Source: Allocatelliglobosispora scoriae | Lineage (GTDB): Bacteria > Actinomycetota > Actinomycetes > Mycobacteriales > Micromonosporaceae | Reading direction: 5' to 3' | Length of the DNA: 64,000 bases | Assembly: GCF_014204945.1 (NCBI RefSeq) | Contig: NZ_JACHMN010000002.1 | Coordinates: forward strand, 1,192,503-1,256,502 | In this document: piece by piece, positions 1 through 64,000 of the stretch | Layout: every line of letters begins with the position of its first letter | How positions within the stretch are numbered: the stretch's first letter is position 1 | Notes under the pieces: generated by a model | What the model saw: the letters and a program-made list of their open reading frames with translations, nothing else | Database searches by the model: none | Told to the model about the DNA's origin: nothing | Translations under genes and position numbers: made by a program

Positions 1-3000
1 ACGGGTCTGGGTCACACGATCGAGAGCTACAGCGAGGCCAACTTCCGGACCCACCTGCTCGGCGGCATCCGCTCCGTCGCCGGGGTCGCCGCCTTCGACT
101 GCGGTGCCACCGTCAACAGCCGCTTCCAGCAGGTCACCCTCGCCAAGGGGGTCGCCGAGACCGGCGAGCCGATGGGCCTGACCGTGCTGCCCAACCGCGG
201 CGTGCTGCACACCTCGCGCGAGGGCGTCGTCCGCTTCACCGATGTGGACGGCAACACCAAGGTCGCCATGACCCTCCCGGTCTACACCCACGACGAGGAG
301 GGCATGCAGAGCATCAAGGCGGACCCCGCCTTCGCCACCAACCGCTGGGTCTACATCTACTACGCCCCGCCGCTCTCCACACCGCCCGGGGACGCCCCGC
401 CGACCGGTACGCCGGCCGACTTCGCACCGTTCAACGGGCTCAACCGGATCTCCCGGTTCGTGGTGAAGGCCGACAACACGATCGACCCGGCGAGCGCCGT
501 CACGATCCTGGACGTGCCGACGAGCCGCGGCCAGTGCTGCCACGTCGGCGGCGACCTGGACTTCGACGGTGCGGGCAACCTCTACCTCAGCACCGGTGAC
601 GACACCAACCCGTTCGACTCGTCGGGCTTCACGCCGATCGACGAGCGGGCCGGGCGCAACCCCAACGGCGACGCGCAGCGTACCGCGGGCAACACCAACG
701 ACCTGCGCGGCAAGGTCCTGCGGATCAAGCCGAGCGCGGCGGGCGGCTACACGATCCCGGCGGGCAACATGTTCGCGCCGGGCACCGCCAACACCAAGCC
801 CGAAATCTACGCGATGGGCTTCCGCAACCCGTTCCGGATGAGCGTCGACAAGGCCACCGGCATCGTCTACCTCGGCGACTACGGTCCCGACGCGGGCACC
901 GCCGACCCGGCCCGCGGACCGGCCGGACAGGTCGAGTTCGCCCGGATCACCACGCCGGGCTTCTACGGCTGGCCATACTGCAGCAGCTACAACACGCCCT
1001 ACGTCGACTTCACCTTCCCCAGCGGACCGTCGGGTGCGCCGTTCAACTGCACCGGCGGCGTCGTCAACAACTCGCCCAACAACACCGGCCTGCAGCAGCT
1101 GCCACCGGCGAAGACGTCATGGCTGCCCTATGTCGGGTCGAGCCCGGTGGAGCTCGGCGGCGGCGGCCTCTCGCCGATGGGCGGGCCAGTCTACCGCTAC
1201 GACCCCAACCTCGTCTCGGACGTGAAGTTCCCGCAGTACTACGACGGGACCTTCTTCGCCGGTGAGTTCGGCCGGCGCTGGATCAAGAACATCGTGATGG
1301 ACTCGACGGGCGCGCCGCTGGCGATCAACCCGTTCCCGTGGTCCGGCACGCAGGTGATGGACATGGAGTTCGGCCCCGACGGCGCGCTCTACGTGCTCGA
1401 CTACGGCACCGGGTGGTTCGGCGGCGACGCCAGTTCCGCCGTCTACCGCATCGAGTACGCCACCGCCGGCCGCGCGCCGATCCCCACCGCCACGGCGTCC
1501 GCCACCTCGGGTCTCGCCCCGCTGACGGTCAACTTCAGCTCGGCGGGCTCCTACGACCCGGACGGCAACCCGATCACCTATGCCTGGGACTTCACCTCCA
1601 ACGGCAGCACCGACTCCACGGCGGCGAACCCGAGCTTCACCTACACCGCCAACGGCGCCTACACCGCGACGCTGACGGCACGCGACAGCACCGGCAAGAC
1701 CGGTACCGCCAGCGTGGCGATCACGGTCGGCAACACCGCGCCGTCGGTGACGCTGACGCTGCCGGTCAACGGCCAGGTCTTCACCTTCGGCGACCTGGTG
1801 CCCTACTCGGTGACGGTGACCGACGCGCAGGACGGCACGATCGACTGCAATCGGGTGAAGGTGAGCTACATCCTCGGCCACGACACCCACGGCCACCCGC
1901 AGACCAGCAAGCAGGGCTGCTCCGGCACGATCCAGACGGTCGCCGACGGCGAGCACGGCAGCTCGGCGAATGTCTTCGGCGTCTTCGACGCGGAGTACAC
2001 CGACAGCCCGGTCAACGGCGTACCGGCCCTGACCACGCACGCGCAGAACGTGACCCAGCCGCGCATCCGCCAGGCTGAGCACTTCAACGGCTCCAGCGGC
2101 ATCCAGATCGCCGCCAAGGCATCGGCGAACGGCGGCAACGCCGTCGGCTACATCGACAGCGGAGACTGGCTGTCGTTCAAGCCCTACGCGCTGAACGGCG
2201 TCACGTCGTTCTCGGCCCGGGTCGCCTCGGCCGGCGTGGGCGGCACCCTGTCGCTGCGCACCGGTTCGCCGACGGGACCGCTCGCCGGCTCCGTCGCGGT
2301 GGCACCGACCGGCGGCTGGGAGACCTGGGCGACCGTCACCGGTACGCTCACCCCGCCCACCGGTACGCAGGAGCTCTTCCTCGTCTTCACCGGACCGGCG
2401 GGGTCGCTGTTCGACCTCGACGAGTTCACCCTCGGCGCCGGGACCGTCCCCCCGCAGACCGGCACCGATCTGGCCCTGAACCGGCCGGCCACGGCGTCGA
2501 GCGTGGAGGGCGCGGGCACACCGGCATCGGGTGCCTTCGACGGCAACGCGGCGACCCGCTGGGCGAGCGCCTTCGCCGATCCACAGTGGATCCAGGTGGA
2601 TCTGGGGTCGTCGACCGCCATCAACAGGGTGAAGCTGACGTGGGAGGCGGCCTACGGGTCGGCCTATCAGATCCAGACCTCCGACAACGGGACGGCCTGG
2701 ACCACGATCAAGTCGGTGACCGGCGGGGACGGTGGCGTCGACGACCTCACCGGGCTCACCGGCACGGGCCGATACGTGCGCATGAACGGTACGGCGCGCG
2801 GCTCGGCGTGGGGCTACTCGCTCTTCGCCTTCGAGGTCTACGGCGGCGGCACCACACCGCCGGTCACCTCCAATCTGGCCCTGAACCAGCCGGTGACGGC
2901 GTCGAGCGTGGAGAACGCGGGCACCCCCGCGTCGGCCGCGGTCGACGGGGTGGGGACGACCCGGTGGTCCAGCCTCGCCACCGATCCGCAGTGGATCCGC

Positions 3001-3255
3001 GTCGACCTGGGCCAGACCCGCACCGTCAACCGGGTCAAGCTGACCTGGGAGGCGGCCTACGCGACGGCGTACCAGGTGCAGATCTCGCCGGACGGCACGA
3101 CCTGGACCACGATCCAGAGCGTGACCGGCGGCAACGGTGCGGTCGACGACCTCACCGGCCTGACCGGGACCGGACGCTATGTCCGGATCAACGGCACGAC
3201 CCGCGCGACCGGGTACGGCTACTCGCTCTGGGAGTTCGAGGTCTACGGCTCCTGA
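1..3255 (+). CDS. ThuA / glucose-sorbosone dehydrogenase-like multimodular secreted protein (5' truncated by window)
   Basis: The reading frame is open from base 1, so the N-terminus lies outside the window; the internal ATG at 172 is not the start. Visible residues 1-45 are the end of a ThuA (trehalose-utilization-like) domain (HTIESYSEANFRTHLLGGIR). A GSDH-type beta-propeller follows (about 50-480; FYGWPY, VMDMEFGPDGALYVLDYG). Then come a PKD domain (about 494-580; SYDPDGNPITYAWDF), a CBM6-like domain (about 690-813; QAEHFNGSSG) and two near-identical discoidin/F5-8C domains (about 823-950 and 957-1084; TRWASAFADPQWIQVDLG). The architecture is that of exported actinobacterial carbohydrate-oxidising or binding proteins. 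The substrate cannot be told from sequence. Confidence 0.93.
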   Translation, partial: TGLGHTIESYSEANFRTHLLGGIRSVAGVAAFDCGATVNSRFQQVTLAKGVAETGEPMGLTVLPNRGVLHTSREGVVRFTDVDGNTKVAMTLPVYTHDEEGMQSIKADPAFATNRWVYIYYAPPLSTPPGDAPPTGTPADFAPFNGLNRISRFVVKADNTIDPASAVTILDVPTSRGQCCHVGGDLDFDGAGNLYLSTGDDTNPFDSSGFTPIDERAGRNPNGDAQRTAGNTNDLRGKVLRIKPSAAGGYTIPAGNMFAPGTANTKPEIYAMGFRNPFRMSVDKATGIVYLGDYGPDAGTADPARGPAGQVEFARITTPGFYGWPYCSSYNTPYVDFTFPSGPSGAPFNCTGGVVNNSPNNTGLQQLPPAKTSWLPYVGSSPVELGGGGLSPMGGPVYRYDPNLVSDVKFPQYYDGTFFAGEFGRRWIKNIVMDSTGAPLAINPFPWSGTQVMDMEFGPDGALYVLDYGTGWFGGDASSAVYRIEYATAGRAPIPTATASATSGLAPLTVNFSSAGSYDPDGNPITYAWDFTSNGSTDSTAANPSFTYTANGAYTATLTARDSTGKTGTASVAITVGNTAPSVTLTLPVNGQVFTFGDLVPYSVTVTDAQDGTIDCNRVKVSYILGHDTHGHPQTSKQGCSGTIQTVADGEHGSSANVFGVFDAEYTDSPVNGVPALTTHAQNVTQPRIRQAEHFNGSSGIQIAAKASANGGNAVGYIDSGDWLSFKPYALNGVTSFSARVASAGVGGTLSLRTGSPTGPLAGSVAVAPTGGWETWATVTGTLTPPTGTQELFLVFTGPAGSLFDLDEFTLGAGTVPPQTGTDLALNRPATASSVEGAGTPASGAFDGNAATRWASAFADPQWIQVDLGSSTAINRVKLTWEAAYGSAYQIQTSDNGTAWTTIKSVTGGDGGVDDLTGLTGTGRYVRMNGTARGSAWGYSLFAFEVYGGGTTPPVTSNLALNQPVTASSVENAGTPASAAVDGVGTTRWSSLATDPQWIRVDLGQTRTVNRVKLTWEAAYATAYQVQISPDGTTWTTIQSVTGGNGAVDDLTGLTGTGRYVRINGTTRATGYGYSLWEFEVYGS

Positions 3256-3267
3256 CGTGGGATGACG

Positions 3268-3296
3268 GGGAGGGGACGCGATCGGCGCCCCCTCCC
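3268..3296. terminator. Hairpin between convergent genes
   Basis: GGGAGGGG (3268-3275) pairs with CCCCTCCC (3289-3296) around a 13-nt loop. It sits in the 41-nt gap between the stop of the multimodular protein and the stop of the opposing propeller gene, so it could end transcription from both sides. No long T-run follows. Confidence 0.5.
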
Positions 3297-4694
3297 TCAC
3301 CCGGTGGGGAGCGTGGTGGCGGGGGTGCGGATCGGCACCGCCATCAGCGAGCCGAGCCCCGCGCAGACGACCCACGCACTCTTCGACCAGCATGACGTGA
3401 CCGGCGGGCCGGTCGGCCCGAAGAGTCCGAGCGTCGTGACGGTGAGATCGCCGCTCGCCGGAACCAGCCCCACCCAGGTCCGTTTCTCATCGGTGGTGCC
3501 GTCGTCGATGATCGCGACGACGAGGCCGCCCGCGTCGAGCCCCACCGCCTGCCAGGCGCCGAGATCGGCACGGCGGGCTCCCGTCACCGCGTCCAGGACG
3601 ACCCGGCCGCCCCGGTCGCCCTGCTGGACCACGATGAGCTCCTCGCCGTCGCCACGGTGCCAGAGCCCGAAGATGGCGGCGTTGGGCGCCGTCCACCGCG
3701 CCTCGCCGGAGCGGGGCACGGTGGCGACGATCGCGCCGCGCACGTCACGGCAGACCAGGGCACCGCAGCGCAGGGTGTTCAGCGAGCTCCCGGCGACCGC
3801 CGAGTGCCACAGCTCCCGCCGCGAAGCCCGGTCGAAGCCCATCGCCATCGTCGGCTGGGAGCTGCCGGGCAGCGGGAGCGGACCCACCGACGTATCGACC
3901 ACGATCGTCTCGTCGTCGATGAAGGAGACGGTGGAGTTCGGCGGCAGCCAGCTGATGTCGCTGGTGGTCCCCGAGTCCAGCCGCAGCTGCAGCCGGCTGC
4001 CGTCACGCCGCGTCAGGAGGTAGAAGTCGAGGACCGGCAGCGGCTGCGGCACCAGCAGGTTCCCGAACGCCTCGGCGATGTTGTCGATCGACACGCCCTG
4101 GCCCGGGTCGAACCGCCATCGTTCGGCTCCGCCGGGCACCTCGATCCCGGCGAACTGCGGCCACGCCCCGTCGCCCTGCATGAGCACGGCGAGCCGCTCG
4201 TCCGGTGTGACGGAGTGCAGGCTGCCGGGCCGGGTCCACCGCGGCTCACCGGTCGCGGCGTCGACGGCGACGACCTCCGCCGTGCCGACACCGGCGCCCG
4301 CGCCCGAGCCGTCACGCACCTTGCCCGACACGAGCAGCAACCCGTTCACCGCCATCGCGTACACGTCGTCGAGCCGCAGATCGGCCTGCCAGCGGATGCT
4401 CCCGTCCGCGAGCCCCCGCACCGTCACCGGGCCGACAGCGGCCTGCTGCTCCAGCACGACGTCCCCGGTGACCCAGGTCAGGTCGGCCGCGACCGTGGCG
4501 AAGGTCGTCATCCGCCGCCACGGCGGCGCGGCGGCGGGCAGGGCCGACGCGCCTGCCGTGGCGAGGACCACCACGGCGCAGGCGAGGGCGTAGAGCAACC
4601 GCCGCCCGCTGGGCCGGTCCCGGCTCCACGGCGGATCGCCGAGGTCCCGGGGTGCGCCTCCGAGATCGATGACGATCTCGCGCGACTCGTTCAT
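3297..4694 (-). CDS. Membrane-anchored PQQ-like beta-propeller protein (paralogue 2)
   Basis: 465 aa. A charged cytoplasmic N-terminus (1-30) is followed by one transmembrane segment (about 33-52, LLYALACAVVVLATAGASAL). The remainder has repeated blade-like stretches (GEPRWTRPG, GAERWRFDPG, GEARWTAP) typical of quinoprotein-like or BamB-type propellers, and should lie outside the membrane. It begins 25 nt after the stop of a close paralogue, sharing the juxtamembrane motif PPWRRMTTF, so the two are probably co-transcribed tandem duplicates. No catalytic motif is visible. A scaffold or binding role is the most that can be inferred. Confidence 0.85.
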   Translation of the reverse strand: MNESREIVIDLGGAPRDLGDPPWSRDRPSGRRLLYALACAVVVLATAGASALPAAAPPWRRMTTFATVAADLTWVTGDVVLEQQAAVGPVTVRGLADGSIRWQADLRLDDVYAMAVNGLLLVSGKVRDGSGAGAGVGTAEVVAVDAATGEPRWTRPGSLHSVTPDERLAVLMQGDGAWPQFAGIEVPGGAERWRFDPGQGVSIDNIAEAFGNLLVPQPLPVLDFYLLTRRDGSRLQLRLDSGTTSDISWLPPNSTVSFIDDETIVVDTSVGPLPLPGSSQPTMAMGFDRASRRELWHSAVAGSSLNTLRCGALVCRDVRGAIVATVPRSGEARWTAPNAAIFGLWHRGDGEELIVVQQGDRGGRVVLDAVTGARRADLGAWQAVGLDAGGLVVAIIDDGTTDEKRTWVGLVPASGDLTVTTLGLFGPTGPPVTSCWSKSAWVVCAGLGSLMAVPIRTPATTLPTG

Positions 4695-4719
4695 GCCGTC
4701 TCCTGTTCAGCCTGTCCCG

Positions 4720-6072
4720 TCACGCGACGGCGAGGGGGTCGAGCACGATGACCTTGCCCAGGACCGCGCAGACCAGCCAGGCGCCCTGCGTCCAGCAGTC
4801 GGAGACGGCTGCCCCCTGCGCGCCCAGCAGCCCCAGCACCCGCACCACCGGTGCACCGGTCGGCGCGACCACGCCGAGCCAGGTGCGGGTCAGGGGACCG
4901 CTCGTGTCCATCAGCCGGACGAGCAGCCGACCGTCGACCACCCCGATCGCCCGCCATCGCCCCAGATCGGCCTGGAGCGCCCCGCTGGCCGCGTCGATGA
5001 GCCGGCGCCCGGCCACGTCCGCGGAGCTGGTCATGATGATGACATCACCGGTGTCGCGGTGCCACAGGCCGAACGCGTTGACGCCGGGCACGGTCCACAG
5101 CACCTTCCCCGTCCTGGGTGACCGCGCGACCACGTCGTCGCCGTGGTCCTGGCAGAGGATCGCTCCGCAGCCCATGACGCTGTCGTCGCCGGCGATCGCC
5201 TCCGAACGCCACAGCTCCCGCCGGGTGGCCCGGTCATAGCCCACGAGGATCTGCTGCGGGCTGTCGATCCCCGGCTCGGGCGGGGCGGGCAGCCTGCCGA
5301 CGATGGTGGTGTCGTCGATGGTCTCGACGGACGCACCCTGATCCAGCCGGTCGAGGGTGGTCGCGACGCCGGAGTCGAGCGAGATCTCGATGTGGCTCCC
5401 GTCGATCTTCGCCACCAGATAGGACGCCGGGCGCGTGACACCCCGCCACGTCATCATCAGCCCGTCGCCGGCGTAGCCGATCAGGGATTGCGGTCCGGCC
5501 TCGAAGTGCCAGCGTTCGGCACCACTGCGCACGTCGATCGCCGTGATCAGGCCCTGGTCCGTACCATCGTGCACGATGGCGACCTGCCCGTCCGGCGTGA
5601 GCGACTGCAGCCAGCCCTGATGCCGCCAGCGGACCGCCCCCGTCGCCGGATCGACGCCGAGCACGATCCCCCTCGCGGAGTCGTCGATCCCGACCGGCAG
5701 GCCTCCCACGACGAAGGTCCCGCTCGCGGCGAGGACCCGGATGCTGTCCAGACCGAAGTCGGCCCGCCAGCGGATTCGCTCATCGGCGAGGTTCCGCGCC
5801 ACCGCGACCGTCGTGCCCGCCTCGATCGCGACCAGTACGTCTCCGACGAGGGAGTAGCGGTTGTCCCCGCCGCTGACGAAGGTGGTCATCCGACGCCACG
5901 GGGGCGGCGGTGCCGGTGCGGCCGCGGCGCCGACGGTGACGAGCACCGCGACGGCACACGCCACGGCGGCGCAGCGGCGCCGCCAGGTCAGCGGGAAGGG
6001 CCGGGGCGGCCGGTCCACGGGCCGGTCCTGCCATCCTTCGAGCTCGATCATGACCTCGGAACCCGCGACCAC
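4720..6072 (-). CDS. Membrane-anchored PQQ-like beta-propeller protein (paralogue 1)
   Basis: 450 aa, GTG start with a GGGGAG ribosome-binding site 7 nt upstream; an internal ATG seven codons on is less likely because the paralogue aligns from the first residue. Layout matches the downstream gene: short cytoplasmic tail, one transmembrane helix (about 33-50), the PPPWRRMTTF juxtamembrane motif, then propeller blades (GAVRWRHQGW, GAERWHFEAG, GKVLWTVPG). First gene of the two-gene unit, divergent from the chitinase. Function unknown; extracytoplasmic propeller by fold. Confidence 0.85.
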   Translation of the reverse strand: MVAGSEVMIELEGWQDRPVDRPPRPFPLTWRRRCAAVACAVAVLVTVGAAAAPAPPPPWRRMTTFVSGGDNRYSLVGDVLVAIEAGTTVAVARNLADERIRWRADFGLDSIRVLAASGTFVVGGLPVGIDDSARGIVLGVDPATGAVRWRHQGWLQSLTPDGQVAIVHDGTDQGLITAIDVRSGAERWHFEAGPQSLIGYAGDGLMMTWRGVTRPASYLVAKIDGSHIEISLDSGVATTLDRLDQGASVETIDDTTIVGRLPAPPEPGIDSPQQILVGYDRATRRELWRSEAIAGDDSVMGCGAILCQDHGDDVVARSPRTGKVLWTVPGVNAFGLWHRDTGDVIIMTSSADVAGRRLIDAASGALQADLGRWRAIGVVDGRLLVRLMDTSGPLTRTWLGVVAPTGAPVVRVLGLLGAQGAAVSDCWTQGAWLVCAVLGKVIVLDPLAVA

Positions 6073-6249
6073 GCTCGGTCTCCCCTCAGACGACGACTCA
6101 GCACACTAGACGCGCGAGCGGGGGGATCCGGTTCGACCGCCGAAGCCCGGCCGGAATCAGTTATGGACATTAACAGTTAGCTGTCTTAATAATTAACCCA
6201 CCATCGATGTCCCGGCTCCCCCCTCGCCGGGCGAATGGAGGGTCACCCT

Positions 6250-8280
6250 ATGAGACACCGTCCCCGCCTGCTCGCCTTCGCCGCATCCGTGCTGCTGGCA
6301 GCTGGTCTCGTCAGCGTCGCCAGCCCGGCCTCGGCGGCCAACCTGCTCGGCAACCCCGGTCTGGAGAGCGGCAGCCTCTCCCCGTGGTCGTGCAGCCTCG
6401 GCTCCGTCGTCAGCACGCCCGTCCACAGCGGCACCAAGGCGCTCGCGGGCGCCGCGAGCGCCTCCGACAACGCCCAGTGCACCCAGACCGTCGCGGTGGT
6501 GCCGAGCACCGCCTACTCGCTCACCGCGTGGGTGCGCGGCAACTACGTCTACCTCGGTGTCACCGGCGGCGCGTCGACCTGGACGTCCAACGCCAACTAC
6601 ACCCAGCTCACCGTCAACTTCACCACCGCGGCGGGCCAGACCTCAGCGCAGGTCTACCTGCACGGTTGGTACGGGCAGGGCACCTACTACGCCGACGACA
6701 TCAGCCTCGACGGCCCCGGTGGATCGTCGGCCCCCGGCGTACCGGGCAACCCGAGCGTCGGGACCGTCACCAACTCCTCCGTCGCGCTGTCCTGGGGCGC
6801 CTCGTCGGGCACGGTGACCGGCTACCGGGTCTACGAGGGCACCACGGTGCGGGCCACCGTGACCGGGACCTCGACGACGATCACCGGGCTCGCCACCTGC
6901 TCCGCGCACACCTACACGGTGGCCGCCTACAACTCCGTCGGGGAGTCGGCGAAATCCGGTGCCGTCAGCACGACGACCACCGGGTGCACCACGGCACCGC
7001 CGACGCCGGGCGGGGTGCTGATCACGGGCACCACCAACACGTCGATCTCGCTCGCCTGGAGCCCGTCGGCGGGTGCCACGGGGTACCGGGTTTACGAGGG
7101 CACCACGCTGCGGACCTCGGTCACCGGGCTGTCGGCCACGATCGGCGGCCTGACGGCGTGCACGACCTACACGTACAGCGTCTCGGCGTACAACGCGAAT
7201 GGTGAATCGAGCAAGAGCGGCACCGCCAGCGGGACCACGACCGGGTGTGTCAACTCCGGGCTGCCCAAGCACGCGCTCATCGGCTACCTGCACGCGAGCT
7301 TCGCCAACGGCTCCGGGTACGTGCGGATGGCCGACGTGCCGGCCGCGTGGGACATCATCAACCTCTCCTTCGGCGAGCCGACCTCGGTGACCTCCGGCGA
7401 CATCCGGTTCAACCGCTGCCCGGTCGCCGAATGCCCCAATGTGGAGAGCGAGGCCGACTTCATCGCGGCGATCCGCGCCAAGCAGGCCCAGGGCAAGAAG
7501 GTGCTGATCTCCATCGGCGGCGCCAACGGCCAGGTCCAGCTCGCCTCGACCGCCGCCCGGGACACCTTCGTCTCGTCGGTGAGCGCGATCATCGACCGCT
7601 ACGGCCTCAACGGTCTCGACATCGACTTCGAGGGCCACTCGCTGAGCCTCAACGCCGGTGACGGCGACTTCCGCAACCCGACCACGCCGGTGATCGTCAA
7701 CCTGATCTCGGCGCTGCGCACCCTGAAGGCCCGATACGGCTCGTCGTTCGTGCTGACGATGGCGCCGGAGACCTTCTTCGTGCAGCTCGGCTACCAGTTC
7801 TACGGCGGCACCTGCTCCGGCTGCGACAACCGGGCCGGGTCCTACCTGCCCGTCATCTACGCCCTGCGCAACGACCTGACCGTCCTGCACGTGCAGGACT
7901 ACAACTCGGGTCCGATCATGGGCCTGGACAACCAGTACCACAACATGGGCGTCGCCGACTTCCACATCGCGATGACGGACATGCTGGTCGCGGGCTTCAC
8001 CGTCGCCAACACCGGGATCACCTTCCCGGCGCTGCGGCGCGACCAGATCGCCTTCGGCGTCCCGGCGGCGGTGAGCGCGGGCGGCGGCTACACGACTCCG
8101 GCCGCGGTGCAGCAGGCGGTGAACTGCCTGGTCAAGAACCAGACCTGCGGTGGTTACACGCTGCGCGGCGGCACCTCGCCGGACTTCCGCGGCCTGATGA
8201 CGTGGTCGATCAACTGGGACCGCTACTACAACTGGGAGTTCCAGAACAGCCACGAGCCGTTCCTCAACGCCCTGCCGTGA
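6250..8280 (+). CDS. Secreted family 18 chitinase with CBM and two FN3 domains
   Basis: 676 aa from ATG 6250, preceded by GGAGGG 8 nt upstream; an ATG five codons earlier overlaps that site and is rejected. Signal peptide 1-30 (AGLVSVASPASA). A beta-sandwich carbohydrate-binding module follows (about 31-155, NPGLESGSLSPWSC), then two fibronectin type III domains (about 160-245 and 252-335, both with GYRVYEGTT) and a GH18 barrel (about 345-676). The GH18 signature reads LNGLDIDFEG with catalytic Glu461. It should hydrolyse chitin outside the cell. An AT-rich stretch at 6160-6200 probably carries the promoter; no chitinase direct-repeat operator was found. Confidence 0.96.
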   Translation: MRHRPRLLAFAASVLLAAGLVSVASPASAANLLGNPGLESGSLSPWSCSLGSVVSTPVHSGTKALAGAASASDNAQCTQTVAVVPSTAYSLTAWVRGNYVYLGVTGGASTWTSNANYTQLTVNFTTAAGQTSAQVYLHGWYGQGTYYADDISLDGPGGSSAPGVPGNPSVGTVTNSSVALSWGASSGTVTGYRVYEGTTVRATVTGTSTTITGLATCSAHTYTVAAYNSVGESAKSGAVSTTTTGCTTAPPTPGGVLITGTTNTSISLAWSPSAGATGYRVYEGTTLRTSVTGLSATIGGLTACTTYTYSVSAYNANGESSKSGTASGTTTGCVNSGLPKHALIGYLHASFANGSGYVRMADVPAAWDIINLSFGEPTSVTSGDIRFNRCPVAECPNVESEADFIAAIRAKQAQGKKVLISIGGANGQVQLASTAARDTFVSSVSAIIDRYGLNGLDIDFEGHSLSLNAGDGDFRNPTTPVIVNLISALRTLKARYGSSFVLTMAPETFFVQLGYQFYGGTCSGCDNRAGSYLPVIYALRNDLTVLHVQDYNSGPIMGLDNQYHNMGVADFHIAMTDMLVAGFTVANTGITFPALRRDQIAFGVPAAVSAGGGYTTPAAVQQAVNCLVKNQTCGGYTLRGGTSPDFRGLMTWSINWDRYYNWEFQNSHEPFLNALP

Positions 8281-8315
8281 CAGCGGCGGGGTGACACCGG
8301 GGTAAAGGTAAAAAT

Positions 8316-8345
8316 GCGGGCGGGCCGGTTTCCCGGCCCGCCCGC
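8316..8345 (+). terminator. Terminator after chitinase
   Basis: A perfect 13-bp GC stem (8316-8328 with 8333-8345) closes a TTTC loop 35 nt after the chitinase stop. No T-run follows, as is common in high-GC actinomycetes. Confidence 0.75.
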
Positions 8346-8637
8346 GTCTGCACCACCCGGTTAAGTAATGACGGACAGCTTCTCGGCGCGGGCCCGCCGA
8401 TCGCCGTACGATCGATTGCTGTTTCTACATCGATCAGCCGGTCCTCACCTCCGTTCGGCGCACCGTCGGCGCCGGACGGACAGCACCCCACCCGATCGAC
8501 CTCCATCCGGGGCTGCGGATCCGTGCCGGTCCCCGCTCCCCGCCCGACCCGGAGAGCGATCCACCGGCCTGCCGGGTGGAATCCGATCCGCCGATCAACG
8601 GCTGTCCGGGAGGGACCGCCCGGCACATGCTGAGCGG

Positions 8638-9252
8638 ATGAGACTGTTGCGGCTCATCGCCGGGATCGCGGCCCTGGGATTGATGGTGGTCGGCGGGGTC
8701 GCCCTCTACAACGACTTCTTCGGCGTCGAATCCGTCGATCGCAGCGGGCCCGTGGTGCTCAAGTCGATCCAGGACCTGAGCCGCTTCGAGGCGGCGTCGG
8801 GCAACTTCGAGGTCGTCGTCGACCTGGAGGAGAAGAGCGGCTGGCTCGACCTGCTCAGCAAGCGCGTCATGCTGATCGTGGTCGGCTCCGTCGACGTCTA
8901 CGTCGACTTCTCCGCCATCGACAAGAACTCGATAGTCGTCTCGCCCGACGGCAAGAGCGCCTCGATCACCCTGCCGTCGCCGGAGTTGGAGAAGGCGAAC
9001 CTCGACAACGCCAAGACCCACATCTACGACATCGACCGCAGCGCCATCCAGGCGGTCGGCGACCTCTTCGGCAGGGATCAGGACCTGGAGCACAGGGCCT
9101 ATCTCGAGGGTGAGAAGAAGCTCGAGCAGGCGGCGCGGGACGCCGGGCTGGAGGAGCGCGCCAAGACCAATACCCGCAACATGCTCACCGGCCTGCTCCG
9201 CGGGCTCGGCTTCACCGACGTGACGGTGACCTTCACACCGCCACCGCCCTGA
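8638..9252 (+). CDS. DUF4230-family membrane-anchored protein
   Basis: 204 aa from ATG 8638; the frame is open further upstream, but that stretch is low-complexity and unlike protein. One N-terminal transmembrane helix (about 5-24) precedes an extracytoplasmic domain with the DUF4230 layout: strand-rich centre (VMLIVVGSVDVYVDF, ASITLPSPELEKA) and a C-terminal helix-strand unit (LTGLLRGLGFTDVTVTF). The family has no established biochemical function. It is separated from the chitinase by a terminator and runs toward the lipoprotein gene. Confidence 0.85.
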   Translation: MRLLRLIAGIAALGLMVVGGVALYNDFFGVESVDRSGPVVLKSIQDLSRFEAASGNFEVVVDLEEKSGWLDLLSKRVMLIVVGSVDVYVDFSAIDKNSIVVSPDGKSASITLPSPELEKANLDNAKTHIYDIDRSAIQAVGDLFGRDQDLEHRAYLEGEKKLEQAARDAGLEERAKTNTRNMLTGLLRGLGFTDVTVTFTPPPP

Positions 9253-9320
9253 TCGGGCTCCTCACCTCGGCGAATCCTCGGCGGATGGAGACTCGGCGGT
9301 TTCATGGGTACGCTCCCACG

Positions 9321-9902
9321 GTGACTCCGAGCCGACGCCCTCTTCTCGCGACCACCCTCCTCGTGCTGCTCACCGCCGGGTGCGGCAGTCCTGACGACAC
9401 CACCGCCACGACCGCGACCGCACCGAGCATCTGCGGCAAGGCACCCGACCTCGCCGGCACACAGGCCGAGTCGGGTGGCTACGCCCTCACCGAGCTCACC
9501 CTGCGGCCGCAGAGCGACGCCGCTCCCCCGACCGTCACGGTGGGCCTCACCAGCACCCGGACCGCCTCGGCCAACGGCAGCGGTTACCAGGTCTACGTCG
9601 TGCGCGACGGTCTCGTCGTCGCGGCCGGGCCGATGGACCCCACCGCGAAGGACGGCGCCCTCGCCGTTCCCGCACCCCGGGTGCTCGAACTGACGGCCGG
9701 CAAGGTGCAGCACGACATCGTGCGCGAGCCGCTGGCGCTCTGCGCCGGTCAGGCCTGGCCCGACCTCTACGCCCAGCACGGGCAGGTCGAGGTGGTCCTG
9801 CGGACGCGGATCCCGGCGCAGATCCCCGCGCCCAGCCCCGCCTATCCGCTCGACGGCGACCTGGTGACCCGGGCACCGTTCCCGGCGGCACCGGCAGCCT
9901 GA
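9321..9902 (+). CDS. Putative lipoprotein, function unknown
   Basis: 193 aa from GTG 9321. TACGCT lies about 7 nt upstream and there is no Shine-Dalgarno, suggesting a leaderless start; ATG 9285 in frame is the alternative. The signal peptide ends in a lipobox (LLVLLTAGC), so the mature protein should be acylated at Cys and held on the outer membrane face. The rest is a single small domain with two further cysteines (SICGKAP, LALCAGQ) that may pair. No family recognised. Confidence 0.75.
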   Translation: MTPSRRPLLATTLLVLLTAGCGSPDDTTATTATAPSICGKAPDLAGTQAESGGYALTELTLRPQSDAAPPTVTVGLTSTRTASANGSGYQVYVVRDGLVVAAGPMDPTAKDGALAVPAPRVLELTAGKVQHDIVREPLALCAGQAWPDLYAQHGQVEVVLRTRIPAQIPAPSPAYPLDGDLVTRAPFPAAPAA

Positions 9903-9918
9903 CGGTTGGCGGGCCGCG

Positions 9919-10332
9919 CTACTGGACGAAGGTCCGGTAGTGCTGTTGGTGCGGCATCTGCCCGGCCTTGACGAGGTAGTCGTACTGCTTCTTGGCGTCG
10001 TCGGTCACCGGCACGACCCAGACCGCCGTGCCGTAGGCGCAGACCTCGGTCCACTGCTGCATGATCTCGCCGTTGTCGAAGCGCATCGCGACGACGGCGT
10101 TCGCGCCGCGCTGGTGCGCCTCGTGGAGCATCCGGCCCATCGCCTCGTTGCGGCTCTGCGCGACCAGCTTCGTCATCTCCGGCACCTCGCCGCCGCCGAG
10201 GGAGCGGAAGCTCGCGGTGAAGCCCGCACCGAGCCGCAGCGACCGTACGGTCAGCCCGAACACCTCGCCGTAGACGGAGCGGATCTCGTAACCGGGGATG
10301 TCATTCGTCGTCACGACCAGCATGGTGATCAC
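9919..10332 (-). CDS. YbjQ family (UPF0145) protein
   Basis: 137 aa from GTG 10332, which has GAGGAG 7 nt upstream; the ATG three codons later (10323) is too far from that site. The core VTTNDIPGYEI...GEVFGLTVRS, then EAMGRMLHEAHQRGANAVVAMRFD, is the YbjQ/DUF74 fold, a homopentameric putative heavy-metal-binding domain. It is longer than the usual ~105 aa, with about 30 extra C-terminal residues (DDAKKQYDYLVKAGQMPHQ). Cytoplasmic; role not established. Confidence 0.85.
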   Translation of the reverse strand: MITMLVVTTNDIPGYEIRSVYGEVFGLTVRSLRLGAGFTASFRSLGGGEVPEMTKLVAQSRNEAMGRMLHEAHQRGANAVVAMRFDNGEIMQQWTEVCAYGTAVWVVPVTDDAKKQYDYLVKAGQMPHQQHYRTFVQ

Positions 10333-10438
10333 GGTAGCGCTCCTCAGCCAGGGCTCGCGGACCCACTCGAAACGCCGAGGGCGCGGGAATGCGGTGAAAT
10401 CACGCAAAGTATTCCTAGTCTCACTTTTAGTGAAGATT

Positions 10439-11218
10439 ATGCGGCGAAAGCGAAGCTGGCTCGGGACAGTGACGGCCACCGGGGCGATGGCGGGCGCCCT
10501 GCTCGCGTTCGCGCTGATCGGCTGGCCGTCGGCCCTCTCGGCGGCGCCGGTCGTGCTCCTCACCCACAAGGCCGCCACCGATCAGCTCCGCGCCGCCGGG
10601 ATCGCCTGGATCTCGTCAGGGAACTGCACCAACCGCAACAACCCGGAGTGCACCTCCTTCGAGCGCATCCGGCAGTCCACCATCGACGGCGTGATCACGC
10701 TGCGGACCGCGAGCCGCTGCCCGATCACCGTCACCGGCGGGACCGAGACCGGCCACGGTACGGGCACCTACACCCACTGGAACGGCTGGAAGCTCGACAT
10801 CGCCCGCTGGGCCTGCGTCAGCGCCTACATCGGTCGCAACTTCGCCTACGTCGGCTACATCAGCGGCTGGGGCCATCAGTACCGGGCGCCGTCGGGCAAC
10901 ATCTACACCGACGAGGGCAACCACTGGGACATCCTCTACTACACCTGCGGCGGCTGCACCGTCTCCAGCCGACCCGCCCCGCCGCCGGTGAGCGTGGCGG
11001 TGAGCCCGTCGGCGAGCCCCTCCGGCGCACCGTCGGCCAGCCCGCAGCCGGGGATGTCGCCGGCGGTCAAGCCGTTGCCGTCCGGCTCCAACTCCAGCTC
11101 CGGCGAGATGCCGGACGTGGCCGGGTACGGGCGGTCTCCGTACCAGCCGGGGCCGGAGCCCGAGCCCAGCGGCCCGCCGGTTGTCGACGCCCTGCGCATC
11201 CACGACCACCTGGGCTGA
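10439..11218 (+). CDS. Secreted protein with an M15-peptidase-like metal motif
   Basis: 259 aa from ATG 10439. An N-terminal signal or anchor segment (about 8-32) leads to a domain starting HKAATDQLRAAGIAW. It contains GTYTHWNGWKLDIA and later DEGNHWDILYY. The spacing H-x6-D plus a later HWD matches the zinc-ligand pattern of M15 D,D-carboxypeptidases (SxHxxGxAxD ... HWH/E); this is inference from motif spacing. Four cysteines (NCTNRNNPEC, TCGGC) suggest disulfides. The C-terminus is a Pro/Ser linker (about 180-220) and an acidic tail, consistent with wall association. It may act on peptidoglycan stem peptides. Confidence 0.75.
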   Translation: MRRKRSWLGTVTATGAMAGALLAFALIGWPSALSAAPVVLLTHKAATDQLRAAGIAWISSGNCTNRNNPECTSFERIRQSTIDGVITLRTASRCPITVTGGTETGHGTGTYTHWNGWKLDIARWACVSAYIGRNFAYVGYISGWGHQYRAPSGNIYTDEGNHWDILYYTCGGCTVSSRPAPPPVSVAVSPSASPSGAPSASPQPGMSPAVKPLPSGSNSSSGEMPDVAGYGRSPYQPGPEPEPSGPPVVDALRIHDHLG

Positions 11219-11290
11219 TGTCGACGGCGTTAACAGGTCGCCAATAATTCCTTCACCAGCAGTGTATATTTATTGATCACAATGTGATGC

Positions 11291-12787
11291 ATGCTGATTC
11301 CCCGCCGCCCGGGGCCGCTCGCCGCCCTCGCCGCTGCCAGCCTCGCCACGCTGGCGATCTGGGCTCCGGCCCGAGCCGCCACTCCCCCGGCCGAGGTCGC
11401 CGCCGCGCCGCCCAACGTGATCTTCGTCCTCACCGATGACCTCTCGTGGAACCTCGTGCAGTTCATGCCCGAGGTCCAACGGCTGCAGCGTGACGGCGTC
11501 ACCTTCACCAACTACACCGTGACCGACTCACTCTGCTGCCCGTCCCGCTCGTCGATCTTCACCGGCAAGTTCCCGCACGACACCGGCATCTTCACCAACA
11601 GCTCGCCGGACGGCGGCTTCGACGTCTTCCACAACCGGGGCCACGAGTCGAAGACGTTCGCGACCGCGTTGCAGGCCAGGGGCTACGCCACCGGATTCAT
11701 GGGCAAGTACCTCAACGGCTACCTGCCCGGTGACACCCAGGGCGGCAGCCTGCCCTACGTCCCGCCGGGCTGGTCCGAGTGGGACGTGGCCGGCAACGGC
11801 TACCCGAACTACAACTACGACCTCAACGAGAACCACACCGTCGTGCACTATGGCAGCACGCCCGCCGATTACCTCACCGACGTGATCGCCGACAAGGGCA
11901 GCGCCTTCATCCAGCGCTCCGCCGCGAGCGGAACCCCCTTCCTGCTGGAACTCGCCACCTTCACCCCGCACGCGCCCTTCACCCCGGCGCCGGAGGACCT
12001 CAACGACTTCCCCGGCCTCACCGCACCCCGCACCGCCGCCTTCAACAAGCTACCCGTCAACGCACCGTCCTGGCTGGCGGGAAACGGACCCCTGACCACA
12101 GCGGAGAAGACGGCGATCGACACCAACTTCCGCAAGCGGGCCCAGTCGGTGCAGGCGATCGACCGGCTCATCCGGGACCTGCGGGCGACGCTGGTGGCGA
12201 CCGGGCAGGCCGCCAACACCTACATCGTCTTCAGCGCGGACAACGGCTTCCACCTCGGTGAATACCGGCTGACGCAGGGCAAGATGACGGCCTTCGACAC
12301 CGACGTCCGGGTGCCGCTGATCGTGACCGGTCCCGGCGTACCGGCCGGCACCACCCGCACCGAGGTGGTGCAGAACATCGACCTAGCGCCGACCTTCCAG
12401 CGCATCGGCGGCGGCACCGTCGCGTCCGATGTCAACGGGCGCAGCATCCTGCCGCTGCTGCAGGGCGAAGCCGCGCCCAACTGGCGGACCGCGTCGCTGA
12501 TCGAGCACCACGGACCCAACCAGGCCGCCGACGACCCCGACGCGCAGACCCAGCGCAACGGCAACCCGACCACCTATTCGGCGCTGCGGACCGCGACCTA
12601 CACCTATGTGGAGTACGCCAACGGCGAGCGCGAGTACTACGACCGGCTCGCCGATCCCCAGCAGCTCAACAACATCGCCGGTCAGCTCACCGCGGCCCGC
12701 CTCGCCGCGCTGCACACCGCGCTGCAGGGCCTCGTCACCTGCCACACCCACGAATCCTGCTGGACGGCGGGCCACGTGACGGCGTAG
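11291..12787 (+). CDS. Secreted sulfatase (formylglycine-dependent)
   Basis: 498 aa. Signal peptide 1-29 (IWAPARAA). The N-terminal metal site VIFVLTDDLSW, then the type I sulfatase signature CCPSRSSIFTG with Cys82 as the expected formylglycine precursor, place it in the alkaline phosphatase/sulfatase superfamily, nearest in layout to N-acetylglucosamine-6-sulfatase-like enzymes. Later motifs TFTPHAPFTP and FSADNGFHLGEYR provide further metal and sulfate ligands. It should hydrolyse sulfate esters of extracellular glycans and needs a separate formylglycine-generating enzyme, not seen in the window. The upstream region (11240-11285) is unusually AT-rich and likely carries the promoter. Confidence 0.93.
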   Translation: MLIPRRPGPLAALAAASLATLAIWAPARAATPPAEVAAAPPNVIFVLTDDLSWNLVQFMPEVQRLQRDGVTFTNYTVTDSLCCPSRSSIFTGKFPHDTGIFTNSSPDGGFDVFHNRGHESKTFATALQARGYATGFMGKYLNGYLPGDTQGGSLPYVPPGWSEWDVAGNGYPNYNYDLNENHTVVHYGSTPADYLTDVIADKGSAFIQRSAASGTPFLLELATFTPHAPFTPAPEDLNDFPGLTAPRTAAFNKLPVNAPSWLAGNGPLTTAEKTAIDTNFRKRAQSVQAIDRLIRDLRATLVATGQAANTYIVFSADNGFHLGEYRLTQGKMTAFDTDVRVPLIVTGPGVPAGTTRTEVVQNIDLAPTFQRIGGGTVASDVNGRSILPLLQGEAAPNWRTASLIEHHGPNQAADDPDAQTQRNGNPTTYSALRTATYTYVEYANGEREYYDRLADPQQLNNIAGQLTAARLAALHTALQGLVTCHTHESCWTAGHVTA

Positions 12788-12792
12788 CCATT

Positions 12793-12877
12793 GCGCGAGA
12801 TCGTGCTGTTTCCCGGAAGCAGTCCCCTCGAAGCACGTCGGTGGGGCCTGTTTCCGGGAAACAGCACGATCTTGCGC
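12793..12877. repeat. Intergenic palindromic repeat, family B (TTTCCCGGAAA arms)
   Basis: Imperfect inverted repeat: the left arm runs through GAGATCGTGCTGTTTCCCGG, the right arm through CCGGGAAACAGCACGATCTT. The asymmetric centre contains CCCCTCGAAGCACG. An extra half-copy of the right end (GCACGATCTTGCGCC) follows at 12886-12900. A second copy in opposite orientation is at 60930-61009. It fills most of the 246-nt gap after the sulfatase. Nothing else was seen there. Confidence 0.85.
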
Positions 12878-13033
12878 CCGGGCAGGCACGATCTTGCGCC
12901 CAGGCGGGAGTGTGCACGGACCTGCGGAAGCGGCAGCGCGGCCGACGATCGTCCATGCGATATCGACAACCGTCGCGGAGGCAGGACCGGGGCGGGCGAT
13001 GTGCTCCCGACCCGACCGTGAGCACCATGTCCT

Positions 13034-13603
13034 ATGCAGCCCGACCAGGTGATCGCACCAGGACAGAAGCCCGCCGACGGCAAGCGCACGCGCAGGCTGA
13101 TCGGCGGCATCGTCGCCGGTGTCGCCACACTCATCGGCATCACCTCCGGCGTGATCGGCATCGCGGAGTTCCTCGACCGGGGAACACCGGCCTTCGCCCA
13201 GCCGATCGACACCGTCGAGGGCATGCGGGAATTCCTCAGCTTCGCCGACGAGCACGACGGCGAGCTGGTCCGCCTGGAGACGCGGTGCGTCTTCCACGAC
13301 GGCCCGATGCCCTGCTCGCAGCAGGGCGACCCGCTGCAGCGGGCATCGGTGCTGCTGGACCTCAACGCGGATCCGAGCTGCGATCCCGATCGGGTGCAGC
13401 CCTGCACCGGATCGGTGGTGCTCTTCTTCTTCGCCGAGAACGTCACCGACGCGCAGATCGACAACGGCGAGTACGGCGCGGGCAGCATCGTGGTACGCGG
13501 CTACTTCACCGTCTCCCGGCGCGGCAGCCTCGGCACGCTGCCGGAGGGGACCACAGCGATCTACCTCACCGCCGTCCCGGCCGACGAGGTCAAGGACGAG
13601 TAG
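13034..13603 (+). CDS. Single-pass membrane protein of unknown function
   Basis: 189 aa. A basic N-terminus (KRTRR, about 16-21) precedes one transmembrane helix (about 23-44, IGGIVAGVATLIGITSGVIG). The extracytoplasmic part has a small domain with cysteines in pairs (TRCVFHDGPMPCSQ and SCDPDRVQPCTG), which probably form disulfides. No catalytic motif or known family recognised. Isolated gene: the family B repeat lies upstream and a hairpin separates it from the convergent histidine decarboxylase. Confidence 0.75.
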   Translation: MQPDQVIAPGQKPADGKRTRRLIGGIVAGVATLIGITSGVIGIAEFLDRGTPAFAQPIDTVEGMREFLSFADEHDGELVRLETRCVFHDGPMPCSQQGDPLQRASVLLDLNADPSCDPDRVQPCTGSVVLFFFAENVTDAQIDNGEYGAGSIVVRGYFTVSRRGSLGTLPEGTTAIYLTAVPADEVKDE

Positions 13604-13638
13604 GTCCGGCTCGGGATCGGACCGCCCCGAGCCGGACC
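13603..13638. terminator. Bidirectional hairpin between convergent genes
   Basis: Perfect 13-bp stem, GGTCCGGCTCGGG (13603-13615) with CCCGAGCCGGACC (13626-13638), loop 10 nt. It begins in the stop codon of the membrane protein gene and ends 6 nt before the stop of the opposing gene. Confidence 0.75.
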
Positions 13639-13644
13639 GCTGCG

Positions 13645-14811
13645 CTAGGAGACCACCACCAGCGACTGCTCGGGGGCCTGGTGGGCGGGGGCGAGCTTGC
13701 GCGGCCCGGCCACCGCCGTGGCGATGTCGGCGACGAACTCGTCGATCTGCGCCACCGTCACGCCGGGCATGCAGATCACGTGGCTCCAGCCGCCCTCGCT
13801 GGGCAGGTTCCACCGCCGCTCCACCGGCGTCGGCGGCGTGTCCAGCACCACGGTGAAGGCGTAGGGATGCCGCCAGGCGTGCCAGCCGATGTTGGCGAGC
13901 CGCTGCTGGGCATAGGCCGCGAGCACCCGGGCGTCGTCGGCCCGGCGGCGCAGGCCGTCCACGCCGAGGCTGTGCAGCACGTGCGCGATGTAGAGCGGCG
14001 TGTGGCCGTTGCGCGAGCAGCCGATCGGGGTGTCGGCCACCCCGGTGTAGGAGACCGGGTCCAGCAGCGTCACGGGCTGCCGGTCGCGCCGGGCGACGAA
14101 GATCCCGCACGGCATGGGTACGCCGAGGAACTTGTGCCCCGACACCACGATGCTGTCGGCGCCGTCGGCGAAGTCGAAGCCGGGCCGGGCCTTCGCGGGC
14201 AGCAGTGCCAGCGGGATGCCGGTGAGCGCCGCGTCGCAGTGGATGAACCGCCGGGTGACCTGCTGCTGGTCGAGGATCTGCGTGATGACCCGCAGGTCGT
14301 CGACGGCCTCGGTCATCGTGGTGCCGACGTTGGCGACGACGATGACCGCCCGGTCCCGGTGTGCGCCGACCTGCCGGGCCAGGTCCGGGTAGTCCATCTC
14401 CCCCGTGCTGACCGCCCGCACCTCGATCGCGGGCATCGACAGGATCCGCGCCGCCTTGCGTACGCTGTTGTGCGCGGCGCTGGAGTGGTAGACGACCGCG
14501 TCGGGATAGCGGGTGCGGGCCTCCAGCAGCCCGGCGAGCGTGCCCTCGCTCGCGCCCGGCGTCACGTATCCCCAGTGCTGCTCGGGTGCGCGCAGGAGCC
14601 CGGCGATCGTGTCGATGACGAAGCGCTCCAGGGGCTTGCTGTGGTTGGCGTAGAGCCCCTCGGTCCAGGGGTCGCCGACGTTGTTGAGCGGCTGCCCGGT
14701 GAGCACCTCGGCGAGGTGCGGGAACGACATGTCGGTGGCGCCGGGGAAGCCGATCGCGCGGCGGCCCCCCTCGGCCCACCCGTTGGCGAGAACGTCGAGG
14801 CTACCGAGCAC
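13645..14811 (-). CDS. hdc: Pyridoxal-phosphate-dependent histidine decarboxylase
   Basis: 388 aa, group II PLP decarboxylase of the histidine decarboxylase type (histidine to histamine plus CO2), cytoplasmic. The N-terminus FPGATDMSFPHLAEVL matches the family start. The PLP site has HCDAALTG for the cofactor ring and SGHKFLG with Lys227 as Schiff-base lysine. GTG 14811 is the only start possible before an in-frame TAG, so the length is settled. The start overlaps the stop of a 17-codon ORF in another frame, described separately. Substrate is assigned from family resemblance; a related aromatic or serine decarboxylase is less likely. Confidence 0.88.
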   Translation of the reverse strand: MLGSLDVLANGWAEGGRRAIGFPGATDMSFPHLAEVLTGQPLNNVGDPWTEGLYANHSKPLERFVIDTIAGLLRAPEQHWGYVTPGASEGTLAGLLEARTRYPDAVVYHSSAAHNSVRKAARILSMPAIEVRAVSTGEMDYPDLARQVGAHRDRAVIVVANVGTTMTEAVDDLRVITQILDQQQVTRRFIHCDAALTGIPLALLPAKARPGFDFADGADSIVVSGHKFLGVPMPCGIFVARRDRQPVTLLDPVSYTGVADTPIGCSRNGHTPLYIAHVLHSLGVDGLRRRADDARVLAAYAQQRLANIGWHAWRHPYAFTVVLDTPPTPVERRWNLPSEGGWSHVICMPGVTVAQIDEFVADIATAVAGPRKLAPAHQAPEQSLVVVS

Positions 14812-14854
14812 AGCCGGACCGCCCTACAAGCTCGTCGAGGTCGCAGATCATCAT
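14801..14854 (-). CDS. Possible 17-aa leader peptide overlapping hdc start
   Basis: ORF MMICDLDELVGRSGCAR with GGAGG 8 nt before its ATG. Its TAG stop lies inside the hdc coding start, so a ribosome ending here would be placed to restart at the hdc GTG, which itself has a weak ribosome-binding site. That suggests translational coupling or a leader. It could also be chance. The rest of the 183-nt gap to the next gene shows no other feature. Confidence 0.35.
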   Translation of the reverse strand: MMICDLDELVGRSGCAR

Positions 14855-14994
14855 CTCGATAGCCTCCATGCTCCGAGTCGTTCACCAAGGGGTGCGCCGC
14901 AGTCACGCCCTCAGCGACTAACGCGAGCAAGCGGCAGGAAAGCTCACCGCCGCAACGATGTCGGCCAACGACCGCACGATCGCCGAAACGTCGC

Positions 14995-15831
14995 TCACAC
15001 GGGCGGCTCGGCGGCGAGCAGCGCGAAGATCGGCTCCGCGTCGGCCGGATCGCCGTTGGCGTGGAACCACTCGGCCCGGGCGAGCCGCCGCAGCGTCGTG
15101 TAGAACGGCACCAGCGCGGCGAAGGCGGCCCGCTCGGCGTCGGTGGGGGCGTACCCGGCCAGCACACCGGGGAGGAGCCCGGGGTCGTCCACGGCGAGGA
15201 CGCCGAGGTCCATCGCGGCGTCGCCGGCGCGGATCTCGGAGAGGTCGATCATCACCGCGATCCGGTCGCCGTCGACGATGAAGTGCTCCGGCCGTCCGTC
15301 GAAGAGCATCAGGTCGCGGCCCCGCGTCGACAGCAGCTCCGCCTCCTGCGCCAGCCAGGACCACAGGCGGGCGATCGTCGCCGGATCGGCCCGCCCGGTG
15401 GACTTCCACCACGCCGCGGCGTGGTTCAGCCAGCCCGCCATCCACTCCGGCCACGTCGGGACCGTGCCCGCGTAGGGCCCGTCGCCACCGGCGGCGTGCA
15501 CCCGGCGCAGGAGGCGGCCGGCGTCCGCCTGTGCGCGCGCCGGGCTCGCCGACGTCAAGCCCGCGCCGTCGGTCCAGCGCAGCATCGCGTACGCCACCGG
15601 CGCCTCACCGGAACCGAGGAGCTCCGGCACCGGCAGCCCGAGGGCGCCGAGCCGGGCGACGCCGGCCACCTCGCGGGCGATGATGTCGTGGTCGGCGGCC
15701 GCCTTCAGCAGGACCGGGCCGTCGTCGGTCTCGACCTTCGCGACGAACCGCGTCGGGCGATCGACGAGCACCGCCCAGCTGCTCGCCCTGCGCCCGTGGG
15801 CGGCCGTCACCGCGGCGGGGTCGACTCTCAT
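14995..15831 (-). CDS. Aminoglycoside-phosphotransferase-like kinase-fold protein with degenerate catalytic loop
   Basis: 278 aa from ATG 15831; in-frame ATGs at 15840 and 15843 are alternatives, while earlier codons run into a palindromic repeat. It has the APH/choline-kinase outline: N-lobe beta strands with FVAKVETDDGPVLLKAA, hinge YAMLRWTDGAGL, and a C-lobe loop LMLFDGRPEHFIV followed by AVMIDLSEI. The usual catalytic loop HGDxxxxN reads LFDGRPEH: the aspartate stays, but the His and Asn are replaced. The metal-binding Asp (IDLS) is retained. Activity is therefore doubtful. No resistance role can be claimed. Confidence 0.8.
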   Translation of the reverse strand: MRVDPAAVTAAHGRRASSWAVLVDRPTRFVAKVETDDGPVLLKAAADHDIIAREVAGVARLGALGLPVPELLGSGEAPVAYAMLRWTDGAGLTSASPARAQADAGRLLRRVHAAGGDGPYAGTVPTWPEWMAGWLNHAAAWWKSTGRADPATIARLWSWLAQEAELLSTRGRDLMLFDGRPEHFIVDGDRIAVMIDLSEIRAGDAAMDLGVLAVDDPGLLPGVLAGYAPTDAERAAFAALVPFYTTLRRLARAEWFHANGDPADAEPIFALLAAEPPV

Positions 15832-15889
15832 GCCCCGCATCATCGCGCAGCCGCGCCGGACTTCGGCGGTGCAAGCACCAAGATCGCCG

Positions 15890-15906
15890 CAACTCTTCAA
15901 GAGTTG
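15890..15906. repeat. Palindrome, family A (single unit)
   Basis: CAACTCTTCAAGAGTTG, preceded by AAGATCGCCG, in the gap between two same-strand genes. It is the shortest copy of a palindrome that recurs at 18.2, 38.2 and 44.9 kb. Confidence 0.8.
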
Positions 15907-15921
15907 GTCCCGTGAGCATGC

Positions 15922-17118
15922 TCAACCGTCGTAGGAGGCCTGCTCCACGGCGAAGACGTTGCGGTGCCCGATCGTCTCCTGCAACGAGAAGAGCAGGTCG
16001 GGATTGGTGGTGTCCTCCCAGTAGCTGATGCTCTCGCCGCCGCCCACCCAGGCATAGGTGGTCGAACCGGCCGCGGGCGTCCAGTAGTAGAGCTTCTTCG
16101 CCGCGGACGAGTTGAACCACCAGCGGTTGTTGTGCGAAGCGACCCCGTTGAGGTTGTACCAGGGCAGCTGCAGCGCCTGCGTGGCCGTGGTCGAGGCGGC
16201 GAAGGTCGTCGCGCCCGAGGCGAACGGGAACCGGACCGCCCGGGGTGCCCGCTGCGGGTAGTTGGTGCAGCTGGCGCAGGTGTACTCGGTCATGACGATC
16301 GAACCGCTCACCCGGTCCAGGGAGATGCTCGACCAGGCCAGCGCCGTGCCCGAGGTGGTGGCCGAGGTGATCGTGCCGATCTGCGTCAGCACGTAGGCGT
16401 AGTTGTGCGCGTAGTAGGTGGTGCCGTCGGACTGTCGGCCGATCTGGCTCGCCGTACCCCCGGTGTTGGTTTTGAGGATCTTCTTCATGTTGAAGACCCG
16501 CATGCCGCGGCCGGTGTCGGCGACGTAGAGGTAGTCGCCGTACCAGGAGACGCCGCCCGCGTGGATGGTGATGTCCTTGAAGCTCGGCGCGGCGGCGGTG
16601 CCGGTCGGCTCGACGAGCAGCACCTTGCGGTATTTGTCGGGGTAGGTGGCGTCCCAGTCGACGAGCGTGATCCGGCTGCGCGAGGAGGCGCCGTCACAGC
16701 CGTCCTTCGTGTACCAGCTGACCAGGACGAGCTGGTGCCCGTCGTAGTTGCCGCTGTTGGCGGTGCCGATGGCGTCGCGGCTGGTGGTGATGCCCTGCGG
16801 GTAGTTGGTGCAGTCGTTGTCGTCGCCGGAGTCGAAGGTGAACCCGGCGGTGTAGCCGGGCAGTCCGAGCGAGTCGGTGACGGGGCCGCGGTCGTGGTTG
16901 GCGTTGTCCATGACGGTGTGGACGGCGGCGGTGCCGAGCTTCGCCACGAGCGCGGCGTTGAGCGCGTCGAACTGGTGATAATCGGCGCTCAACGTGTACT
17001 GCCCCGCGGGCAGCGTCGTCGGCGCGGCAGCGGCGGAAGCGCCGGTGGCGGTCAGGGCCGTCGCCGCGAGCGTCGCCATCGCGGTCGCCGCCAGCAGGAA
17101 CCTCTTGCGTATCGACAT
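15922..17118 (-). CDS. Secreted protein, function unknown
   Basis: 398 aa from ATG 17118 with GAAGGGAG 7 nt upstream. Signal peptide 1-32 (ALTATGASAAAA). The mature protein has repeated Trp/Tyr/Gly strand motifs (ITLVDWDATYPDKYRKVLLVEP, VSWYGDYLYVADTGRGMRVFNM, YYWTPAAGSTTYAWVGGG) that suggest a beta-propeller. Four cysteines (DDNDCTNYP, DGCDG, TCASCTNYP) may form disulfides. No enzyme motif seen. Transcribed alone; divergent from the next gene with 91 nt between starts. Confidence 0.82.
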   Translation of the reverse strand: MSIRKRFLLAATAMATLAATALTATGASAAAAPTTLPAGQYTLSADYHQFDALNAALVAKLGTAAVHTVMDNANHDRGPVTDSLGLPGYTAGFTFDSGDDNDCTNYPQGITTSRDAIGTANSGNYDGHQLVLVSWYTKDGCDGASSRSRITLVDWDATYPDKYRKVLLVEPTGTAAAPSFKDITIHAGGVSWYGDYLYVADTGRGMRVFNMKKILKTNTGGTASQIGRQSDGTTYYAHNYAYVLTQIGTITSATTSGTALAWSSISLDRVSGSIVMTEYTCASCTNYPQRAPRAVRFPFASGATTFAASTTATQALQLPWYNLNGVASHNNRWWFNSSAAKKLYYWTPAAGSTTYAWVGGGESISYWEDTTNPDLLFSLQETIGHRNVFAVEQASYDG

Positions 17119-17209
17119 GCCGACTCCCTTCGCTTCAACACATAGACTCGTGACGATACCCTGATCCATATTCCCTGCAAGCCGACGCGGATCCTGACAA
17201 CCTGGTCCC

Positions 17210-18133
17210 ATGGAGAGCCCACGCATCGAGGACCGGGTCTGGCGCGAGCTGCCCGGCGCTGCCCGCCGCGCACTGGAGACCGGACTCTCCCCCACCGAGC
17301 TGCAATCGCTGCTGCTCTCCGTCACCCGCACCCGGGCGCGGGAGGTGAACGCGTCCCGGCTGGTGCAGCGGTGGGGCTCCGACCGGTTCGTCCGCCCGGC
17401 ACCGACCGACCCCCGGCGGCTCGCGCGCGTCGAGGCCCGCCTGTGGGAACTGCTACCCGAGGTGTACGCCGGGGTCGAGCTCGCGCCCGTCGTCCCGCTC
17501 GGCACCTGCTCGGCGCTCGGCCCGGTCGACCAGCACCGCATCGTCAGCACCGTCCGGGGCACCGAGGTGCTGAGCGACCCGACGAACGCGCTCGCCGTCG
17601 AGGCCGCCGTTCGGCGCGGGGCCGGGGCGGCCGGGCAGATCGACCTCGCCGCGTCGCACCGCGTACTGCGGGCGCAGACCTTCGGCCCCGGTGCCTCGCA
17701 GCACTTCCGGCTCTTCGCGCTCGTCTCGACCGCCCGCGACACGGGTTCGGGGCGCACCGAGTCCCGGCTGCTCGTCGAGCACATCGGATTCTGGCAGCGG
17801 GTGCTCGCGGACCTGCTGCCCGGGCACCCGAGCCGTATCACGGTGACGGCGTTCAGCCCGCTCCTGACCGAACGAGTCCACGACACCGTGCTGCCCGCCG
17901 TGGCCGACGGCCCGGTCCCGGTCGTCCCGGATCAGGACCGGACGCAGGGCGCGGGCTATTACGCGGGCGCGGCGATCGGGCTGCGGGCCGAGCACGACGG
18001 CCGGACCGTGGACCTCGGCGACGGCGGCCTCACCACCTGGACCGCGCAGCTCCTCGCCGACGCCAAGGAACGCTGCCTGATCTCCTGCATCTCCACCGAA
18101 CGCCTCACCGCACTCACCACCCCCAGCACCTGA
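17210..18133 (+). CDS. Conserved protein of unknown function
   Basis: 307 aa, cytoplasmic, no signal or membrane segment. It has stretches that look conserved (VPLGTCSALGPVDQHRIVSTVRG, ALAVEAAVRRG, DLGDGGLTTWTAQLLADAKERCLIS). The central LGTCSALGPVD...TNALAVEAA and terminal DGG...W...LL...KER recall class II aminoacyl-tRNA-synthetase-like folds, but no class II motif 2 or 3 could be confirmed, so this is only a suggestion. Single gene, ending in a family A palindrome. Confidence 0.75.
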   Translation: MESPRIEDRVWRELPGAARRALETGLSPTELQSLLLSVTRTRAREVNASRLVQRWGSDRFVRPAPTDPRRLARVEARLWELLPEVYAGVELAPVVPLGTCSALGPVDQHRIVSTVRGTEVLSDPTNALAVEAAVRRGAGAAGQIDLAASHRVLRAQTFGPGASQHFRLFALVSTARDTGSGRTESRLLVEHIGFWQRVLADLLPGHPSRITVTAFSPLLTERVHDTVLPAVADGPVPVVPDQDRTQGAGYYAGAAIGLRAEHDGRTVDLGDGGLTTWTAQLLADAKERCLISCISTERLTALTTPST

Positions 18134-18150
18134 GCCCCGCGGCCGGAGCC

Positions 18151-18239
18151 CCCAAGATCGCCGCAACTCTTGAAGAGTTGCGTCTTCTGGGTCGCACCAA
18201 AACTCCGCAACTCTTCAAGAGGTGCGGCGATCTTGGGGT
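18151..18239. repeat. Palindromic repeat, family A (double unit)
   Basis: CCCAAGATCGCCGCAACTCT at 18151-18170 continues into TGAAGAGTTGCG. After a 24-nt spacer the mirror unit CCGCAACTCTTCAAGAGG runs into TGCGGCGATCTTGGGG. Each unit is itself palindromic, and the outer AAGATCG/CGATCTT ends also pair. It lies between convergent genes and could serve as a bidirectional terminator. Confidence 0.85.
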
Positions 18240-18271
18240 TGCGCTGCGGTGAAGGATGCCGCGGTGAAGGA

Positions 18272-18805
18272 CTACGCGGGGACGGTGATGCGGTAGCGGG
18301 CGCCCACTTTGAGGTCCGCTCCGTCGGTGCCGTCGACGATCAGCTCGTGGGTACCGGGGGTCAGCGGCTCGGACTGGGCGAACAAGCCCCAGCAGCGCCG
18401 CTGGGCCGGGTCCTTGCGGACCGTCACCGGGTTGCCGAGCGCTCCCTTGATCGTGAACGGCGTCGGCGTGCCGATCGCCGAGATCTCCAGCGGCGTGCCG
18501 TCCAGCAGTGCGCTGCCGTCGGCGCCGCCCATCACCGGCAGGCCCACCTCGGCGGGCGCCCAGATCGCGATCACCGGCAGGAACAGGGTCCGCCCGGCCG
18601 GGACCTTGATCTCCCGCTCGACCGTACCGCGCAGGCTCCCGGCGAGGAAGAAGACGTCGTCGGGCTGGTGCCGACCCGCGAACCGGCCGGTCGTGTCGGC
18701 GAGCGGGCTGCGCAGCGGTCCGCACGACGCCAGCCACGACACCCAGCGCGCGACGAGTCCGCGCTGGCTGTGCGGCGGGTAGGGAATCAGCTCGTCGGTC
18801 GCCAT
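18272..18805 (-). CDS. Small protein of unknown function in the deaminase operon
   Basis: 177 aa from ATG 18805, 11 nt after the stop of the deaminase-like gene. No signal peptide or membrane helix. Strand-rich sequence with PAGRTLFLPVIAIWAPAEVG, LEISAIGTPTPFTIKG and a terminal jelly-roll-like run (LTPGTHELIVDGTD). The pattern resembles small secreted beta-sandwich domains but lacks an export signal. TAAAGT overlapping the upstream stop could give extra leaderless transcription. No family recognised. Confidence 0.72.
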   Translation of the reverse strand: MATDELIPYPPHSQRGLVARWVSWLASCGPLRSPLADTTGRFAGRHQPDDVFFLAGSLRGTVEREIKVPAGRTLFLPVIAIWAPAEVGLPVMGGADGSALLDGTPLEISAIGTPTPFTIKGALGNPVTVRKDPAQRRCWGLFAQSEPLTPGTHELIVDGTDGADLKVGARYRITVPA

Positions 18806-18816
18806 GGTCCGGGACT

Positions 18817-19737
18817 TTAGCCGACCGCATCGCGACGCGAGGCGGCCCCCGCGATCGACGCCGCGGCGAGGGCGGTCAGCTCGGCCTCGGTGCAGCCGAG
18901 GTGGTCGCGGGCGATGGCGTACTGGTCGTCGAGACAACCGCCGAACAGCAGCGGGTCGTCGGTGCCGAGCGCCACCGGCACGCCCGCGTCGAGGAAGGCC
19001 CGCAGCGGGATCGCGGCGAGCGACGGCACGACGCCCAGCGGCGGGTACGACGTGGGGCAGAGCTCGATCGTGACGCCGCGCTCGGCGAGCAGCTCCAGGG
19101 TCGCCGGGTCGGTGGCGGCGGTGATGCCGTGGCCGATGCGATCGGCGCCGAGCAGCAGGACGCAATCGCGCACGTGAGCCGCCGGTTCGTAGAAGCCGCC
19201 GTGCGGCACGATCAGCAGTCCCGCGTCGGCTGCTACGCGCGCTGCCGGTACGAAATCCGCCACCCGGCCGAGCCGCTCGTCGTTGGAGAGGCCGAATCCG
19301 ATCACGCCCTGGTCGGCGTACCCGGCGGCGATCTGTGCCAGGCGCAGCGCGTGCTCGGGCGGGCGAGCCCAGCTGGAGGCGACGATCACCCCGGCCCGCA
19401 GTGGAGCCGCCGCGGCGAGGACCGCCTCGACCACGGCCTGCGGGCTGCCGAAGAGCGGTGTCAGCGAGGTCGGGTCGATCTGGATCTCGGTCCAGACCGA
19501 CCCGCAGGCCTCGTCGTCGGCGACGGCTTCGGCGACCACCCTCGCGATGTCGTCGGCGTCGCGCAGCACCGCCCGGGCCAGGTCGTAGCGGTCCTGGAAG
19601 GCCTGCCACGGGTGGGCGGTGCCCGACAGCAGCGGCTCGGGCAGCGGCAGTCCGTCGCGGCCCGCGAGCTCGGCGAGCGTCGCGGGCCGCATCGACCCGG
19701 TGAGGTGCAGGTGCAGGTTGGCGCGCGGAATGGTCAC
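18817..19737 (-). CDS. Adenosine-deaminase superfamily protein with altered HAGE motif
   Basis: 306 aa, GTG start 3 nt after the stop of the membrane protein gene (coupled). It has the ADA metal sites: HLHLTGS at residues 8-14, the third His in IVPHGGFYEP, and GTDDPLLFG near the end; DRIGHG is also present. In adenosine and related deaminases the third site reads HAGE/HGGE, whose Glu protonates N1 of the purine. Here that position is Phe (HGGF), with a Glu two residues later. The fold and zinc site look intact, so it may act on another N-heterocycle or be impaired. Cytoplasmic. Confidence 0.85.
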   Translation of the reverse strand: MTIPRANLHLHLTGSMRPATLAELAGRDGLPLPEPLLSGTAHPWQAFQDRYDLARAVLRDADDIARVVAEAVADDEACGSVWTEIQIDPTSLTPLFGSPQAVVEAVLAAAAPLRAGVIVASSWARPPEHALRLAQIAAGYADQGVIGFGLSNDERLGRVADFVPAARVAADAGLLIVPHGGFYEPAAHVRDCVLLLGADRIGHGITAATDPATLELLAERGVTIELCPTSYPPLGVVPSLAAIPLRAFLDAGVPVALGTDDPLLFGGCLDDQYAIARDHLGCTEAELTALAAASIAGAASRRDAVG

Positions 19738-19740
19738 GCC

Positions 19741-20874
19741 TTATCGTCGCTGTACCATGGCGAGCTTGTTGCGCAGGGCGCGGGCGAACCGCTTGCGGTC
19801 CTCCGGCGTCGGGCCGTAGGCGATGACCTCCTCGGCGTCGAGCATCCGGGCCAGCAGCCCCAGCGGCGTCGCGAGCATCGCCGTGCCGGGCTGCGCGAGC
19901 GCGGCGACCCGGTCCCGGGCACCCACGAGCACCCACCGGCCCTGGAAGAGCGGCTTGATGTTCTGCACCTCCCACACGAGCGCGTCGGTGGGCTGCGACA
20001 CGTCGATCACGACCACCTCGGAGACGCGGGCGAGGCCACGGACGGCGTGCTGCCAGAACGCGGTGGGCACGGCGATGACGACGAGCCGGGGCGCGAAGAT
20101 GCGCCGGCCGAGCCGGGCGATCCGCCGGGCCGTCGCGTCGACGTCGCCTTCGTTGCGCAGAACCTGGCTCGCCGCGCGCTCGGCCCGGCGGGCGGCGAGG
20201 TAGGAACCGCCGCCCAGCAGCGCGATCAGGCCGACGATCACGGCGAAGCCGACGACCATGATGAGCAGCAGCGCGCCGAAGAGGGCACCCACCCCGGCGG
20301 CGAGGACGGACTCGCCGAAGCCATCCCCCGCCTGGCTGGCGGTCTGCTCCATCAGGCTGTCCGCCGAGTCGCTGTAGCCGCCGCCGACGAGGTAGATCAC
20401 GAGCAGGAGCACGCCCGCTCCGGTGATGAACCAGACGAAGCCGGCGAACCGCCGCCGCCCGTGCCCGGCGCCGATCGGGGCGACCATGGAGTCGTCGAGG
20501 GTCACCAGGCGCACCGAACGCCCCACCGCCGAGTTGAGCGCGTGGCTCACCGTCCGGGTCGTGTCGGCGAACCCGAACTTCCGCAGGTAGAGCCCCGTAC
20601 GGCGGCGGCCCCGGATGAACCGCAGCCCCAGCCAGAAACCGAGGAGCGAGACCGCGATCAGCACCAGGAGCTGGACGGCGTCATTGCCGTCGAGGCTGCT
20701 CACCGAGTTGCCCTGCAGCAGATCGCTCGCCGTGAGCAGGATGTAGATCAGCGGGAAGACCGCCGCGACGATGCCGACCACGATCAGCACCACGCCGAGC
20801 AGCACCGCTATCGCGCGCAGCACTCCTCGCAGGCCGGAGCCACCCTCCACATCGTGGACCACCCGAACCGCCAT
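19741..20874 (-). CDS. Multi-pass membrane protein, function unknown
   Basis: 377 aa, ATG start with GAGGAG 6 nt upstream. Four predicted membrane segments: about 21-47 (IAVLLGVVLIVVGIVAAVFPLIY), 69-86, 143-163 and 198-228. A large C-terminal cytoplasmic part (230-377) has VIAVPTAFWQHAVRGLARVSEVVVIDVSQP, suggesting an alpha/beta domain that monitors or binds something. First gene of a three-gene operon with the deaminase-like protein and the 177-aa protein. No family recognised. Confidence 0.82.
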   Translation of the reverse strand: MAVRVVHDVEGGSGLRGVLRAIAVLLGVVLIVVGIVAAVFPLIYILLTASDLLQGNSVSSLDGNDAVQLLVLIAVSLLGFWLGLRFIRGRRRTGLYLRKFGFADTTRTVSHALNSAVGRSVRLVTLDDSMVAPIGAGHGRRRFAGFVWFITGAGVLLLVIYLVGGGYSDSADSLMEQTASQAGDGFGESVLAAGVGALFGALLLIMVVGFAVIVGLIALLGGGSYLAARRAERAASQVLRNEGDVDATARRIARLGRRIFAPRLVVIAVPTAFWQHAVRGLARVSEVVVIDVSQPTDALVWEVQNIKPLFQGRWVLVGARDRVAALAQPGTAMLATPLGLLARMLDAEEVIAYGPTPEDRKRFARALRNKLAMVQRR

Positions 20875-20982
20875 ACCGACTCCTCATCCCGCGCCGATGT
20901 CGGGTGCCAGGATGCTGCCTGCGCCGCATCCGCACCATCGACTACCCGACGGAGACGGGGCCGTCTGAGCCGCTCAGATACA

Positions 20983-22257
20983 TCACATCTTGGCCAAGGT
21001 GAACTCGAATCCGGAGCGGACGCGTTCCACAAGGGACGTCGTCGTGGCGCGCAGCGATCGGCCGTCGTCACCGGCGAGCTGGCCGTCGCCGGTGAACCGG
21101 GCGAGGATCGCCCCCGGCAGCATGGTGATCCCGGCCTTCGGCAGTGCGCTCACCGCAGCGGAGGCGGCGGGCACCTCGCGGACCACGACCGGCGGACCGC
21201 TCCAGCGCATGATGAGGTGGCTGCCGGGGTTGACCTGCGCGGCGGGCCGCGTGGTCGCGCCGAGCGGTCGGCCGAGGAGCGCCTGGAGGTGCTGCTCCAA
21301 ACAGGATGGTCCGCCGCGTTCCCCCTCCAGGCGGCTGAGCAGCCACGACGATCCCTGAATCCGCGGATTGACCTCCAACACCGAAAGGGTCCGCCCCGAT
21401 ACCGAGATGTCGACGCCGAAAATTCCCAGGTGTCCCTGCTCCCGCAACCATTCTCCGATCGTCGCGGCGTGCTGGAACGCCTCCTCGCGCACCGCCGCGG
21501 CGACAGCGGCCGCACCGAAGTCGCTGCCGCAGTAGGCGCCGAACTCGAACCCCAGCTCGGCGATCCCGCTCGCCTGCACCGAGATCGGCAGCAGCTGCGT
21601 GCCGTCGACGTGCACGATGCCCGCGACGTTGATCGTGGTGTCGCCCGCGAACGCCGAGACGAGCCAGCGCTCCACGTGCGGGTGGGCGGTGAGCGCGGTG
21701 GCGAGCCCCGCCGGATCGGTGACGAGATAGGTGCCCTGGCCACCGGCCCCGTTCGGCGACTGCACCACGAACGGGCTGCCGAGCCGCTCCTCGATCGCCG
21801 CGAACCCCATCGCGTCCGGTGTCAGGACCACCGCCTCCGGCACCGGTACGCCCAACCGCCGCAACGCCTCGCGTACGTGCGCCTTGTCCTCGGCGATCGG
21901 GTCGACGACGGCGATCGGGCTGGCTGCTACGCGTACCCGGCCCGGCCAGGCGGCGGCCGCGGACTCCCACGCCGTCGAGGCCCGGGGCGGGACGAGCAGG
22001 ATCGGCCGGTCGTCGCGGGGTGCGTCGGCGAGCACCTTCGGCACGAAGTCCGCCAGGCGGGCCACGTCACCGAAGCGCCACCGGCGGCGTACCCCGTCGA
22101 GTGCCTCCAGCGACAGCCCGGCGACGGGACCATTGATCGTCCGGTCGGCGTCGCCGGAGAGCACGCAGATGCACGACGGGTGCTGGGTCAGGGGCGCCAT
22201 CATCCCCGGATAGGCGCTCGCCGTGACGAGGCGGTAGTCGTGCAGATCCCATGTCAT
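20983..22257 (-). CDS. ATP-grasp superfamily ligase
   Basis: 424 aa from ATG 22257 (GTG 22263 is possible; no clear ribosome-binding site). The central ATP-grasp domain (about 130-340) shows KAHVREALRRLGVPVPEAVV, the glycine loop SPNGAGGQGTYLV, and the metal-binding end LSVLEVNPRIQGSSW. A pre-ATP-grasp N-domain and a C-terminal tail flank it. Such enzymes make amide bonds by way of acyl phosphates; partners cannot be read here, and it is not a recognisable purine or cell-wall ligase. Same strand as the membrane protein genes on both sides, with gaps of about 110-120 nt. Confidence 0.88.
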   Translation of the reverse strand: MTWDLHDYRLVTASAYPGMMAPLTQHPSCICVLSGDADRTINGPVAGLSLEALDGVRRRWRFGDVARLADFVPKVLADAPRDDRPILLVPPRASTAWESAAAAWPGRVRVAASPIAVVDPIAEDKAHVREALRRLGVPVPEAVVLTPDAMGFAAIEERLGSPFVVQSPNGAGGQGTYLVTDPAGLATALTAHPHVERWLVSAFAGDTTINVAGIVHVDGTQLLPISVQASGIAELGFEFGAYCGSDFGAAAVAAAVREEAFQHAATIGEWLREQGHLGIFGVDISVSGRTLSVLEVNPRIQGSSWLLSRLEGERGGPSCLEQHLQALLGRPLGATTRPAAQVNPGSHLIMRWSGPPVVVREVPAASAAVSALPKAGITMLPGAILARFTGDGQLAGDDGRSLRATTTSLVERVRSGFEFTLAKM

Positions 22258-22376
22258 GAGCACAGACTGTGATGAGCGCCGCGTAACTCGCACCACGGTC
22301 ACGACATACGCCAGGCGAACACCCGGCGAATCCTTGCTAAAGCGCAGTTCCGGCGCGCCCTGCGGTGCTCCGGTCG

Positions 22377-23408
22377 CTACGCTCCCTGCACTCCTCGTGC
22401 CAGCGCTGTTCCCGGCGCGCCCTGCGGGGCTCCGATCGCTGTGCCGGCGCTGCGAGCGCCGAAGAGGAGCGCCAGCAGCACCGGGAACTCCAGGTAGGCG
22501 TGGTAGCTCGCGAGCGCCTGGTAGATCGTGCGCCCCTGCGCGTAGTCGGCCCACAACAGCAGGCCGAGCACCATCGCGGCACCGATCCCGAGCGCCCAGG
22601 CCCGCCGACCGGTCAGCCACGGCACCCGCGCTTCCAACTCGGCGGCGGCATCGGGGGCGTAACGCGGCAGGAACCCGACCCAGACCACGTAGTGCATCGT
22701 CTGCAGGAAGGCGAAGACCGCGAGGAACCGCAGCCCGATGTCCATCCCGGCGAGCCCGGCCGGCACCACGGGCGCGGCGATGACACCGGGCGGCCCGGCG
22801 AAGGCGGCGACCGCCGACGGCCCGGCCGCGATGACCCGGTCGAAGGCCCCGGCGAGCAGCAGCGCGGGCACCACGAGCACCCAGCCGACCTGGGTGGCCC
22901 GGAAGAGCAGCCGGTCCCGGGCGCCGAGCCGCCGCGACCACTCCCACAGGAAGAACAGCGGCACGATGTTGTGCAGGTGGGCCAGGACCACGAAGTGGTA
23001 GCTCGGCCAGGTCAGCGACACCGCCGCGGCCACCGCGAGGCCGCCGAGCGCGAGCACCCGCCAGCGCCCCGAGGCCGCATGCCCGACACCCGCGGCGAGT
23101 ACGCCGTAAGCCAGCACGATCTCCGGCACCCGCAGTCCGAGGAGCCGGCAGATCACGATGCCCGTGACCAGCCCCAGCAGCGTTCCGAGGAGCGGCCCCC
23201 GCAGCACCGCCCCGAAGCGCCCGGCGACATACCGCAGCTCCAGCACGTTGTGCAGCACCCCGAAGCCGATCAGCCCGAGCACCATCGTCGCCAGCGGTGC
23301 CCGGACCGCCACGGCGAGCGCCATCGCGGCCGCCCCGCCGAAGCCGAGGACCACGGCCACCGCGGGCGGCAGGGTGCGCACCCGGGGCAGCGGAGCGGCT
23401 ACCGTCAT
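22377..23408 (-). CDS. Polytopic membrane protein, function unknown
   Basis: 343 aa with about nine or ten hydrophobic segments. Conserved-looking polar spots inside the membrane region (GFGVLHNVLELRYVAGRF, SYHFVVLAHLHNIVPLFFLW, FLQTMHYVVWVG) place several histidines in helices, as in haem- or metal-binding membrane enzymes; this is inference. The C-terminus carries GAPQGAPG, and the following 100 nt repeat the same DNA unit (GCGCCCTGCGG). Its ATG is only 3 bp from the divergent ATG of the next gene. Confidence 0.82.
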   Translation of the reverse strand: MTVAAPLPRVRTLPPAVAVVLGFGGAAAMALAVAVRAPLATMVLGLIGFGVLHNVLELRYVAGRFGAVLRGPLLGTLLGLVTGIVICRLLGLRVPEIVLAYGVLAAGVGHAASGRWRVLALGGLAVAAAVSLTWPSYHFVVLAHLHNIVPLFFLWEWSRRLGARDRLLFRATQVGWVLVVPALLLAGAFDRVIAAGPSAVAAFAGPPGVIAAPVVPAGLAGMDIGLRFLAVFAFLQTMHYVVWVGFLPRYAPDAAAELEARVPWLTGRRAWALGIGAAMVLGLLLWADYAQGRTIYQALASYHAYLEFPVLLALLFGARSAGTAIGAPQGAPGTALARGVQGA

Positions 23409-23411
23409 CGG

Positions 23412-23759
23412 ATGCTCCCGGCGTATCTCCTCGCGTTCGGGCTTACGCTCGCCGTGGAGATCCCCCTGTACGCGATCGCGCTGTCACTGGGTTGGCGGGT
23501 GCCGTGGCGCCGGGCGGTGCTGTTCGCCCTGGTCGTGAACGTGTGCACGCATCCGGCGCTGTGGTTCGCGCTGGCGGCGATGCGGGAGCGGTCGGCGTAC
23601 CCGATGCTGGTCTTGATCTGTGAACTGCTCGTGTGCGCGGCGGAGGGCCTGCTGCTGACGGCGCTGCTGCGCCGGCGCGACCCGCTGCTGGTCGTGCTGA
23701 GCATCGCGGTCAACGGTGCGTCCGTCCTGGCCGGTCTCATGGTTTCTTGGAACGCTTGA
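23412..23759 (+). CDS. Small membrane protein, function unknown
   Basis: 115 aa from ATG 23412 with four hydrophobic segments (LPAYLLAFGLTLAVEIPLY, VLFALVVNVCTHPALWFAL, MLVLICELLVCAAEGLLL, VVLSIAVNGASVLAGLMV). The start codon is 3 bp from the opposing start, so its promoter must lie within the neighbouring gene. Given the shared membrane location, the two proteins may act together. Its 3' end overlaps the 44-aa gene on the other strand by 23 nt. Confidence 0.72.
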   Translation: MLPAYLLAFGLTLAVEIPLYAIALSLGWRVPWRRAVLFALVVNVCTHPALWFALAAMRERSAYPMLVLICELLVCAAEGLLLTALLRRRDPLLVVLSIAVNGASVLAGLMVSWNA

Positions 23760-23871
23760 CCAGGAAGAAGACCAGCCCCGCGATCGCCACCACGACGACG
23801 GCGCAGAGGCACAGCGCGACGAACGGCCCGAAGGCCTCCTGCGGCGAGGGCGCAACATCAGCAAGCGACAT
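23737..23871 (-). CDS. 44-aa single-pass membrane peptide
   Basis: ATG 23871 to TGA. Short N-terminus (MSLADVAPSPQEAFG), one transmembrane helix (about 16-38, with CLCAVVVVAIAGLVFFLV) and a basic tail (KRSKKP) that sets an N-out/C-in topology. GATACT sits 8 nt before the ATG, fitting leaderless transcription. The hydrophobic/basic layout supports a real coding sequence despite the size. It overlaps the opposing gene tail to tail. Confidence 0.6.
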   Translation of the reverse strand: MSLADVAPSPQEAFGPFVALCLCAVVVVAIAGLVFFLVKRSKKP

Positions 23872-23909
23872 CGCCCCAGTATCCCCACACCCGCCCGCAC
23901 CCACCATCC

Positions 23910-24022
23910 CCCCTGAATTTTAATGCTGGACACGCCGCGAAAAGTGCAACGGAAGTCAGTACCCGCAGGATCCTGACTTCCGTTGCAGCCCGAACGCCGT
24001 GTCCAGCATTAAAATTCAGGGG
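23910..24022. repeat. 113-nt nested inverted repeat (cruciform-like)
   Basis: Perfect 25-nt outer arms (23910-23934 and 23998-24022; CCCCTGAATTTTAATGCTGG begins the left arm) enclose perfect 15-nt inner arms, TGCAACGGAAGTCAG (23945-23959) and CTGACTTCCGTTGCA (23973-23987). The loop contains AGGATCCT. The outer arms are AT-rich for this genome. It ends 4 nt before the argS stop, between convergent transcripts. Confidence 0.93.
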
Positions 24023-24026
24023 AGGG

Positions 24027-25741
24027 CTACATGCGGGACGGGGACTCGATGCCCAGCAAGGCCAGGCCCTTGGCGATCGTGCGGGCCGTGACGTCGCACA
24101 GGAGCAGGCGGCTGGCGCGGATCTCCGGGGACGACTTCAGGACCGGGCAGGTCTCGAAGAACGACGTGTAGGCACCGGCCAGACCCTGGAGGTATCCGGT
24201 GAGCCGGTGGAACTGCAGCGTCTCGGCGACCGTCTCGACCACCGACGGGAACGCGAGCAGCTCCAGCGCCAGCGCCCGCTCGGCGGGCTCGACCAGCAGC
24301 AGCGGTGCACCCCGGTCCGGCGCCACCTCCCCGCGCCGGAAGATCGACTGCACCCGGGCGTGGGCGTACTGCAGGTAGGCGCCGGTGTCGCCGGTGAAGG
24401 AGAGCATCCGGTCCCAGTGGAAGACGTAATCCTTGATCCGGTCGCTGGAGAGGTCGGCGTACTTGATGGCGCCGATGCCGACCGCCCGCGCCACGTCGGC
24501 CTGGGTCGCGGCGTCCAGATCGGAGTCGACGATCAGCGCGGCGGCCCGGGTGACCGCCTCCTCCAGCAGCTCGACGAGCTTGATCGCCTCACCGGACCGG
24601 GAGGCGAGCTTCTTGCCGTCCGGACCCACCACCAGGCCGAACCCGACGTGCGTCGCCCTGGCCGGTGCGACGAGCCAGCCCGCCTCCCGCGCGGTCTGAT
24701 AGACCATCTCGAAGTGCTGGTGCTGCGGTGACCCGACGACGTAGAGCAGCCGGGTCGCGCCCATCGTCTGCGTCCGGTGCCGGATCGCGGCGAGGTCGGT
24801 CGCGCCGTAGCCGAAGCCGCCGTCCCGCTTGCGGACGATGATCGGCTGGGGTTCCCCGCTCCGCCCGGTGAAACCTGCCGGGAAGGCGCACTGCGCACCG
24901 TCGCTCTCGGTCAGCAGGCCGAGCGCGCCGAGCTCGTCGACGACGGGTGCGAGCAGGTCGTTGTAGAACGACTCCCCGCAGAAGTCCCGGCTGGTCAGCG
25001 TGGTGCCGAGCAGGGCGTAGACGGCGAGGAAATACTTCTCGCTCTCATCGACGAGCATCCGCCACAGCCGCAGCGTCGTCTCGTCGCCGGACTGCAGGGC
25101 CACGACCCGCTGCCGGGACCGGTCGGCGAAGGCCGGGTCGCTGGAGAACTTGACCCAGGCGCCCTGGTAGAAGCCGTTGAGGTCGCCGATGGAGAGCTCG
25201 TGCGCCGCCTCGGTCTCGCCGAGGTCGAGCAGGTGCTCGATGAGCATGCCGAAGGGCGTGCCCCAGTCGCCGACGTGGTTGGCCCGCCGCACGTCGTGGC
25301 CGAGCCATTCGAGCAGTCGGGCGATCGCGTCGCCGATGACGGTCGAGCGCAGGTGCCCGACGTGCATCTCCTTCGCCACGTTGGGCGCGGAGTAGTCGAC
25401 GATCACGATCTCCGGCGCCGAGGTGACCCCGACGCCGAGCCGGTCGTCGGCGGCGACCTCGGCGAGCAGCCCGGCGAGTGCGGCGTCGTCGAGGCGGACG
25501 TTGATGAAGCCGGGTCCGGAGAGCTCCGCCGTGGCGATCAGGCCGGTGAGGTCGGCCCGCGACAGCACGTCGGCGGCGATGTCGCGAGGCGCCCGGGCGA
25601 GTCGGCGGGCCAGCGGCAGGGACCGTCGACCTGGAAGTCGGCGTGCTGGGACCGGCGTACGACGGGGTCCACGCGCTCACCGGCCACCGCCTCGAAGGCA
25701 GCGGCGAACCGATCGACGACGAGCTTCTCCAGATGTGTCAT
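24027..25741 (-). CDS. argS: Arginyl-tRNA synthetase with apparent single-base frameshift near codon 40
   Basis: Class I ArgRS, joining Arg to tRNA-Arg. The start ATG 25741 (AGAGG about 9 nt upstream) opens the family N-terminus through RRSQHADFQVDG. The same frame then loses similarity. One base out, the sequence continues as LPLARRLARAPRDIAADVL and stays open to the stop. One base seems to be missing near 25621-25625 (CGGTCCC). Beyond it everything is intact: HVGHLRSTVIGD (HIGH motif), GPDGKKLASRSGEA (KMSKS region) and the anticodon-binding domain. Combined length about 571 codons, normal for the family. Either an assembly error, or an inactivated or extra copy. Confidence 0.9.
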
Positions 25742-25818
25742 AGAGACGGCCTCTTTCGGGCACAGAGCGGCAATGGGTCCACCGCGAGAAAGGAAGAAAA
25801 CGGACGCTGCGGGCAGGC

Positions 25819-25896
25819 TCAGCGAGCTGCCGGGCTCCGTCGTCGCGACAGGCGGCCACCCAGGGGGCGGCTCAGGCGTGTCGCGGTCGAGATCAT
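25819..25896 (-). CDS. Arg-rich 25-aa leader peptide upstream of argS
   Basis: ATG 25896 to TGA; 7 of 25 residues are Arg, including three in a row (GGRLSRRRSPAAR at the end). It begins 6 nt after a TATCCT hexamer, fitting leaderless translation, and ends 77 nt before argS. An Arg-rich leader before an arginyl-tRNA synthetase is the arrangement expected of ribosome-mediated attenuation. No clear terminator/antiterminator pair could be drawn in the 77 nt, so this remains an inference. Confidence 0.4.
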   Translation of the reverse strand: MISTATRLSRPLGGRLSRRRSPAAR

Positions 25897-25902
25897 GCGC
25901 TG

Positions 25903-25908
25903 AGGATA
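25903..25908 (-). promoter_or_regulatory. Candidate -10 element for argS leader
   Basis: TATCCT on the minus strand, 6 nt upstream of the leader ATG. No convincing -35 was found. The remaining 25742-26041 interval between argS and the ligase gene shows no other gene. On the plus strand TTGCCA...AAATTC (17-nt spacer) could be the promoter of the NRPS operon. Confidence 0.35.
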
Positions 25909-26041
25909 CCCCACCCCGAGGGCTTGACCGGCCCGGATTTCGGCTGCTTGCCATCCGTATCGACATCGTGAAATTCTTGCCCGCCGGAGAGAGCGTCTCA
26001 CCGGCGCAGTGATCGAATACCAGTGATCCGAGGGACATCGA

Positions 26042-27559
26042 GTGTCGAGTCTGGACGGCTGGCAGCGGAAACGTCCGGCCGCTGCCCCGGTGGCGCCCCG
26101 GACCGTGCCGCAGCTGCTGCGTGAGCGCGCGCGCCAGGACCCGCACCGGGTCGCGATCGAGACGCACGGCGTGGGCACCCTCACCTTCGGCGACTGGGCC
26201 GCCCGGTCGGCCAGAATCGCGACCGGCCTGCGCGACCGCGGCCTGCGCCCGGGCGACCGGGTCGGGCTCGTCTTCGGCATCGGCGAGTGGATCGACTACG
26301 CCGCCGCCTACTGCGGGGTGCTCGCGGCGGGCGGGGTCGCCGTCCCGTGCTCGGACCGCTGGGCCGCCGCCGAGCTGCGCTACGTGCTGGAGCACTGCGG
26401 CGCGGTCGGGCTGCTCCACCGGCCGGGCGAGGTTGCGCCGACCCCCGGCTGGACCGCGACCGTCGACGAGCTGGAGCGCGCGCCGCAGGAGGAGGAGGAG
26501 ACGGACGGCGACCCGAGCGGTCTGGCGCAGATCCTCTACACCTCCGGGACGACCGGGCGGCCCAAGGGTGTCGCGGCATCGCACGCCAACCTCACCGCGA
26601 CCGCGTCGACCGATCCGCGCCGCCGGCCGCTCGCCCACTCGGAGCGGTTCCTGCACGCCTTCCCCGTCGGCACCAACGCGGGCCAGACGATGCTCTTCAA
26701 CGCGCTCGACGCGCACCCGGGCGCGCTCACCCTGCCGCTGTTCACCCCGGCCCGGTTCGCCCGGCTGATGACGCGGGCGGGCAGCGTCTTCGTCGTTCCG
26801 GCGATGGCGATCGAGCTGCTCGGCTCGGGCGCGCTGGCCAAGAACGACCTCAGCGGCGTACGCCTCGTCGGCTCCACCGCCGCGGCGCTGCCCGGACCGG
26901 TCGCGGCGGCGCTCGCGGCGGCCCTGCCGCAGGCCTCGATCGTCAACTACTACACCTCCACCGAGGCCGCGCCCGCGCAGACCAGCATGGTCTTCGACCC
27001 GGCCCGCCCGGCGTCGCTGGGCCGCTCGATCGGCGGCGGCCTGCGCATCACCGACCCCGACGGCAAACCGGTTCCCGCCGGCGAGCCCGGCGAGGTCTGG
27101 CTGCGGTCGCCGCATCCGCGCTCCTATTTCCGCGACGCCGAGTCGACCGGGGCCGTGTTCCGGGGCGGCTGGGTCCGCATGGGCGACCTCGGCAGGCTCG
27201 ACGACGAGGGCTACCTCTACCTGCTCGACCGGGAGCAGGACGTGATCAAGTCGGGGGCGCACAAGGTGTCGACCCTCGCCGTCGAGGCCGCCCTGCACGA
27301 GCACCCGGCGGTCGTCGAGGCGGCCGTCGTCGGTGTCGAGCACCGGGTGCTGGGCCACGCCGTCGCCGCCGCCGTCGTGGCCCGCGACGAGGTGACCGCC
27401 GTCGAGCTGCGGGCCTTCCTGCGCGACCGGCTGAGCCCGCACGAGGTTCCCGGCAAGTTTGTCCTGCTCGACGCCCTGCCGCGCAATGACGCGGGCAAGG
27501 TCGTCAAGCGTGAGCTGCGAGCTCTCCTCACCGGCTCGGCCGGTGACCCGGAAGGATGA
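26042..27559 (+). CDS. Adenylate-forming ligase (acyl-CoA/acyl-ACP synthetase type), first gene of NRPS operon
   Basis: 505 aa, GTG start with GAGGGA 6 nt upstream. ANL superfamily: A3 loop QILYTSGTTGRPKG, A5 NYYTSTEAAP, A7 GWVRMGDLG, A8 DREQDVIKSGAHKVS, and A10 lysine in NDAGKVVKREL. The A8 region resembles acyl-CoA ligases more than amino-acid A domains. It should activate a carboxylic acid with ATP and pass it to CoA or to a carrier protein of this cluster. The acid cannot be predicted. Its TGA overlaps the next ATG (ATGA), so translation is coupled. Confidence 0.92.
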   Translation: MSSLDGWQRKRPAAAPVAPRTVPQLLRERARQDPHRVAIETHGVGTLTFGDWAARSARIATGLRDRGLRPGDRVGLVFGIGEWIDYAAAYCGVLAAGGVAVPCSDRWAAAELRYVLEHCGAVGLLHRPGEVAPTPGWTATVDELERAPQEEEETDGDPSGLAQILYTSGTTGRPKGVAASHANLTATASTDPRRRPLAHSERFLHAFPVGTNAGQTMLFNALDAHPGALTLPLFTPARFARLMTRAGSVFVVPAMAIELLGSGALAKNDLSGVRLVGSTAAALPGPVAAALAAALPQASIVNYYTSTEAAPAQTSMVFDPARPASLGRSIGGGLRITDPDGKPVPAGEPGEVWLRSPHPRSYFRDAESTGAVFRGGWVRMGDLGRLDDEGYLYLLDREQDVIKSGAHKVSTLAVEAALHEHPAVVEAAVVGVEHRVLGHAVAAAVVARDEVTAVELRAFLRDRLSPHEVPGKFVLLDALPRNDAGKVVKRELRALLTGSAGDPEG

Positions 27560-30471
27560 CGATGACCGCTGCGTCCCCCGCACAGCACGGCATCTGGTTC
27601 ACAGAGGAGGCGGGCCTCGCCGGCTCGGCCTTCCACATGGCGGTGGAGATCTGGTTCGACGGCGACCTGGACCTCGACGCGCTGCACAACGCCTGCACGG
27701 CGGTCGCCGAGCGCCATCCGGCCCTGCGATCGGCCTTCACCGACGAGGCCGGATCGCTGCAGGTGGTTCCCGGCGTGATGCCGCCGGTGCTCGTCACCAC
27801 GCTGACCGAGTCGCTGGTGGCGCAGGAGCTGGCGAGCCCCTTCGACCTGCGGCACGGCCCGCTGGCGCGTTTCACCGTCGCCAGTGCGTCCCCGTCCCGG
27901 CACCTGCTGCTCGTCACCGCGCACCACATCGTCTTCGACGGAATCTCCAAGGCGGTGCTCGTCGCGGACCTCGCCGCCGCCTACGGCGGTGCGCAGCTCG
28001 CGCCGCTCGCCCCGGCTCCCCTGCCGGCGGTCGATCTCGACGCCGCCCGGGACTTCTGGCGGGACCGTTTCACCGGTCCCGGTCCGGTGAGCCTGCCGGG
28101 TCTGCGCCACGTCCCGGCCGAGGCCGCCACCGCCGCCCACGTCACCTGGTCGCTCGGCCCGGTGCTGAGCCGCGGTTTCGGCGAGGCCGCGGGCGCCGCC
28201 GGGGTCACCCGCTTCGAGTTCCTGCTCACCGGCTTGCTCACCCTCCTGCACCGGTACGCCGACCAGCCCCCCACCGTCGCCGTCGACGTCTCCACCCGGA
28301 GCCCCGAGACGGCTGACCACATCGGACACTTCGTCAACGAGCTGCCGATCACCGTCACGGCACCCGCGGACGGCACCTTCGCCGCCTACGCGACGGACGT
28401 GCGCGCGGCGTTGCGCGAGGCCTACCGGCACCGGGCCGCCCCGGTGGCCCGGGTCGTCGGCGGGCTGCGCCCGGCACCGGCGCTCACCCCGGTCTCGATG
28501 AGCTACCGCCACCACGGCGGCGGCGAGGCGAAGTTCGCCGGACTCGACGCGACCGTGACCTGGATGGTGCCGGTCACCGCCGCCCGCAACGCCCTGCACC
28601 TGCAGGTGCTCGACGAGACGACCGACCTGCACGTGAGCCTGCAGTTCTCCCCCGCCGCGATCGACGCCGACGCCGTGAGCCGCATCGCCGGGCACCTGGG
28701 CGAGCTGCTCACCGCCGCGATCACCGCCCCCGCGGCACCGCTCGCGACCCTGCCGGTGCTCACCGGGGCCGAACGGGAGCTGCTGCGCGCGGTCAACGAC
28801 ACGGCGGTGGCCTACCCGTCGGGCACCGTCGACGACCTGATCGCCGCCGTCGTCGCGTCCACTCCGGACGCCGTCGCGATCGTCGATAGTGGACGCGAGC
28901 TGACCTACGCCCAGCTCGACACCGAGGTGGCCGCCGTCGCGGGCGCGCTCGCGGCGCGGGGGGCCGGGCCGGGCGCCCTGATCGGGGTCTGCCTTCCCCG
29001 GTCCGTCCCGATGGTGGTGACGATGCTGGCGGTCCTGCGGTGCGGGGCGGCGTACCTGCCGCTGGACGTCTCCCATCCGCAGCCGCGACGGGCGATGATC
29101 CTGGACGACGCACGACCGCTGCTGACCGTGGACGAGCAGGTCTGGGCCTCGCTCGACCGCGGCGAGGGCCAGGCGCCGCGTGCGGGCGAGCTCGCCTACG
29201 TGATGTACACGTCCGGGTCGACCGGGCGGCCCAAGGGCGTCGAGGTGACCGTCGCCAACCTGCGCAACCTGCTGCTCGGCCTGCGCGACGCGCTCGGTTC
29301 CGGCCCCGCCGACACCTGGCTGGCGCTCACCTCGCCCGCCTTCGACATCAGCGCGCTGGAGCTGCTGCTGCCGCTGATCACCGGTGGCCGGCTGGTACTC
29401 GCGCCGCCGGAGCTGGCCCGGGACGCGGTGGCGCTCCACCGGCTCATCGCCGATCACGGCGTCACCCACGTGCAGGCGACACCGTCCGGCTGGCAGTTGC
29501 TGCTGGAGGGCGGTCGGCTGCCGGGCCTGCGGGTGGCGCTCGCCGGTGGCGAGGCGCTGCCGGCCGCGCTCGCGTCCGTGCTGCGCGGCGAGGCCGACCG
29601 GCTCGTCAACGTCTACGGCCCGACGGAGACGACGATCTGGTCCACGATGGACGATGTCGGGGACGGCGATGTGACGGTCGGGCGGCCGATCGCCAATACC
29701 CAGGCGTACGTGCTGGATGCGAGCATGCGACCGGTGCCGCTGGAGGTGACCGGCGAGCTGTGGCTCGGCGGCGCCGGGGTGGCCCGGGGCTACCTGGGGC
29801 GGCCGGAGCTGGACCGGGAGCGGTTCCTGCCGGATCCCTTCGGACCGGCGGGCGCGCGGCTCTACCGCACCGGCGACCTGGCCCGATGGCGGACCGACGG
29901 GCGGCTGGACTTCCTCGGCCGCCTCGACGGCCAGGTGAAGATCCGGGGCCACCGGGTGGAGCTGGGCGAGATCGAGGCACGGCTCACCGAGCACCCGGAG
30001 ATCAGCCAGGCCGCGGTGGCACTGCGCGGCGAGCCGCCTCGGCTCGTCGCCTACCTCGTCGCGGCGGCCGTCCCGGCCGACCTGAGGGCCCGGCTGGAGG
30101 CGGCGCTCCCCTCGGCGATGGTGCCGTCGGCATTCGTCCAGCTCGACCGGCTGCCGCTGACCCCCAACGGCAAGCTGGACCGGGCCGCCCTGCCCGAGCC
30201 GCCCGCCGTCGTGCCGAGCGCGCCGGTGGAGGACGCCGGACCGATCGCGGCCGAGCTGCTGACGATCTGGTCGGAGGTGCTGGAGATCGACGGGATCGGA
30301 CTGGACGAGGAGATCTTCGATCTCGGCGGCCACTCCCTGCTCATCGTGAAGATCATCAGCCGGATCCGGCGCCAGCTCGGCGTCGACGTGCCGATCGAGG
30401 TCTTCCTCGATACCCCGACCGTCCGCGGCCTCGCCGAGGCCATCACCGACTACCACCGGAGCAACGCGTGA
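27556..30471 (+). CDS. NRPS module C-A-PCP, predicted glycine-activating
   Basis: 971 aa. Condensation domain 1-420 with intact AHHIVFDG (about 121-128). Adenylation domain about 425-880 with YVMYTSGSTGRPKGVEVT, NVYGPTETTIW, YRTGDLARW, and NGKLDR. The eight pocket positions read by eye (AFDISALEL, VQATPSGW, ALAGGE, NVYGPTETTIW) plus the A10 lysine give DILQLGVIWK, one residue from the glycine code DILQLGLIWK. PCP about 890-971 with DLGGHSLLIVK (phosphopantetheine Ser about 927). No thioesterase or epimerase follows. Overlaps both neighbours by 4 nt. Confidence 0.95.
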   Translation: MTMTAASPAQHGIWFTEEAGLAGSAFHMAVEIWFDGDLDLDALHNACTAVAERHPALRSAFTDEAGSLQVVPGVMPPVLVTTLTESLVAQELASPFDLRHGPLARFTVASASPSRHLLLVTAHHIVFDGISKAVLVADLAAAYGGAQLAPLAPAPLPAVDLDAARDFWRDRFTGPGPVSLPGLRHVPAEAATAAHVTWSLGPVLSRGFGEAAGAAGVTRFEFLLTGLLTLLHRYADQPPTVAVDVSTRSPETADHIGHFVNELPITVTAPADGTFAAYATDVRAALREAYRHRAAPVARVVGGLRPAPALTPVSMSYRHHGGGEAKFAGLDATVTWMVPVTAARNALHLQVLDETTDLHVSLQFSPAAIDADAVSRIAGHLGELLTAAITAPAAPLATLPVLTGAERELLRAVNDTAVAYPSGTVDDLIAAVVASTPDAVAIVDSGRELTYAQLDTEVAAVAGALAARGAGPGALIGVCLPRSVPMVVTMLAVLRCGAAYLPLDVSHPQPRRAMILDDARPLLTVDEQVWASLDRGEGQAPRAGELAYVMYTSGSTGRPKGVEVTVANLRNLLLGLRDALGSGPADTWLALTSPAFDISALELLLPLITGGRLVLAPPELARDAVALHRLIADHGVTHVQATPSGWQLLLEGGRLPGLRVALAGGEALPAALASVLRGEADRLVNVYGPTETTIWSTMDDVGDGDVTVGRPIANTQAYVLDASMRPVPLEVTGELWLGGAGVARGYLGRPELDRERFLPDPFGPAGARLYRTGDLARWRTDGRLDFLGRLDGQVKIRGHRVELGEIEARLTEHPEISQAAVALRGEPPRLVAYLVAAAVPADLRARLEAALPSAMVPSAFVQLDRLPLTPNGKLDRAALPEPPAVVPSAPVEDAGPIAAELLTIWSEVLEIDGIGLDEEIFDLGGHSLLIVKIISRIRRQLGVDVPIEVFLDTPTVRGLAEAITDYHRSNA

Positions 30472-30728
30472 ACCCGGACCAGCTGCGCCACCGCCTCGCC
30501 GAGCTCGTCGCGGCCGCCAGCGACGGCGATGTCCGCGTCGAGGACGCCCTCGCCTCCTCGGCGGGCCTCGCCGAGCTGGGCCTCGGGTCTCTCGGCCACC
30601 TGCGCCTCGTCGACGCGGTCGAGGCGGAGTTCGACGTGCAGCTCGACACCGCCGGTGACCTGCACGCGCTCGACAGCATCGACCAGCTCGCCGCCTACCT
30701 AGCCGGCCCGGCCAAGGCGGCGTCATGA
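30468..30728 (+). CDS. Free-standing acyl/peptidyl carrier protein
   Basis: 86 aa, GTG start overlapping the upstream TGA (GTGA), stop overlapping the next ATG. Four-helix carrier fold with LGLGSLGHLRLVDAVEAEF; Ser41 is the expected phosphopantetheine site, with Gly in place of the usual Asp before it. It has an acidic helix II typical of carrier proteins. It probably holds the acid activated by the ligase, to be joined by one of the downstream condensation proteins. Confidence 0.88.
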   Translation: MNPDQLRHRLAELVAAASDGDVRVEDALASSAGLAELGLGSLGHLRLVDAVEAEFDVQLDTAGDLHALDSIDQLAAYLAGPAKAAS

Positions 30729-32146
30729 CCCCGGTCGCCGCCTTCCGGGGCACCCGGACCGCCGAGGCGCCGCTCACCTGGGGCCAGCAGGGCATCTGGA
30801 AGATCATCGACGTGATGGCGCCGAACGACGCCTTCCTCAACGTCCGGGCGGTCGTCCCCGTGCCGCAGCGCGCGGCCGGGACCGTCGACTCCGTCGCCGC
30901 CGCGATCGGCGCGCTCATCTCCCGGCACGAGTCGCTGCGCACCCGCATCGTGGTGACCGGCGGCGAGCCCCGGCAGGTCGTCGTCGACGCGGGTGAGTGC
31001 CCGCTGGCGCTGATCGAGGCGACCGCCGAGACCGCCGCCGACGTCGCCGAGCAGGCGATGGAGCGGCTGCGGCACCACCCGTTCGACTACGCCGGTGAGC
31101 TGCCGATCCGGGTGACCCTCGTCGTCGCCGACGGCCAGGTGCGCTTCGTGGTGCTGATCCTCACCCACGTCGCCGTCGACTGGTACGCGCTCACCCTCCT
31201 CGGCCGGGAGCTGCGTGTGGCCCTGCTGCGCGGCGAGATCACCGGCCCGGTCGGCATCCAGCCGGTCGACCTCGCCGCGACCGAGCACTCCGAGGCCGGG
31301 CAGCAGCGCAGCGCCCGAGCCCGAGATCATTGGCGGCGGCAGTTCGACCGCTTCCCGGCCAGCGTCTTCACCGAGGCGGGGCCGCCCGCGACACCGCGTT
31401 ACCGCAGAGCGGAGCTGACGTCGCCGGCCCTGCTCGCCGCTGCCCGGATCATCGCCGCGCGGCACTCGGCGACCTCCTCCACGGTGCTGCTCGCCGCCGC
31501 CGGTGCGCTGATCGGCGCCCGGACCGGGCAGGAGGTCTGCGGCATGCTGACGATCGTCAACAACCGCTTCCAGCCCGGCCACCGCGACATCATGGCCCCC
31601 ACCAACCAGCTCGGCGTGATCACGCTCGACCGGCGCGGTGCGGCCACCTTCGGCGAGCTCGTCACCGCCGTCTGGCGCGAGGCGCTGCAGTGCTTCCGGC
31701 ACGCCTACTACGACCAGCACGTCCTCGACGCGTTCCTCGCCGACGGCGGGCACGCCCACGGGGAGAAGATCGAGCCGTACTGCTGCTTCAACGACATGCG
31801 CGCGGGCGACGGCGAGCTGCGCGACACCGCGACCGCCGATCAGCTCCGGGCGGCGCTCCAGGAGACCGAGCTGACCTGGCCGGAGACGTTCGACGAGTTC
31901 AACTGGCAGTTCATGCTCTCGGTCAGCGACGCGCCGGGTGCGCTGAGCCTGTCGCTCTCCACCGACTCCCGCTACCTGCCGCCCGTCGAGCAGCAGCGCT
32001 TCCTGCTCGACCTGGAGGACCTCGTCGTCCGCTCGGCCATCGACGACGTGCGCCTGGGCGACCCGGGCGCTCACCACAACGACCCGGGCGCTCACCACGG
32101 TGCACCGGACGCTCACCACGTCGCGCTGGACGGGCGGGCGTCATGA
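30725..32146 (+). CDS. Stand-alone condensation-domain protein with altered active-site motif
   Basis: 473 aa, chloramphenicol-acetyltransferase-like condensation fold (LTWGQQGIW at the start, second-half motifs STVLLAAAGALIG and NQLGVITLDRRG). The active-site HHxxxDG reads THVAVDW (about residues 147-153): the catalytic second His and the Asp remain, the first His is Thr and the Gly is Trp. That deviation recalls specialised C domains or trans-acyltransferases. The C-terminus ends in three His-rich repeats (PGAHH, PGAHH, PDAHH) encoded by 21-bp tandem units. Cytoplasmic; coupled to both neighbours by ATGA. Confidence 0.88.
   Translation: MTPVAAFRGTRTAEAPLTWGQQGIWKIIDVMAPNDAFLNVRAVVPVPQRAAGTVDSVAAAIGALISRHESLRTRIVVTGGEPRQVVVDAGECPLALIEATAETAADVAEQAMERLRHHPFDYAGELPIRVTLVVADGQVRFVVLILTHVAVDWYALTLLGRELRVALLRGEITGPVGIQPVDLAATEHSEAGQQRSARARDHWRRQFDRFPASVFTEAGPPATPRYRRAELTSPALLAAARIIAARHSATSSTVLLAAAGALIGARTGQEVCGMLTIVNNRFQPGHRDIMAPTNQLGVITLDRRGAATFGELVTAVWREALQCFRHAYYDQHVLDAFLADGGHAHGEKIEPYCCFNDMRAGDGELRDTATADQLRAALQETELTWPETFDEFNWQFMLSVSDAPGALSLSLSTDSRYLPPVEQQRFLLDLEDLVVRSAIDDVRLGDPGAHHNDPGAHHGAPDAHHVALDGRAS
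32060..32122 (+). repeat. Three 21-bp tandem repeats encoding His-rich tail
   Basis: Units at 32060-32080, 32081-32101 and 32102-32122, each containing CGGxCGCTCACCAC. The first two differ only in the last 3 bases. They add a DPGAHHN-type heptapeptide per unit to the condensation protein, just before its stop. Confidence 0.9.
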
Positions 32147-33525
32147 CCGGCATCGGGCTCGCCGCGGCCGAGGCGGAGGCGCCCATCCCGCGGCGCCCGG
32201 CCGACGTGACCCGGGTGCCGCTGTCGGCGTTCCAGCAGCGCATGTGGCACCTCTGCACGGCCTATCCCGGCACGTCCTCGCCGGTCGTCTCGCTCAACCA
32301 CCGGCTGCGCGGCCCGCTGCGGACCGACGCGCTGATCCGGGCGATCGGCATGGTCGTCGACCGGCACGAGAGCCTGCGTACCGTCGTCGTCGACACCGAT
32401 CTCGGCCCGCAGCAGAGCTTCCTGCCGCTGGGCGGGCACACCGTCGAGCTCGTCGACCTCGGCGACCTGCCCGAGGGTGAGCGGGAGGAGCGGCTCGCCG
32501 AGCTGCTCGGGTCCCGCACGGCGATGCTCTTCGACCTGCACGGCGACAGCCTGGTCCGGTCCAGCCTGATCCGGCTCGCCGAGACCGATCACGTGCTCTC
32601 GATCGTGATGCACCACATCATCGCCGACGGCGCCTCCGCGGGCATCCTCGCGGCCGACCTCGCCGCGTGCTACCGGGCCTGCGTCGAGGGCGCGAGCCCC
32701 GCCCTCCCCGACCTCATCATCGGGTACGGGGACTTCGCCCTCTGGCAGCGCGACGGCTTCGACGCGCGGGCCGCCGAGGGCCTGGCCTATTGGCGGGAGC
32801 GCCTCGCCGGGGTGACGCCGCTGGAGCTGCCGACCGACTTCCCCCGCCCGGCCGAGCTGGGCACCCGCGCCGCCGACGTCTCCGTCCACGTCGGCGCCGA
32901 TGTCGTCGAGGGGGTCGAGCAGCTCGCCAGGGCGTCCCGGTGCAGCACGTTCACCGTGCTGCTCGCGGCGTACCAGGCGCTGCTCGCCGGCCGCAGCGGC
33001 ACCGACGACATCTGCGTGGGCATCCCGGTCGCCGGGCGGACCCGGATGGAGCTGGAGCCGATGATCGGGCTGTTCGGCAACACACTGCCGATGCGGTGCG
33101 ATCTGAGCGGCGACCCGACCTTCGCCGAGCTGCTCAAGCGGGCCCGGAGCATGGTGCTGGGCGGACTCAGCCGCCAGGATGTGCCCTTCGGGCACGTGGT
33201 GGCCCAGCTCGACCTGCCCAGCGACCCGAGCCGGACCCAGGTCTTCCAGACGATCATGGTGCTGCACACCGAGGGCGGATCGGAGGGGCTCGACCTCACC
33301 GGGCTCGCCGTCGAGCCTACTCCGGCCGGAATGCCCCAGATCATCCACGACCTTGTCCTGGACCTCTTCCCGCGGCCGGACGGGCTGGAGACCGACTGGC
33401 GCTACGACACCGCGCTCTTCACCGCCGAGACGATCATGGAACTCGCCGCCGACTACGGGAAAGTGCTCCGACGCATCGCCGCCGAACCGGGCGTCCGCAT
33501 CTCCGCGCTGGTAGAAGCGGTGTGA
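32143..33525 (+). CDS. Stand-alone condensation-domain protein (canonical LCL-like)
   Basis: 460 aa, ATG overlapping the upstream TGA. Complete condensation domain: PLSAFQQRMW (C1), RHESLRT (C2), MHHIIADGAS (C3, catalytic His about 158), ALWQRDGF...YWRERLAG (C4), FTVLLAAYQALLAGRSGTDDI and GIPVAGR (C5), GLFGNTLPMR (C6), QDVPFGHVV (C7). It should form an amide or ester between two carrier-bound groups, most simply the acid on the free carrier and glycine on the module. Last gene of the coupled operon; no thioesterase follows. Confidence 0.93.
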   Translation: MTGIGLAAAEAEAPIPRRPADVTRVPLSAFQQRMWHLCTAYPGTSSPVVSLNHRLRGPLRTDALIRAIGMVVDRHESLRTVVVDTDLGPQQSFLPLGGHTVELVDLGDLPEGEREERLAELLGSRTAMLFDLHGDSLVRSSLIRLAETDHVLSIVMHHIIADGASAGILAADLAACYRACVEGASPALPDLIIGYGDFALWQRDGFDARAAEGLAYWRERLAGVTPLELPTDFPRPAELGTRAADVSVHVGADVVEGVEQLARASRCSTFTVLLAAYQALLAGRSGTDDICVGIPVAGRTRMELEPMIGLFGNTLPMRCDLSGDPTFAELLKRARSMVLGGLSRQDVPFGHVVAQLDLPSDPSRTQVFQTIMVLHTEGGSEGLDLTGLAVEPTPAGMPQIIHDLVLDLFPRPDGLETDWRYDTALFTAETIMELAADYGKVLRRIAAEPGVRISALVEAV

Positions 33526-33615
33526 TGGATTCGGCGAGCAGGCATGAATCCGACGCCGGATGGATATGTTAACTCCAACGCAATAGAGTGCTGATCTACG
33601 CGAACGGAGGGTGCC

Positions 33616-34551
33616 ATGACCGCCGCCACGATCGATTCGTTCGTCCACCCCGCGCTGTTCTACGGCGACACCGCCGATTACCTCGCGGGCACCCTCCCCT
33701 TCATCCAGGGGGGCCTCGACGCGGACGAGCCGGTCATGATCGCGGTGCCGGGCGCCAACCTCGACCACATCCGCAGCGCTCTCGGCGGCGACGCGGACCG
33801 GGTCCAGCTCCACGACATGAGCGTCGCCGGACGCAATCCGGGCCGGATCATCCCGGGCGTGCTGCTCGCCTTCGCCGCCAAGCACACGGGGCGTGCCGTG
33901 CGGATCGTCGGCGAGCCCATCTACGCCGAGCGCACGCCGGCGGAGTACCCGGCCTGCGCCCAGCACGAGGCGCTGATCAACCTGGCCTTCGCCGGTCGGC
34001 GGGCGTCGATCCTCTGCCCTTACGACACGAGCAGCCTCGATGAGAGCTGGCTCGCCGACGCCTACCGTACGCATCCGGTCGTGCGCAGCGCCGCCGCCGA
34101 GTGGCCGAGCCCGGCCTACGGCGATCCCGCCGCCTGCGCGGCCGACTTCAACCACGCGCTGCCCGACCCGCCCGCGGACGCACGGCAGATCGGCGTCGAC
34201 AGCACCGCCCTGTCCGGGATGCGCCGCGCCGTCACCGAGCAGGCGGGCGACGCCGGGCTGCCGGTCGAGCGGATCAACGACCTGATCATCGCGGTGAGCG
34301 AGCTCGCCGCCAACACGATCGAGCACGGCGGAGCCGCCGGGACGCTGACGCTCTGGACAGACGGCAAGATTCTCTGCTGCCAGCTCACCGATACCGGACA
34401 CATCACCGACCCGCTCGCGGGCCGGATCCCGGTCCCGGTGACCCAGGCGACCGGCGGGCGGGGCCTGGTCATGGTCAACCAGCTCGTCGACCTCGTGCGG
34501 ATCCACACCCGGCCGGGCGCGACCACGGTCCGCCTGCACATGTACGTCTGA
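33616..34551 (+). CDS. MEDS-domain / HATPase anti-sigma-type regulatory protein
   Basis: 311 aa, ATG with GGAGG 6 nt upstream. The N-terminal MEDS domain (about 8-150: HPALFYGDTADYLAG, GLDADEPVMIAV) is a sensory module of DcmR type. The C-terminal RsbW-like ATPase (about 195-311) has N-box ELAANTIEHGG, DTGHITDP and GGRGLVMVNQLVD. There is no His phosphoacceptor domain, so it is an anti-sigma-factor-type kinase rather than a sensor histidine kinase. Cytoplasmic. It follows the NRPS operon after 90 nt and has its own ribosome-binding site; its link to the cluster is unproven. Confidence 0.88.
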   Translation: MTAATIDSFVHPALFYGDTADYLAGTLPFIQGGLDADEPVMIAVPGANLDHIRSALGGDADRVQLHDMSVAGRNPGRIIPGVLLAFAAKHTGRAVRIVGEPIYAERTPAEYPACAQHEALINLAFAGRRASILCPYDTSSLDESWLADAYRTHPVVRSAAAEWPSPAYGDPAACAADFNHALPDPPADARQIGVDSTALSGMRRAVTEQAGDAGLPVERINDLIIAVSELAANTIEHGGAAGTLTLWTDGKILCCQLTDTGHITDPLAGRIPVPVTQATGGRGLVMVNQLVDLVRIHTRPGATTVRLHMYV

Positions 34552-34649
34552 CGGAGCTCCCCAGCACCAGCCTGGCCTGATCAACTATCACCATTGATCT
34601 ATAGATGTATATATCCTGATGCTTCCCGCCACCCTAGCGGAGGAGCCTC

Positions 34650-36680
34650 ATGACCCCGCCCCTGTTCAGCCCTCGCCGCACCCACCGGCACCGGTTCTGG
34701 TCAGCCGCCGCGGTATCCCTCGTCACCACCGCCGCATCGGCGGTGATCGTCCTCGCCGGCGGCGTGGCACCGGCACCCGCCTACGCCGCCGATGCGCCCG
34801 GCTCCTGCGTACGCGTCATCGACGGCGTGGAGTGGAACCTCGACCCCTGCATCCCCGAGGGCGCACCGCTGCCGCAGGACTTCGCCGACACCCTCGCCAC
34901 CCTGCGCGCCTGCCAGTCGGCGACCCCCACCCCGACCGCCACCCCGACCGGCGGGCTGCGGACCGCGCGCCAGGCCGCCGTGCTGCCGACCAGCACCGCG
35001 GCTCCGTCGCCGCCGCCGGTCTCCCCGCCGCCCGTCTCGCAGCCGCCGACCTCGCCGCCCGTGTCTCCACCGCCCACCTCGCCCGGACCGCCCACCAGCC
35101 CGTCGGCACCGCCGCCGACCTCACCGGTGCCCACCACCACACCCGGCAGCCCGTCGACGTCGCCGAGCTCGCCGCCGGGGCAGCCCTACCCGTGCCCGGA
35201 CCCGACCACGCCGGTGCCGTGGCCGACCCCGTCACCGACCGCATCCCCCGACCCCACCGGCTCGCCGAGCCAGAGCCCGGCGCCGAGCCCCAGCGCACCG
35301 CCGACGCCGCCGTGGCCGTCGCCGTCGCCGTCGCCGTCAGCCTCACCGTGGCCGTCCCCCTCGACCCCGCCGTGGCCCTCACCCTCGATTCCGCCGTCGC
35401 CGTCCACCTGGCCGTCGCCGTCCACCAGCCCCAGCGCGTCGCCGTCCACGAGTCCCAGCACCAGCCCGTCCGCGAGCGCGTCGCCGTCGCCGTCGGACGG
35501 GGTCTGCACGGCGGGCACCCCGACCGGGCACGCACCGCAGGCGGAGAAGGACGAGTCCGCCGACCTGATCGAGTGCCGAGATCCGGCGAAGATCCCCGAC
35601 CCGAAGAAGCCGGTCACGCTGGTCGCGACCGGTGACTCGCTCACCTCGGCCCACCACCAGACCGGCTTCGGCATCGGTGTCTGCGACAACACCGCCGCCG
35701 ACTTCCGCGCCCTGAAGGGCAACGACGCCACGTTCAGCTACGCCGGGCTCTACTTCGGGATGAACAAGCAGATCACCTCCTACTACAACTTCGCCCGGAC
35801 CGGGTTCACCACCAGCGACATCCGGGGCGCCGCCGCCGCGACGACCGACGCCTGCACCAACGTCTGGGGCCGCAACGGTTCGCCGCTGGCGCAGGCGGAG
35901 AAGGTGATCGCGGCGGCGAAGAAGAAGGGCGACGCCGCCTATTACGTCACGACCGGCGGGGTCAACAACACCAACTGGACCACCGTCGTCGCCAAGCTCG
36001 CCGAGTGCGCCGGGCTCGACTTCGCGATGAACAACCTGCTGGCGGGCGCGGGCAACGTCGGCGCGAAGGTCAAGTTCTACTACGTGGTGCCGAAGGCGGC
36101 GCCGACCGATCCGCCGCTGGGGTTGAAGAAGAACATCATCGCCAAGGGCGGCGCGTGCTACGCCCGGGTCGACTTCGCCGGGCAGCTGTGGTGGACGCGG
36201 GTCGGCGTACCCGCCTATGACGGCCCAGGATCTGCGGCCGTGAGCCCGCTGGCGGCGGCGATCGGGCCCGATGTTACCGCGATCGTCAACGCGGTGCTGG
36301 CGAAGGGCGCGGACAAGGTCGTCTGGATGCCCTATTACGACATCAGCCCGGCCAACATCGATGTCGCCAACCTGGGGCTCGCGGCGGCGAAGGCGAAGCT
36401 GCCCGCGTGGGCGGCGGGATGGCTGCCCGCGACGGTGGCCGCGTTCGACATGTCGCTGATCGATCCGCTCTGGGTCGGCGATGTCCGCAAGCTCGTCAAG
36501 GACCTCAACGACGTCATCACCCTCGCCATGCCCGCCAACGCCAAGGCCGCCATGGCGAAGGCGGCCGTCCTGCTGCCCGGCGACATCCAGAACACCGGGA
36601 TCGGCGGCTCGCCGCACCCCAACGCCAAGGGCCAGCAGAAGCTCGCCACCTGCCTGGACACGGCGTTCAAGGCACTCTAG
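34650..36680 (+). CDS. Secreted SGNH/GDSL hydrolase with long Pro/Ser linker
   Basis: 676 aa; GGAGGAG before ATG. Signal peptide 1-47 (GGVAPAPAYAA). A short Cys-containing N-terminal piece leads into about 190 residues of Pro/Ser/Thr repeats (about 90-285: SPPP, PWPSPS, SPSTSPS). The catalytic SGNH domain (about 310-676) has block I VATGDSLTSAHH (nucleophile Ser), block III in the FARTGFTTSD...TTGGVNNTNW region and block V GGSPHPNAKGQ with catalytic His. It should be an extracellular esterase or lipase; substrate unknown. The upstream 34580-34620 stretch is AT-rich (likely promoter). Confidence 0.9.
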   Translation: MTPPLFSPRRTHRHRFWSAAAVSLVTTAASAVIVLAGGVAPAPAYAADAPGSCVRVIDGVEWNLDPCIPEGAPLPQDFADTLATLRACQSATPTPTATPTGGLRTARQAAVLPTSTAAPSPPPVSPPPVSQPPTSPPVSPPPTSPGPPTSPSAPPPTSPVPTTTPGSPSTSPSSPPGQPYPCPDPTTPVPWPTPSPTASPDPTGSPSQSPAPSPSAPPTPPWPSPSPSPSASPWPSPSTPPWPSPSIPPSPSTWPSPSTSPSASPSTSPSTSPSASASPSPSDGVCTAGTPTGHAPQAEKDESADLIECRDPAKIPDPKKPVTLVATGDSLTSAHHQTGFGIGVCDNTAADFRALKGNDATFSYAGLYFGMNKQITSYYNFARTGFTTSDIRGAAAATTDACTNVWGRNGSPLAQAEKVIAAAKKKGDAAYYVTTGGVNNTNWTTVVAKLAECAGLDFAMNNLLAGAGNVGAKVKFYYVVPKAAPTDPPLGLKKNIIAKGGACYARVDFAGQLWWTRVGVPAYDGPGSAAVSPLAAAIGPDVTAIVNAVLAKGADKVVWMPYYDISPANIDVANLGLAAAKAKLPAWAAGWLPATVAAFDMSLIDPLWVGDVRKLVKDLNDVITLAMPANAKAAMAKAAVLLPGDIQNTGIGGSPHPNAKGQQKLATCLDTAFKAL

Positions 36681-36686
36681 CGCCAC

Positions 36687-36725
36687 CCTGCGGGGCGTGA
36701 CCGGCGAGCGGTCACGCCCCGCAGG
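36687..36725 (+). terminator. Terminator after SGNH hydrolase
   Basis: Perfect 17-bp stem, CCTGCGGGGCGTGACCG (36687-36703) with its complement at 36709-36725, around a GCGAG loop, 6 nt after the stop. Confidence 0.85.
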
Positions 36726-36729
36726 CATG

Positions 36730-36784
36730 TTGACGATAAACCGGTTAAGTGATGTGATGACACGCGTCAATGGGAGCGCTTCCA
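36730..36784 (+). promoter_or_regulatory. Promoter and CebR-like operator of the esterase gene
   Basis: TTGACG (36730-36735), a 17-nt spacer and TGTGAT (36753-36758) form a candidate promoter. TGGGAGCGCTTCCA (36771-36784) follows, one base from the palindrome TGGGAGCGCTCCCA bound by LacI-family cellobiose repressors (CebR/CelR) of actinomycetes. Position just downstream of the -10 fits repression relieved by cello-oligosaccharides. Confidence 0.65.
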
Positions 36785-36804
36785 ACGCCCGGAGGAGTAA
36801 CCAC

Positions 36805-38097
36805 ATGAAGACGCCCACCGTCCTCAAAACCGTCCTGTGGGGAGTGATCCCGCTGCTCGTCGCGGCCTTCACCCTCCTGCTCGCACCGACCGCCGCCACG
36901 GCCGCCTCGCTCACCGAGGTGACCTCGTTCGGCGCCAACCCCAGCCAGCTCAAGATGTACGTCTACCTCCCCGCCAACCGCCCCGCCCGCCCGGCGGTGG
37001 TGGTCGCGGTGCACTACTGCCACGGCGACGCGGTCGCGTTCTACAACGGCAGCGACTTCGCCCGCCTCGCCGACCAGTACGGCTTCATCGTCATCTACCC
37101 CTCGGTGACCCAGGCGAGCGACGGCTGCTTCGACGTCGCCTCCGCGGCGACCCTGCAGCACAACGGCGGCAGCGACTCCCTCGGCATCGCCTCGATGGTC
37201 CGCTACGCGCTGACCACCTACGACGCCGATCCGGCCCGGGTCTTCGCCACCGGTGTCTCCTCCGGCGCGATGATGACCAACGTCCTGCTCGGCGCCTATC
37301 CGGACCTGTTCAAGGCCGGGAGCGCGTTCGCCGGCGTACCCTTCGCGTGCTTCGCCGGACCCAACTCCTGGAACGGCGAGTGTGCCAGCGGCCTCATCTC
37401 CAAGACGCCGCAGCAGTGGGGCGACCTGGTCCGGGCCGCCTACCCCGGCTTCACCGGCACGCGGCCGAGGATGCAGCTCTGGCACGGCACCGCCGACACG
37501 GTCCTGCACTACAACAACTTCGGCGAAGAGATCAAGCAGTGGACCAACGTCTTCGGCCTGAGCCAGACGCCGACCTCGACGGACACGCCGCAGTCGGGCT
37601 GGACCCGCACCCGCTACGCCAGCGGCTCCACCGTCGCGCTGGAGGCCGTCAGCATGCAGGGCGTCAGCCACAACCTGCCGGTCCAGGCCGCGGCGGCGAT
37701 CGCCTTCTTCGGCCTCAACACCGCGACCAGCCCGTCCCCGTCACCCTCCGCCAGCGCGTCCCGCAGCCCGTCGCCCTCCGCTTCCCCCTCCCCCGCCGGT
37801 ACGCGCGCCTGCACCGCCACCTTCACCCCGGCGAGTGTCTGGGCGGGCGGTTTCGTCGGAGCGGTCAAGGTGACCGCGGGTTCGACGGCGATCTCGGCGT
37901 GGCGGGTGACCCTGACGCTGCCCAGCGGCGACACGGTCAGCAACTCCTGGAACGGCCAGTTCAGCGCGGTGTCCGGCGCGATCGCGGTGACGAACCTGCC
38001 CTACAACGGCGCGCTGGGCGCGGGCGCCACGACCGAGTTCGGCTTCCAGTCCAGCGGCACCCCCACCGGCACCACGGCAACCTGCACCGCCACCTGA
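36805..38097 (+). CDS. Secreted CE1 (PHB-depolymerase-like) esterase with CBM2
   Basis: 430 aa, ATG with GGAGGAG 8 nt upstream. Signal peptide 1-33 (LLLAPTAATAA). Catalytic domain about 35-310 of the LpqC/acetylxylan or feruloyl esterase type: oxyanion region VVAVHYCHGDA, nucleophile GVSSGAMM, Asp in WHGTADTVLHY, His in QGVSHNLPV. A Ser/Pro linker (about 312-333) joins a C-terminal CBM2 (about 335-430; SNSWNGQFSAVSG, TEFGFQSSGTP) that binds cellulose or xylan. The cellobiose-type operator upstream supports a role in plant cell-wall degradation. Confidence 0.92.
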   Translation: MKTPTVLKTVLWGVIPLLVAAFTLLLAPTAATAASLTEVTSFGANPSQLKMYVYLPANRPARPAVVVAVHYCHGDAVAFYNGSDFARLADQYGFIVIYPSVTQASDGCFDVASAATLQHNGGSDSLGIASMVRYALTTYDADPARVFATGVSSGAMMTNVLLGAYPDLFKAGSAFAGVPFACFAGPNSWNGECASGLISKTPQQWGDLVRAAYPGFTGTRPRMQLWHGTADTVLHYNNFGEEIKQWTNVFGLSQTPTSTDTPQSGWTRTRYASGSTVALEAVSMQGVSHNLPVQAAAAIAFFGLNTATSPSPSPSASASRSPSPSASPSPAGTRACTATFTPASVWAGGFVGAVKVTAGSTAISAWRVTLTLPSGDTVSNSWNGQFSAVSGAIAVTNLPYNGALGAGATTEFGFQSSGTPTGTTATCTAT

Positions 38098-38172
38098 GCA
38101 CCGCCCCAGCCCAACATCGCCACACTCAAGCTCGCCGCAGCCCACGACCGCCCGCAGCCCACGATCGACACG

Positions 38173-38244
38173 CCATGATCGTCGCAACTCTTGAAGAGTT
38201 GGTGTTATCCGCCGCAACTCTTCAAGAGTTGCGGCGATCATGGC
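38173..38244. repeat. Palindromic repeat, family A (double unit)
   Basis: Two mirrored units, GTCGCAACTCTTGAAGAGTT and CCGCAACTCTTCAAGAGTTG, flanked by inverted CCATGATCG / CGATCATGG. It lies between the convergent esterase and EF-hand genes. The first 75 nt of this 367-nt gap hold nothing recognisable. Confidence 0.85.
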
Positions 38245-38272
38245 GCGGGTCCGCCCCACGGGCCACCTCCTG

Positions 38273-38455
38273 GAAGATCACGTCAGGTTCAGTGAATTAG
38301 ACGTGATCTTCACTCAAGATCGCGTCTCCTTCAGGGAAAGCGACGTGATCACCGCACCGCACCGAGCCGCGCGCATGATGATCGCACCAAGTTTGGGGAA
38401 AACGGTGTGATCAATGCCCATGATCAGGCCATCTTCGGGGAAAACGGTGTGATCA
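38273..38455. repeat. Inverted repeat plus three 23-bp GTGATCA direct repeats
   Basis: GAAGATCACGTC (38273-38284) pairs with GACGTGATCTTC (38300-38311). Three imperfect 23-bp direct repeats follow at 38329, 38391 and 38433, with the shared form GGGAAAnCGnnGTGATCA. They end 10 nt before the stop of the EF-hand gene. Could be binding sites or a transcription-ending structure; no protein coding is likely. Confidence 0.7.
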
Positions 38456-38464
38456 TCGCGGGTG

Positions 38465-39010
38465 TCACACCTTGCCGAAGAGCCAGTCGCCGGCGGCGGG
38501 CTGGGTGCCGGTGTAATACTGCCTCGCCGCGAGCACCAGTTCCTCGACCGTGAGGCTGCCGTCACCGTCGGCGTCGAGGTGTTCGAAGGCGGCCTTCGCA
38601 TCCTTCGCCGGCGCGCCGAATGCCTTGAGCAGCGTCTTGAACTCGTCGAAGGCGACCGCACCGTCGTCGTCGGTGTCCGCAAGGCCCATGATCGCCTCGG
38701 CGGCGGGCTGGAAGCCCTGGTCGAATCCCGCCTCGGGCTCCACGAAGGCGGTGATCATCCCGGCCTGCCACTCCTTCGGCGTGATCGACCCGTCGCCGTC
38801 GTGATCGACGGCGGCGACGAGCGACGTCCAGAACTCCTCCAACCCGTCGACGAGGGCCTGCCCCTTGGGGCTCGCCGTCGACTCGCCGAAACCGTCCGCG
38901 AGGCGGGTCGCGAGGCGGGTGATGTCGTCGTGGTCGATGTGGCCGTTGCGGTTGACGTCGAGGTGACCGAAGGCGCGATCGAGCTTGAGCTCCAGCAGCA
39001 TTGAGGCCAT
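38465..39010 (-). CDS. Four-EF-hand calcium-binding protein (calerythrin-like)
   Basis: 181 aa from ATG 39010; TAAACT 9 nt upstream and no Shine-Dalgarno suggest a leaderless start. Four EF-hand loops in order: DVNRNGHIDHDD, DHDGDGSITPKE, DTDDDGAVAFDE and DADGDGSLTVEE, all with the Asp/Glu ligands at loop positions 1, 3, 5 and 12 largely kept (loop 1 ends in Asp). No signal peptide, so it is a cytoplasmic calcium sensor or buffer of the calerythrin/sarcoplasmic-type family known from actinomycetes. Divergent from the reductase gene. Confidence 0.93.
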   Translation of the reverse strand: MASMLLELKLDRAFGHLDVNRNGHIDHDDITRLATRLADGFGESTASPKGQALVDGLEEFWTSLVAAVDHDGDGSITPKEWQAGMITAFVEPEAGFDQGFQPAAEAIMGLADTDDDGAVAFDEFKTLLKAFGAPAKDAKAAFEHLDADGDGSLTVEELVLAARQYYTGTQPAAGDWLFGKV

Positions 39011-39095
39011 GACCTGGAGTTTATGACGATTCGCCCCGGCGGTCAGGCGGTCGGCCGACCCGGCGGGAGAGCCCGCGATCTGGCACGATATCGCC

Positions 39096-39674
39096 ATGGG
39101 CCGGACTCAGTACTACACCGCCACCAGCATCGACGGTTTCATCGCGGACGAGCACAATTCGCTCGACTGGCTCTTCGGGGTCGGTGCCGGTGCCGACCCC
39201 GACGCCGGCGACTCGCAGAAGCGCTTCCAGGACTTCTTCGGCGGCGTCGGCGCGATGGCGATGGGTGCGACGACCTACGAGTGGGTGCTGGAGCACGACA
39301 ACCTGCTCACCGAACCGGCGAAATGGCACGGCTACTACGGCGACACCCCGTGCTGGATCTTCACACATCGCGATCTGCCGCCGATTCCCGGCGTGGACCT
39401 GCGCTTCGTGCAGGGTGACGTGGCCGGGGTGCACGCGGAGATGGTCGCGGCGGCCGGTGACCGCAACCGCTGGATCGTCGGCGGCGGCGAGCTGGTGGGC
39501 CAGTTCGCCGATCACGGGCTGCTCGACGAGGTCCAGCTCGGCGTCGCGCCGGTCTTCCTCGGCGCCGGGGCACCGCTGCTGCCCCGTAAGCTGCTCAGCG
39601 CCGAGCTGACCCTCGCCAAGGTCGAGCACGACGCCTACTTCGTCCACCTGACCTATACGGTTAACAAGCCTTAG
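39096..39674 (+). CDS. RibD C-terminal / dihydrofolate-reductase-like protein
   Basis: 192 aa. RibD_C fold: start TQYYTATSIDGFIAD, GAMAMGATTYEWVL for the nucleotide edge, RNRWIVGGGELVGQFADHGLLDEV (the conserved GGG loop) and a terminal strand pair. These proteins are NADPH-dependent reductases of unassigned substrate, distinct from true FolA. No ribosome-binding site; CGATATC just before the ATG suggests leaderless transcription. 85 nt from the divergent EF-hand gene. Confidence 0.88.
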   Translation: MGRTQYYTATSIDGFIADEHNSLDWLFGVGAGADPDAGDSQKRFQDFFGGVGAMAMGATTYEWVLEHDNLLTEPAKWHGYYGDTPCWIFTHRDLPPIPGVDLRFVQGDVAGVHAEMVAAAGDRNRWIVGGGELVGQFADHGLLDEVQLGVAPVFLGAGAPLLPRKLLSAELTLAKVEHDAYFVHLTYTVNKP

Positions 39675-39758
39675 CGGATTCTTGCTCAAGATTCCCACGG
39701 CACACGACAGCGCCTATGCTGGCAAAGATCAGTTTGCCTGCCTCGAAGGGTCAGCGCC

Positions 39759-40565
39759 GTGGAACGTCCCACCTGGGCATCTGCCGATGTCGATCTCGAC
39801 CGGCCCAGTGTCGCTCGTGTCTACGACTACTACCTGGGCGGATCCCACAACTTCGCGGTGGACCGGGAGTTCGCCGAGAAGGTCCTGCAGGCGATGCCCA
39901 ACGTGCCCCGGCTGGCCCGGGAGAACCGCGCCTTCCTGCGCCGCGCGGTCCGTGATCTCTGCACCGACGGCATCGACCAGTTCGTCGACCTGGGCTCGGG
40001 CATCCCCACCGAGGGCAACGTGCACGAGGTGGCCCAGGAGATCAACCCGGAGGCCCGGGTCGTCTACGTCGACTGGGATCCGGTCGCCGCCGCGCACGGC
40101 CAGTCGATCCTCGCGGGCAACGACCGCACCGCGGTCGTCCGGGCCGATCTGCGCGAGCCAGAGTCGGTCTTCACCGACTCCCAGCTGACCAGACTCATCG
40201 ATCCGTCCAAGCCCACGGTCGTGCTGCTCATCGCGGTGCTGCACTTCGTCCCCGACGACCAGCACCCGATCGAGCTGATCGGCCGGATCGCGAGCCTCCT
40301 CGCCCCGGGCAGCTACCTGGCGATCTCGCACGCGAGCCCCGAGGGGCAGCCGTCGGAGCTCGGCAAGGCCGCCGCGCTCTACACGCAGACGGCGAGCCCG
40401 GTGACGACGAGGTCGCAGACCGAGATCGCCGCGCTCTTCGGCGGCCTCGACATCATCGAGCCCGGCGTGGTGCAGACGCCCCTGTGGCGGCCGGACTTCC
40501 CCGACGAGGTGGACCCCGAAGCACAGACCTATCCCGGCTTCGCCGGGGTCGCCCGCATCGGTTAG
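39759..40565 (+). CDS. DUF574-family SAM-dependent methyltransferase
   Basis: 268 aa, GTG start. Start motif DLDRPSVARVYDYYLGGSHNFAVDREFAEK is diagnostic of the actinobacterial S-adenosyl methyltransferase family DUF574 (Pfam Methyltransf_19). SAM loop QFVDLGSGIPTEGNVHEVA, second strand VVYVDWDP, and VLLIAVLHFVPD as motif IV. Cytoplasmic; substrate unknown. Only 16 nt separate it from the GGDEF-EAL gene, so they are probably co-transcribed. Confidence 0.93.
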   Translation: MERPTWASADVDLDRPSVARVYDYYLGGSHNFAVDREFAEKVLQAMPNVPRLARENRAFLRRAVRDLCTDGIDQFVDLGSGIPTEGNVHEVAQEINPEARVVYVDWDPVAAAHGQSILAGNDRTAVVRADLREPESVFTDSQLTRLIDPSKPTVVLLIAVLHFVPDDQHPIELIGRIASLLAPGSYLAISHASPEGQPSELGKAAALYTQTASPVTTRSQTEIAALFGGLDIIEPGVVQTPLWRPDFPDEVDPEAQTYPGFAGVARIG

Positions 40566-40581
40566 GACCGAGGCGGCACCG

Positions 40582-42711
40582 ATGGTTGTTTGCAACGCCC
40601 AGCAGGTGGCCCGGGTCTGGGCTGAGGCCATCGCCGAGACGAGCTACATCACGATCAGCAGGCGGAGCCTCGTCATCCGGCTGCTGCGGCGGGTCAACCA
40701 GATCCTCCATGCGCTCAGCGCCGGGACCCATGACGCCGACGCCCTGGGCCGGGAGATCGGCGCCGCCCTCGTCGAGTCGCACTTCACCGACACCGCCGCG
40801 CTCTCCGGCACGCTCACCGCGCTGGGTTCGCAGCTCACGCCGTACGCCATCGAGATCGGCCGCGCGGACCGGCTGCACCTGCTGCTGGGCACGATCGCGG
40901 CCGGGTACGCCCAGGCGCTGCGCGAGCGCACCCTCGACGAGCAGCAGCAGATCCACAGTGCGGTGCTCACGGCGCGGGCGGAGTCCGAGCGGGCCCGCTG
41001 GGAGAGCCAGGCCCGGTTCCAGGCGGTCTTCGCCGAGGCCGCGATCGGCATCGGCATCGGCGGCCTCGACGGGCAGATCATGGAGGTCAACCAGGCGCTC
41101 TGCGAGATGCTCGGCTATGACCGCGACCAGCTCAACCGGCTCTCCGCCGCCGACTTCGCCCATCCCTCCGACGATCCGGCGGTCTGGGACAACCTCGCCG
41201 GCCTGGTCAACGGCGACTTCGATCATTTCCGGATGCAGAAGGCCTATTACCGCAGCGACGGTGCGGAGATCTGGACCGATCTGGTGGTGTCGCTCATCCG
41301 CGACCAGGACGGCAGTCCCCGCTTCGCCGTCGGCATGGTCGAGGACATCACCGAACGGCACCGGCTCGTGACCCAGCTCCGCTACCAGGCGACCCACGAT
41401 CCGCTGACGGATCTGCCCAACCGCACGGTCTTCTTCGACCGGCTCGCCACGGTGCTGAGCGATCCGGATCCGGCGACCCGGGTCGGGGTCTGCTACCTCG
41501 ACATCGACGGCTTCAAGAACGTCAACGACACCCTCGGCCACGACGCGGGCGACGAGTTGCTGCGGCAGATCGCCGGCCGCCTCTCGGCCGGTGTCGCCGG
41601 CGCCGGGCACCTGGTGGCCCGGATGGGCGGCGACGAGTTCGTCGTGCTCGTCGAGGGCAGCTCGGGTGAGGCGGACGCGGCGGCCGTCGCCGAACTCGCC
41701 CTCGCGGCGGTACGCGAACCGGTGCACCTCGACGGCCACCGGCTGACCGTCTCCGCGAGCATCGGCGTCGTCGAGCGGCCGATCGGCGGCACCTCGGCGG
41801 CGGAGCTGATGAAGGCGGCCGACACCACGCTCTACTGGGCCAAGAACGACGGCCGGGACCGCTTCGCGCTCTTCGATTCCGACCGGCACGCGGTCGCGGT
41901 CAGCCGTTACCGCCTCTCGGCGGAGATGCCGCAGGCGCTCGACGACGAGCAGTTCTTCCTGGAGTACCAGCCGCTGATCCGCCTCGACGACCAGGCGCTC
42001 GCCGGGGTCGAGGCGCTGGTCCGCTGGCGCCACCCGGAGCTCGGCCTGCTCGGCCCGGACAAGTTCATCGAGCTCGCCGAGCACAGTGGACTCATCGTCC
42101 GGCTGGGCCGCTGGGTGCTCCAGGAGGCGTGCCGCCAGGCGCAGCAGTGGCGGCGGACCCATCCCGACTGGCACCCGCTGATCAGCGTCAACCTCTCCCC
42201 GCGCCAGGTGGCGGAGCCGTCCATCGTGGACGATGTCGTGGCGATCCTCGCCGAGACGCAGCTCCCGCCCGGCTCGCTGCAGCTCGAGTTGACCGAGAGC
42301 GCCCTGATGAGCGCCAAGGGCGAGCCGCTCTCGACGCTGCACCGCATCGCCGAGCTGGGGGTCCGGATCGCCCTCGACGACTTCGGCACGGGCTACTCCA
42401 ACCTCGCCTACCTGAGCAACCTGCCGATCCACGCGTTGAAGCTGGCCGGGCCGTTCGTCGCCGCCCTGCACCGGCCGGCCGGTCCGGACGCGATCGACAT
42501 CGACATCCTCACGATGCTGGTGCAGCTCGCCCATACGCTGAAGCTGACCGTCACCGCCGAGGAGGTCGAGACCTCCGATCAGGCCGAGCTGCTCGCGGGG
42601 CTGCACTGCGATCTGGCACAGGGCTGGCACTTCAGCGCGGCCTGCTCGGCGTCGGCCGTCACCGACCTGCTGCGCTCGGCCCACCCGCTGGTGCGCCGCC
42701 CGTCTCGCTGA
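40582..42711 (+). CDS. PAS-GGDEF-EAL cyclic-di-GMP protein
   Basis: 709 aa. N-terminal helical sensor region (1-140) of the sort seen in actinobacterial c-di-GMP proteins, PAS domain about 145-260 (GGLDGQIMEVNQALCEMLGY), GGDEF about 275-435 with intact MGGDEFVVL (about 348-352), and EAL about 450-700. EAL residues are present: VEALVRW, VNLSPRQ, ELTES, DDFGTGYSNL, LKLAG (Lys kept, following Asp lost), AEEVET and AQGWHF. No RxxD inhibitory site is seen before GGDEF. Both synthesis and breakdown of c-di-GMP are possible. No membrane segments. Confidence 0.94.
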   Translation: MVVCNAQQVARVWAEAIAETSYITISRRSLVIRLLRRVNQILHALSAGTHDADALGREIGAALVESHFTDTAALSGTLTALGSQLTPYAIEIGRADRLHLLLGTIAAGYAQALRERTLDEQQQIHSAVLTARAESERARWESQARFQAVFAEAAIGIGIGGLDGQIMEVNQALCEMLGYDRDQLNRLSAADFAHPSDDPAVWDNLAGLVNGDFDHFRMQKAYYRSDGAEIWTDLVVSLIRDQDGSPRFAVGMVEDITERHRLVTQLRYQATHDPLTDLPNRTVFFDRLATVLSDPDPATRVGVCYLDIDGFKNVNDTLGHDAGDELLRQIAGRLSAGVAGAGHLVARMGGDEFVVLVEGSSGEADAAAVAELALAAVREPVHLDGHRLTVSASIGVVERPIGGTSAAELMKAADTTLYWAKNDGRDRFALFDSDRHAVAVSRYRLSAEMPQALDDEQFFLEYQPLIRLDDQALAGVEALVRWRHPELGLLGPDKFIELAEHSGLIVRLGRWVLQEACRQAQQWRRTHPDWHPLISVNLSPRQVAEPSIVDDVVAILAETQLPPGSLQLELTESALMSAKGEPLSTLHRIAELGVRIALDDFGTGYSNLAYLSNLPIHALKLAGPFVAALHRPAGPDAIDIDILTMLVQLAHTLKLTVTAEEVETSDQAELLAGLHCDLAQGWHFSAACSASAVTDLLRSAHPLVRRPSR

Positions 42712-42778
42712 GCGCTGCCGACTCCCGGGATCTGGCATAGCGTGGGGCACCGTACAGCCCGCAACGAAGGAGCCACCC

Positions 42779-43255
42779 ATGTCCACGCCCGATCCCGCCA
42801 TGTTCCTGCAGCTCCGGGGCCACCTGCTGAGCACGGACCCGGAGACCGTGGGGCTGGCCCGCAGCGAGCGTTTCCCCGAGGCGTGGGGTTTGATGATGGA
42901 GACGGCCTACCCGCAGGGCGCGGTCAGCCTGGTGGCGCTCGCCGACGGCACGACCAGCCTCTATTTCAGCAACGGCGGCGGCATCATCGGCGGCGGCGAG
43001 CACCAGCACATCGCCCGGGCCAGCATCACGGCCGTCGGCCTGCTGCAGACCTTCGCGGCCGACATGCCGGTCGAGGCCGAGGCGGCGCTGCCGGGTCCGG
43101 GCCACACGATCATCCGAGCCCTGGGGTACGCGGGACACCGCTCGATCGAAGCCGCCGAGGATGATCTGGGCTACGGACGGCATCAGCTGTCACCGGTCTT
43201 CCACGCCGTCCACCGGGTGATCGCGATGGTCAGCGAGACCACCAAGGACGAATAG
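42779..43255 (+). CDS. Conserved protein of unknown function
   Basis: 158 aa, ATG with GAAGGAG 7 nt upstream. No signal peptide or membrane helix. Alternating strands and helices: WGLMMETAYPQGAVSLVALADGTTSLYFSNGGGIIGGGEH, then a C-terminal helix pair (SPVFHAVHRVIAMVSET). The Gly-rich loop NGGGIIGGGEHQ is its most striking feature. No family recognised and no operon partner. Confidence 0.75.
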   Translation: MSTPDPAMFLQLRGHLLSTDPETVGLARSERFPEAWGLMMETAYPQGAVSLVALADGTTSLYFSNGGGIIGGGEHQHIARASITAVGLLQTFAADMPVEAEAALPGPGHTIIRALGYAGHRSIEAAEDDLGYGRHQLSPVFHAVHRVIAMVSETTKDE

Positions 43256-43267
43256 AGCAGCGGCCAA

Positions 43268-43305
43268 GTCAAGAAAATTTGACTCCATGTAAGTTTTACT
43301 TTACA
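43268..43305 (+). promoter_or_regulatory. Two palindromes upstream of membrane protein/XRE pair
   Basis: GTCAAGAAAATTTGAC (43268-43283) and TGTAAGTTTTACTTTACA (43288-43305), both AT-rich, immediately before the ATG at 43314. Their position suits operators for the XRE regulator encoded by the second gene (autoregulation, inferred). Confidence 0.55.
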
Positions 43306-43313
43306 TTCGGTCC

Positions 43314-43745
43314 ATGCCATTCGAAGAGAAACGCGCGTGGATCATGGTGGTGGTCTCGATCGCCACCTACGCGGTCTACGTTGCCATCATTCTCGGGCGA
43401 GCGGGGGCGGACACTCCGCCGACCGAGGTGCCTTACGCCGCGACGCTGCTCTGGACCGTCGGCGCCTCGATCCTGGCAACGATCGTGCTGCACATCATCG
43501 CCGCGATCCTCGCCCCGCAGGACGCGGACAGGAAGGATCAGCGCGACCGCGAGATCCACCGCTTCGGCGAATACATCGGCCAGTGGTTTCTCGTCGCGGG
43601 CGGGGTCGGCGCGCTCGTCCTGGCGCTGCTGGAGTCCGACTACTTCTGGATCGCCAACACGATCTACCTCGGCTTCGTGCTCTCGTCCGTCCTGGGCTCC
43701 AGCGCCAAGATCTTCGCCTACCGCAGGGGTTTTCAGCCGTGGTGA
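43314..43745 (+). CDS. Four-helix membrane protein (DUF2178-like) paired with XRE regulator
   Basis: 143 aa with four hydrophobic segments (about 10-28, 42-66, 88-106, 112-131) and a charged cytoplasmic loop DADRKDQRDREIHRFGE. The outline and the partner gene match small DUF2178-type membrane proteins encoded beside a helix-turn-helix gene. The stop overlaps the regulator start by 3 nt within GTGA. Likely an accessory or target of that regulator; the signal is unknown. Confidence 0.82.
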   Translation: MPFEEKRAWIMVVVSIATYAVYVAIILGRAGADTPPTEVPYAATLLWTVGASILATIVLHIIAAILAPQDADRKDQRDREIHRFGEYIGQWFLVAGGVGALVLALLESDYFWIANTIYLGFVLSSVLGSSAKIFAYRRGFQPW

Positions 43746-43963
43746 AGCCGACCCGAGTCACCAACTCCATCCGCGCCCTGCGCTTCGCACACGGGGAGAT
43801 GACCCAGGCGGAGCTCGCGGACCGCATCGGCGTGACCCGCCAGACCGTCATCGCCATCGAGCAAGGGCGATATTCCCCGTCGCTGGAGATGGCGTTTCAG
43901 ATCGCCCGCGTGTTTCGCGTACCCCTCGACGACGTCTTCCAATACCCGGACGGCGACGCTTAA
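43742..43963 (+). CDS. XRE-family helix-turn-helix regulator (short)
   Basis: 73 aa, GTG start overlapping the upstream stop (GTG 43739 also possible). Almost the whole protein is the HTH: RALRFAHGEMTQAELADRIGVTRQTVIAIEQGRYSPSLEMAFQIARVF, then a short LDDVFQYPDGD tail. This is the compact YozG/Cro-like type that usually controls its own operon. The palindromes at 43268-43305 are the likely sites. Confidence 0.9.
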   Translation: MKPTRVTNSIRALRFAHGEMTQAELADRIGVTRQTVIAIEQGRYSPSLEMAFQIARVFRVPLDDVFQYPDGDA

Positions 43964-43987
43964 AATCGATTGTCGTTTATGCGTTAG

Positions 43988-44905
43988 ATGCGAGAGAGCG
44001 GGAACCGGATGACCGAGCAGAACGTCTCAGCGGGCATGACCAGACTACGAGGCGGGCTGATCGCCGTCGCCTGTTCCCTGATCCTGCTCTCCGCCGGATG
44101 CGCGCAAGGCAAGGCGGCCGACGACGCCGGTGACGGCGGGCCATCCCTGCTGGCCGACGCGGTCGCGCTCCGGGTCTCCTACACCGGCGGGTTCGTCGGA
44201 GCCGACGCCCTCGTCAGCCGCCTGCCGATGCTGACGATCTACGGTGACGGCCGCGTCATCACCGAGGGACCGCAGATCGCGATCTACCCCGGCCCCGCCC
44301 TGCCCAACATCCAGGTGCAGCGGATCTCGACCGTCGACGTGGAGACCCTCATCAACCGGGCGCTCGCCGCGGGCGTCGGCACGACCCTCGACTACGGCCA
44401 GCCGCCGATCGCCGACGCGCCGTCGACCCGGTTCACGGTGCACACCTCGGCCGGGGTCAAGACCGCCGAGGCCAACGCGCTGGGCGAGGCGACCACCGGC
44501 GCCGGTCTGACCGAGGCGCAGGTGGCGGCACGCAAGAAGCTCCAGGACCTGCTCGCGGCCCTGACCGACCTGCCGAAGACGCTCGGCGCCGACAAGGTGT
44601 CGAAGAGCGACCCCTACCAGCCCGTCACCCTCGCCGTGATCACCCGTGAGTGGGTCGCCGACAACGGCGTGCCCGGCGAGCAGAAGCCGATCGCGTGGCC
44701 GGGTGCCGCCCTGCCCGGCGAGTCGATGGGCCTGAACCTGGGCTGCGTCACCGCCACCGGCAAGGAGCTCGGCCGCGCCCTGGACGCCGCGAAGGGCGCC
44801 AACACGGTGACCCCGTGGACCTCCGGCGGCAAGAGCTGGACGCTCACCTTCCGGCCGCTGCTCCCCGACGAGACCGGCTGCGCCGACCTCCGGCGTACCA
44901 GCTAG
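43988..44905 (+). CDS. Putative lipoprotein, function unknown
   Basis: 305 aa from ATG 43988; ATGs at 44009 and 44036 are in frame and the last gives the most typical signal peptide. Lipobox LILLSAGC, so the mature protein should be anchored outside. The rest is one domain with LTIYGDGRVI and NIQVQRISTVDVETLINRALAAGV, a pattern seen in extracytoplasmic actinobacterial proteins of unknown role. Two late cysteines (LGCVTA, TGCADL) may pair. The gene ends 9 nt before a perfect palindrome. Confidence 0.78.
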   Translation: MRESGNRMTEQNVSAGMTRLRGGLIAVACSLILLSAGCAQGKAADDAGDGGPSLLADAVALRVSYTGGFVGADALVSRLPMLTIYGDGRVITEGPQIAIYPGPALPNIQVQRISTVDVETLINRALAAGVGTTLDYGQPPIADAPSTRFTVHTSAGVKTAEANALGEATTGAGLTEAQVAARKKLQDLLAALTDLPKTLGADKVSKSDPYQPVTLAVITREWVADNGVPGEQKPIAWPGAALPGESMGLNLGCVTATGKELGRALDAAKGANTVTPWTSGGKSWTLTFRPLLPDETGCADLRRTS

Positions 44906-44913
44906 AAAGCCCC

Positions 44914-44950
44914 AAGATCGGCGCAACTCTTCAAGAGTTGCGCCGATCTT
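44914..44950. terminator. Perfect 37-nt palindrome, family A, between convergent genes
   Basis: 18-nt arms (AAGATCGGCGCAACTCTT and its complement) around a single C, located between stops at 44905 (+) and 44963 (-). It is the most symmetrical copy of family A. The position and stem strength favour a bidirectional terminator. Confidence 0.8.
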
Positions 44951-44962
44951 CGTTTCGTTTCG

Positions 44963-46822
44963 CTATGGTGCGACGGGCAGGCGGAGCAGGCTGCGGGCCA
45001 GGTCTACGGTGATCACCGCACCCGTCGCCGATGTCGTGGTCCAGGAGCCGTCGGCGCCGCCGATCACCAGCGCGAGCCGGTGACCGGCCGGGATGACCTG
45101 GTCGGTGTCGTGCAGCCGCCACGTGATCGTCTGCCACACGTTCGCGGGCACCGGCGTCGGCGCGCTGAGCGAGTCACGGTGCGCCGCGTCCAGCCAGCCC
45201 CGGGTCAGCCCCGACGTACCCGTGCTCACCGTGACCTTCTGCGTCTCCTTGTAGCAGGCGTCGTCGGCGGCGGTCGAGTCACCCCAGCAGGTCTGATTGG
45301 CGAGCGTGGCGATGCCGCTGCCCGAGCTCTCCCAGTTGACCCTGGTCAGCGTGCCATAATCGACGAGCCGTGCCGTCAGCGCGGTCGTCGGCTTGGTGAC
45401 CTTCACCATCAGCGTGATCGTCGAGCCGCCCGCGATGTGCAGCGGCGCGGTGAGCGGGCCGGTCTGGAAGACCTTGCGGCCGTTGACGGCGTTGGCCGGG
45501 TTGGCGACCGCGCTCGCCTCGCTGAGCTTCACGTCCGTGATGTTGACCGTGCCCGCGACCGGCGCGGAGAGCGTCAGCTCCCCCGTCGTCCCGTTGCCGG
45601 GGCGCAGGTTGAAGACCGACTCGGTGGTCCCGGCGGGCGGCCAGACCGAGCTCTCGGCCCAGACGTCGGCACCACGCTCCACAGTGGCCTGCGGCTCGTT
45701 CATGATCCCGGTGTCGAGGCCGTAGAGCCACTGGTCGAACCAGCGGTGCAGGGTGTCGACCCAGACGCTGCGGCGGAAGTCGAAGGGGTCGACGTGCCCC
45801 TCCTGCGACAACCACAGCTTGCGGGGCACGTCGTGCGCAACGAGCTGCTGCCACCACAGGCCGAAGTTCGACGGCTTGACGTTCAGATCATTCATCCCGT
45901 GTACGGCGAGGACGCTCGCCTGCACACTCGCGGCACTCGCCACATAGTCCCGTTCGGCCCAGAACGGTGTGTAGGAGATGGCACTGCTCGCCCCGCCGGC
46001 GGCGAGCTTGTTGATCGTGGCGGTGCAGGTACCGGCGGGGCGGGCCGTGACGAGGCTGTGCAGGGACGACATCGAGCTCACCCCGGAGACCTCCGCGCCG
46101 TTGAGCCGCTCGTAGTCGTACCAGCTGGTGACGGCCGAGATGGGCACGATCGTGGCGAGCCCGGTGACACCGGTCGCCGCGACACCGGTGGCGATCGCAC
46201 CGTCCCACGACTTGCCGATCATCCCGGCCCGGCCGGCGAACCAGGTCGCGAAGACCTGGGTGCCGTCGGCACGGAAGGCGCTGGCGGTGCCGTTGAGCCA
46301 CTGCACGACCGCCTTGGCGCCGAGGACCTCGGCTACGCCGCCCGCGTCGGCACAGCCGGTGGAGCGGGCCGTTCCGGCGAGATCGACCGCGAGGAAGGCG
46401 TACCCCCGGGGCACGAAGTAGTTGTCGTAGTAGAGCGGGACCTTCGCGACCGGGCTGGCGGGGTCGTTGGGGTTGGCGTAGGTCTTCTTCTCGTTCTCGT
46501 TGCCCCGCCCGCAACACCTGTAGTACGGCGACGCGTCGATGATCGCGGGTACGCGCAGCGTCGGCTGGGTGGGATCGTTCGGCCGGACGATGTCGACGGC
46601 GATGCGGTCGAAGCCCCCGACGTTGTCGCTGTCGACCGGGCTCTGCACCCAGACGACCTCGCGGATCGCGGTGGCGTAGGAGTAGACGGGCACCGTCTCG
46701 GTGGCGAGCAGGTGCGGCGGGCGGGCGGCATCGGTCACGGCACCGGCGTCGGCGGGGGCGGCGATGGCCGACCCGCCCAGCGCCATGGCTACCACGGTGA
46801 GGCAGCGGATTACGCGCTTCAT
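44963..46822 (-). CDS. Secreted Xaa-Pro dipeptidyl-peptidase family (S15/CocE-like) hydrolase
   Basis: 619 aa from ATG 46822 (GGGAG 8 nt upstream). Signal peptide 1-26 (GSAIAAPADAG). The alpha/beta-hydrolase domain has VPAIIDASPYYRC, YAFLAVDLAGTARSTG, nucleophile GMIGKSWDGAIA, Asp in HGMNDLNVKP and His in EGHVDPF. A C-terminal jelly-roll (about 410-615, starting NLRPGNGTTGELTLSAP) completes the PepX/CocE layout. It should cleave X-Pro dipeptides or esters outside the cell. Same size as known secreted actinomycete members. Confidence 0.92.
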   Translation of the reverse strand: MKRVIRCLTVVAMALGGSAIAAPADAGAVTDAARPPHLLATETVPVYSYATAIREVVWVQSPVDSDNVGGFDRIAVDIVRPNDPTQPTLRVPAIIDASPYYRCCGRGNENEKKTYANPNDPASPVAKVPLYYDNYFVPRGYAFLAVDLAGTARSTGCADAGGVAEVLGAKAVVQWLNGTASAFRADGTQVFATWFAGRAGMIGKSWDGAIATGVAATGVTGLATIVPISAVTSWYDYERLNGAEVSGVSSMSSLHSLVTARPAGTCTATINKLAAGGASSAISYTPFWAERDYVASAASVQASVLAVHGMNDLNVKPSNFGLWWQQLVAHDVPRKLWLSQEGHVDPFDFRRSVWVDTLHRWFDQWLYGLDTGIMNEPQATVERGADVWAESSVWPPAGTTESVFNLRPGNGTTGELTLSAPVAGTVNITDVKLSEASAVANPANAVNGRKVFQTGPLTAPLHIAGGSTITLMVKVTKPTTALTARLVDYGTLTRVNWESSGSGIATLANQTCWGDSTAADDACYKETQKVTVSTGTSGLTRGWLDAAHRDSLSAPTPVPANVWQTITWRLHDTDQVIPAGHRLALVIGGADGSWTTTSATGAVITVDLARSLLRLPVAP

Positions 46823-47012
46823 GGGGGTTCTCCCAGCTAGGTCGATAAAGTCCATCGACACATCGGCATTGATTGCGCATCATATGCCCGCTCGGACCCG
46901 TCGGATCCACGACGATCTGTATCCGGTCCCCGACGTATCAGCCGGGGGTGCTCGCGCTTCCTATCCCTGTCACGGCATTCGCCGACCACGACGCCCAGGG
47001 AGGGGACGCACC

Positions 47013-48416
47013 ATGAGGTTCTGGCTCAGCACGGTTCGCGACGGCGGCCAAAAGCTGTTCAACGCGACGAGGTACCAGGTCCCGACGACGAACGTCGGCA
47101 TCAACCTCCACTCGCTCTACCGCCTCGCGAACCACGACTTCACGCTGCTGACCGACAAGGAGTTCCTCGAGACGCGGTGCACATCGCCGATCTGGGCGCT
47201 GGAGACGGCCGGCAGCGAGGTGGTCGAGATCGAGTCGGTCGACCTCGTCAAGGATCTGCGCCAGCGCGTCAAGGAGCTCAAGGCGGCCAAGACGTCGGTC
47301 CGGACCAGGGCCTCATGGACCAAGAAGAAGCACCAGTACGAGACGGCGGTCTTCCTCGGCCTGCTCGACGAGGAGATGCTCTCCCACTTCACCGACCCCG
47401 ACGACTTCACCCACGCCATCGAGCTGGGCAGCTGCTTCGCCGGCCGGGCCAGCGGCAAGATCAGCGACGAGTACGCCGACGCGCCGCTGCTCCACTACAC
47501 GGGCCTCGACCTGCAGGATGTCATGCTGCACCCCTCGCTCATGGGTGTGCCCTTCGACGATGTGGACACCTATCGGTCGAAGCTCGTGCTGAAGGAGAAG
47601 AACCCGGGCCGGCTCGCCCTCGGCACCTCGATCATCTCCCGGTCCCTCTTCCGCTCCGGCATCCAGGACGGCGTCTTCTTCCAGCAGTACCTCGCCAGCA
47701 CCGTCGGCCCCGAGCACAACCTCGACGGCTACGCCCTGCACACGCTCTACGTCGACCTCGCCACCGGCGAGCTCTTCTTCTTCGCCGAGGGCATCGGCAA
47801 GCACGTCATCGGCATGGTCGACGGCATCAACAACCCGCTGGCGCCCTTCGTCTTCTCCGTCATGGGCCGCACCTACTACGCCTACCTCAAGCTCAACTCC
47901 GAGCGCCGCAAGGGCAAGCAGGTGCCGATCGACATCGTCCGGGGCGGTCCGGACCAGCGCCGCGTGCTCGAGGACTACATCCGCGAGAGCTTCCCCACCA
48001 TCGCGCAGCACCGGCAGCTCACCAGCACCCTGGACTCGCTCGGCCGTCCGCTGCAGGCCATCAAGCACCTGCTCGGCACCAACGTCTGGCAGTCGCCGCC
48101 GGAGGAGCCCGCCAGCAGCGGCACCACCGGTCCGAAGCTGCTCACCGACGAGGCCACCGACATCAGCGGCAAGGTCGCGGTCAAGGGCAAGAAGACCGGC
48201 GGCGGCAGCGGCGGCTCCGGCCGCGGCTCGGGCGGCAGCTTCGGCGCCTGGCCGTTCCTGCTCCCGGTCCTGCTGCTCGCCTACTGGTACGCCGGTAGCG
48301 ACACCGAGAACGAGGAGCTGGACGAGAACGGCGACTTCAACCAGATCTTCACCACCCTCGACGCCGACCTCAAGCCGATGCCCCGCACCACACTGACCAT
48401 CACCGAGGAGGAGTAA
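47013..48416 (+). CDS. Unknown 467-aa protein with C-terminal membrane anchor
   Basis: ATG 47013 with GGGAGGGG 7 nt upstream. No signal peptide; starts MRFWLSTVRDGGQKLFNATRY. The large N-terminal domain (1-370) is mixed alpha/beta (DEEMLSHFTDPDDFTHAIEL, VDLATGELFFFAEGIGKHVIGMVDGIN). A Gly/Ser linker (about 390-415) follows, one transmembrane helix (FGAWPFLLPVLLLAYWYAG) and an acidic tail of about 40 residues ending TITEEE. So it is a tail-anchored-like protein with its main domain probably cytoplasmic. No family recognised; transcribed alone. Confidence 0.8.
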   Translation: MRFWLSTVRDGGQKLFNATRYQVPTTNVGINLHSLYRLANHDFTLLTDKEFLETRCTSPIWALETAGSEVVEIESVDLVKDLRQRVKELKAAKTSVRTRASWTKKKHQYETAVFLGLLDEEMLSHFTDPDDFTHAIELGSCFAGRASGKISDEYADAPLLHYTGLDLQDVMLHPSLMGVPFDDVDTYRSKLVLKEKNPGRLALGTSIISRSLFRSGIQDGVFFQQYLASTVGPEHNLDGYALHTLYVDLATGELFFFAEGIGKHVIGMVDGINNPLAPFVFSVMGRTYYAYLKLNSERRKGKQVPIDIVRGGPDQRRVLEDYIRESFPTIAQHRQLTSTLDSLGRPLQAIKHLLGTNVWQSPPEEPASSGTTGPKLLTDEATDISGKVAVKGKKTGGGSGGSGRGSGGSFGAWPFLLPVLLLAYWYAGSDTENEELDENGDFNQIFTTLDADLKPMPRTTLTITEEE

Positions 48417-48424
48417 TTCCTCCC

Positions 48425-48462
48425 GGGCTGCGCCGGTCGCCCCCCGTCGGCCGGCGCAGCCC
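48425..48462 (+). terminator. Terminator
   Basis: GGGCTGCGCCGG (48425-48436) pairs perfectly with 48451-48462; loop 14 nt; 8 nt after the stop of the 467-aa protein gene. Confidence 0.75.
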
Positions 48463-48502
48463 TCATGTGTGGGAGCGCATCCACTCGGGTAGACATGGGG
48501 GC

Positions 48503-49210
48503 ATGAAGGCATGCGTACCCGCGATAGGTTTGGCATTTGTCCTGCTCGCAGCGGGATGCAGCGACCACCGCGACACCACCGACCCGCGTGACCCCGACCG
48601 GGTCCACGTCGCCGCCGCGCAGCGCGGCGACCGCGACGCGGCGAAGCTGACGCTCGTGAGCGGCGCGACGACCGTCACGGCCCGCGCGGAGGATCTGGGC
48701 GACGATCTCTACCGGATCAGTACGCCGGACAACTCCCAGCTCACCCCGGATGTCGTCGAGTCCGGCGACCGTTACGAGGTGCACCTCACCAGCACCGGCA
48801 ACAGTGGACCGGCCGCCGTGGAGATCCTGCTCAACCGCGATGTCCGCTGGGATCTGCGCTTCGCCGGTGGCGCCACCGAGACGCTCGTCGACATGGGCGC
48901 CGGGCATCTGTCCGCAGTGGACTTCTCGGCCGGCTCCAGCCGGATCGAGACGATCCTGCCCAAGCCCGACGGCGCCGTGACGGTGCGGATGGCCGGTGGC
49001 GCGTCGGAGTTCCTGGTCAAGGCACCGCAGGGCATTCCGGTGCGGGTGACCGCCGGCGGCGGTGCCGGGAGCGTGACGGTCGACGGGGTCCGGCGATCGG
49101 GCGTCGCCGGCGGAACGGTCATCGCACCGGCCGGATGGCCCGAGTCCGACCCGCGCTACGACGTGGACGCGGTGGCCGGTGTCTCCTCCCTCACGGTGAG
49201 CCGCACCTGA
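48503..49210 (+). CDS. Putative lipoprotein with beta-helix-like domain
   Basis: 235 aa from ATG 48503; TAGACA lies 8 nt upstream (leaderless-type). Lipobox VLLAAGC. The mature part has repeated short strands (VEILLNRDVRWDLRFAGGATETLVDMGAG, AVTVRMAGGASEFLVKAPQG, VRVTAGGGAGSVTVDG), the pattern of a DUF2154/DUF4097-type adhesin-like beta-solenoid. Extracytoplasmic; function unknown. Ends at a bidirectional hairpin. Confidence 0.78.
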   Translation: MKACVPAIGLAFVLLAAGCSDHRDTTDPRDPDRVHVAAAQRGDRDAAKLTLVSGATTVTARAEDLGDDLYRISTPDNSQLTPDVVESGDRYEVHLTSTGNSGPAAVEILLNRDVRWDLRFAGGATETLVDMGAGHLSAVDFSAGSSRIETILPKPDGAVTVRMAGGASEFLVKAPQGIPVRVTAGGGAGSVTVDGVRRSGVAGGTVIAPAGWPESDPRYDVDAVAGVSSLTVSRT

Positions 49211-49213
49211 GAT

Positions 49214-49245
49214 CTTGAGCGGCTTCCGTCGTCAACCCGCTCAAG
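49214..49245. terminator. Bidirectional hairpin between convergent genes
   Basis: CTTGAGCGG (49214-49222) with CCGCTCAAG (49237-49245), loop 14 nt, between stops at 49210 (+) and 49258 (-). Confidence 0.65.
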
Positions 49246-49257
49246 GTCCCGGCGTGG

Positions 49258-50226
49258 TCAGTAGCCGACGAGGCGGTGCAGGCGGGTGAACGACTCGGCG
49301 AACCCCAGCGCGGGCCACGCCCTCGACGAGAGCAGGTTGGTCACCCGCCAGTCGGTGACATAGCTGCTGAACCCGGACTCCGCCGACCACAGGCCCACCG
49401 CCTCCCCCAGCGCCCGTCCCACGCCCAAGCCGCGTGCCTGCGGAAAGACCGCCGCAAACCCGAGGAAGCCGGCGTTGTCGGGCCGGGCGAGCGTGGTGTG
49501 CGCGCCCGACTTCGCCAGCGAGCAGCCGATCGCCGACCCGACCACCCGGCCCTCGTGCTCGGCGACGAAGGTCGCGAAGTCGGTGTCGTCGAAATCGTCC
49601 TCCCAGCTCTTCAGCGTCTCGGCCAGCTCCGGCACCCGGGCCGCCGAGAAGGTCGGCACGAGCGACTGGTGCTGCGCCAGGACGAGGTCGAGCTCGGCGA
49701 GGAGCGGGATGTCCGCGCGCTCCGCCCTGCGGATCACGACGCGGGGTGCCCTGACCTCGTCGGGAGTCGGCAGGGCGCGCAGGCCGTGGCAGTGCTGGTG
49801 GCCGAAGCCGAGCCGGAACCAGGACCGGACCAGCTCGGTGTCGCTCGCCGGGGCCAGCACGTAATGCGCGGTGCGCCCCTCGGCCACCCAGCGCTCGGCG
49901 GCGAACGCGTAGAGGTCGCGGATGTCCTCGGCGTAGGTGACCGCCTGACCGGCCGCCTCGACCCACACGTTGGGGCCCCAGGACGGGGCGGCTTTGGGGG
50001 CACCGAGGAGGAACCCGACGACGTCGGTCCCCCGGACGGCGAGCGCGCCGGAGGCGTCCGGCTGGGCCAGCGCCTCGGCGAGCACGGTGGCGGTGGCGTC
50101 GGGTTCGGCGTACACCGGGGATAGTAAGGGCTGGTCACGGCGGTGCGCGCGGTGGCGGCGGGCCAGCAGGATCGCGGCGTCGGGGATGTCGGCGGCGGTG
50201 AGCGACCGCACCTGCAGGCGAGACAT
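49258..50226 (-). CDS. Tandem GNAT-domain N-acetyltransferase
   Basis: 322 aa with two GNAT halves: 1-150 (LQVRSLTAADIPDAAILLARRH) and 165-322 (VVIRRAERADIPLLAELD). Only the second keeps a recognisable acetyl-CoA loop (FPQARGLGVGRALGEAV); the first lacks it and is probably structural. TAGGGT 6 nt before the ATG and no Shine-Dalgarno suggest a leaderless mRNA. Cytoplasmic; substrate unknown. The next gene on this strand starts about 460 nt upstream. Confidence 0.87.
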   Translation of the reverse strand: MSRLQVRSLTAADIPDAAILLARRHRAHRRDQPLLSPVYAEPDATATVLAEALAQPDASGALAVRGTDVVGFLLGAPKAAPSWGPNVWVEAAGQAVTYAEDIRDLYAFAAERWVAEGRTAHYVLAPASDTELVRSWFRLGFGHQHCHGLRALPTPDEVRAPRVVIRRAERADIPLLAELDLVLAQHQSLVPTFSAARVPELAETLKSWEDDFDDTDFATFVAEHEGRVVGSAIGCSLAKSGAHTTLARPDNAGFLGFAAVFPQARGLGVGRALGEAVGLWSAESGFSSYVTDWRVTNLLSSRAWPALGFAESFTRLHRLVGY

Positions 50227-50235
50227 ACCGCCACC

Positions 50236-50688
50236 CTAGGCAGCGCGCGCACTGTCAGGCATCTCGATTTCCGCGACGGTCAGGCCCGGGCGCTCGTCGT
50301 CCCAGGCCATCGAACTGATGCGCCAGCCGAGCGGGGTCAGTACGCACTGAGTGGAGATCATCCCGGCGCCCGCGAACGGCACACCGTCGAGGACCCCGCG
50401 CTTGGCGTAGGCGCTGAACCGGTGCGCGACCTGCCCGAAGACCTCGGTCCTGGCGGCCGTCTCGACCTCCTCGAACTCGGTCAGCGCGCCCGAGTCGACC
50501 GTCGCCTGTCGGGGTTCGATGAACTGCGCGACCGTGGTGACCTCTGGTGCGGGGCCGCTGTTGCGGATCAGCAGTCCTTCGGGGAGGAAGAGGTCGTGGA
50601 TCCGGCCATAGCCGGGTCGCTCGCCACGGCGGAAGGAGACGGCGGCGAGAAACGCACCGAGCAGTTCTGCGAGTTCGTCATGCACCAC
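50236..50688 (-). CDS. SnoaL/DUF4440-like (NTF2-fold) small protein
   Basis: 150 aa from GTG 50688 (GTG 50685 also possible). TACACA is 8 nt upstream, so probably leaderless. The NTF2-like outline: a long first helix (HDELAELLGAFLAAVSF), then HDLFLPEGLLIRNSG, TEFEEVETAARTEVFGQVAHRFSAYAKRG, and strands ending CVLTPLGWRISSMAWDDE. Family members are small enzymes or binding proteins; none can be assigned. The frame is open upstream into the tRNA-like gene, which is not coding. Confidence 0.75.
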   Translation of the reverse strand: MVHDELAELLGAFLAAVSFRRGERPGYGRIHDLFLPEGLLIRNSGPAPEVTTVAQFIEPRQATVDSGALTEFEEVETAARTEVFGQVAHRFSAYAKRGVLDGVPFAGAGMISTQCVLTPLGWRISSMAWDDERPGLTVAEIEMPDSARAA

Positions 50689-50791
50689 GGCCCATGTGTA
50701 CCGGAGATCCCCGGCCTGGCGCCACGCAATTCGCGCCGATGCGATCAGCCCGAGCCGTTTCCGGTTCGGGCTGATGCGCATGGAGATCACC

Positions 50792-50875
50792 TGGTGGAGA
50801 CGCGAGGACTTGAACCCCCATCTTCCGCTCAGCACGAGTGCTGCGCGGCTGCTCTACCAATTGAGCTACGTCCCC
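50792..50875 (-). tRNA. tRNA-like gene with enlarged anticodon arm (identity unassigned)
   Basis: Acceptor strand GGGGACG pairs with CGTCTCC, followed by A and an encoded CCA. D-arm GCTC-AATTGGTA-GAGC and T-loop TTCAAGT are normal. The T-stem GGGGG/CCTCG has one mismatch. The anticodon arm is abnormal: CCGC/GCGG encloses GCAGCACTCGTGCTGA, where CAGCA/TGCTG pair around a CTCG loop, about 7 nt more than a standard arm. No 7-nt anticodon loop with U33 can be drawn, so no amino acid is given. May be a degenerate or specialised tRNA. Confidence 0.55.
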
Positions 50876-50939
50876 CTTGGCTTGCTAACACCATCCTGGG
50901 GGAACGCTGCCCATCACCGCAGCCGAACGGCGAAATCAG

Positions 50940-51974
50940 CTAGAGCATCGACAGGTGCACGTGATTCGTGTGCGTCCCCGCGGGCCCGCCCTTGCCGCTG
51001 TAGGCGCGCCACCCGAGCCCGGGCATCCAGATCCGCCTGTACCAGATCACATACATCACGCCCAGCCGACTGGCGTTCTTGATGTAGAACGACGCCAGCT
51101 TGTCCCCGTAGAGCCGATCGGCCCCGGTGGCGTCCTTGTTCTCGAAGCCGTTCGTCGCCGCCGCCCAGTCGCAGGCGCGGCCCTTCGGGTGCTCCCCGGA
51201 TCCGCTCGGTCGGTAGCAGGAGACGTAGTGCGTGAACATCTTCTTGCCCGACGAGTCGACCGCGGCCTTGGTCTGGTTGTATGCCCACGCGGTCCGCGGC
51301 GTGATGCAGTGCGACGTCGTCGGGTCGTTGACCGTGCAGCTCTCCTTGGGCCAGCTGCCGTCGGAGTTGCGCGGGGCCGGCTTCGCGGCGGGCGACTTGG
51401 GGTCGATCAGGCCGTAGACCCTGGTCCCGCCGGTCTTGCCCAGCGCCAGCTCGGCCGCCTTCTTCCGCTTGGACATCTCGGCGACCTGCGCGGCCTGGGT
51501 CTTCACCTCGGCGTCGATCGCCGACTTGGAGCCGGCGATGTCGGCCTGGACCCGCATGAGGCTGGCGAGGGTGCCGTTCTCCCGCTGGGCCATCGTCTCG
51601 ATCAGCATGGCGCGGTTGAGGAAGTCGTCGGGCGAGCCTGCGGCGAGCATCGCCCCGAGGGTGCCGAGTCGACCGTTCTGGTAGGCGATGGTGGCGACTT
51701 CGGCGATCTCGGCGCGCAACGGCCCGAGTTCCTTCTCCACCTCGGCGAGCCTGGCCGTGATCTCCTTCTGCTTCTTCTGCGAGCTCTCCAGCGCCGCTTC
51801 GGCCTCGAGGTATCCGCGAGCGGCGGACTCGAGGTTCTTCGTGAGCACCGGCGAGTGACCCTCGTCGTCGGGTTCGGCGCTCGCCGGATCGGGGAGCGCG
51901 ACCGCCAGGTAGAGGGCAGCGAGAATAGCGGTGGCTAAGGTCAACCAGCGCCGCGAGAGTGGCGACAGCGTCAC
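50940..51974 (-). CDS. Secreted coiled-coil protein with C-terminal peptidase-like domain
   Basis: 344 aa from GTG 51974 with GGAAGGA 9 nt upstream. Signal peptide 1-33 (LAVALPDPASA). A long coiled coil (about 45-180: ESSQKKQKEITARLAEVEKE) of the kind found before NlpC/P60 domains. The C-terminal domain (about 215-344) has CYRPSGSGEHPKGRACDWAA and ends GTHTNHVHLS. The pattern H-x6-D then HVH is that of D-Ala-D-Ala carboxypeptidase or ARB_07466-like domains. Likely a cell-envelope remodelling protein. Confidence 0.88.
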   Translation of the reverse strand: MTLSPLSRRWLTLATAILAALYLAVALPDPASAEPDDEGHSPVLTKNLESAARGYLEAEAALESSQKKQKEITARLAEVEKELGPLRAEIAEVATIAYQNGRLGTLGAMLAAGSPDDFLNRAMLIETMAQRENGTLASLMRVQADIAGSKSAIDAEVKTQAAQVAEMSKRKKAAELALGKTGGTRVYGLIDPKSPAAKPAPRNSDGSWPKESCTVNDPTTSHCITPRTAWAYNQTKAAVDSSGKKMFTHYVSCYRPSGSGEHPKGRACDWAAATNGFENKDATGADRLYGDKLASFYIKNASRLGVMYVIWYRRIWMPGLGWRAYSGKGGPAGTHTNHVHLSML

Positions 51975-52042
51975 GGGTGGGGGTCCTTCCGTAGGCCGCC
52001 GCACAGATTACCCCACGATGCTGTGGTACGCGTCCCACCCAA

Positions 52043-52088
52043 ATAGTTGACACTGACTAATCAGGCCCGGATAGTTAATCCTGACTAA
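52043..52088 (+). promoter_or_regulatory. Two 18-bp direct repeats, probable PadR operator
   Basis: ATAGTTGACACTGACTAA (52043-52060) and ATAGTTAATCCTGACTAA (52071-52088), 14 of 18 identical and 28 bp apart, directly before the PadR gene. The spacing is close to whole helical turns, fitting a regulator bound on one face. Confidence 0.65.
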
Positions 52089-52102
52089 GAGATGAGGATG
52101 TC

Positions 52103-52699
52103 GTGGCGAAGAGGCGCACCGTGGCCAATCCGCTCGCGCTGGCGGTCCTGGCGGAGATGCTCGTCGAGCCGTTGCACCCCTATGAGATGGGGCGGCGGCT
52201 CAAGGAGCACGGCAAGGATCGCAACATCAAATACAACCGCAGCTCGCTCTACATGGTGGTGGAGCAGCTGGTCAAAGCCGGTTTCATCAGCCAGCAGGAG
52301 ACCGTGCGGGACACCCAGCGGCCGGAGCGCACCGTCTATGCGATCACGGATGACGGGCGTCGCGAGTTCTTCGACTGGATGCGGGAGCTGGTGGCGACGC
52401 CTCAGCAGGCGTACCCCCCGTTTGGGGTCGCTCTGTCGCTGCTGAGCGTGCTGCCGCCGGCGGAGGCGGGCGAATTGCTCACCGCGCGCCTCGCGGCGCT
52501 CGGCGCCGAGATCGACGCGATCCGCGCGGGGATCACGGCCGCGACCGGCGACGGCCTCGCCTGGGTCTTCCTCGTCGAGGAGGAGTACGCCCTGGCGCTG
52601 CTCGAAGCCGAGCACCGCTTCGTCACCGGCCTCATCTCGTCACTCCAGGAGCCGGACTATGTCCGCGCGTGGCACGAGATATTCGGGAGCATGACATGA
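52103..52699 (+). CDS. PadR-family transcriptional regulator
   Basis: 198 aa, GTG start. N-terminal winged helix (about 8-90): LALAVLAEMLVEPLHPYEMGRRLKEHG, SSLYMVVEQLVKAGFISQQE and RTVYAITDDGRREFFDWM. The C-terminal helices (about 100-198) are the PadR s2-type dimerisation region. Likely represses its own operon through the direct repeats at 52043-52088. Its stop overlaps the monooxygenase start (ATGA), so the two are translationally coupled and the flavoenzyme is the probable target. Confidence 0.94.
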   Translation: MAKRRTVANPLALAVLAEMLVEPLHPYEMGRRLKEHGKDRNIKYNRSSLYMVVEQLVKAGFISQQETVRDTQRPERTVYAITDDGRREFFDWMRELVATPQQAYPPFGVALSLLSVLPPAEAGELLTARLAALGAEIDAIRAGITAATGDGLAWVFLVEEEYALALLEAEHRFVTGLISSLQEPDYVRAWHEIFGSMT

Positions 52700-53889
52700 C
52701 TGCAGCCAGGACAGCGCTGATCATCGGTGGTGGCATCGCCGGACCGGTGACGGCGCTCGCGCTCCGCAGGGCCGGCATCGAGGCGACGGTCTACGAGGCA
52801 TACGGCAGCTCGTCCGAGGGGATCGGCGGCATTCTCATGATCGCGCCGAACGGGCTCGATGCCCTCCGGCTGCTCGGGCTGGCGGAGGCGGTGGCGGAGA
52901 TCGGCCAGCCGATGGCCGGAATGGCGATCGTGGACGCGACCAACGGCAAGACGATCATGAGCTTCGACGGGCTGCCGGGCCAGCCGCCGAGCCGGACGGT
53001 GTGGCGGTCCGACCTCTTCCGGGTGCTGCACGACCGCGCGGCGGCCGAGGGCATCCCGATCGAGTACGGCAAGCGGCTGGTCGGGATCGACGAGTCGCCG
53101 ACGGGGGTGACCGCCCGGTTCGCCGACGGCACCACCGCGAGCGCCGACATCCTGATCGGTGCCGACGGGATCCGCTCCACGGTCCGCTCGGTGATCGACC
53201 CCGCCGCCCCGAGCCCGAGATATGTCGGCCTGCAGTCCTTCGCCGGGCACGGACCGGCGGGCGGCGAACCGGGCCCGATGCACTTCGCCCAGGGCAAACG
53301 CGCGTTCCTCGGGTACTGGACCTTCCCCGACGGGCGGATCGGGTGGTTCAGCAACGTGCCCTATGCCGAGCCGCTGACGATGGCGCAGGCCCGCCAGATT
53401 CCCGCTGCCGAGTGGCTGAAGCTGCTGCGTGAGATGCACGCCGACGACATCCCGGCCCGCGACCTGATCGCGCCGACCACCGCCGAGGAGCTCTACGTCT
53501 TCGGCCCGACCGAGATCATGCCGAGCGTGCCGCGCTGGTACCGCGACCGGCTGGTGCTCGTCGGGGACTCCGCGCACGCGCCGTCGTCGAGCTCGGGGCA
53601 GGGTGCCTCGCTCGCCGTGGAGAGCGCCGTCCAGCTCGCCCGGTGCCTGCGGGACCTGCCTGACCTGCCGAGCGCCTTCGCGGCGTACGAGCGGCTGCGC
53701 CGACCCCGGGTGCAGAAGGTCGCCGCCTTCGCCGCCCGGCAGAACGACCGCAAGGCGTCCGGGCCGGTGGCGCGGGCGGTCATGGGCGTGGTGATGCCGC
53801 TCATGATGAAGACAATCTTCACGCCGGAGCGGATGTTCGGCTGGATGCACGGTTACCGCATCGACTGGGACGAGACCGTCACCGCGTAA
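52696..53889 (+). CDS. FAD-dependent monooxygenase (PHBH/TetX-like)
   Basis: 397 aa from ATG 52696. Group A flavoprotein hydroxylase: Rossmann motif LIIGGGIAGPVTALAL, NADPH/FAD DG motif LIGADGIRSTVR, and GD motif VLVGDSAHAPSSSSGQGASLAVE. No membrane segment. It should use NAD(P)H and O2 to hydroxylate an aromatic or polyketide-like compound. Co-expressed with a PadR repressor, as in inducible detoxification pairs; drug inactivation is possible but not shown. Confidence 0.93.
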   Translation: MTAARTALIIGGGIAGPVTALALRRAGIEATVYEAYGSSSEGIGGILMIAPNGLDALRLLGLAEAVAEIGQPMAGMAIVDATNGKTIMSFDGLPGQPPSRTVWRSDLFRVLHDRAAAEGIPIEYGKRLVGIDESPTGVTARFADGTTASADILIGADGIRSTVRSVIDPAAPSPRYVGLQSFAGHGPAGGEPGPMHFAQGKRAFLGYWTFPDGRIGWFSNVPYAEPLTMAQARQIPAAEWLKLLREMHADDIPARDLIAPTTAEELYVFGPTEIMPSVPRWYRDRLVLVGDSAHAPSSSSGQGASLAVESAVQLARCLRDLPDLPSAFAAYERLRRPRVQKVAAFAARQNDRKASGPVARAVMGVVMPLMMKTIFTPERMFGWMHGYRIDWDETVTA

Positions 53890-54006
53890 CGGCCATTTTG
53901 GGCAATTCATCCCTTTAGGTGACTCGGCCTGCCTAGGCTGACCTCCGTAGCGAAGCACCAGCATGGACCAGCTGATGGTCCACACGGGACAGCGAGGAGT
54001 CAGAAC

Positions 54007-54321
54007 ATGAAGGCAAGGTTGCTCCGCAGGATCGGGCAGGGTGTGGCCGTCACGGCCGTCTCGCTCGCCGCCATGGCCATGCTGGCCCCGGCCGCACAGG
54101 CGGCACCGTCACCCGACCGCCACGGCACCGCTCAGACCGAGTCGCTTCTCGGCGGCAACGGCGGCCTGCTCGGGGGCGGCAACGGCGGCCTGTTCGGGGG
54201 CGGCAACGGCTGGCACGACAACGACGGCATCCTCGGCGACCTGCTCGACAGCCTGCTCGGCGGCCGGGACGACTGCGGCCTGCTCGACGGGCTGCTCGGC
54301 GGCTGCCACCGCTGGCACTGA
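54007..54321 (+). CDS. Small secreted Gly-rich protein
   Basis: 104 aa, ATG with GAGGAG 9 nt upstream. Signal peptide 1-33 (AMLAPAAQAA). Mature part about 70 residues: GGNGGLLGGGNGGLFGGGNG repeats, then DGILGDLLDSLLGG, and a Cys-bounded end DDCGLLDGLLGGCHRWH. The LL/GG pattern gives alternating hydrophobic and Gly segments. It looks like a surface or matrix protein; no chaplin or rodlin motif. Promoter TAGGCT (-10) about 60 nt upstream is plausible. Followed by a strong terminator. Confidence 0.82.
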   Translation: MKARLLRRIGQGVAVTAVSLAAMAMLAPAAQAAPSPDRHGTAQTESLLGGNGGLLGGGNGGLFGGGNGWHDNDGILGDLLDSLLGGRDDCGLLDGLLGGCHRWH

Positions 54322-54332
54322 TCGACCGGCAC

Positions 54333-54370
54333 GGGCGCACCGTCTCCTGTCCATCCAGGACGGTGCGCCC
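54333..54370 (+). terminator. Terminator
   Basis: GGGCGCACCGTC (54333-54344) pairs with GACGGTGCGCCC (54359-54370), 12 nt after the stop of the Gly-rich protein; TCCTG/CAGGA in the loop could extend the stem. Confidence 0.8.
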
Positions 54371-54381
54371 AGCCGTGGCCT

Positions 54382-54447
54382 GTCACGTTTTGCAGCAACG
54401 CGTGGCCATTTTCGCGTGTGAGGCCACGCTTTGCTGCAAAGCGTGAC
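54382..54447. repeat. Inverted repeat with 26-nt arms
   Basis: Arms 54382-54407 and 54422-54447 match at 23 of 26 positions (core TTTGCAGCAA, GCGTGGCC); loop 14 nt. It lies just before the ketosynthase relic and may mark the break point that removed its downstream neighbour. Confidence 0.8.
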
Positions 54448-54546
54448 ACGCGCGCAGGCCGGCCGCGACGAAGCGCGCAGGCGGACCCGCGCCGAAACGC
54501 GCGAAAGCCTGCGCCGCGCCGCGCTGGAAATGCCGGCGGGTGGTGC

Positions 54547-55009
54547 TCATGCCGCCTCCGCCCGGCGCAGCAGGAGTGCGGTGTTGTGCCCGCCCAGCCT
54601 GAAGGAGATCGAGGCACCGGCCTAGGCCGTGCCGCCCGGCACCGGTCCGAAGGCCAGGTCGGGCGGGGCGAGCGCACGGTCCACGTTGAGCGTGTCGAAG
54701 ACCTCGCCGCGCTGCACCGCGAGCGCGGTCGCCGCGACGTCGAGCGCGCTCGCTGCACCGAGGGTGTGGCCGTAGACGGGCTTCGTCGACAGGAGCGGCA
54801 CGTTTCGTGCCCCTCTCCGGGAACCCCCCGAGATATTTGCGGGCGTCGAATTCGCCGATCCGGCCCATCGGGAGCGGCTCGCCGGGCTGCGCCGGGTTCG
54901 GCTGCAGAGTGAGCTGCGACGACCCCGAACACAACTGTCCCCAGAGGACAGCAGCGGTGTCGCAGCCCGCCAGCAGGACACCGATTCCAGTGATCACAAC
55001 GTTGTGCAC
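54547..55009 (-). pseudogene. Ketoacyl synthase remnant (internal deletion and frameshift)
   Basis: GTG 55009, with GGGAGG upstream, opens a ketosynthase N-terminus (VVITGIGVLLAG, then MGRIGEFDARKYLGGFPER, about 65 residues). The frame is then lost. C-terminal ketosynthase sequence follows in another frame (STKPVYGHTLGAASALDVAA, FDTLNVDRALAPPDL) and again in a third (ISFRLGGHNTALLLRR to TGA 54547). The middle, including the active-site Cys region, is gone. A following ORF begins ATGAGCACC overlapping this stop, the trace of an old operon. Resembles FabF or type II polyketide ketosynthases. Confidence 0.8.
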
Positions 55010-55026
55010 CGGCCACCTCCCGACTC

Positions 55027-55060
55027 GCATTACGCGAGGTGAGTTCACCGTAGGTAATGC
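55027..55060. promoter_or_regulatory. 34-nt double palindrome, probable operator
   Basis: GCATTAC and GTAATGC (outer, 55027-55033 and 55054-55060) enclose GGTGA-GT-TCACC (55038-55049), with 4-nt spacers on both sides. It lies 18 nt upstream of the ketosynthase relic start and in the shared promoter region with the XRE-TPR gene. The remaining 55061-55233 shows a possible TACGAT -10 near 55173 and nothing else. Confidence 0.6.
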
Positions 55061-55233
55061 TGATCACTGCGCGCCTACTCGCGTGGTGGCCCATGAACGT
55101 GGTTTCCGTACCCCAACATTCAAGGTCCCCGAGCACAACCCCCGGAAGAGTGACGCAGGGGTACCGTTGTGATGCCTACGATAGATCGAGATGCGCTTAC
55201 GGACAGTGACCATGTTCCGGGCCGGAGGTATGC

Positions 55234-56412
55234 GTGTCAGCTGACACACCACACCTGACTCCCGGCCGCCGCCTTGCCCTTCGAAGAATCCAACGTGGAA
55301 TGTCCCGCCGCACCCTCGCCGAGCTCATCGGCCGCAGCGAGGAGTGGCTGCGCCTGATCGAGACCGGCGCGCGGCCGCTCGACAGCGTGCAGGCTGTCGT
55401 CCGGCTGGCGGAGGTGCTGCGGCTGCGCGACCCGGCCGAGCTGCTCGACGGTTTTCCGCCACGGCAGCGGACCCCGATCCAGCTCGGCACCGAGGACCCG
55501 TGGGACGAGCTGCGGACGGCGGCCGTGGAGCCGCCGCAGGCGGGATCCGTGGCGACGATCGGGGTCGACGATCTCTGGCACCAGTGGCGGTTCTGCAGCC
55601 GCCGCAGCACCACCCTTCGGCAGGAGCTGCCGATCCGGCTGGCGGAGCTGCGTTCGGCGTGGCAGGACCGGACCGGTGACGAGGCGCTCGCGGCCTCCCT
55701 CATCGACGCATACCACCTGGCCCGGTCGATGGTCGGCGGCAGCGAGCCCGGCCTCGCGCTGCTCGTCGCCGACCGAGCCGTGGCCCTCGCCGAACGCGAC
55801 GCGCCGCTGCGCCGGGCCGCCGCGGCCCGCAACCTCGCCATGGCCCTGCTGCAGACCGGTGATTACGCCCGAGCGCTGCGGCTCGCCCAGACGGTCGCCG
55901 CGTCGATCGGCGACCGGCCGCCCGCCGACCGGCCGGAGCTGCTGCTCTGGGGTTCGCTGCAGAGCATCGCCGCGAAGGCCGCGGCCCGCCGCAACGACAT
56001 CGAGAACACCCGGCGGCTGCTCGCGGCGGCGGCCGACGCCGCAGCGCGGGCCGCCTTTGACGACGCGCACCACAACGTCTGGTTCGGACCGTCCGACCTG
56101 CACCTCACCCGGATGAGCACGGCGATCAACCTGGGTCAGCTCCAGGAGATCCCGGTGCTCGCGGCGGAGGCCGAGTTCAGCGACGGCTACCCGCCGACGC
56201 TTCAGGCCGCCTACTACGTGATGCTCGCCTACGTCTATGCGCGGCGGCACGATGCGGCGGCTGCGGCGATGGCGCTCGACCGCGTGGAGCAGCTCTGCGC
56301 CGACGAGATCACCGACAACGCGACCGTCACGCGTACGCTCCACCTGCTGCTGCAGCACCAGCCCGTACCGGCCGAGATCCGCCGGCTCGCCCGCCTGGCC
56401 GGCATCCTGTAG
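55234..56412 (+). CDS. XRE-family regulator with TPR-like domain
   Basis: 392 aa, GTG with GGAGG 6 nt upstream. N-terminal HTH (about 8-65: LALRRIQRGMSRRTLAELIGRSEEWLRLIETGARP). A helical-repeat region follows (about 120-385), with TPR-like units such as AAAARNLAMALLQTGDYARALRLAQTV. Such proteins in actinomycetes are single-component regulators that sense peptides or small ligands. It lies between a ketosynthase relic and a ketosynthase-fold gene on the same strand, so it may have governed that locus; the 34-nt palindrome upstream is a candidate site. Confidence 0.88.
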   Translation: MSADTPHLTPGRRLALRRIQRGMSRRTLAELIGRSEEWLRLIETGARPLDSVQAVVRLAEVLRLRDPAELLDGFPPRQRTPIQLGTEDPWDELRTAAVEPPQAGSVATIGVDDLWHQWRFCSRRSTTLRQELPIRLAELRSAWQDRTGDEALAASLIDAYHLARSMVGGSEPGLALLVADRAVALAERDAPLRRAAAARNLAMALLQTGDYARALRLAQTVAASIGDRPPADRPELLLWGSLQSIAAKAAARRNDIENTRRLLAAAADAAARAAFDDAHHNVWFGPSDLHLTRMSTAINLGQLQEIPVLAAEAEFSDGYPPTLQAAYYVMLAYVYARRHDAAAAAMALDRVEQLCADEITDNATVTRTLHLLLQHQPVPAEIRRLARLAGIL

Positions 56413-56513
56413 GACTCCTGTCACCAATATGAGACATCTACGGCAAATAGGCACAGAAGTCGGTAAGGTCGGGGCATCTGGCAAACCCGGGGCCGAGCCG
56501 AGAGGTGCTGCCG

Positions 56514-57518
56514 ATGAGCATCGTGATCACGGCGTGCGAGCAGTCCACCTGGGCCGGCGACGGCCAGGCGACGATAGCCGCGATCTTCGAGGGCCGACCC
56601 TCCCGCAGCTCCGCGCCGCCCGCGCTGCCGGGACTCTGGCTCACCAGGTGCGTCCGGGTCGCCGCCGACCGGGCCGGCCTCGACCTCTCCTCCGACCGCG
56701 TCATGGTGATCGCGAGCTGCGGCCTGCGGGACCTCATCGAGGACGAGGCGGGCGAGGAGGTCCACGCGGCCGAGGCCCGCTTCGCCACCGCCGTCCACGA
56801 CGCACTCCCCCAGATCCGCACGGCGGTCACCATCACCGCCGAGAGGGCCGCCACCGGCGGGAGCATCGCCCTCGCCTGCGAGCTGCTCCAGCTCGGCCAG
56901 GCGGACGCGGTCGTCGTCATCGGCTGCGACACTCCGGCCGGCGCGGCCCGGTCCACGACCGGCGGCCACCTTCCGCCGATCCTCGGTCCCGGCGGCGCGG
57001 TCGTGGTGCTGACGACCCGCGCAGCCGCCCGGTCACTGGGGCGGCACGTGCTCGGCCACGTGCTCGGGGTCGGCCTCTCGGCCGACGTGCCGACGGCGTT
57101 CGATCCGGCCGCGATCGCGAGCACGATCTCCGTCGCCCACCTGCGCGCCGGGGTCGATCCGGCCGAGGTCGACCTGGTCGTCGCGGACAGCCCCACCACC
57201 TCGCTCGACTTCCGCCACGAGGCCTCCGGCCTGGCCAGGGTCTTCGCGGAGAACCAGCCGGGCCCGCTCGTCACCACGATCGCGGGCGCGCTCGACCAGA
57301 CGCCGGGCGGCGCGCCGCTGCACAGTGTCGCGGTCGCACTGCACTCGCTGCAGTCGGGTTGGGTCCCGCCCGCCGCCGGGCCGCCGCCGGTCACCGCCAC
57401 GAAGATCAACCTCGTTCTGGGTACGCCATCCGAGCGCACCGTCAGAATCGCCCAGGTCAACGCGCTGGGAGCCGCGGGCACGAGCGCATTCGTGGTGCTC
57501 GGCTCCCGAGCCCGATAA
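56514..57518 (+). CDS. Ketosynthase-fold (thiolase superfamily) protein lacking the active-site Cys
   Basis: 334 aa from ATG 56514 with GAGGTG 6 nt upstream. Thiolase-fold pattern: SIVITACEQSTWAGDG start, ERAATGGSIALACELLQLGQADAVVVIGCD in the centre (equivalent to the nucleophile-elbow region of ketosynthases), PGGAVVVLTTRAAA, and a C-terminal half ending VNALGAAGTSAFVVLG like the ketosynthase GFGG end. The Cys expected before the ATGG turn is Ala. It may be a chain-length-factor-like or decarboxylating partner, or bind a ligand. 101 nt after the XRE-TPR gene, with TAAGGT between them. Confidence 0.8.
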   Translation: MSIVITACEQSTWAGDGQATIAAIFEGRPSRSSAPPALPGLWLTRCVRVAADRAGLDLSSDRVMVIASCGLRDLIEDEAGEEVHAAEARFATAVHDALPQIRTAVTITAERAATGGSIALACELLQLGQADAVVVIGCDTPAGAARSTTGGHLPPILGPGGAVVVLTTRAAARSLGRHVLGHVLGVGLSADVPTAFDPAAIASTISVAHLRAGVDPAEVDLVVADSPTTSLDFRHEASGLARVFAENQPGPLVTTIAGALDQTPGGAPLHSVAVALHSLQSGWVPPAAGPPPVTATKINLVLGTPSERTVRIAQVNALGAAGTSAFVVLGSRAR

Positions 57519-57564
57519 TCATTCATCGCCCTATGAATTCAGCAAATGATGTACCGTTGCCCCC

Positions 57565-57906
57565 ATGGAGACCATGACCGGCACCGCCGCCGCCACGCAC
57601 GGGCAGGTGCTCGCCCGCTTCGGGCACGCCCTCTCCGACCCGACCCGGGCTCGGCTGCTGCTGGCGCTGCGTGAGGGGCCCGCCTACCCGGCCGACCTCG
57701 CCGACCTGCTCGGGGTGACCCGGCAGAACCTCTCCAACCACCTCGCCTGCCTGCGCGGATGCGGCCTCGTCGTCGCCGTCCCCGAGGGCCGCCGCTCCCG
57801 CTACGAGCTCGCCGACGCCCGGCTCTCCCACGCCATCGGCGACCTGCTCGGCGTGGTGCTCGCCGTCGATCCGGCAGTCTGCCCTGCCGACGAGGTGGAC
57901 TGTTGA
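57565..57906 (+). CDS. ArsR/SmtB-family metal-responsive repressor
   Basis: 113 aa from ATG 57565 (ATG 57574 possible). TACCGT 7 nt upstream fits leaderless transcription. Winged helix: RFGHALSDPTRARLLLALREGPAYPADLADLLGVTRQNLSNHLACLRGCGLV. The Cys in HLACLRGCG and the C-terminal CPADEVDC resemble the CmtR-type Cd/Pb sensors (helix-4 Cys pair plus C-terminal Cys). TGAATTCA at 57535 could be the operator. The cation exporter starts 52 nt downstream and is the likely target. Confidence 0.92.
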   Translation: METMTGTAAATHGQVLARFGHALSDPTRARLLLALREGPAYPADLADLLGVTRQNLSNHLACLRGCGLVVAVPEGRRSRYELADARLSHAIGDLLGVVLAVDPAVCPADEVDC

Positions 57907-57958
57907 TGGACGCATTCGGCTGCGACGATGGAATCCGCACCGGCGGAGGGATCCCGGC

Positions 57959-58957
57959 ATGAGCGAGAAGCACAGCGAGCACGACCACGACCACGGCGGT
58001 GGGGCGCACGCGCACGGCGTCAACCCCGACGCCGACCGGCGCTGGCTGACGATCGCGCTGGCCCTGATCCTCGGCTTCATGGCCGTCGAGGTCACCGTCG
58101 GCGTCATCGCGCAGTCGCTGGCCCTCATCTCCGACGCCGCGCACATGCTCACCGACGCCGTCTCGATCATCCTGGCCCTGATCGCGATCCGGCTCGCCGC
58201 GCGGCCCGCCCGCGGCACCTACACCTATGGGCTCAAGCGGGCCGAGATCCTCTCCGCCCAGGCCAACGGGCTGAGCCTGCTGCTGCTCGGCGGCTGGCTC
58301 GCCTACGAGGCGATCACCCGGCTCTTCGCTCCGCCCGAGGTCGCCGGCGGCCTGGTGCTCGCCACCGCGCTCGCCGGGATCGTCGTCAACATCGGCGCCG
58401 CCTGGGCGCTGAGCCGGGCCAACCGGAGCAGCCTCAACGTCGAGGGCGCCTTCCAGCACATCCTCAACGACCTCTACGCCTTCATCGCCACCGCGGTCGC
58501 CGGTGCGGTCATGCTCTTCACCGGCTTCGCCCGGGCCGACGCGATCGCCTCGCTCATCGTCGTCGCGCTCATGGTCACGGCCGGCATCGGACTGCTGCGC
58601 GACTCCGGCCGGATCCTGCTGGAGGCCGCACCCGCCGGGATCGACCCCGACGCGATCGCCGACGAGCTGCTCTCCCAGCCGCACGTCGTGGAGGTCCACG
58701 ACCTGCACATCTGGGTCATCACCTCCAACCAGCCCGCGCTCTCCGCACACGTGCTCGTCGAACCCGGCGCCGACTGCCACGCCGTGCGGGTCGACCTGCA
58801 GACCCTGCTCAGCACCGGCCACCACCTCAACCACGCCACCCTGCAGGTCGATCACGCCGACGACGACCTGCACCAGATCTCGTCCCGCGACGCCCTGAGC
58901 GGCCACTGCGCCGACCCGCACGGACCCGTCCACCGGAGCAGCCCGCACCGGCACTGA
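57959..58957 (+). CDS. Cation diffusion facilitator (CzcD/ZitB-type) metal exporter
   Basis: 332 aa. His-rich N-terminus (HSEHDHDHGGGAHAHG), six transmembrane helices (about 29-205), metal-site motifs SDAAHMLTDAV (helix 2) and HILNDLYAF (helix 5), and a cytoplasmic C-terminal domain (VVEVHDLHIWVITSN). The His/Asp site points to Zn2+/Co2+/Cd2+ in exchange for protons. A His-rich tail (HGPVHRSSPHRH) is also present. Forms a unit with the ArsR-type gene. Confidence 0.95.
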   Translation: MSEKHSEHDHDHGGGAHAHGVNPDADRRWLTIALALILGFMAVEVTVGVIAQSLALISDAAHMLTDAVSIILALIAIRLAARPARGTYTYGLKRAEILSAQANGLSLLLLGGWLAYEAITRLFAPPEVAGGLVLATALAGIVVNIGAAWALSRANRSSLNVEGAFQHILNDLYAFIATAVAGAVMLFTGFARADAIASLIVVALMVTAGIGLLRDSGRILLEAAPAGIDPDAIADELLSQPHVVEVHDLHIWVITSNQPALSAHVLVEPGADCHAVRVDLQTLLSTGHHLNHATLQVDHADDDLHQISSRDALSGHCADPHGPVHRSSPHRH

Positions 58958-59031
58958 CTGCGTGCAACCTCGACGTCAGAACCCTGCGTCGTGCGGTGGA
59001 ATGGACAACCACACTGCATGGGGAGGCGAGC

Positions 59032-59526
59032 GTGACGAGGTCCGATGAGGACGAGTTCCATGCCTACGTCGCGGTTCGGATGGACCGGTGGCGCCGGACC
59101 GCCTATCTGCTCAGCCGCGACTGGCATACCGCCGACGACCTGGTCGCGGTCACCATCGGAAAGATCTATCGGCACTGGAAGCGGGTCTCCCAGGCCGACA
59201 ACCCCGACGCCTACGCCCAGCGCATCCTCACCCGGTCCTGGCTCGACGAGCAGCGCCGACCGTGGCGGCGGCGGGAGAACAGCCAGGCCCGACTACCGGA
59301 GACGGAGCTGCCGCCCACCGATGACATCAGCGATCGCGACAGCCTCGATCAGCTGCTCGCCTCGCTCGGGCCACGGCAGCGGGCCGTGGTCGTGCTGCGC
59401 TACTACCTCGATCACTCGGTCGAGGAGACCGCCGAGATCCTCGGCATCTCGACCGGCACCGTGAAGAGCCAATCCGCGCGCGGTCTGCAGACCCTCCGCA
59501 TCGCCGCGACCGAGCAGGGGGCATGA
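59032..59526 (+). CDS. SigE-family RNA polymerase sigma factor
   Basis: 164 aa, GTG with GGGAGG 7 nt upstream. Region 2 FHAYVAVRMDRWRRTAYLLSRDWHTADDLVAVTIGKIYRHW and region 4 LLASLGPRQRAVVVLRYYLDHSVEETAEILGISTGTVKSQSARGLQTL give the compact ECF/SigE family. One nt separates its stop from the next ATG. The downstream membrane protein is therefore the likely anti-sigma factor or regulated partner. Confidence 0.94.
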   Translation: MTRSDEDEFHAYVAVRMDRWRRTAYLLSRDWHTADDLVAVTIGKIYRHWKRVSQADNPDAYAQRILTRSWLDEQRRPWRRRENSQARLPETELPPTDDISDRDSLDQLLASLGPRQRAVVVLRYYLDHSVEETAEILGISTGTVKSQSARGLQTLRIAATEQGA

Positions 59527-59527
59527 G

Positions 59528-60373
59528 ATGACGCAGCGACTCTTCGACGAGGTCATCGGTACCGTGCCGGCACCCGCCCTCGATGTCCACGCGATCGTCC
59601 GACGGCAGCGCCGGGCACGCCGCGTCCGCCGGATCCTCGGCGGCGGTGCCGGTGCGCTGGCCCTCGCCGGGGCGCTGGCGCTGGGGAGCGCGCTGGTGGG
59701 CGTACACCCGGATGGGGTTGATCCGCAGCCGGCCGCGACGCCGTCGCGGGTCGTGCCCACCGACGGGTTCGCGCTGCAGCTCGGCACCCGGGACCAGCGG
59801 CAGGCGACCGCCGACCGGCTCGGCGCCGAGCTGGACCGGGCCATGCGGGCGCAGGCATCCGGTGTCGGCTGGATCTTCGAGCCGGACTATCTCGGCGAGC
59901 CGATGGGGCCCGATGGGCGACAGCCGGTCTTCACCGTCGAGGAGAGCGGCGGCGAAAACTGGATCCAGGCCTCGTCCGGGGTGGCCCGTGGCAGCGGCAA
60001 GGGCAGCCTGCAGGTCAACATCTCCTCCGCGTTGTGCCGCAGCCCCGGCTCGACCCAGCCGCCGCAGTCCAGCTTCGCCGAGGTGGTGCCCTGCGATCCG
60101 CCGATGATCTGCGAGGGCCGCCTTCCCTGCACGGCGGGCACCACACCGGGCGGGCTGCCGTTCACGCTCGTCGAGCAGCGGGAGACCTTCGAGAACCACC
60201 CCATGGTGATGTTCAGCGCCGCCGTCCGCCTGGATTCCGGGCTGCGCCTGACGCTGGTCGTCAGCGCCGACTGGGGCGTCGACACGTCGTCGGTCTACGC
60301 GGCCGAACCGCCGCTCACCTCGGCGCAGGCCCTCGCCGTCGCCGCGACGATCGCCGACAAGATCATCTCGTAG
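59528..60373 (+). CDS. Membrane protein coupled to sigma factor (probable anti-sigma or accessory)
   Basis: 281 aa. Short cytoplasmic N-terminus (1-35, RRQRRARRVRR), one transmembrane helix (about 37-59) and an extracytoplasmic domain of about 220 residues with four cysteines (ALCRSPG, VPCDPPMICEGRLPC). No zinc-binding HxxxCxxC motif. Immediate coupling with the SigE-type gene implies a regulatory link, but the usual anti-sigma cytoplasmic domain is too short here, so an accessory sensor is equally possible. Confidence 0.82.
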   Translation: MTQRLFDEVIGTVPAPALDVHAIVRRQRRARRVRRILGGGAGALALAGALALGSALVGVHPDGVDPQPAATPSRVVPTDGFALQLGTRDQRQATADRLGAELDRAMRAQASGVGWIFEPDYLGEPMGPDGRQPVFTVEESGGENWIQASSGVARGSGKGSLQVNISSALCRSPGSTQPPQSSFAEVVPCDPPMICEGRLPCTAGTTPGGLPFTLVEQRETFENHPMVMFSAAVRLDSGLRLTLVVSADWGVDTSSVYAAEPPLTSAQALAVAATIADKIIS

Positions 60374-60382
60374 TTTGCCGCC

Positions 60383-60426
60383 GGCGGTTCATGGGTATCC
60401 ATGCCACACAGGACCCATGAACCGCC
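60383..60426 (+). terminator. Hairpin after sigma operon
   Basis: GGCGGTTCATGGGT (60383-60396) pairs with ACCCATGAACCGCC (60413-60426) around a 16-nt loop, 9 nt after the stop. It may end the sigma operon or attenuate into the next gene. Confidence 0.65.
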
Positions 60427-60454
60427 CGCCCCCGGCGGGCCCCGGAGGCATAAA

Positions 60455-60838
60455 ATGATCATTCTCGGTCTACTTCTACTGCTCGGCGCCGCCGGCCTGT
60501 CCATCGCGGCGATCGTGGCCAACCAGGATGCATTCGCCGCGTCCGCCGGAACCCTGGAACTCTTCGGATACTCCGCCCAGCTCACGATCGGGGAGGTCTT
60601 CCTCATCGGCACCGGCGCCGGTGTGGTCGGACTCATCGGGCTGCTGATGCTCTTCAGCGGGATGGGACGCAGCGCTCGGCGCCGGTCGGCCACCCGCCGG
60701 GAGCTCGCCGCGCAGCGGGCCGAGATGCGGGAGCTGCAGCGAAAGAACGAGCTGGCCGAGTCCAGCCTGGAGAGCCAGCGGACCGCTGATGTCCGCGACC
60801 CGGACCTCGATCGGGACGAGGTTCGGTCCGCTCGGTAA
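60455..60838 (+). CDS. Two-helix membrane protein with charged C-terminal helix
   Basis: 127 aa from ATG 60455 with GGAGG 8 nt upstream. Hydrophobic segments at about 2-19 (IILGLLLLLGAAGLSIAA) and 45-68, then a cytoplasmic Arg/Glu-rich helix (about 72-110: RRELAAQRAEMRELQRKNELAES) likely to form a coiled coil. Family unknown; layout recalls stress-related membrane proteins. Followed by a strong terminator. Confidence 0.78.
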   Translation: MIILGLLLLLGAAGLSIAAIVANQDAFAASAGTLELFGYSAQLTIGEVFLIGTGAGVVGLIGLLMLFSGMGRSARRRSATRRELAAQRAEMRELQRKNELAESSLESQRTADVRDPDLDRDEVRSAR

Positions 60839-60852
60839 CATCCCCATCGACC

Positions 60853-60892
60853 ACGTCAGGGGTCGGCCCGTCCAGGGGCCGACCCCTGACGT
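60853..60892 (+). terminator. Strong intrinsic terminator
   Basis: Perfect 17-bp stem (ACGTCAGGGGTCGGCCC, 60853-60869, with 60876-60892), 6-nt loop GTCCAG, 15 nt after the stop. Confidence 0.85.
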
Positions 60893-60929
60893 CTTTGCGA
60901 GGGGACCGCTGGCGGGCCCCTCGGTATCG

Positions 60930-61009
60930 CGCAAGATCGCGTTTTTTCCCGGAAACAAGCCCTACGGGCCCGCTTCGAGGGGCTTGTTTCCGGGAAGCAC
61001 GATCTTGCG
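60930..61009. repeat. Intergenic palindromic repeat, family B (second copy)
   Basis: CGCAAGATCG...TTTCCCGGAAACAAGCCC on the left mirrors GGGGCTTGTTTCCGGGAA...CGATCTTGCG on the right. The asymmetric centre (CGCTTCGAGG) is the reverse complement of that in the 12.8-kb copy. It occupies the middle of the 395-nt gap before the methyltransferase; 61010-61200 shows nothing else convincing. Confidence 0.85.
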
Positions 61010-61233
61010 TGTCGGTAGGGGCAGTTTCCCGGAACGAGCGCGATCACCGCGCCGACGCGACCCCGAGCAGCGCGGGACGCGGTGCCACCTCTGCCCCCGA
61101 CCAGGCCCGGGCGCCTACTCGCCGAGCTCTTGATCGTGCCGCGACCACGCGGCGGGAGAAAACTTGCCGGAATGGCAAGAAGGTTTGCGGGTAACGCCGC
61201 TGCCGGTGCATGGTGGTCGTGGAGGTGGTCACC

Positions 61234-61905
61234 ATGACCCATCAGCACGGACACCACGGACAGCACGCTCACGACGAGCAGATCGTCTACACACAGGAGT
61301 TCTGGGACGAGCGTTACCGCAGCGCCGACCGGATCTGGAGCGGCAACCCCAACCCGCACCTCGTCACCACCGTCACCGGCCTCACGCCGGGCACCGCGCT
61401 CGATGTCGGCTGCGGCGAGGGCGCCGACGCCATCTGGCTCGCCGCCGCCGGGTGGCAGGTCACGGCGTTCGACGTGTCGGCGGTCGCGCTGGAGCGAGCC
61501 GCTCGGCAGGCCGTCGAGGCGGGCACCGAGACCGCGGACCGGATCACCTGGCAGCGCACCGACCTCCTCACCTGGGAGCCGGGCGAGGAACAGTACGACC
61601 TGGTCTCGGCCCAGTTCATCCACCTGCCCCAGGCGGAGCTCGCGAAGCTGCACCGGCAGCTCGCCGCAGCCGTACGCCCCGGCGGGACGCTGCTCATCGT
61701 CGGCCACCACCCGTCGGACCTGGAGACGTCGATGGGTCGGCCGCGGCTGCCGGAGCTGATGTTCACCGCCGAGGATGCAGCGGTGCGGCTCGACCAGGAC
61801 GAGTGGAAGGTCGTCGCCGCCGACTCCCGCTCCCGCGAGACCGTGGACCCCGACGGGCAGCCGGTCACGATCAGCGACGCCGTGCTGCACGCCGTGCGCC
61901 GCTAG
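61234..61905 (+). CDS. SAM-dependent methyltransferase (TehB-like)
   Basis: 223 aa from ATG 61234; GGAGGTGGT 4 nt upstream. His-rich N-terminus (HQHGHHGQHAH). The Rossmann fold has ALDVGCGEGADAIWLAAAGWQVTAFDVS, ITWQRTDLLTWEPG and LRPGG-like VRPGGTLLIVGHH. The start FWDERYRSADRIWSGNPNP is typical of class I methyltransferases related to TehB and thiopurine enzymes. The His run could bind metal. Its stop and the opposing Nudix stop interlock (CTAG). Confidence 0.93.
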   Translation: MTHQHGHHGQHAHDEQIVYTQEFWDERYRSADRIWSGNPNPHLVTTVTGLTPGTALDVGCGEGADAIWLAAAGWQVTAFDVSAVALERAARQAVEAGTETADRITWQRTDLLTWEPGEEQYDLVSAQFIHLPQAELAKLHRQLAAAVRPGGTLLIVGHHPSDLETSMGRPRLPELMFTAEDAAVRLDQDEWKVVAADSRSRETVDPDGQPVTISDAVLHAVRR

Positions 61906-62354
61906 TCGGTCTCCCAGGCGTGCAGGGCCACCGGGGCGGTGCCCGTGGTGAGCAGGCCCAGCACGGCGGTGTTGTAAGTCTCCAGCGGCTGCGGCGGCGC
62001 GACCGGGTCTGCCCAGGTCACGCCGTCGCACTTGGTCGGCTCGGCATTGTGGGCCACCCCGTGGCGGGCCGGGTCGTAGTCGGCGGCGAACGCGAAGCCG
62101 ACCCTCGGCACGTCGCTGCCCCGGGTGTGCACAACACCGACCGCGCGCAGGTCGGCCGGGGTGAGCGTCACGCCGACCTCCTCCAGCGCCTCCCGGCACA
62201 CGGCGGAGACGACATCCTCGTCACGCTCGACCTTGCCGGCCGGCAGGTTCCACTGGCCGCCCGCGTAGAGGTGGGCGGCGCGGCGGCCGAAGAGCACCCG
62301 GCCGTCGGCGGCGCGCAGGATCAGGAAGACATCGACCGCCGCGAGCTGGGTCAT
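61902..62354 (-). CDS. Nudix hydrolase
   Basis: 150 aa from ATG 62354, which overlaps the stop of the NADAR gene (ATGA). Complete Nudix box GKVERDEDVVSAVCREALEEVGV (G-x5-E-x7-REUxEExG) at about 37-59, with N-terminal LAAVDVFLILRAADGRVLFGRR. It hydrolyses a nucleoside diphosphate linked to X. Coupling with NADAR suggests ADP-ribose or another damaged nucleotide, but this is inference; the specificity loop is not diagnostic. Confidence 0.94.
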   Translation of the reverse strand: MTQLAAVDVFLILRAADGRVLFGRRAAHLYAGGQWNLPAGKVERDEDVVSAVCREALEEVGVTLTPADLRAVGVVHTRGSDVPRVGFAFAADYDPARHGVAHNAEPTKCDGVTWADPVAPPQPLETYNTAVLGLLTTGTAPVALHAWETD

Positions 62355-62908
62355 CGTCCCTCGCGCAGGGCGGCCCGGGCGTCCATCAGGGCGAACCCGA
62401 GCAGGTTGAGACCGCGCCACCGCGCCGGATCGCCGACCGCCGGGTGGGTGGCACCGATCCCGATGCCCCAGATCCGGTCCAGCGGGCTCGCCTCGACCAG
62501 GATCCGCTCCCCCGTCCCGAGCAGGTATGCCCGCAGCGCCTCGTCGGCGGCGAACTTCCTGATGCTGCCCTCGACGACGATCGCCGAGCGCTGTGCCTCC
62601 CAGGTGGCCTGGACGAAGCCGCGCACCTCACGGCCGAGCTGCTTCGCCTCCTGGGGATGGTCCACGGTGAAGACCCGGTCGGCGACCTCGTGATCGCCGA
62701 AGAGCTCCGCCTTGCGCCACATCATGTAGTGCTCGGCGGTGGCGAAGGTGCGGCCGTCGACGGTGAACGGCGACGGCCACCACTGGCTCAGGCAACCGGC
62801 GCCCACGCTGCCGTCGGCCTGCGGCTGGTGGCCCCAGAACGGCAGGTATTTCAGCCGAGCGCCGGTCGCGGCGAGCTTGACGAGTTCGGAGACGTCCCGG
62901 GGATGCAT
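62351..62908 (-). CDS. NADAR-domain (YbiA/RibX-like) N-glycosidase
   Basis: 185 aa. NADAR/DUF1768: LKYLPFWGHQPQADG, CLSQWWPSPFTVDGRTFATAEHYMMWRKAELFGD and DRIWGIGIGATHP, with WRGLNLLGFALMDAR at the end. Relatives cleave N-glycosidic bonds in early riboflavin intermediates, and some remove ADP-ribose from guanine in nucleic acid. Cytoplasmic. Overlaps the Nudix gene by 4 nt and precedes it in the operon. Confidence 0.93.
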   Translation of the reverse strand: MHPRDVSELVKLAATGARLKYLPFWGHQPQADGSVGAGCLSQWWPSPFTVDGRTFATAEHYMMWRKAELFGDHEVADRVFTVDHPQEAKQLGREVRGFVQATWEAQRSAIVVEGSIRKFAADEALRAYLLGTGERILVEASPLDRIWGIGIGATHPAVGDPARWRGLNLLGFALMDARAALREGR

Positions 62909-62962
62909 TGCTGCATTCTGCCCGGGACGTCCGACATTCGCCTGTGCATATACCGCCGCGGG

Positions 62963-63871
62963 TCAGATGCCGCCGCTGAAGGTGTCGCAGGCCTTACCGT
63001 CACCGGTGGTGTAACCCTTGGTCAGCCAGCTCTTGCGCTGCTCGGCCGTACCGTGGGTGAACTTCGACTCGTCGACCCGGCCGCCGCTCTGCTCCTGGAT
63101 CTTGTCGTCGCCGATCGCACCGGCCGCCTCGATCGCCTGGTCCATGTCGGCCTGGGTCAGCGACTTGAAGATCGCGTTGCCCTTGGCGTCCTTCGTCTCG
63201 GTGGCGTGCTTGGCCCACACCCCGGCGAAGCAGTCCGCCTGCAGCTCCATGCGGACCGAGAGGGCGTTCGCCGAGCTCGGATCGCGCTCGGACTGCCGCT
63301 GCACGTCGGCGGCGGTGCCGAGCAGGTTCTGCATGTGGTGGCCGTACTCGTGGGCCAGGACGTAGGGCTGGGCGAACTGGCCCTTCGCGCCGAACCTCGT
63401 CGCCAGCTCGTCGTAGAAGGTCAGGTCGATGTAGACCTGCTCGTCCGGCGGGCAGTAGAACGGACCGACACCGCTGTCGGCCTGGCCGCAGCCGGTGTTC
63501 ACGGCGTTGCTGAAGAAGACCGTGTCGACGGTCTTGTACTGCTTGCCGAAGGTCTCCGGCGCCGCCTTGCGCCAGTACGCCTGGATCGAGTTGATGTAGA
63601 GCGCGTTACGGCACTCCGCGTTGTCCAATCGGTTGGGATTGGATGTCGCACAGGTCTGGTCGACATCACCCGCACCGCTGTCGCCGTCCATCAGCTTCGG
63701 GCCGAGGAACGTGCCCGCCAGGGTGAGCCCGATGACGATCAACGTCCCGATCAGGCCTCCGCCCACCGGGATCGGGAATTTGCCGCCACCGAGGCCGCCG
63801 AGGCCGCCACCGGAGCCACGCTGGTCCGTGACCTGACTGGTATCGATCTCCGCGTTCTCGTTCAGTGTCAT
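62963..63871 (-). CDS. Membrane-anchored neutral zinc metallopeptidase (YpfJ family)
   Basis: 302 aa from ATG 63871, where homologues start (LNENAEIDTSQVTDQRG); TAATTC 7 nt upstream suits a leaderless start, and ATG 63889 is the alternative. A Gly-rich stretch leads to one transmembrane helix (about 38-60). The extracytoplasmic domain has LAHEYGHHMQ (His174-Glu-Tyr-Gly-His178) and a downstream MELQADCFAG Glu ligand. Four cysteines (QTCATS, AECRNA, TGCGQ, YCPPD) probably form disulfides. Substrate unknown. Confidence 0.93.
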   Translation of the reverse strand: MTLNENAEIDTSQVTDQRGSGGGLGGLGGGKFPIPVGGGLIGTLIVIGLTLAGTFLGPKLMDGDSGAGDVDQTCATSNPNRLDNAECRNALYINSIQAYWRKAAPETFGKQYKTVDTVFFSNAVNTGCGQADSGVGPFYCPPDEQVYIDLTFYDELATRFGAKGQFAQPYVLAHEYGHHMQNLLGTAADVQRQSERDPSSANALSVRMELQADCFAGVWAKHATETKDAKGNAIFKSLTQADMDQAIEAAGAIGDDKIQEQSGGRVDESKFTHGTAEQRKSWLTKGYTTGDGKACDTFSGGI

Positions 63872-63934
63872 GCCAACCGAATTACCCATTGAGCGCGTCC
63901 CGCAATCAGGGGGCTCGACCGGGAGGAGGGATCG

Positions 63935-64000
63935 ATGGCGTGGGACGTGATCGTCGTGGGTACCAGGGTCGCCGGGGCGGCCACCGCGATGCTGCTGGCC
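63935..64000 (+). CDS. FAD-dependent oxidoreductase, N-terminus only (truncated by window end)
   Basis: ATG 63935 with GGAGGAGGG 5 nt upstream. The 22 visible residues are MAWDVIVVGTRVAGAATAML plus LA, a Rossmann dinucleotide-binding start in which the usual second Gly is replaced by Arg (VGTRVAG), a variant seen in some FAD-dependent monooxygenases or dehydrogenases. Nothing more can be said. Confidence 0.75.
   Translation, partial: MAWDVIVVGTRVAGAATAMLLA

Follow-up and report, generated by a model that had tools for sequence, protein, structure and literature searches.

A compact split NRPS operon of Allocatelliglobosispora scoriae that looks like a reduced or rearranged member of an actinomycete family

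There is precedent for NRPS-type systems in which an acyl ligase works with a free carrier protein. According to the available portions of the source papers, a ligase, a free ACP and a specialized C domain start the daptomycin-type lipopeptides (PMC9113097), and fatty acid amides are made by a ligase, a free ACP and a stand-alone C protein acting with a free amine (PMC13142362, a preprint). In the available text on pyrrolamide assembly, a free PCP is used together with two free C proteins, one of which is proposed to add a terminal amine (PMC4047045).

The locus that we compare with these systems is a five-gene operon at positions 26042-33525 of a 64,000-nt stretch of Allocatelliglobosispora scoriae DNA (NZ_JACHMN010000002.1), the whole of which we call the window. 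Its genes are as follows.

lig, 26042..27559, + strand: 505 aa, GTG start; stand-alone AMP-binding acyl ligase (PF00501, 8.5e-59; PF13193, 3.2e-17)
CAT, 27556..30471, + strand: 971 aa; single NRPS module, C-A-PCP (PF00668, PF00501, PF13193 and PF00550)
ACP, 30468..30728, + strand: 86 aa, GTG start; free carrier protein (PF00550, 4e-6), with its Ser in LGLGSL
C1, 30725..32146, + strand: 473 aa; stand-alone condensation-superfamily protein of a divergent subfamily (PF00668, 3.6e-27), motif THVAVDW
C2, 32143..33525, + strand: 460 aa; stand-alone condensation protein of ordinary type (PF00668, 1.5e-80), motif HHIIADG

The five genes are a real, intact and compact split NRPS. All five ORFs are uninterrupted, third-codon-position GC tracks their frames, and successive genes overlap by 4 nt (ATGA at lig/CAT, GTGA at CAT/ACP and ATGA at both ACP/C1 and C1/C2). 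The ORFs and the Pfam matches thus bear out an earlier, sequence-only reading of this DNA, which had described a ligase, a C-A-PCP module, a free carrier and two C proteins joined by four such overlaps. Gene by gene, Pfam returned AMP-binding with AMP-binding_C; Condensation, AMP-binding, AMP-binding_C and PP-binding; PP-binding; Condensation; and Condensation. An A domain, a phosphopantetheine carrier and a condensation domain with a catalytic His are therefore all recognizable from Pfam and motifs, with HHIVFDG in the CAT C domain, HHIIADG in C2 and the second His kept in C1. Among the NCBIfam matches listed, lig, ACP, C1 and C2 had none above cut-off, and the sole one of CAT was to a generic adenylation-domain model; the lig matches (25 of 104 listed) were to acyl-CoA ligases, fatty-acyl ligases and similar enzymes, all under cut-off.

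The same reading described the operon as lacking a release enzyme, and no linked one was found here either, though a stand-alone C protein might serve as such. By tblastn with one query each (E 1e-3), relatives of TE, MFS, DMFA2_C, glycosyltransferase, MbtH, sulfotransferase-like and ABC proteins were absent from the window, and no further linked modules were found. The 9.15-Mb genome contains 49 Condensation matches, of which the closest to the operon on its contig lie about 274 kb and 539 kb away.

With DptE-DptF-DptA of daptomycin, as described in the portion of PMC9113097 available, the operon shares a stand-alone acyl ligase, a free carrier (about 90 aa in that system) and a module with an N-terminal C domain; the window has the ligase:ACP:C-III feature, that is, a stand-alone acyl ligase beside a free ACP and a C-A-PCP module. 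Unlike the daptomycin system, however, the window contains a single module with no CAT-CAT-TE end (there is no other Condensation match within about 270 kb) and has two extra stand-alone C proteins. The OaaA-OaaACP-OaaC set (PMC13142362, in the text available) likewise combines a ligase and a free carrier with a C protein that stands alone and has a non-canonical motif, and there release is by a soluble amine; the operon has, in addition, a complete C-A-PCP module and one more C protein. The motif THVAVDW of C1 departs from the OaaC-type (D/H)HxxxDS, OaaC being compared by motif description alone, whereas HHIIADG of C2 differs in having Gly at the Ser place, as is the case in 17% of the FAA domains described in the same partial text (PMC13142362).

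Relatives were sought by scanning genome contigs with patterns built from the window's own C1, which returned 52 loci; a strong lig relative lies nearby in 46 of them, and the companions are a DMFA2_C-like gene (48/52), MbtH (29/52), MFS (25/52) and TE (24/52). A core that we name lig-CAT-(MbtH)-ACP-C1 recurs in Streptomyces, Kitasatospora, Embleya and Micromonosporaceae, and the window fits its order and tight coupling. The DMFA2_C-like gene is a usual but non-defining companion of this core; none is present in the window, where C2 comes after C1 instead. Loci of Streptomyces and Kitasatospora usually run from an NRPS gene through lig, CAT, a small-protein gene, ACP and C1 to a large-protein gene, with many 4-nt overlaps; in the loci checked, the small protein proved to be MbtH and the large protein DMFA2_C-like. 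Clusters such as L131, L132 and L166 keep the homologues in the order of the core, often overlapping by 4 nt, but differ from the window in having further modules, MFS and a TE with Cys at the nucleophile place, and many have MbtH and a DMFA2_C-like gene as well. On an Embleya plasmid record, a C-A-PCP and a synthetase that includes TE and MFS parts accompany lig, CAT, MbtH, ACP, C1 and a DMFA2_C-like gene. Streptosporangium-type loci have lig divergent from ACP-C1, followed by a stand-alone C domain; at one of them (L011), E1/E2-like genes, recognized by eye, come next. Across a plasmid collection, lig relatives occurred in 6 records (E 1e-60) and C1 relatives in 3 (E 1e-20). Three plasmid regions were inspected, one with 20 annotated features and two with none.

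The pyrrolamide clusters can be compared at this point. The congocidine/distamycin proteins Cgc18/Cgc19/Cgc2/Cgc16 and the pya22-26 mini-cluster, as described in the available part of PMC4047045, resemble the operon in their parts, having a free PCP and two free C proteins alongside a module that contains C and PCP. By analogy, the lig acid might be oligomerized or capped by the free C proteins on the free carrier, with one of them putting on an acyl cap and the other an amine at the terminus, and the DMFA2_C-like gene that is so frequent in the C1-scan loci might then be likened to the amidohydrolase of pyrrolamide clusters. We regard this as very improbable for the window, which has no DMFA2_C relative and near whose operon no pyrrole-precursor or amidine genes were recognized among the gene calls by eye.

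Partners of lig were also counted directly. In 71 distinct lig loci (window excluded), a partner lies within 9 kb in the case of ACP at 65, CAT at 58 and the C1-type gene at 63, a last figure that is biased because 46 of the 71 loci were fetched through C1. At E 1e-120, lig was detected in 17 of 394 genomes of the class, own genome included, and at E 1e-60 in 81 of 300 genomes of the family. C1 was found in 156 of the 300 family genomes at E 1e-20, a loose limit that may include other C proteins, and C2 at E 1e-100 in 14 of the 300 family genomes and 1 of the 394 class genomes (own genome counted in both). Relatives of C1 without lig occur at L002, L113, L114, L116 and L162. Those of C2 at L119, L154, L157 and L158 also lack lig, from which it follows that C2 is not confined to this system.

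The case for meaningful overlaps in the window rests on their conservation in related loci and not on chance expectation. Among distinct same-strand pairs of neighbors in those loci, a 4-nt overlap was seen for lig/CAT-like genes in 49 of 73, for CAT/ACP in 18 of 35, for ACP/C1 in 28 of 54 and for ACP/C2 in 11 of 12; the labels in these counts are best BLAST hits, so 'CAT' includes stand-alone C domains, and the starts come from our own gene caller. An ATGA overlap also joins the C1-C2 pair of Allorhizocola rhizosphaerae.

A second arrangement was found in the same genome (L115) and at 8 loci of one related genus (L145-L152). Here C1 is divergent, and lig, CAT, ACP, C2 and a glycosyltransferase are consecutive; L153, probably from Rhizocola, has the second arrangement without the glycosyltransferase. 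L115 and L145-L153 share all five protein types with the window, but differ from it in the divergent C1, in the glycosyltransferase that follows C2 at L115 and L145-L152, and in the ABC exporters found near most of them. At L115 the exporters are accompanied by a sulfotransferase-like gene. Loci L117 and L159-L161 show a third arrangement, with a longer lig protein (a lig-PCP-C fusion in L117) next to C2 and a glycosyltransferase. The window combines the first two arrangements, since it has both the lig-CAT-ACP-C1 core and lig-CAT-ACP-C2. A neighborhood search for the five-gene order, as the sequence-only reading had proposed, gave a divided answer: the exact order lig-CAT-ACP-C1-C2 was seen nowhere but in the window among the stretches mapped, which take in 21 of 33 C2 places (window included), but the four-gene core is widespread. 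The closest C1-C2 pair is that of Allorhizocola (66% identity for C1 and 70% for C2), and it has no lig, CAT or ACP beside it.

The operon could be a piece of some larger pathway, moved or reduced, that works in trans with genes elsewhere, L115 above all, or with a TE-bearing synthetase of the genome. This is the main rival to the reading that we favor below, and we consider it unlikely on the following balance of evidence: (i) the window and L115 have the same five protein types and identical CAT codes (DILAAAVIWK); (ii) the window is without relatives of the glycosyltransferase and exporters, and relatives of the TE and MFS parts are present elsewhere in the genome (L173, L175); (iii) in Allorhizocola the C1-C2 pair and the lig genes are on different contigs; but (iv) the five ORFs of the window are all intact and coupled; and (v) lig is 64-66% identical to its counterparts in other clusters as against 58% to that of L115, and the window C1 only 36-37% identical to the L115 C1, which argues that the window and L115 sets have diverged.

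The sequence-only reading had seen in the operon a candidate for an undescribed small system. Among the genome contigs, plasmid records and papers covered, no match to a characterized cluster was found; in many relatives the core sits in a larger cluster with a TE-bearing synthetase. A literature search by strict term matching, with subscription papers mostly outside its reach, found no paper on the lig-CAT-ACP-C1 family. The operon looks like a reduced or rearranged member of an actinomycete family for which no characterized cluster was found, and not like a wholly new kind.

With regard to substrates, an alignment of 72 lig rows, window included, showed that the motifs around HAFPxGTNA, VPAMAIELL and NYYTSTEAAPAQ are nearly unchanged, and on this near-invariance the acid activated by lig is probably common to the family. 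The code of the CAT A domain was read from an alignment as DILAAAVIWK, its positions placed with GrsA numbering. The identical code is present in 8 of the 10 second-arrangement loci, L115 included, and of 38 CAT codes, window included, 34 start with DI and 4 with DM, the DM codes all belonging to the fused- or long-ligase arrangement. The glycine code is DILQLGLIWK, and the second LgrA module takes glycine. The CAT code agrees with the former at 6 of 10 positions and with that of the LgrA module at about 5 of 10, as read by eye. Glycine, which the sequence-only reading had named as the amino acid, is a possible but weakly grounded substrate; the small residues at three places of the code would also admit a bulky side chain. 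A literature search on six of the CAT codes found none of them. Against solved structures, the CAT C domain matched Txo2 and Txo1 best; the first C domains of CDA and RzmA rank low, and the domain did not come out as a starter type.

We favor, if tentatively and with a confidence that stops short of even, the possibility that the operon encodes a compact split NRPS making a small N-acyl-aminoacyl product, in which C2 would release the chain and C1 would carry out a separate ACP-linked transfer. Judging from its family, lig would adenylate a carboxylic acid and load it onto the free ACP. The CAT A domain would charge the PCP of its module with one amino acid, to which the CAT C domain would then couple the ACP-bound acyl group. 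C2, judging from co-occurrence, would take the acyl-aminoacyl chain off the PCP and pass it, with no TE involved, to an amine or alcohol in free form, or else to a carrier acting in trans. C1, which is encoded beside ACP and is a conserved part of the core, would perform an acyl transfer linked to ACP rather than simply a release. In its general outline this is the mechanism that the sequence-only reading had advanced, and it is the best, if putative, fit to the gene identities, the intact motifs, the coupling and the conserved neighborhoods. That reading also had a stand-alone condensation protein release the chain; the logic of ligase, free carrier, module and C protein is plausible, but C1 and C2 are not equivalent and C1 is not a likely choice.

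Our reasoning for preferring C2 over C1 as the release candidate is that C2 and TE share none of the 71 lig loci: within the stretches examined, 14 have a C2-type gene without TE, 30 have TE without a C2-type gene, 27 have neither and 0 have both. C2-type here means a best hit to C2 at at least 44% identity, which leaves out L126 (41%); 12 of those 14 loci entered the sample through C2 hits, and the lig stretches span about 12-21 kb. The TE-bearing clusters differ from the window in this respect too (0/30 with a C2-type gene). The exclusion could also reflect common descent or stretches cut off too soon, and a TE acting in trans is conceivable, given the TE relatives encoded at other places of the genome. 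On these neighborhood counts C2 appears the better candidate. Its nearest relative, at 70% identity, is the Allorhizocola protein already mentioned, it is 46-51% identical to the C2 proteins of L115 and the second-arrangement loci, and its best solved matches are the C domains of Txo2 and Txo1. A phylogeny of the condensation proteins, which the sequence-only reading had suggested, was run with local references (the own genome and related loci) on 73 C-type domains, and it separated the two proteins, C1 falling in a divergent subfamily and C2 among ordinary C domains. The sister group of C2 consists of four C domains of larger synthetases (support 89-90, not starred), two of which (L131, L166) come from TE-MFS clusters; C2 is without the A-PCP present in its tree neighbors.

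The divergence of C1 is apparent in its motif as well. Relative to the standard HHxxxDG, THVAVDW replaces the first His by Thr and the Gly by Trp. In 76 distinct C1 rows, window included, the first residue is Cys in 53, Ser in 19 and Thr, Ala, Pro or Asp in 1 each, and never His (0/76), whereas the second His and the Asp are kept in 76/76; the residue after the Asp is Gly in 55, Phe in 14, Trp in 4, Ala in 2 and Val in 1. An FND(M)R segment is nearly invariant among the C1 rows, again with the window included. In the tree, the 13 labeled C1 rows form one side of a branch with support 93, and together with one further C1-like row they share a long stem (support 100) that separates them from C2, the CAT C domains and the E domains. 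The predicted model of C1 (pLDDT 88.6, pTM 0.85) has a C-domain fold, and the closest solved fold, among the best 50 matches, appears to be that of an AmbB-type C domain (Z 34.2, rmsd 3.2 over 370 residues, 21% identity), AmbB entries leading with Z 34.2 to 33.7 ahead of the next entry at Z 30.6. In the available part of PMC8968710, AmbB depends on two residues of its motif, the second His and the Asp. Because C1 has both residues, we take it, by analogy, to be putatively active. The part of PMC10212144 available lists SHXXXDXX(T/S) as the motif of a fungal LCL-A type and of no other.

C1 might alternatively release an ACP- or PCP-bound chain with a soluble amine or alcohol, an option compatible with the general model of the sequence-only reading, leaving C2 to form an internal bond or serve another carrier. 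C1 comes after ACP with a 4-nt overlap, and it keeps the second His and Asp, but its first His is gone and so, in the window protein, is the Gly; these are places where the FAA C domains, (D/H)HxxxDS, also deviate according to the available text of PMC13142362. Nonetheless, we think this improbable, as nearly half of the C1-scan loci (24 of 52) also have a TE, beside which another release enzyme would be superfluous, and C1 is therefore unlikely to be simply a release enzyme. It is possible, though on the whole doubtful, that C1 represents an undescribed condensation subtype that performs one conserved, non-canonical ACP-linked acyl transfer in a family of systems that spans the actinomycetes, and that the window is the family's minimal working version, with one acid, one amino acid, one free nucleophile, no TE and release by C2.

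If the favored reading is true, the operon is a very small member of a widespread and apparently uncharacterized actinomycete NRPS family and, for that reason, easy to rebuild in vitro. Its five proteins could then tell which acid is conserved, which amino acid is used and what chemistry belongs to a divergent C subfamily that otherwise occurs inside larger clusters, and would show an assembly line dispensing with a TE by freeing a C domain. If it is wrong, the operon is still a clear case of cluster reduction, dependent on partners encoded at other places in the genome.

Two neighboring genes were considered separately. An RsbA-type regulator downstream (33616-34551) was judged not to belong to the operon, being set off by a 90-nt gap, having its own start and having no copy labeled beside other lig loci. 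Membership of a second arginyl-tRNA synthetase gene beside the operon is not supported, as no ArgS relative was labeled in the neighborhoods mapped with an ArgS query and the N-terminal part of this gene reads in another frame.

The thioesterase carried by the larger synthetases of related loci has a cysteine at the nucleophile place (YGHC) in every one of the 36 loci aligned, which take in two loci of the A. scoriae genome itself (L173 and L175). In the related locus L131, Pfam reads positions 4169-9718 as a C-A-PCP synthetase to which both a thioesterase and an MFS transporter are fused; this domain make-up was read in L131 alone, and the other loci have the same thioesterase.

C1, the divergent stand-alone condensation protein, also occurs with neither the acyl ligase nor the C-A-PCP module alongside, as mapped in the neighbourhoods of L002 and L163, which are probably one locus sampled twice. 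There, C1 stands in one row with a pair of ABC exporters and a gene of sulfotransferase-like type. In L123, a tryptophan-halogenase family gene (3-1109) lies immediately ahead of the ligase, C-A-PCP, free carrier and C1 set. A large biotin carboxylase/carboxyl transferase protein (L129:852-6302) adjoins a Micromonosporaceae representative of this gene-cluster family and is neighboured by a double C1-type protein.

Four further features of the window were recorded:

24027-25740, minus strand: second arginyl-tRNA synthetase gene, adjoining the operon
20983-22263, minus strand: putative ATP-grasp-like protein, a resemblance judged by eye
54622-54801: short ketosynthase-like fragment, by eye only
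56505-57518: longer ORF with a possible ketosynthase resemblance, judged by eye alone

The other arginyl-tRNA synthetase copy is on contig C3. Because the N-terminal part of the window copy lies in a different reading frame, either this gene is broken or the sequence contains an error.
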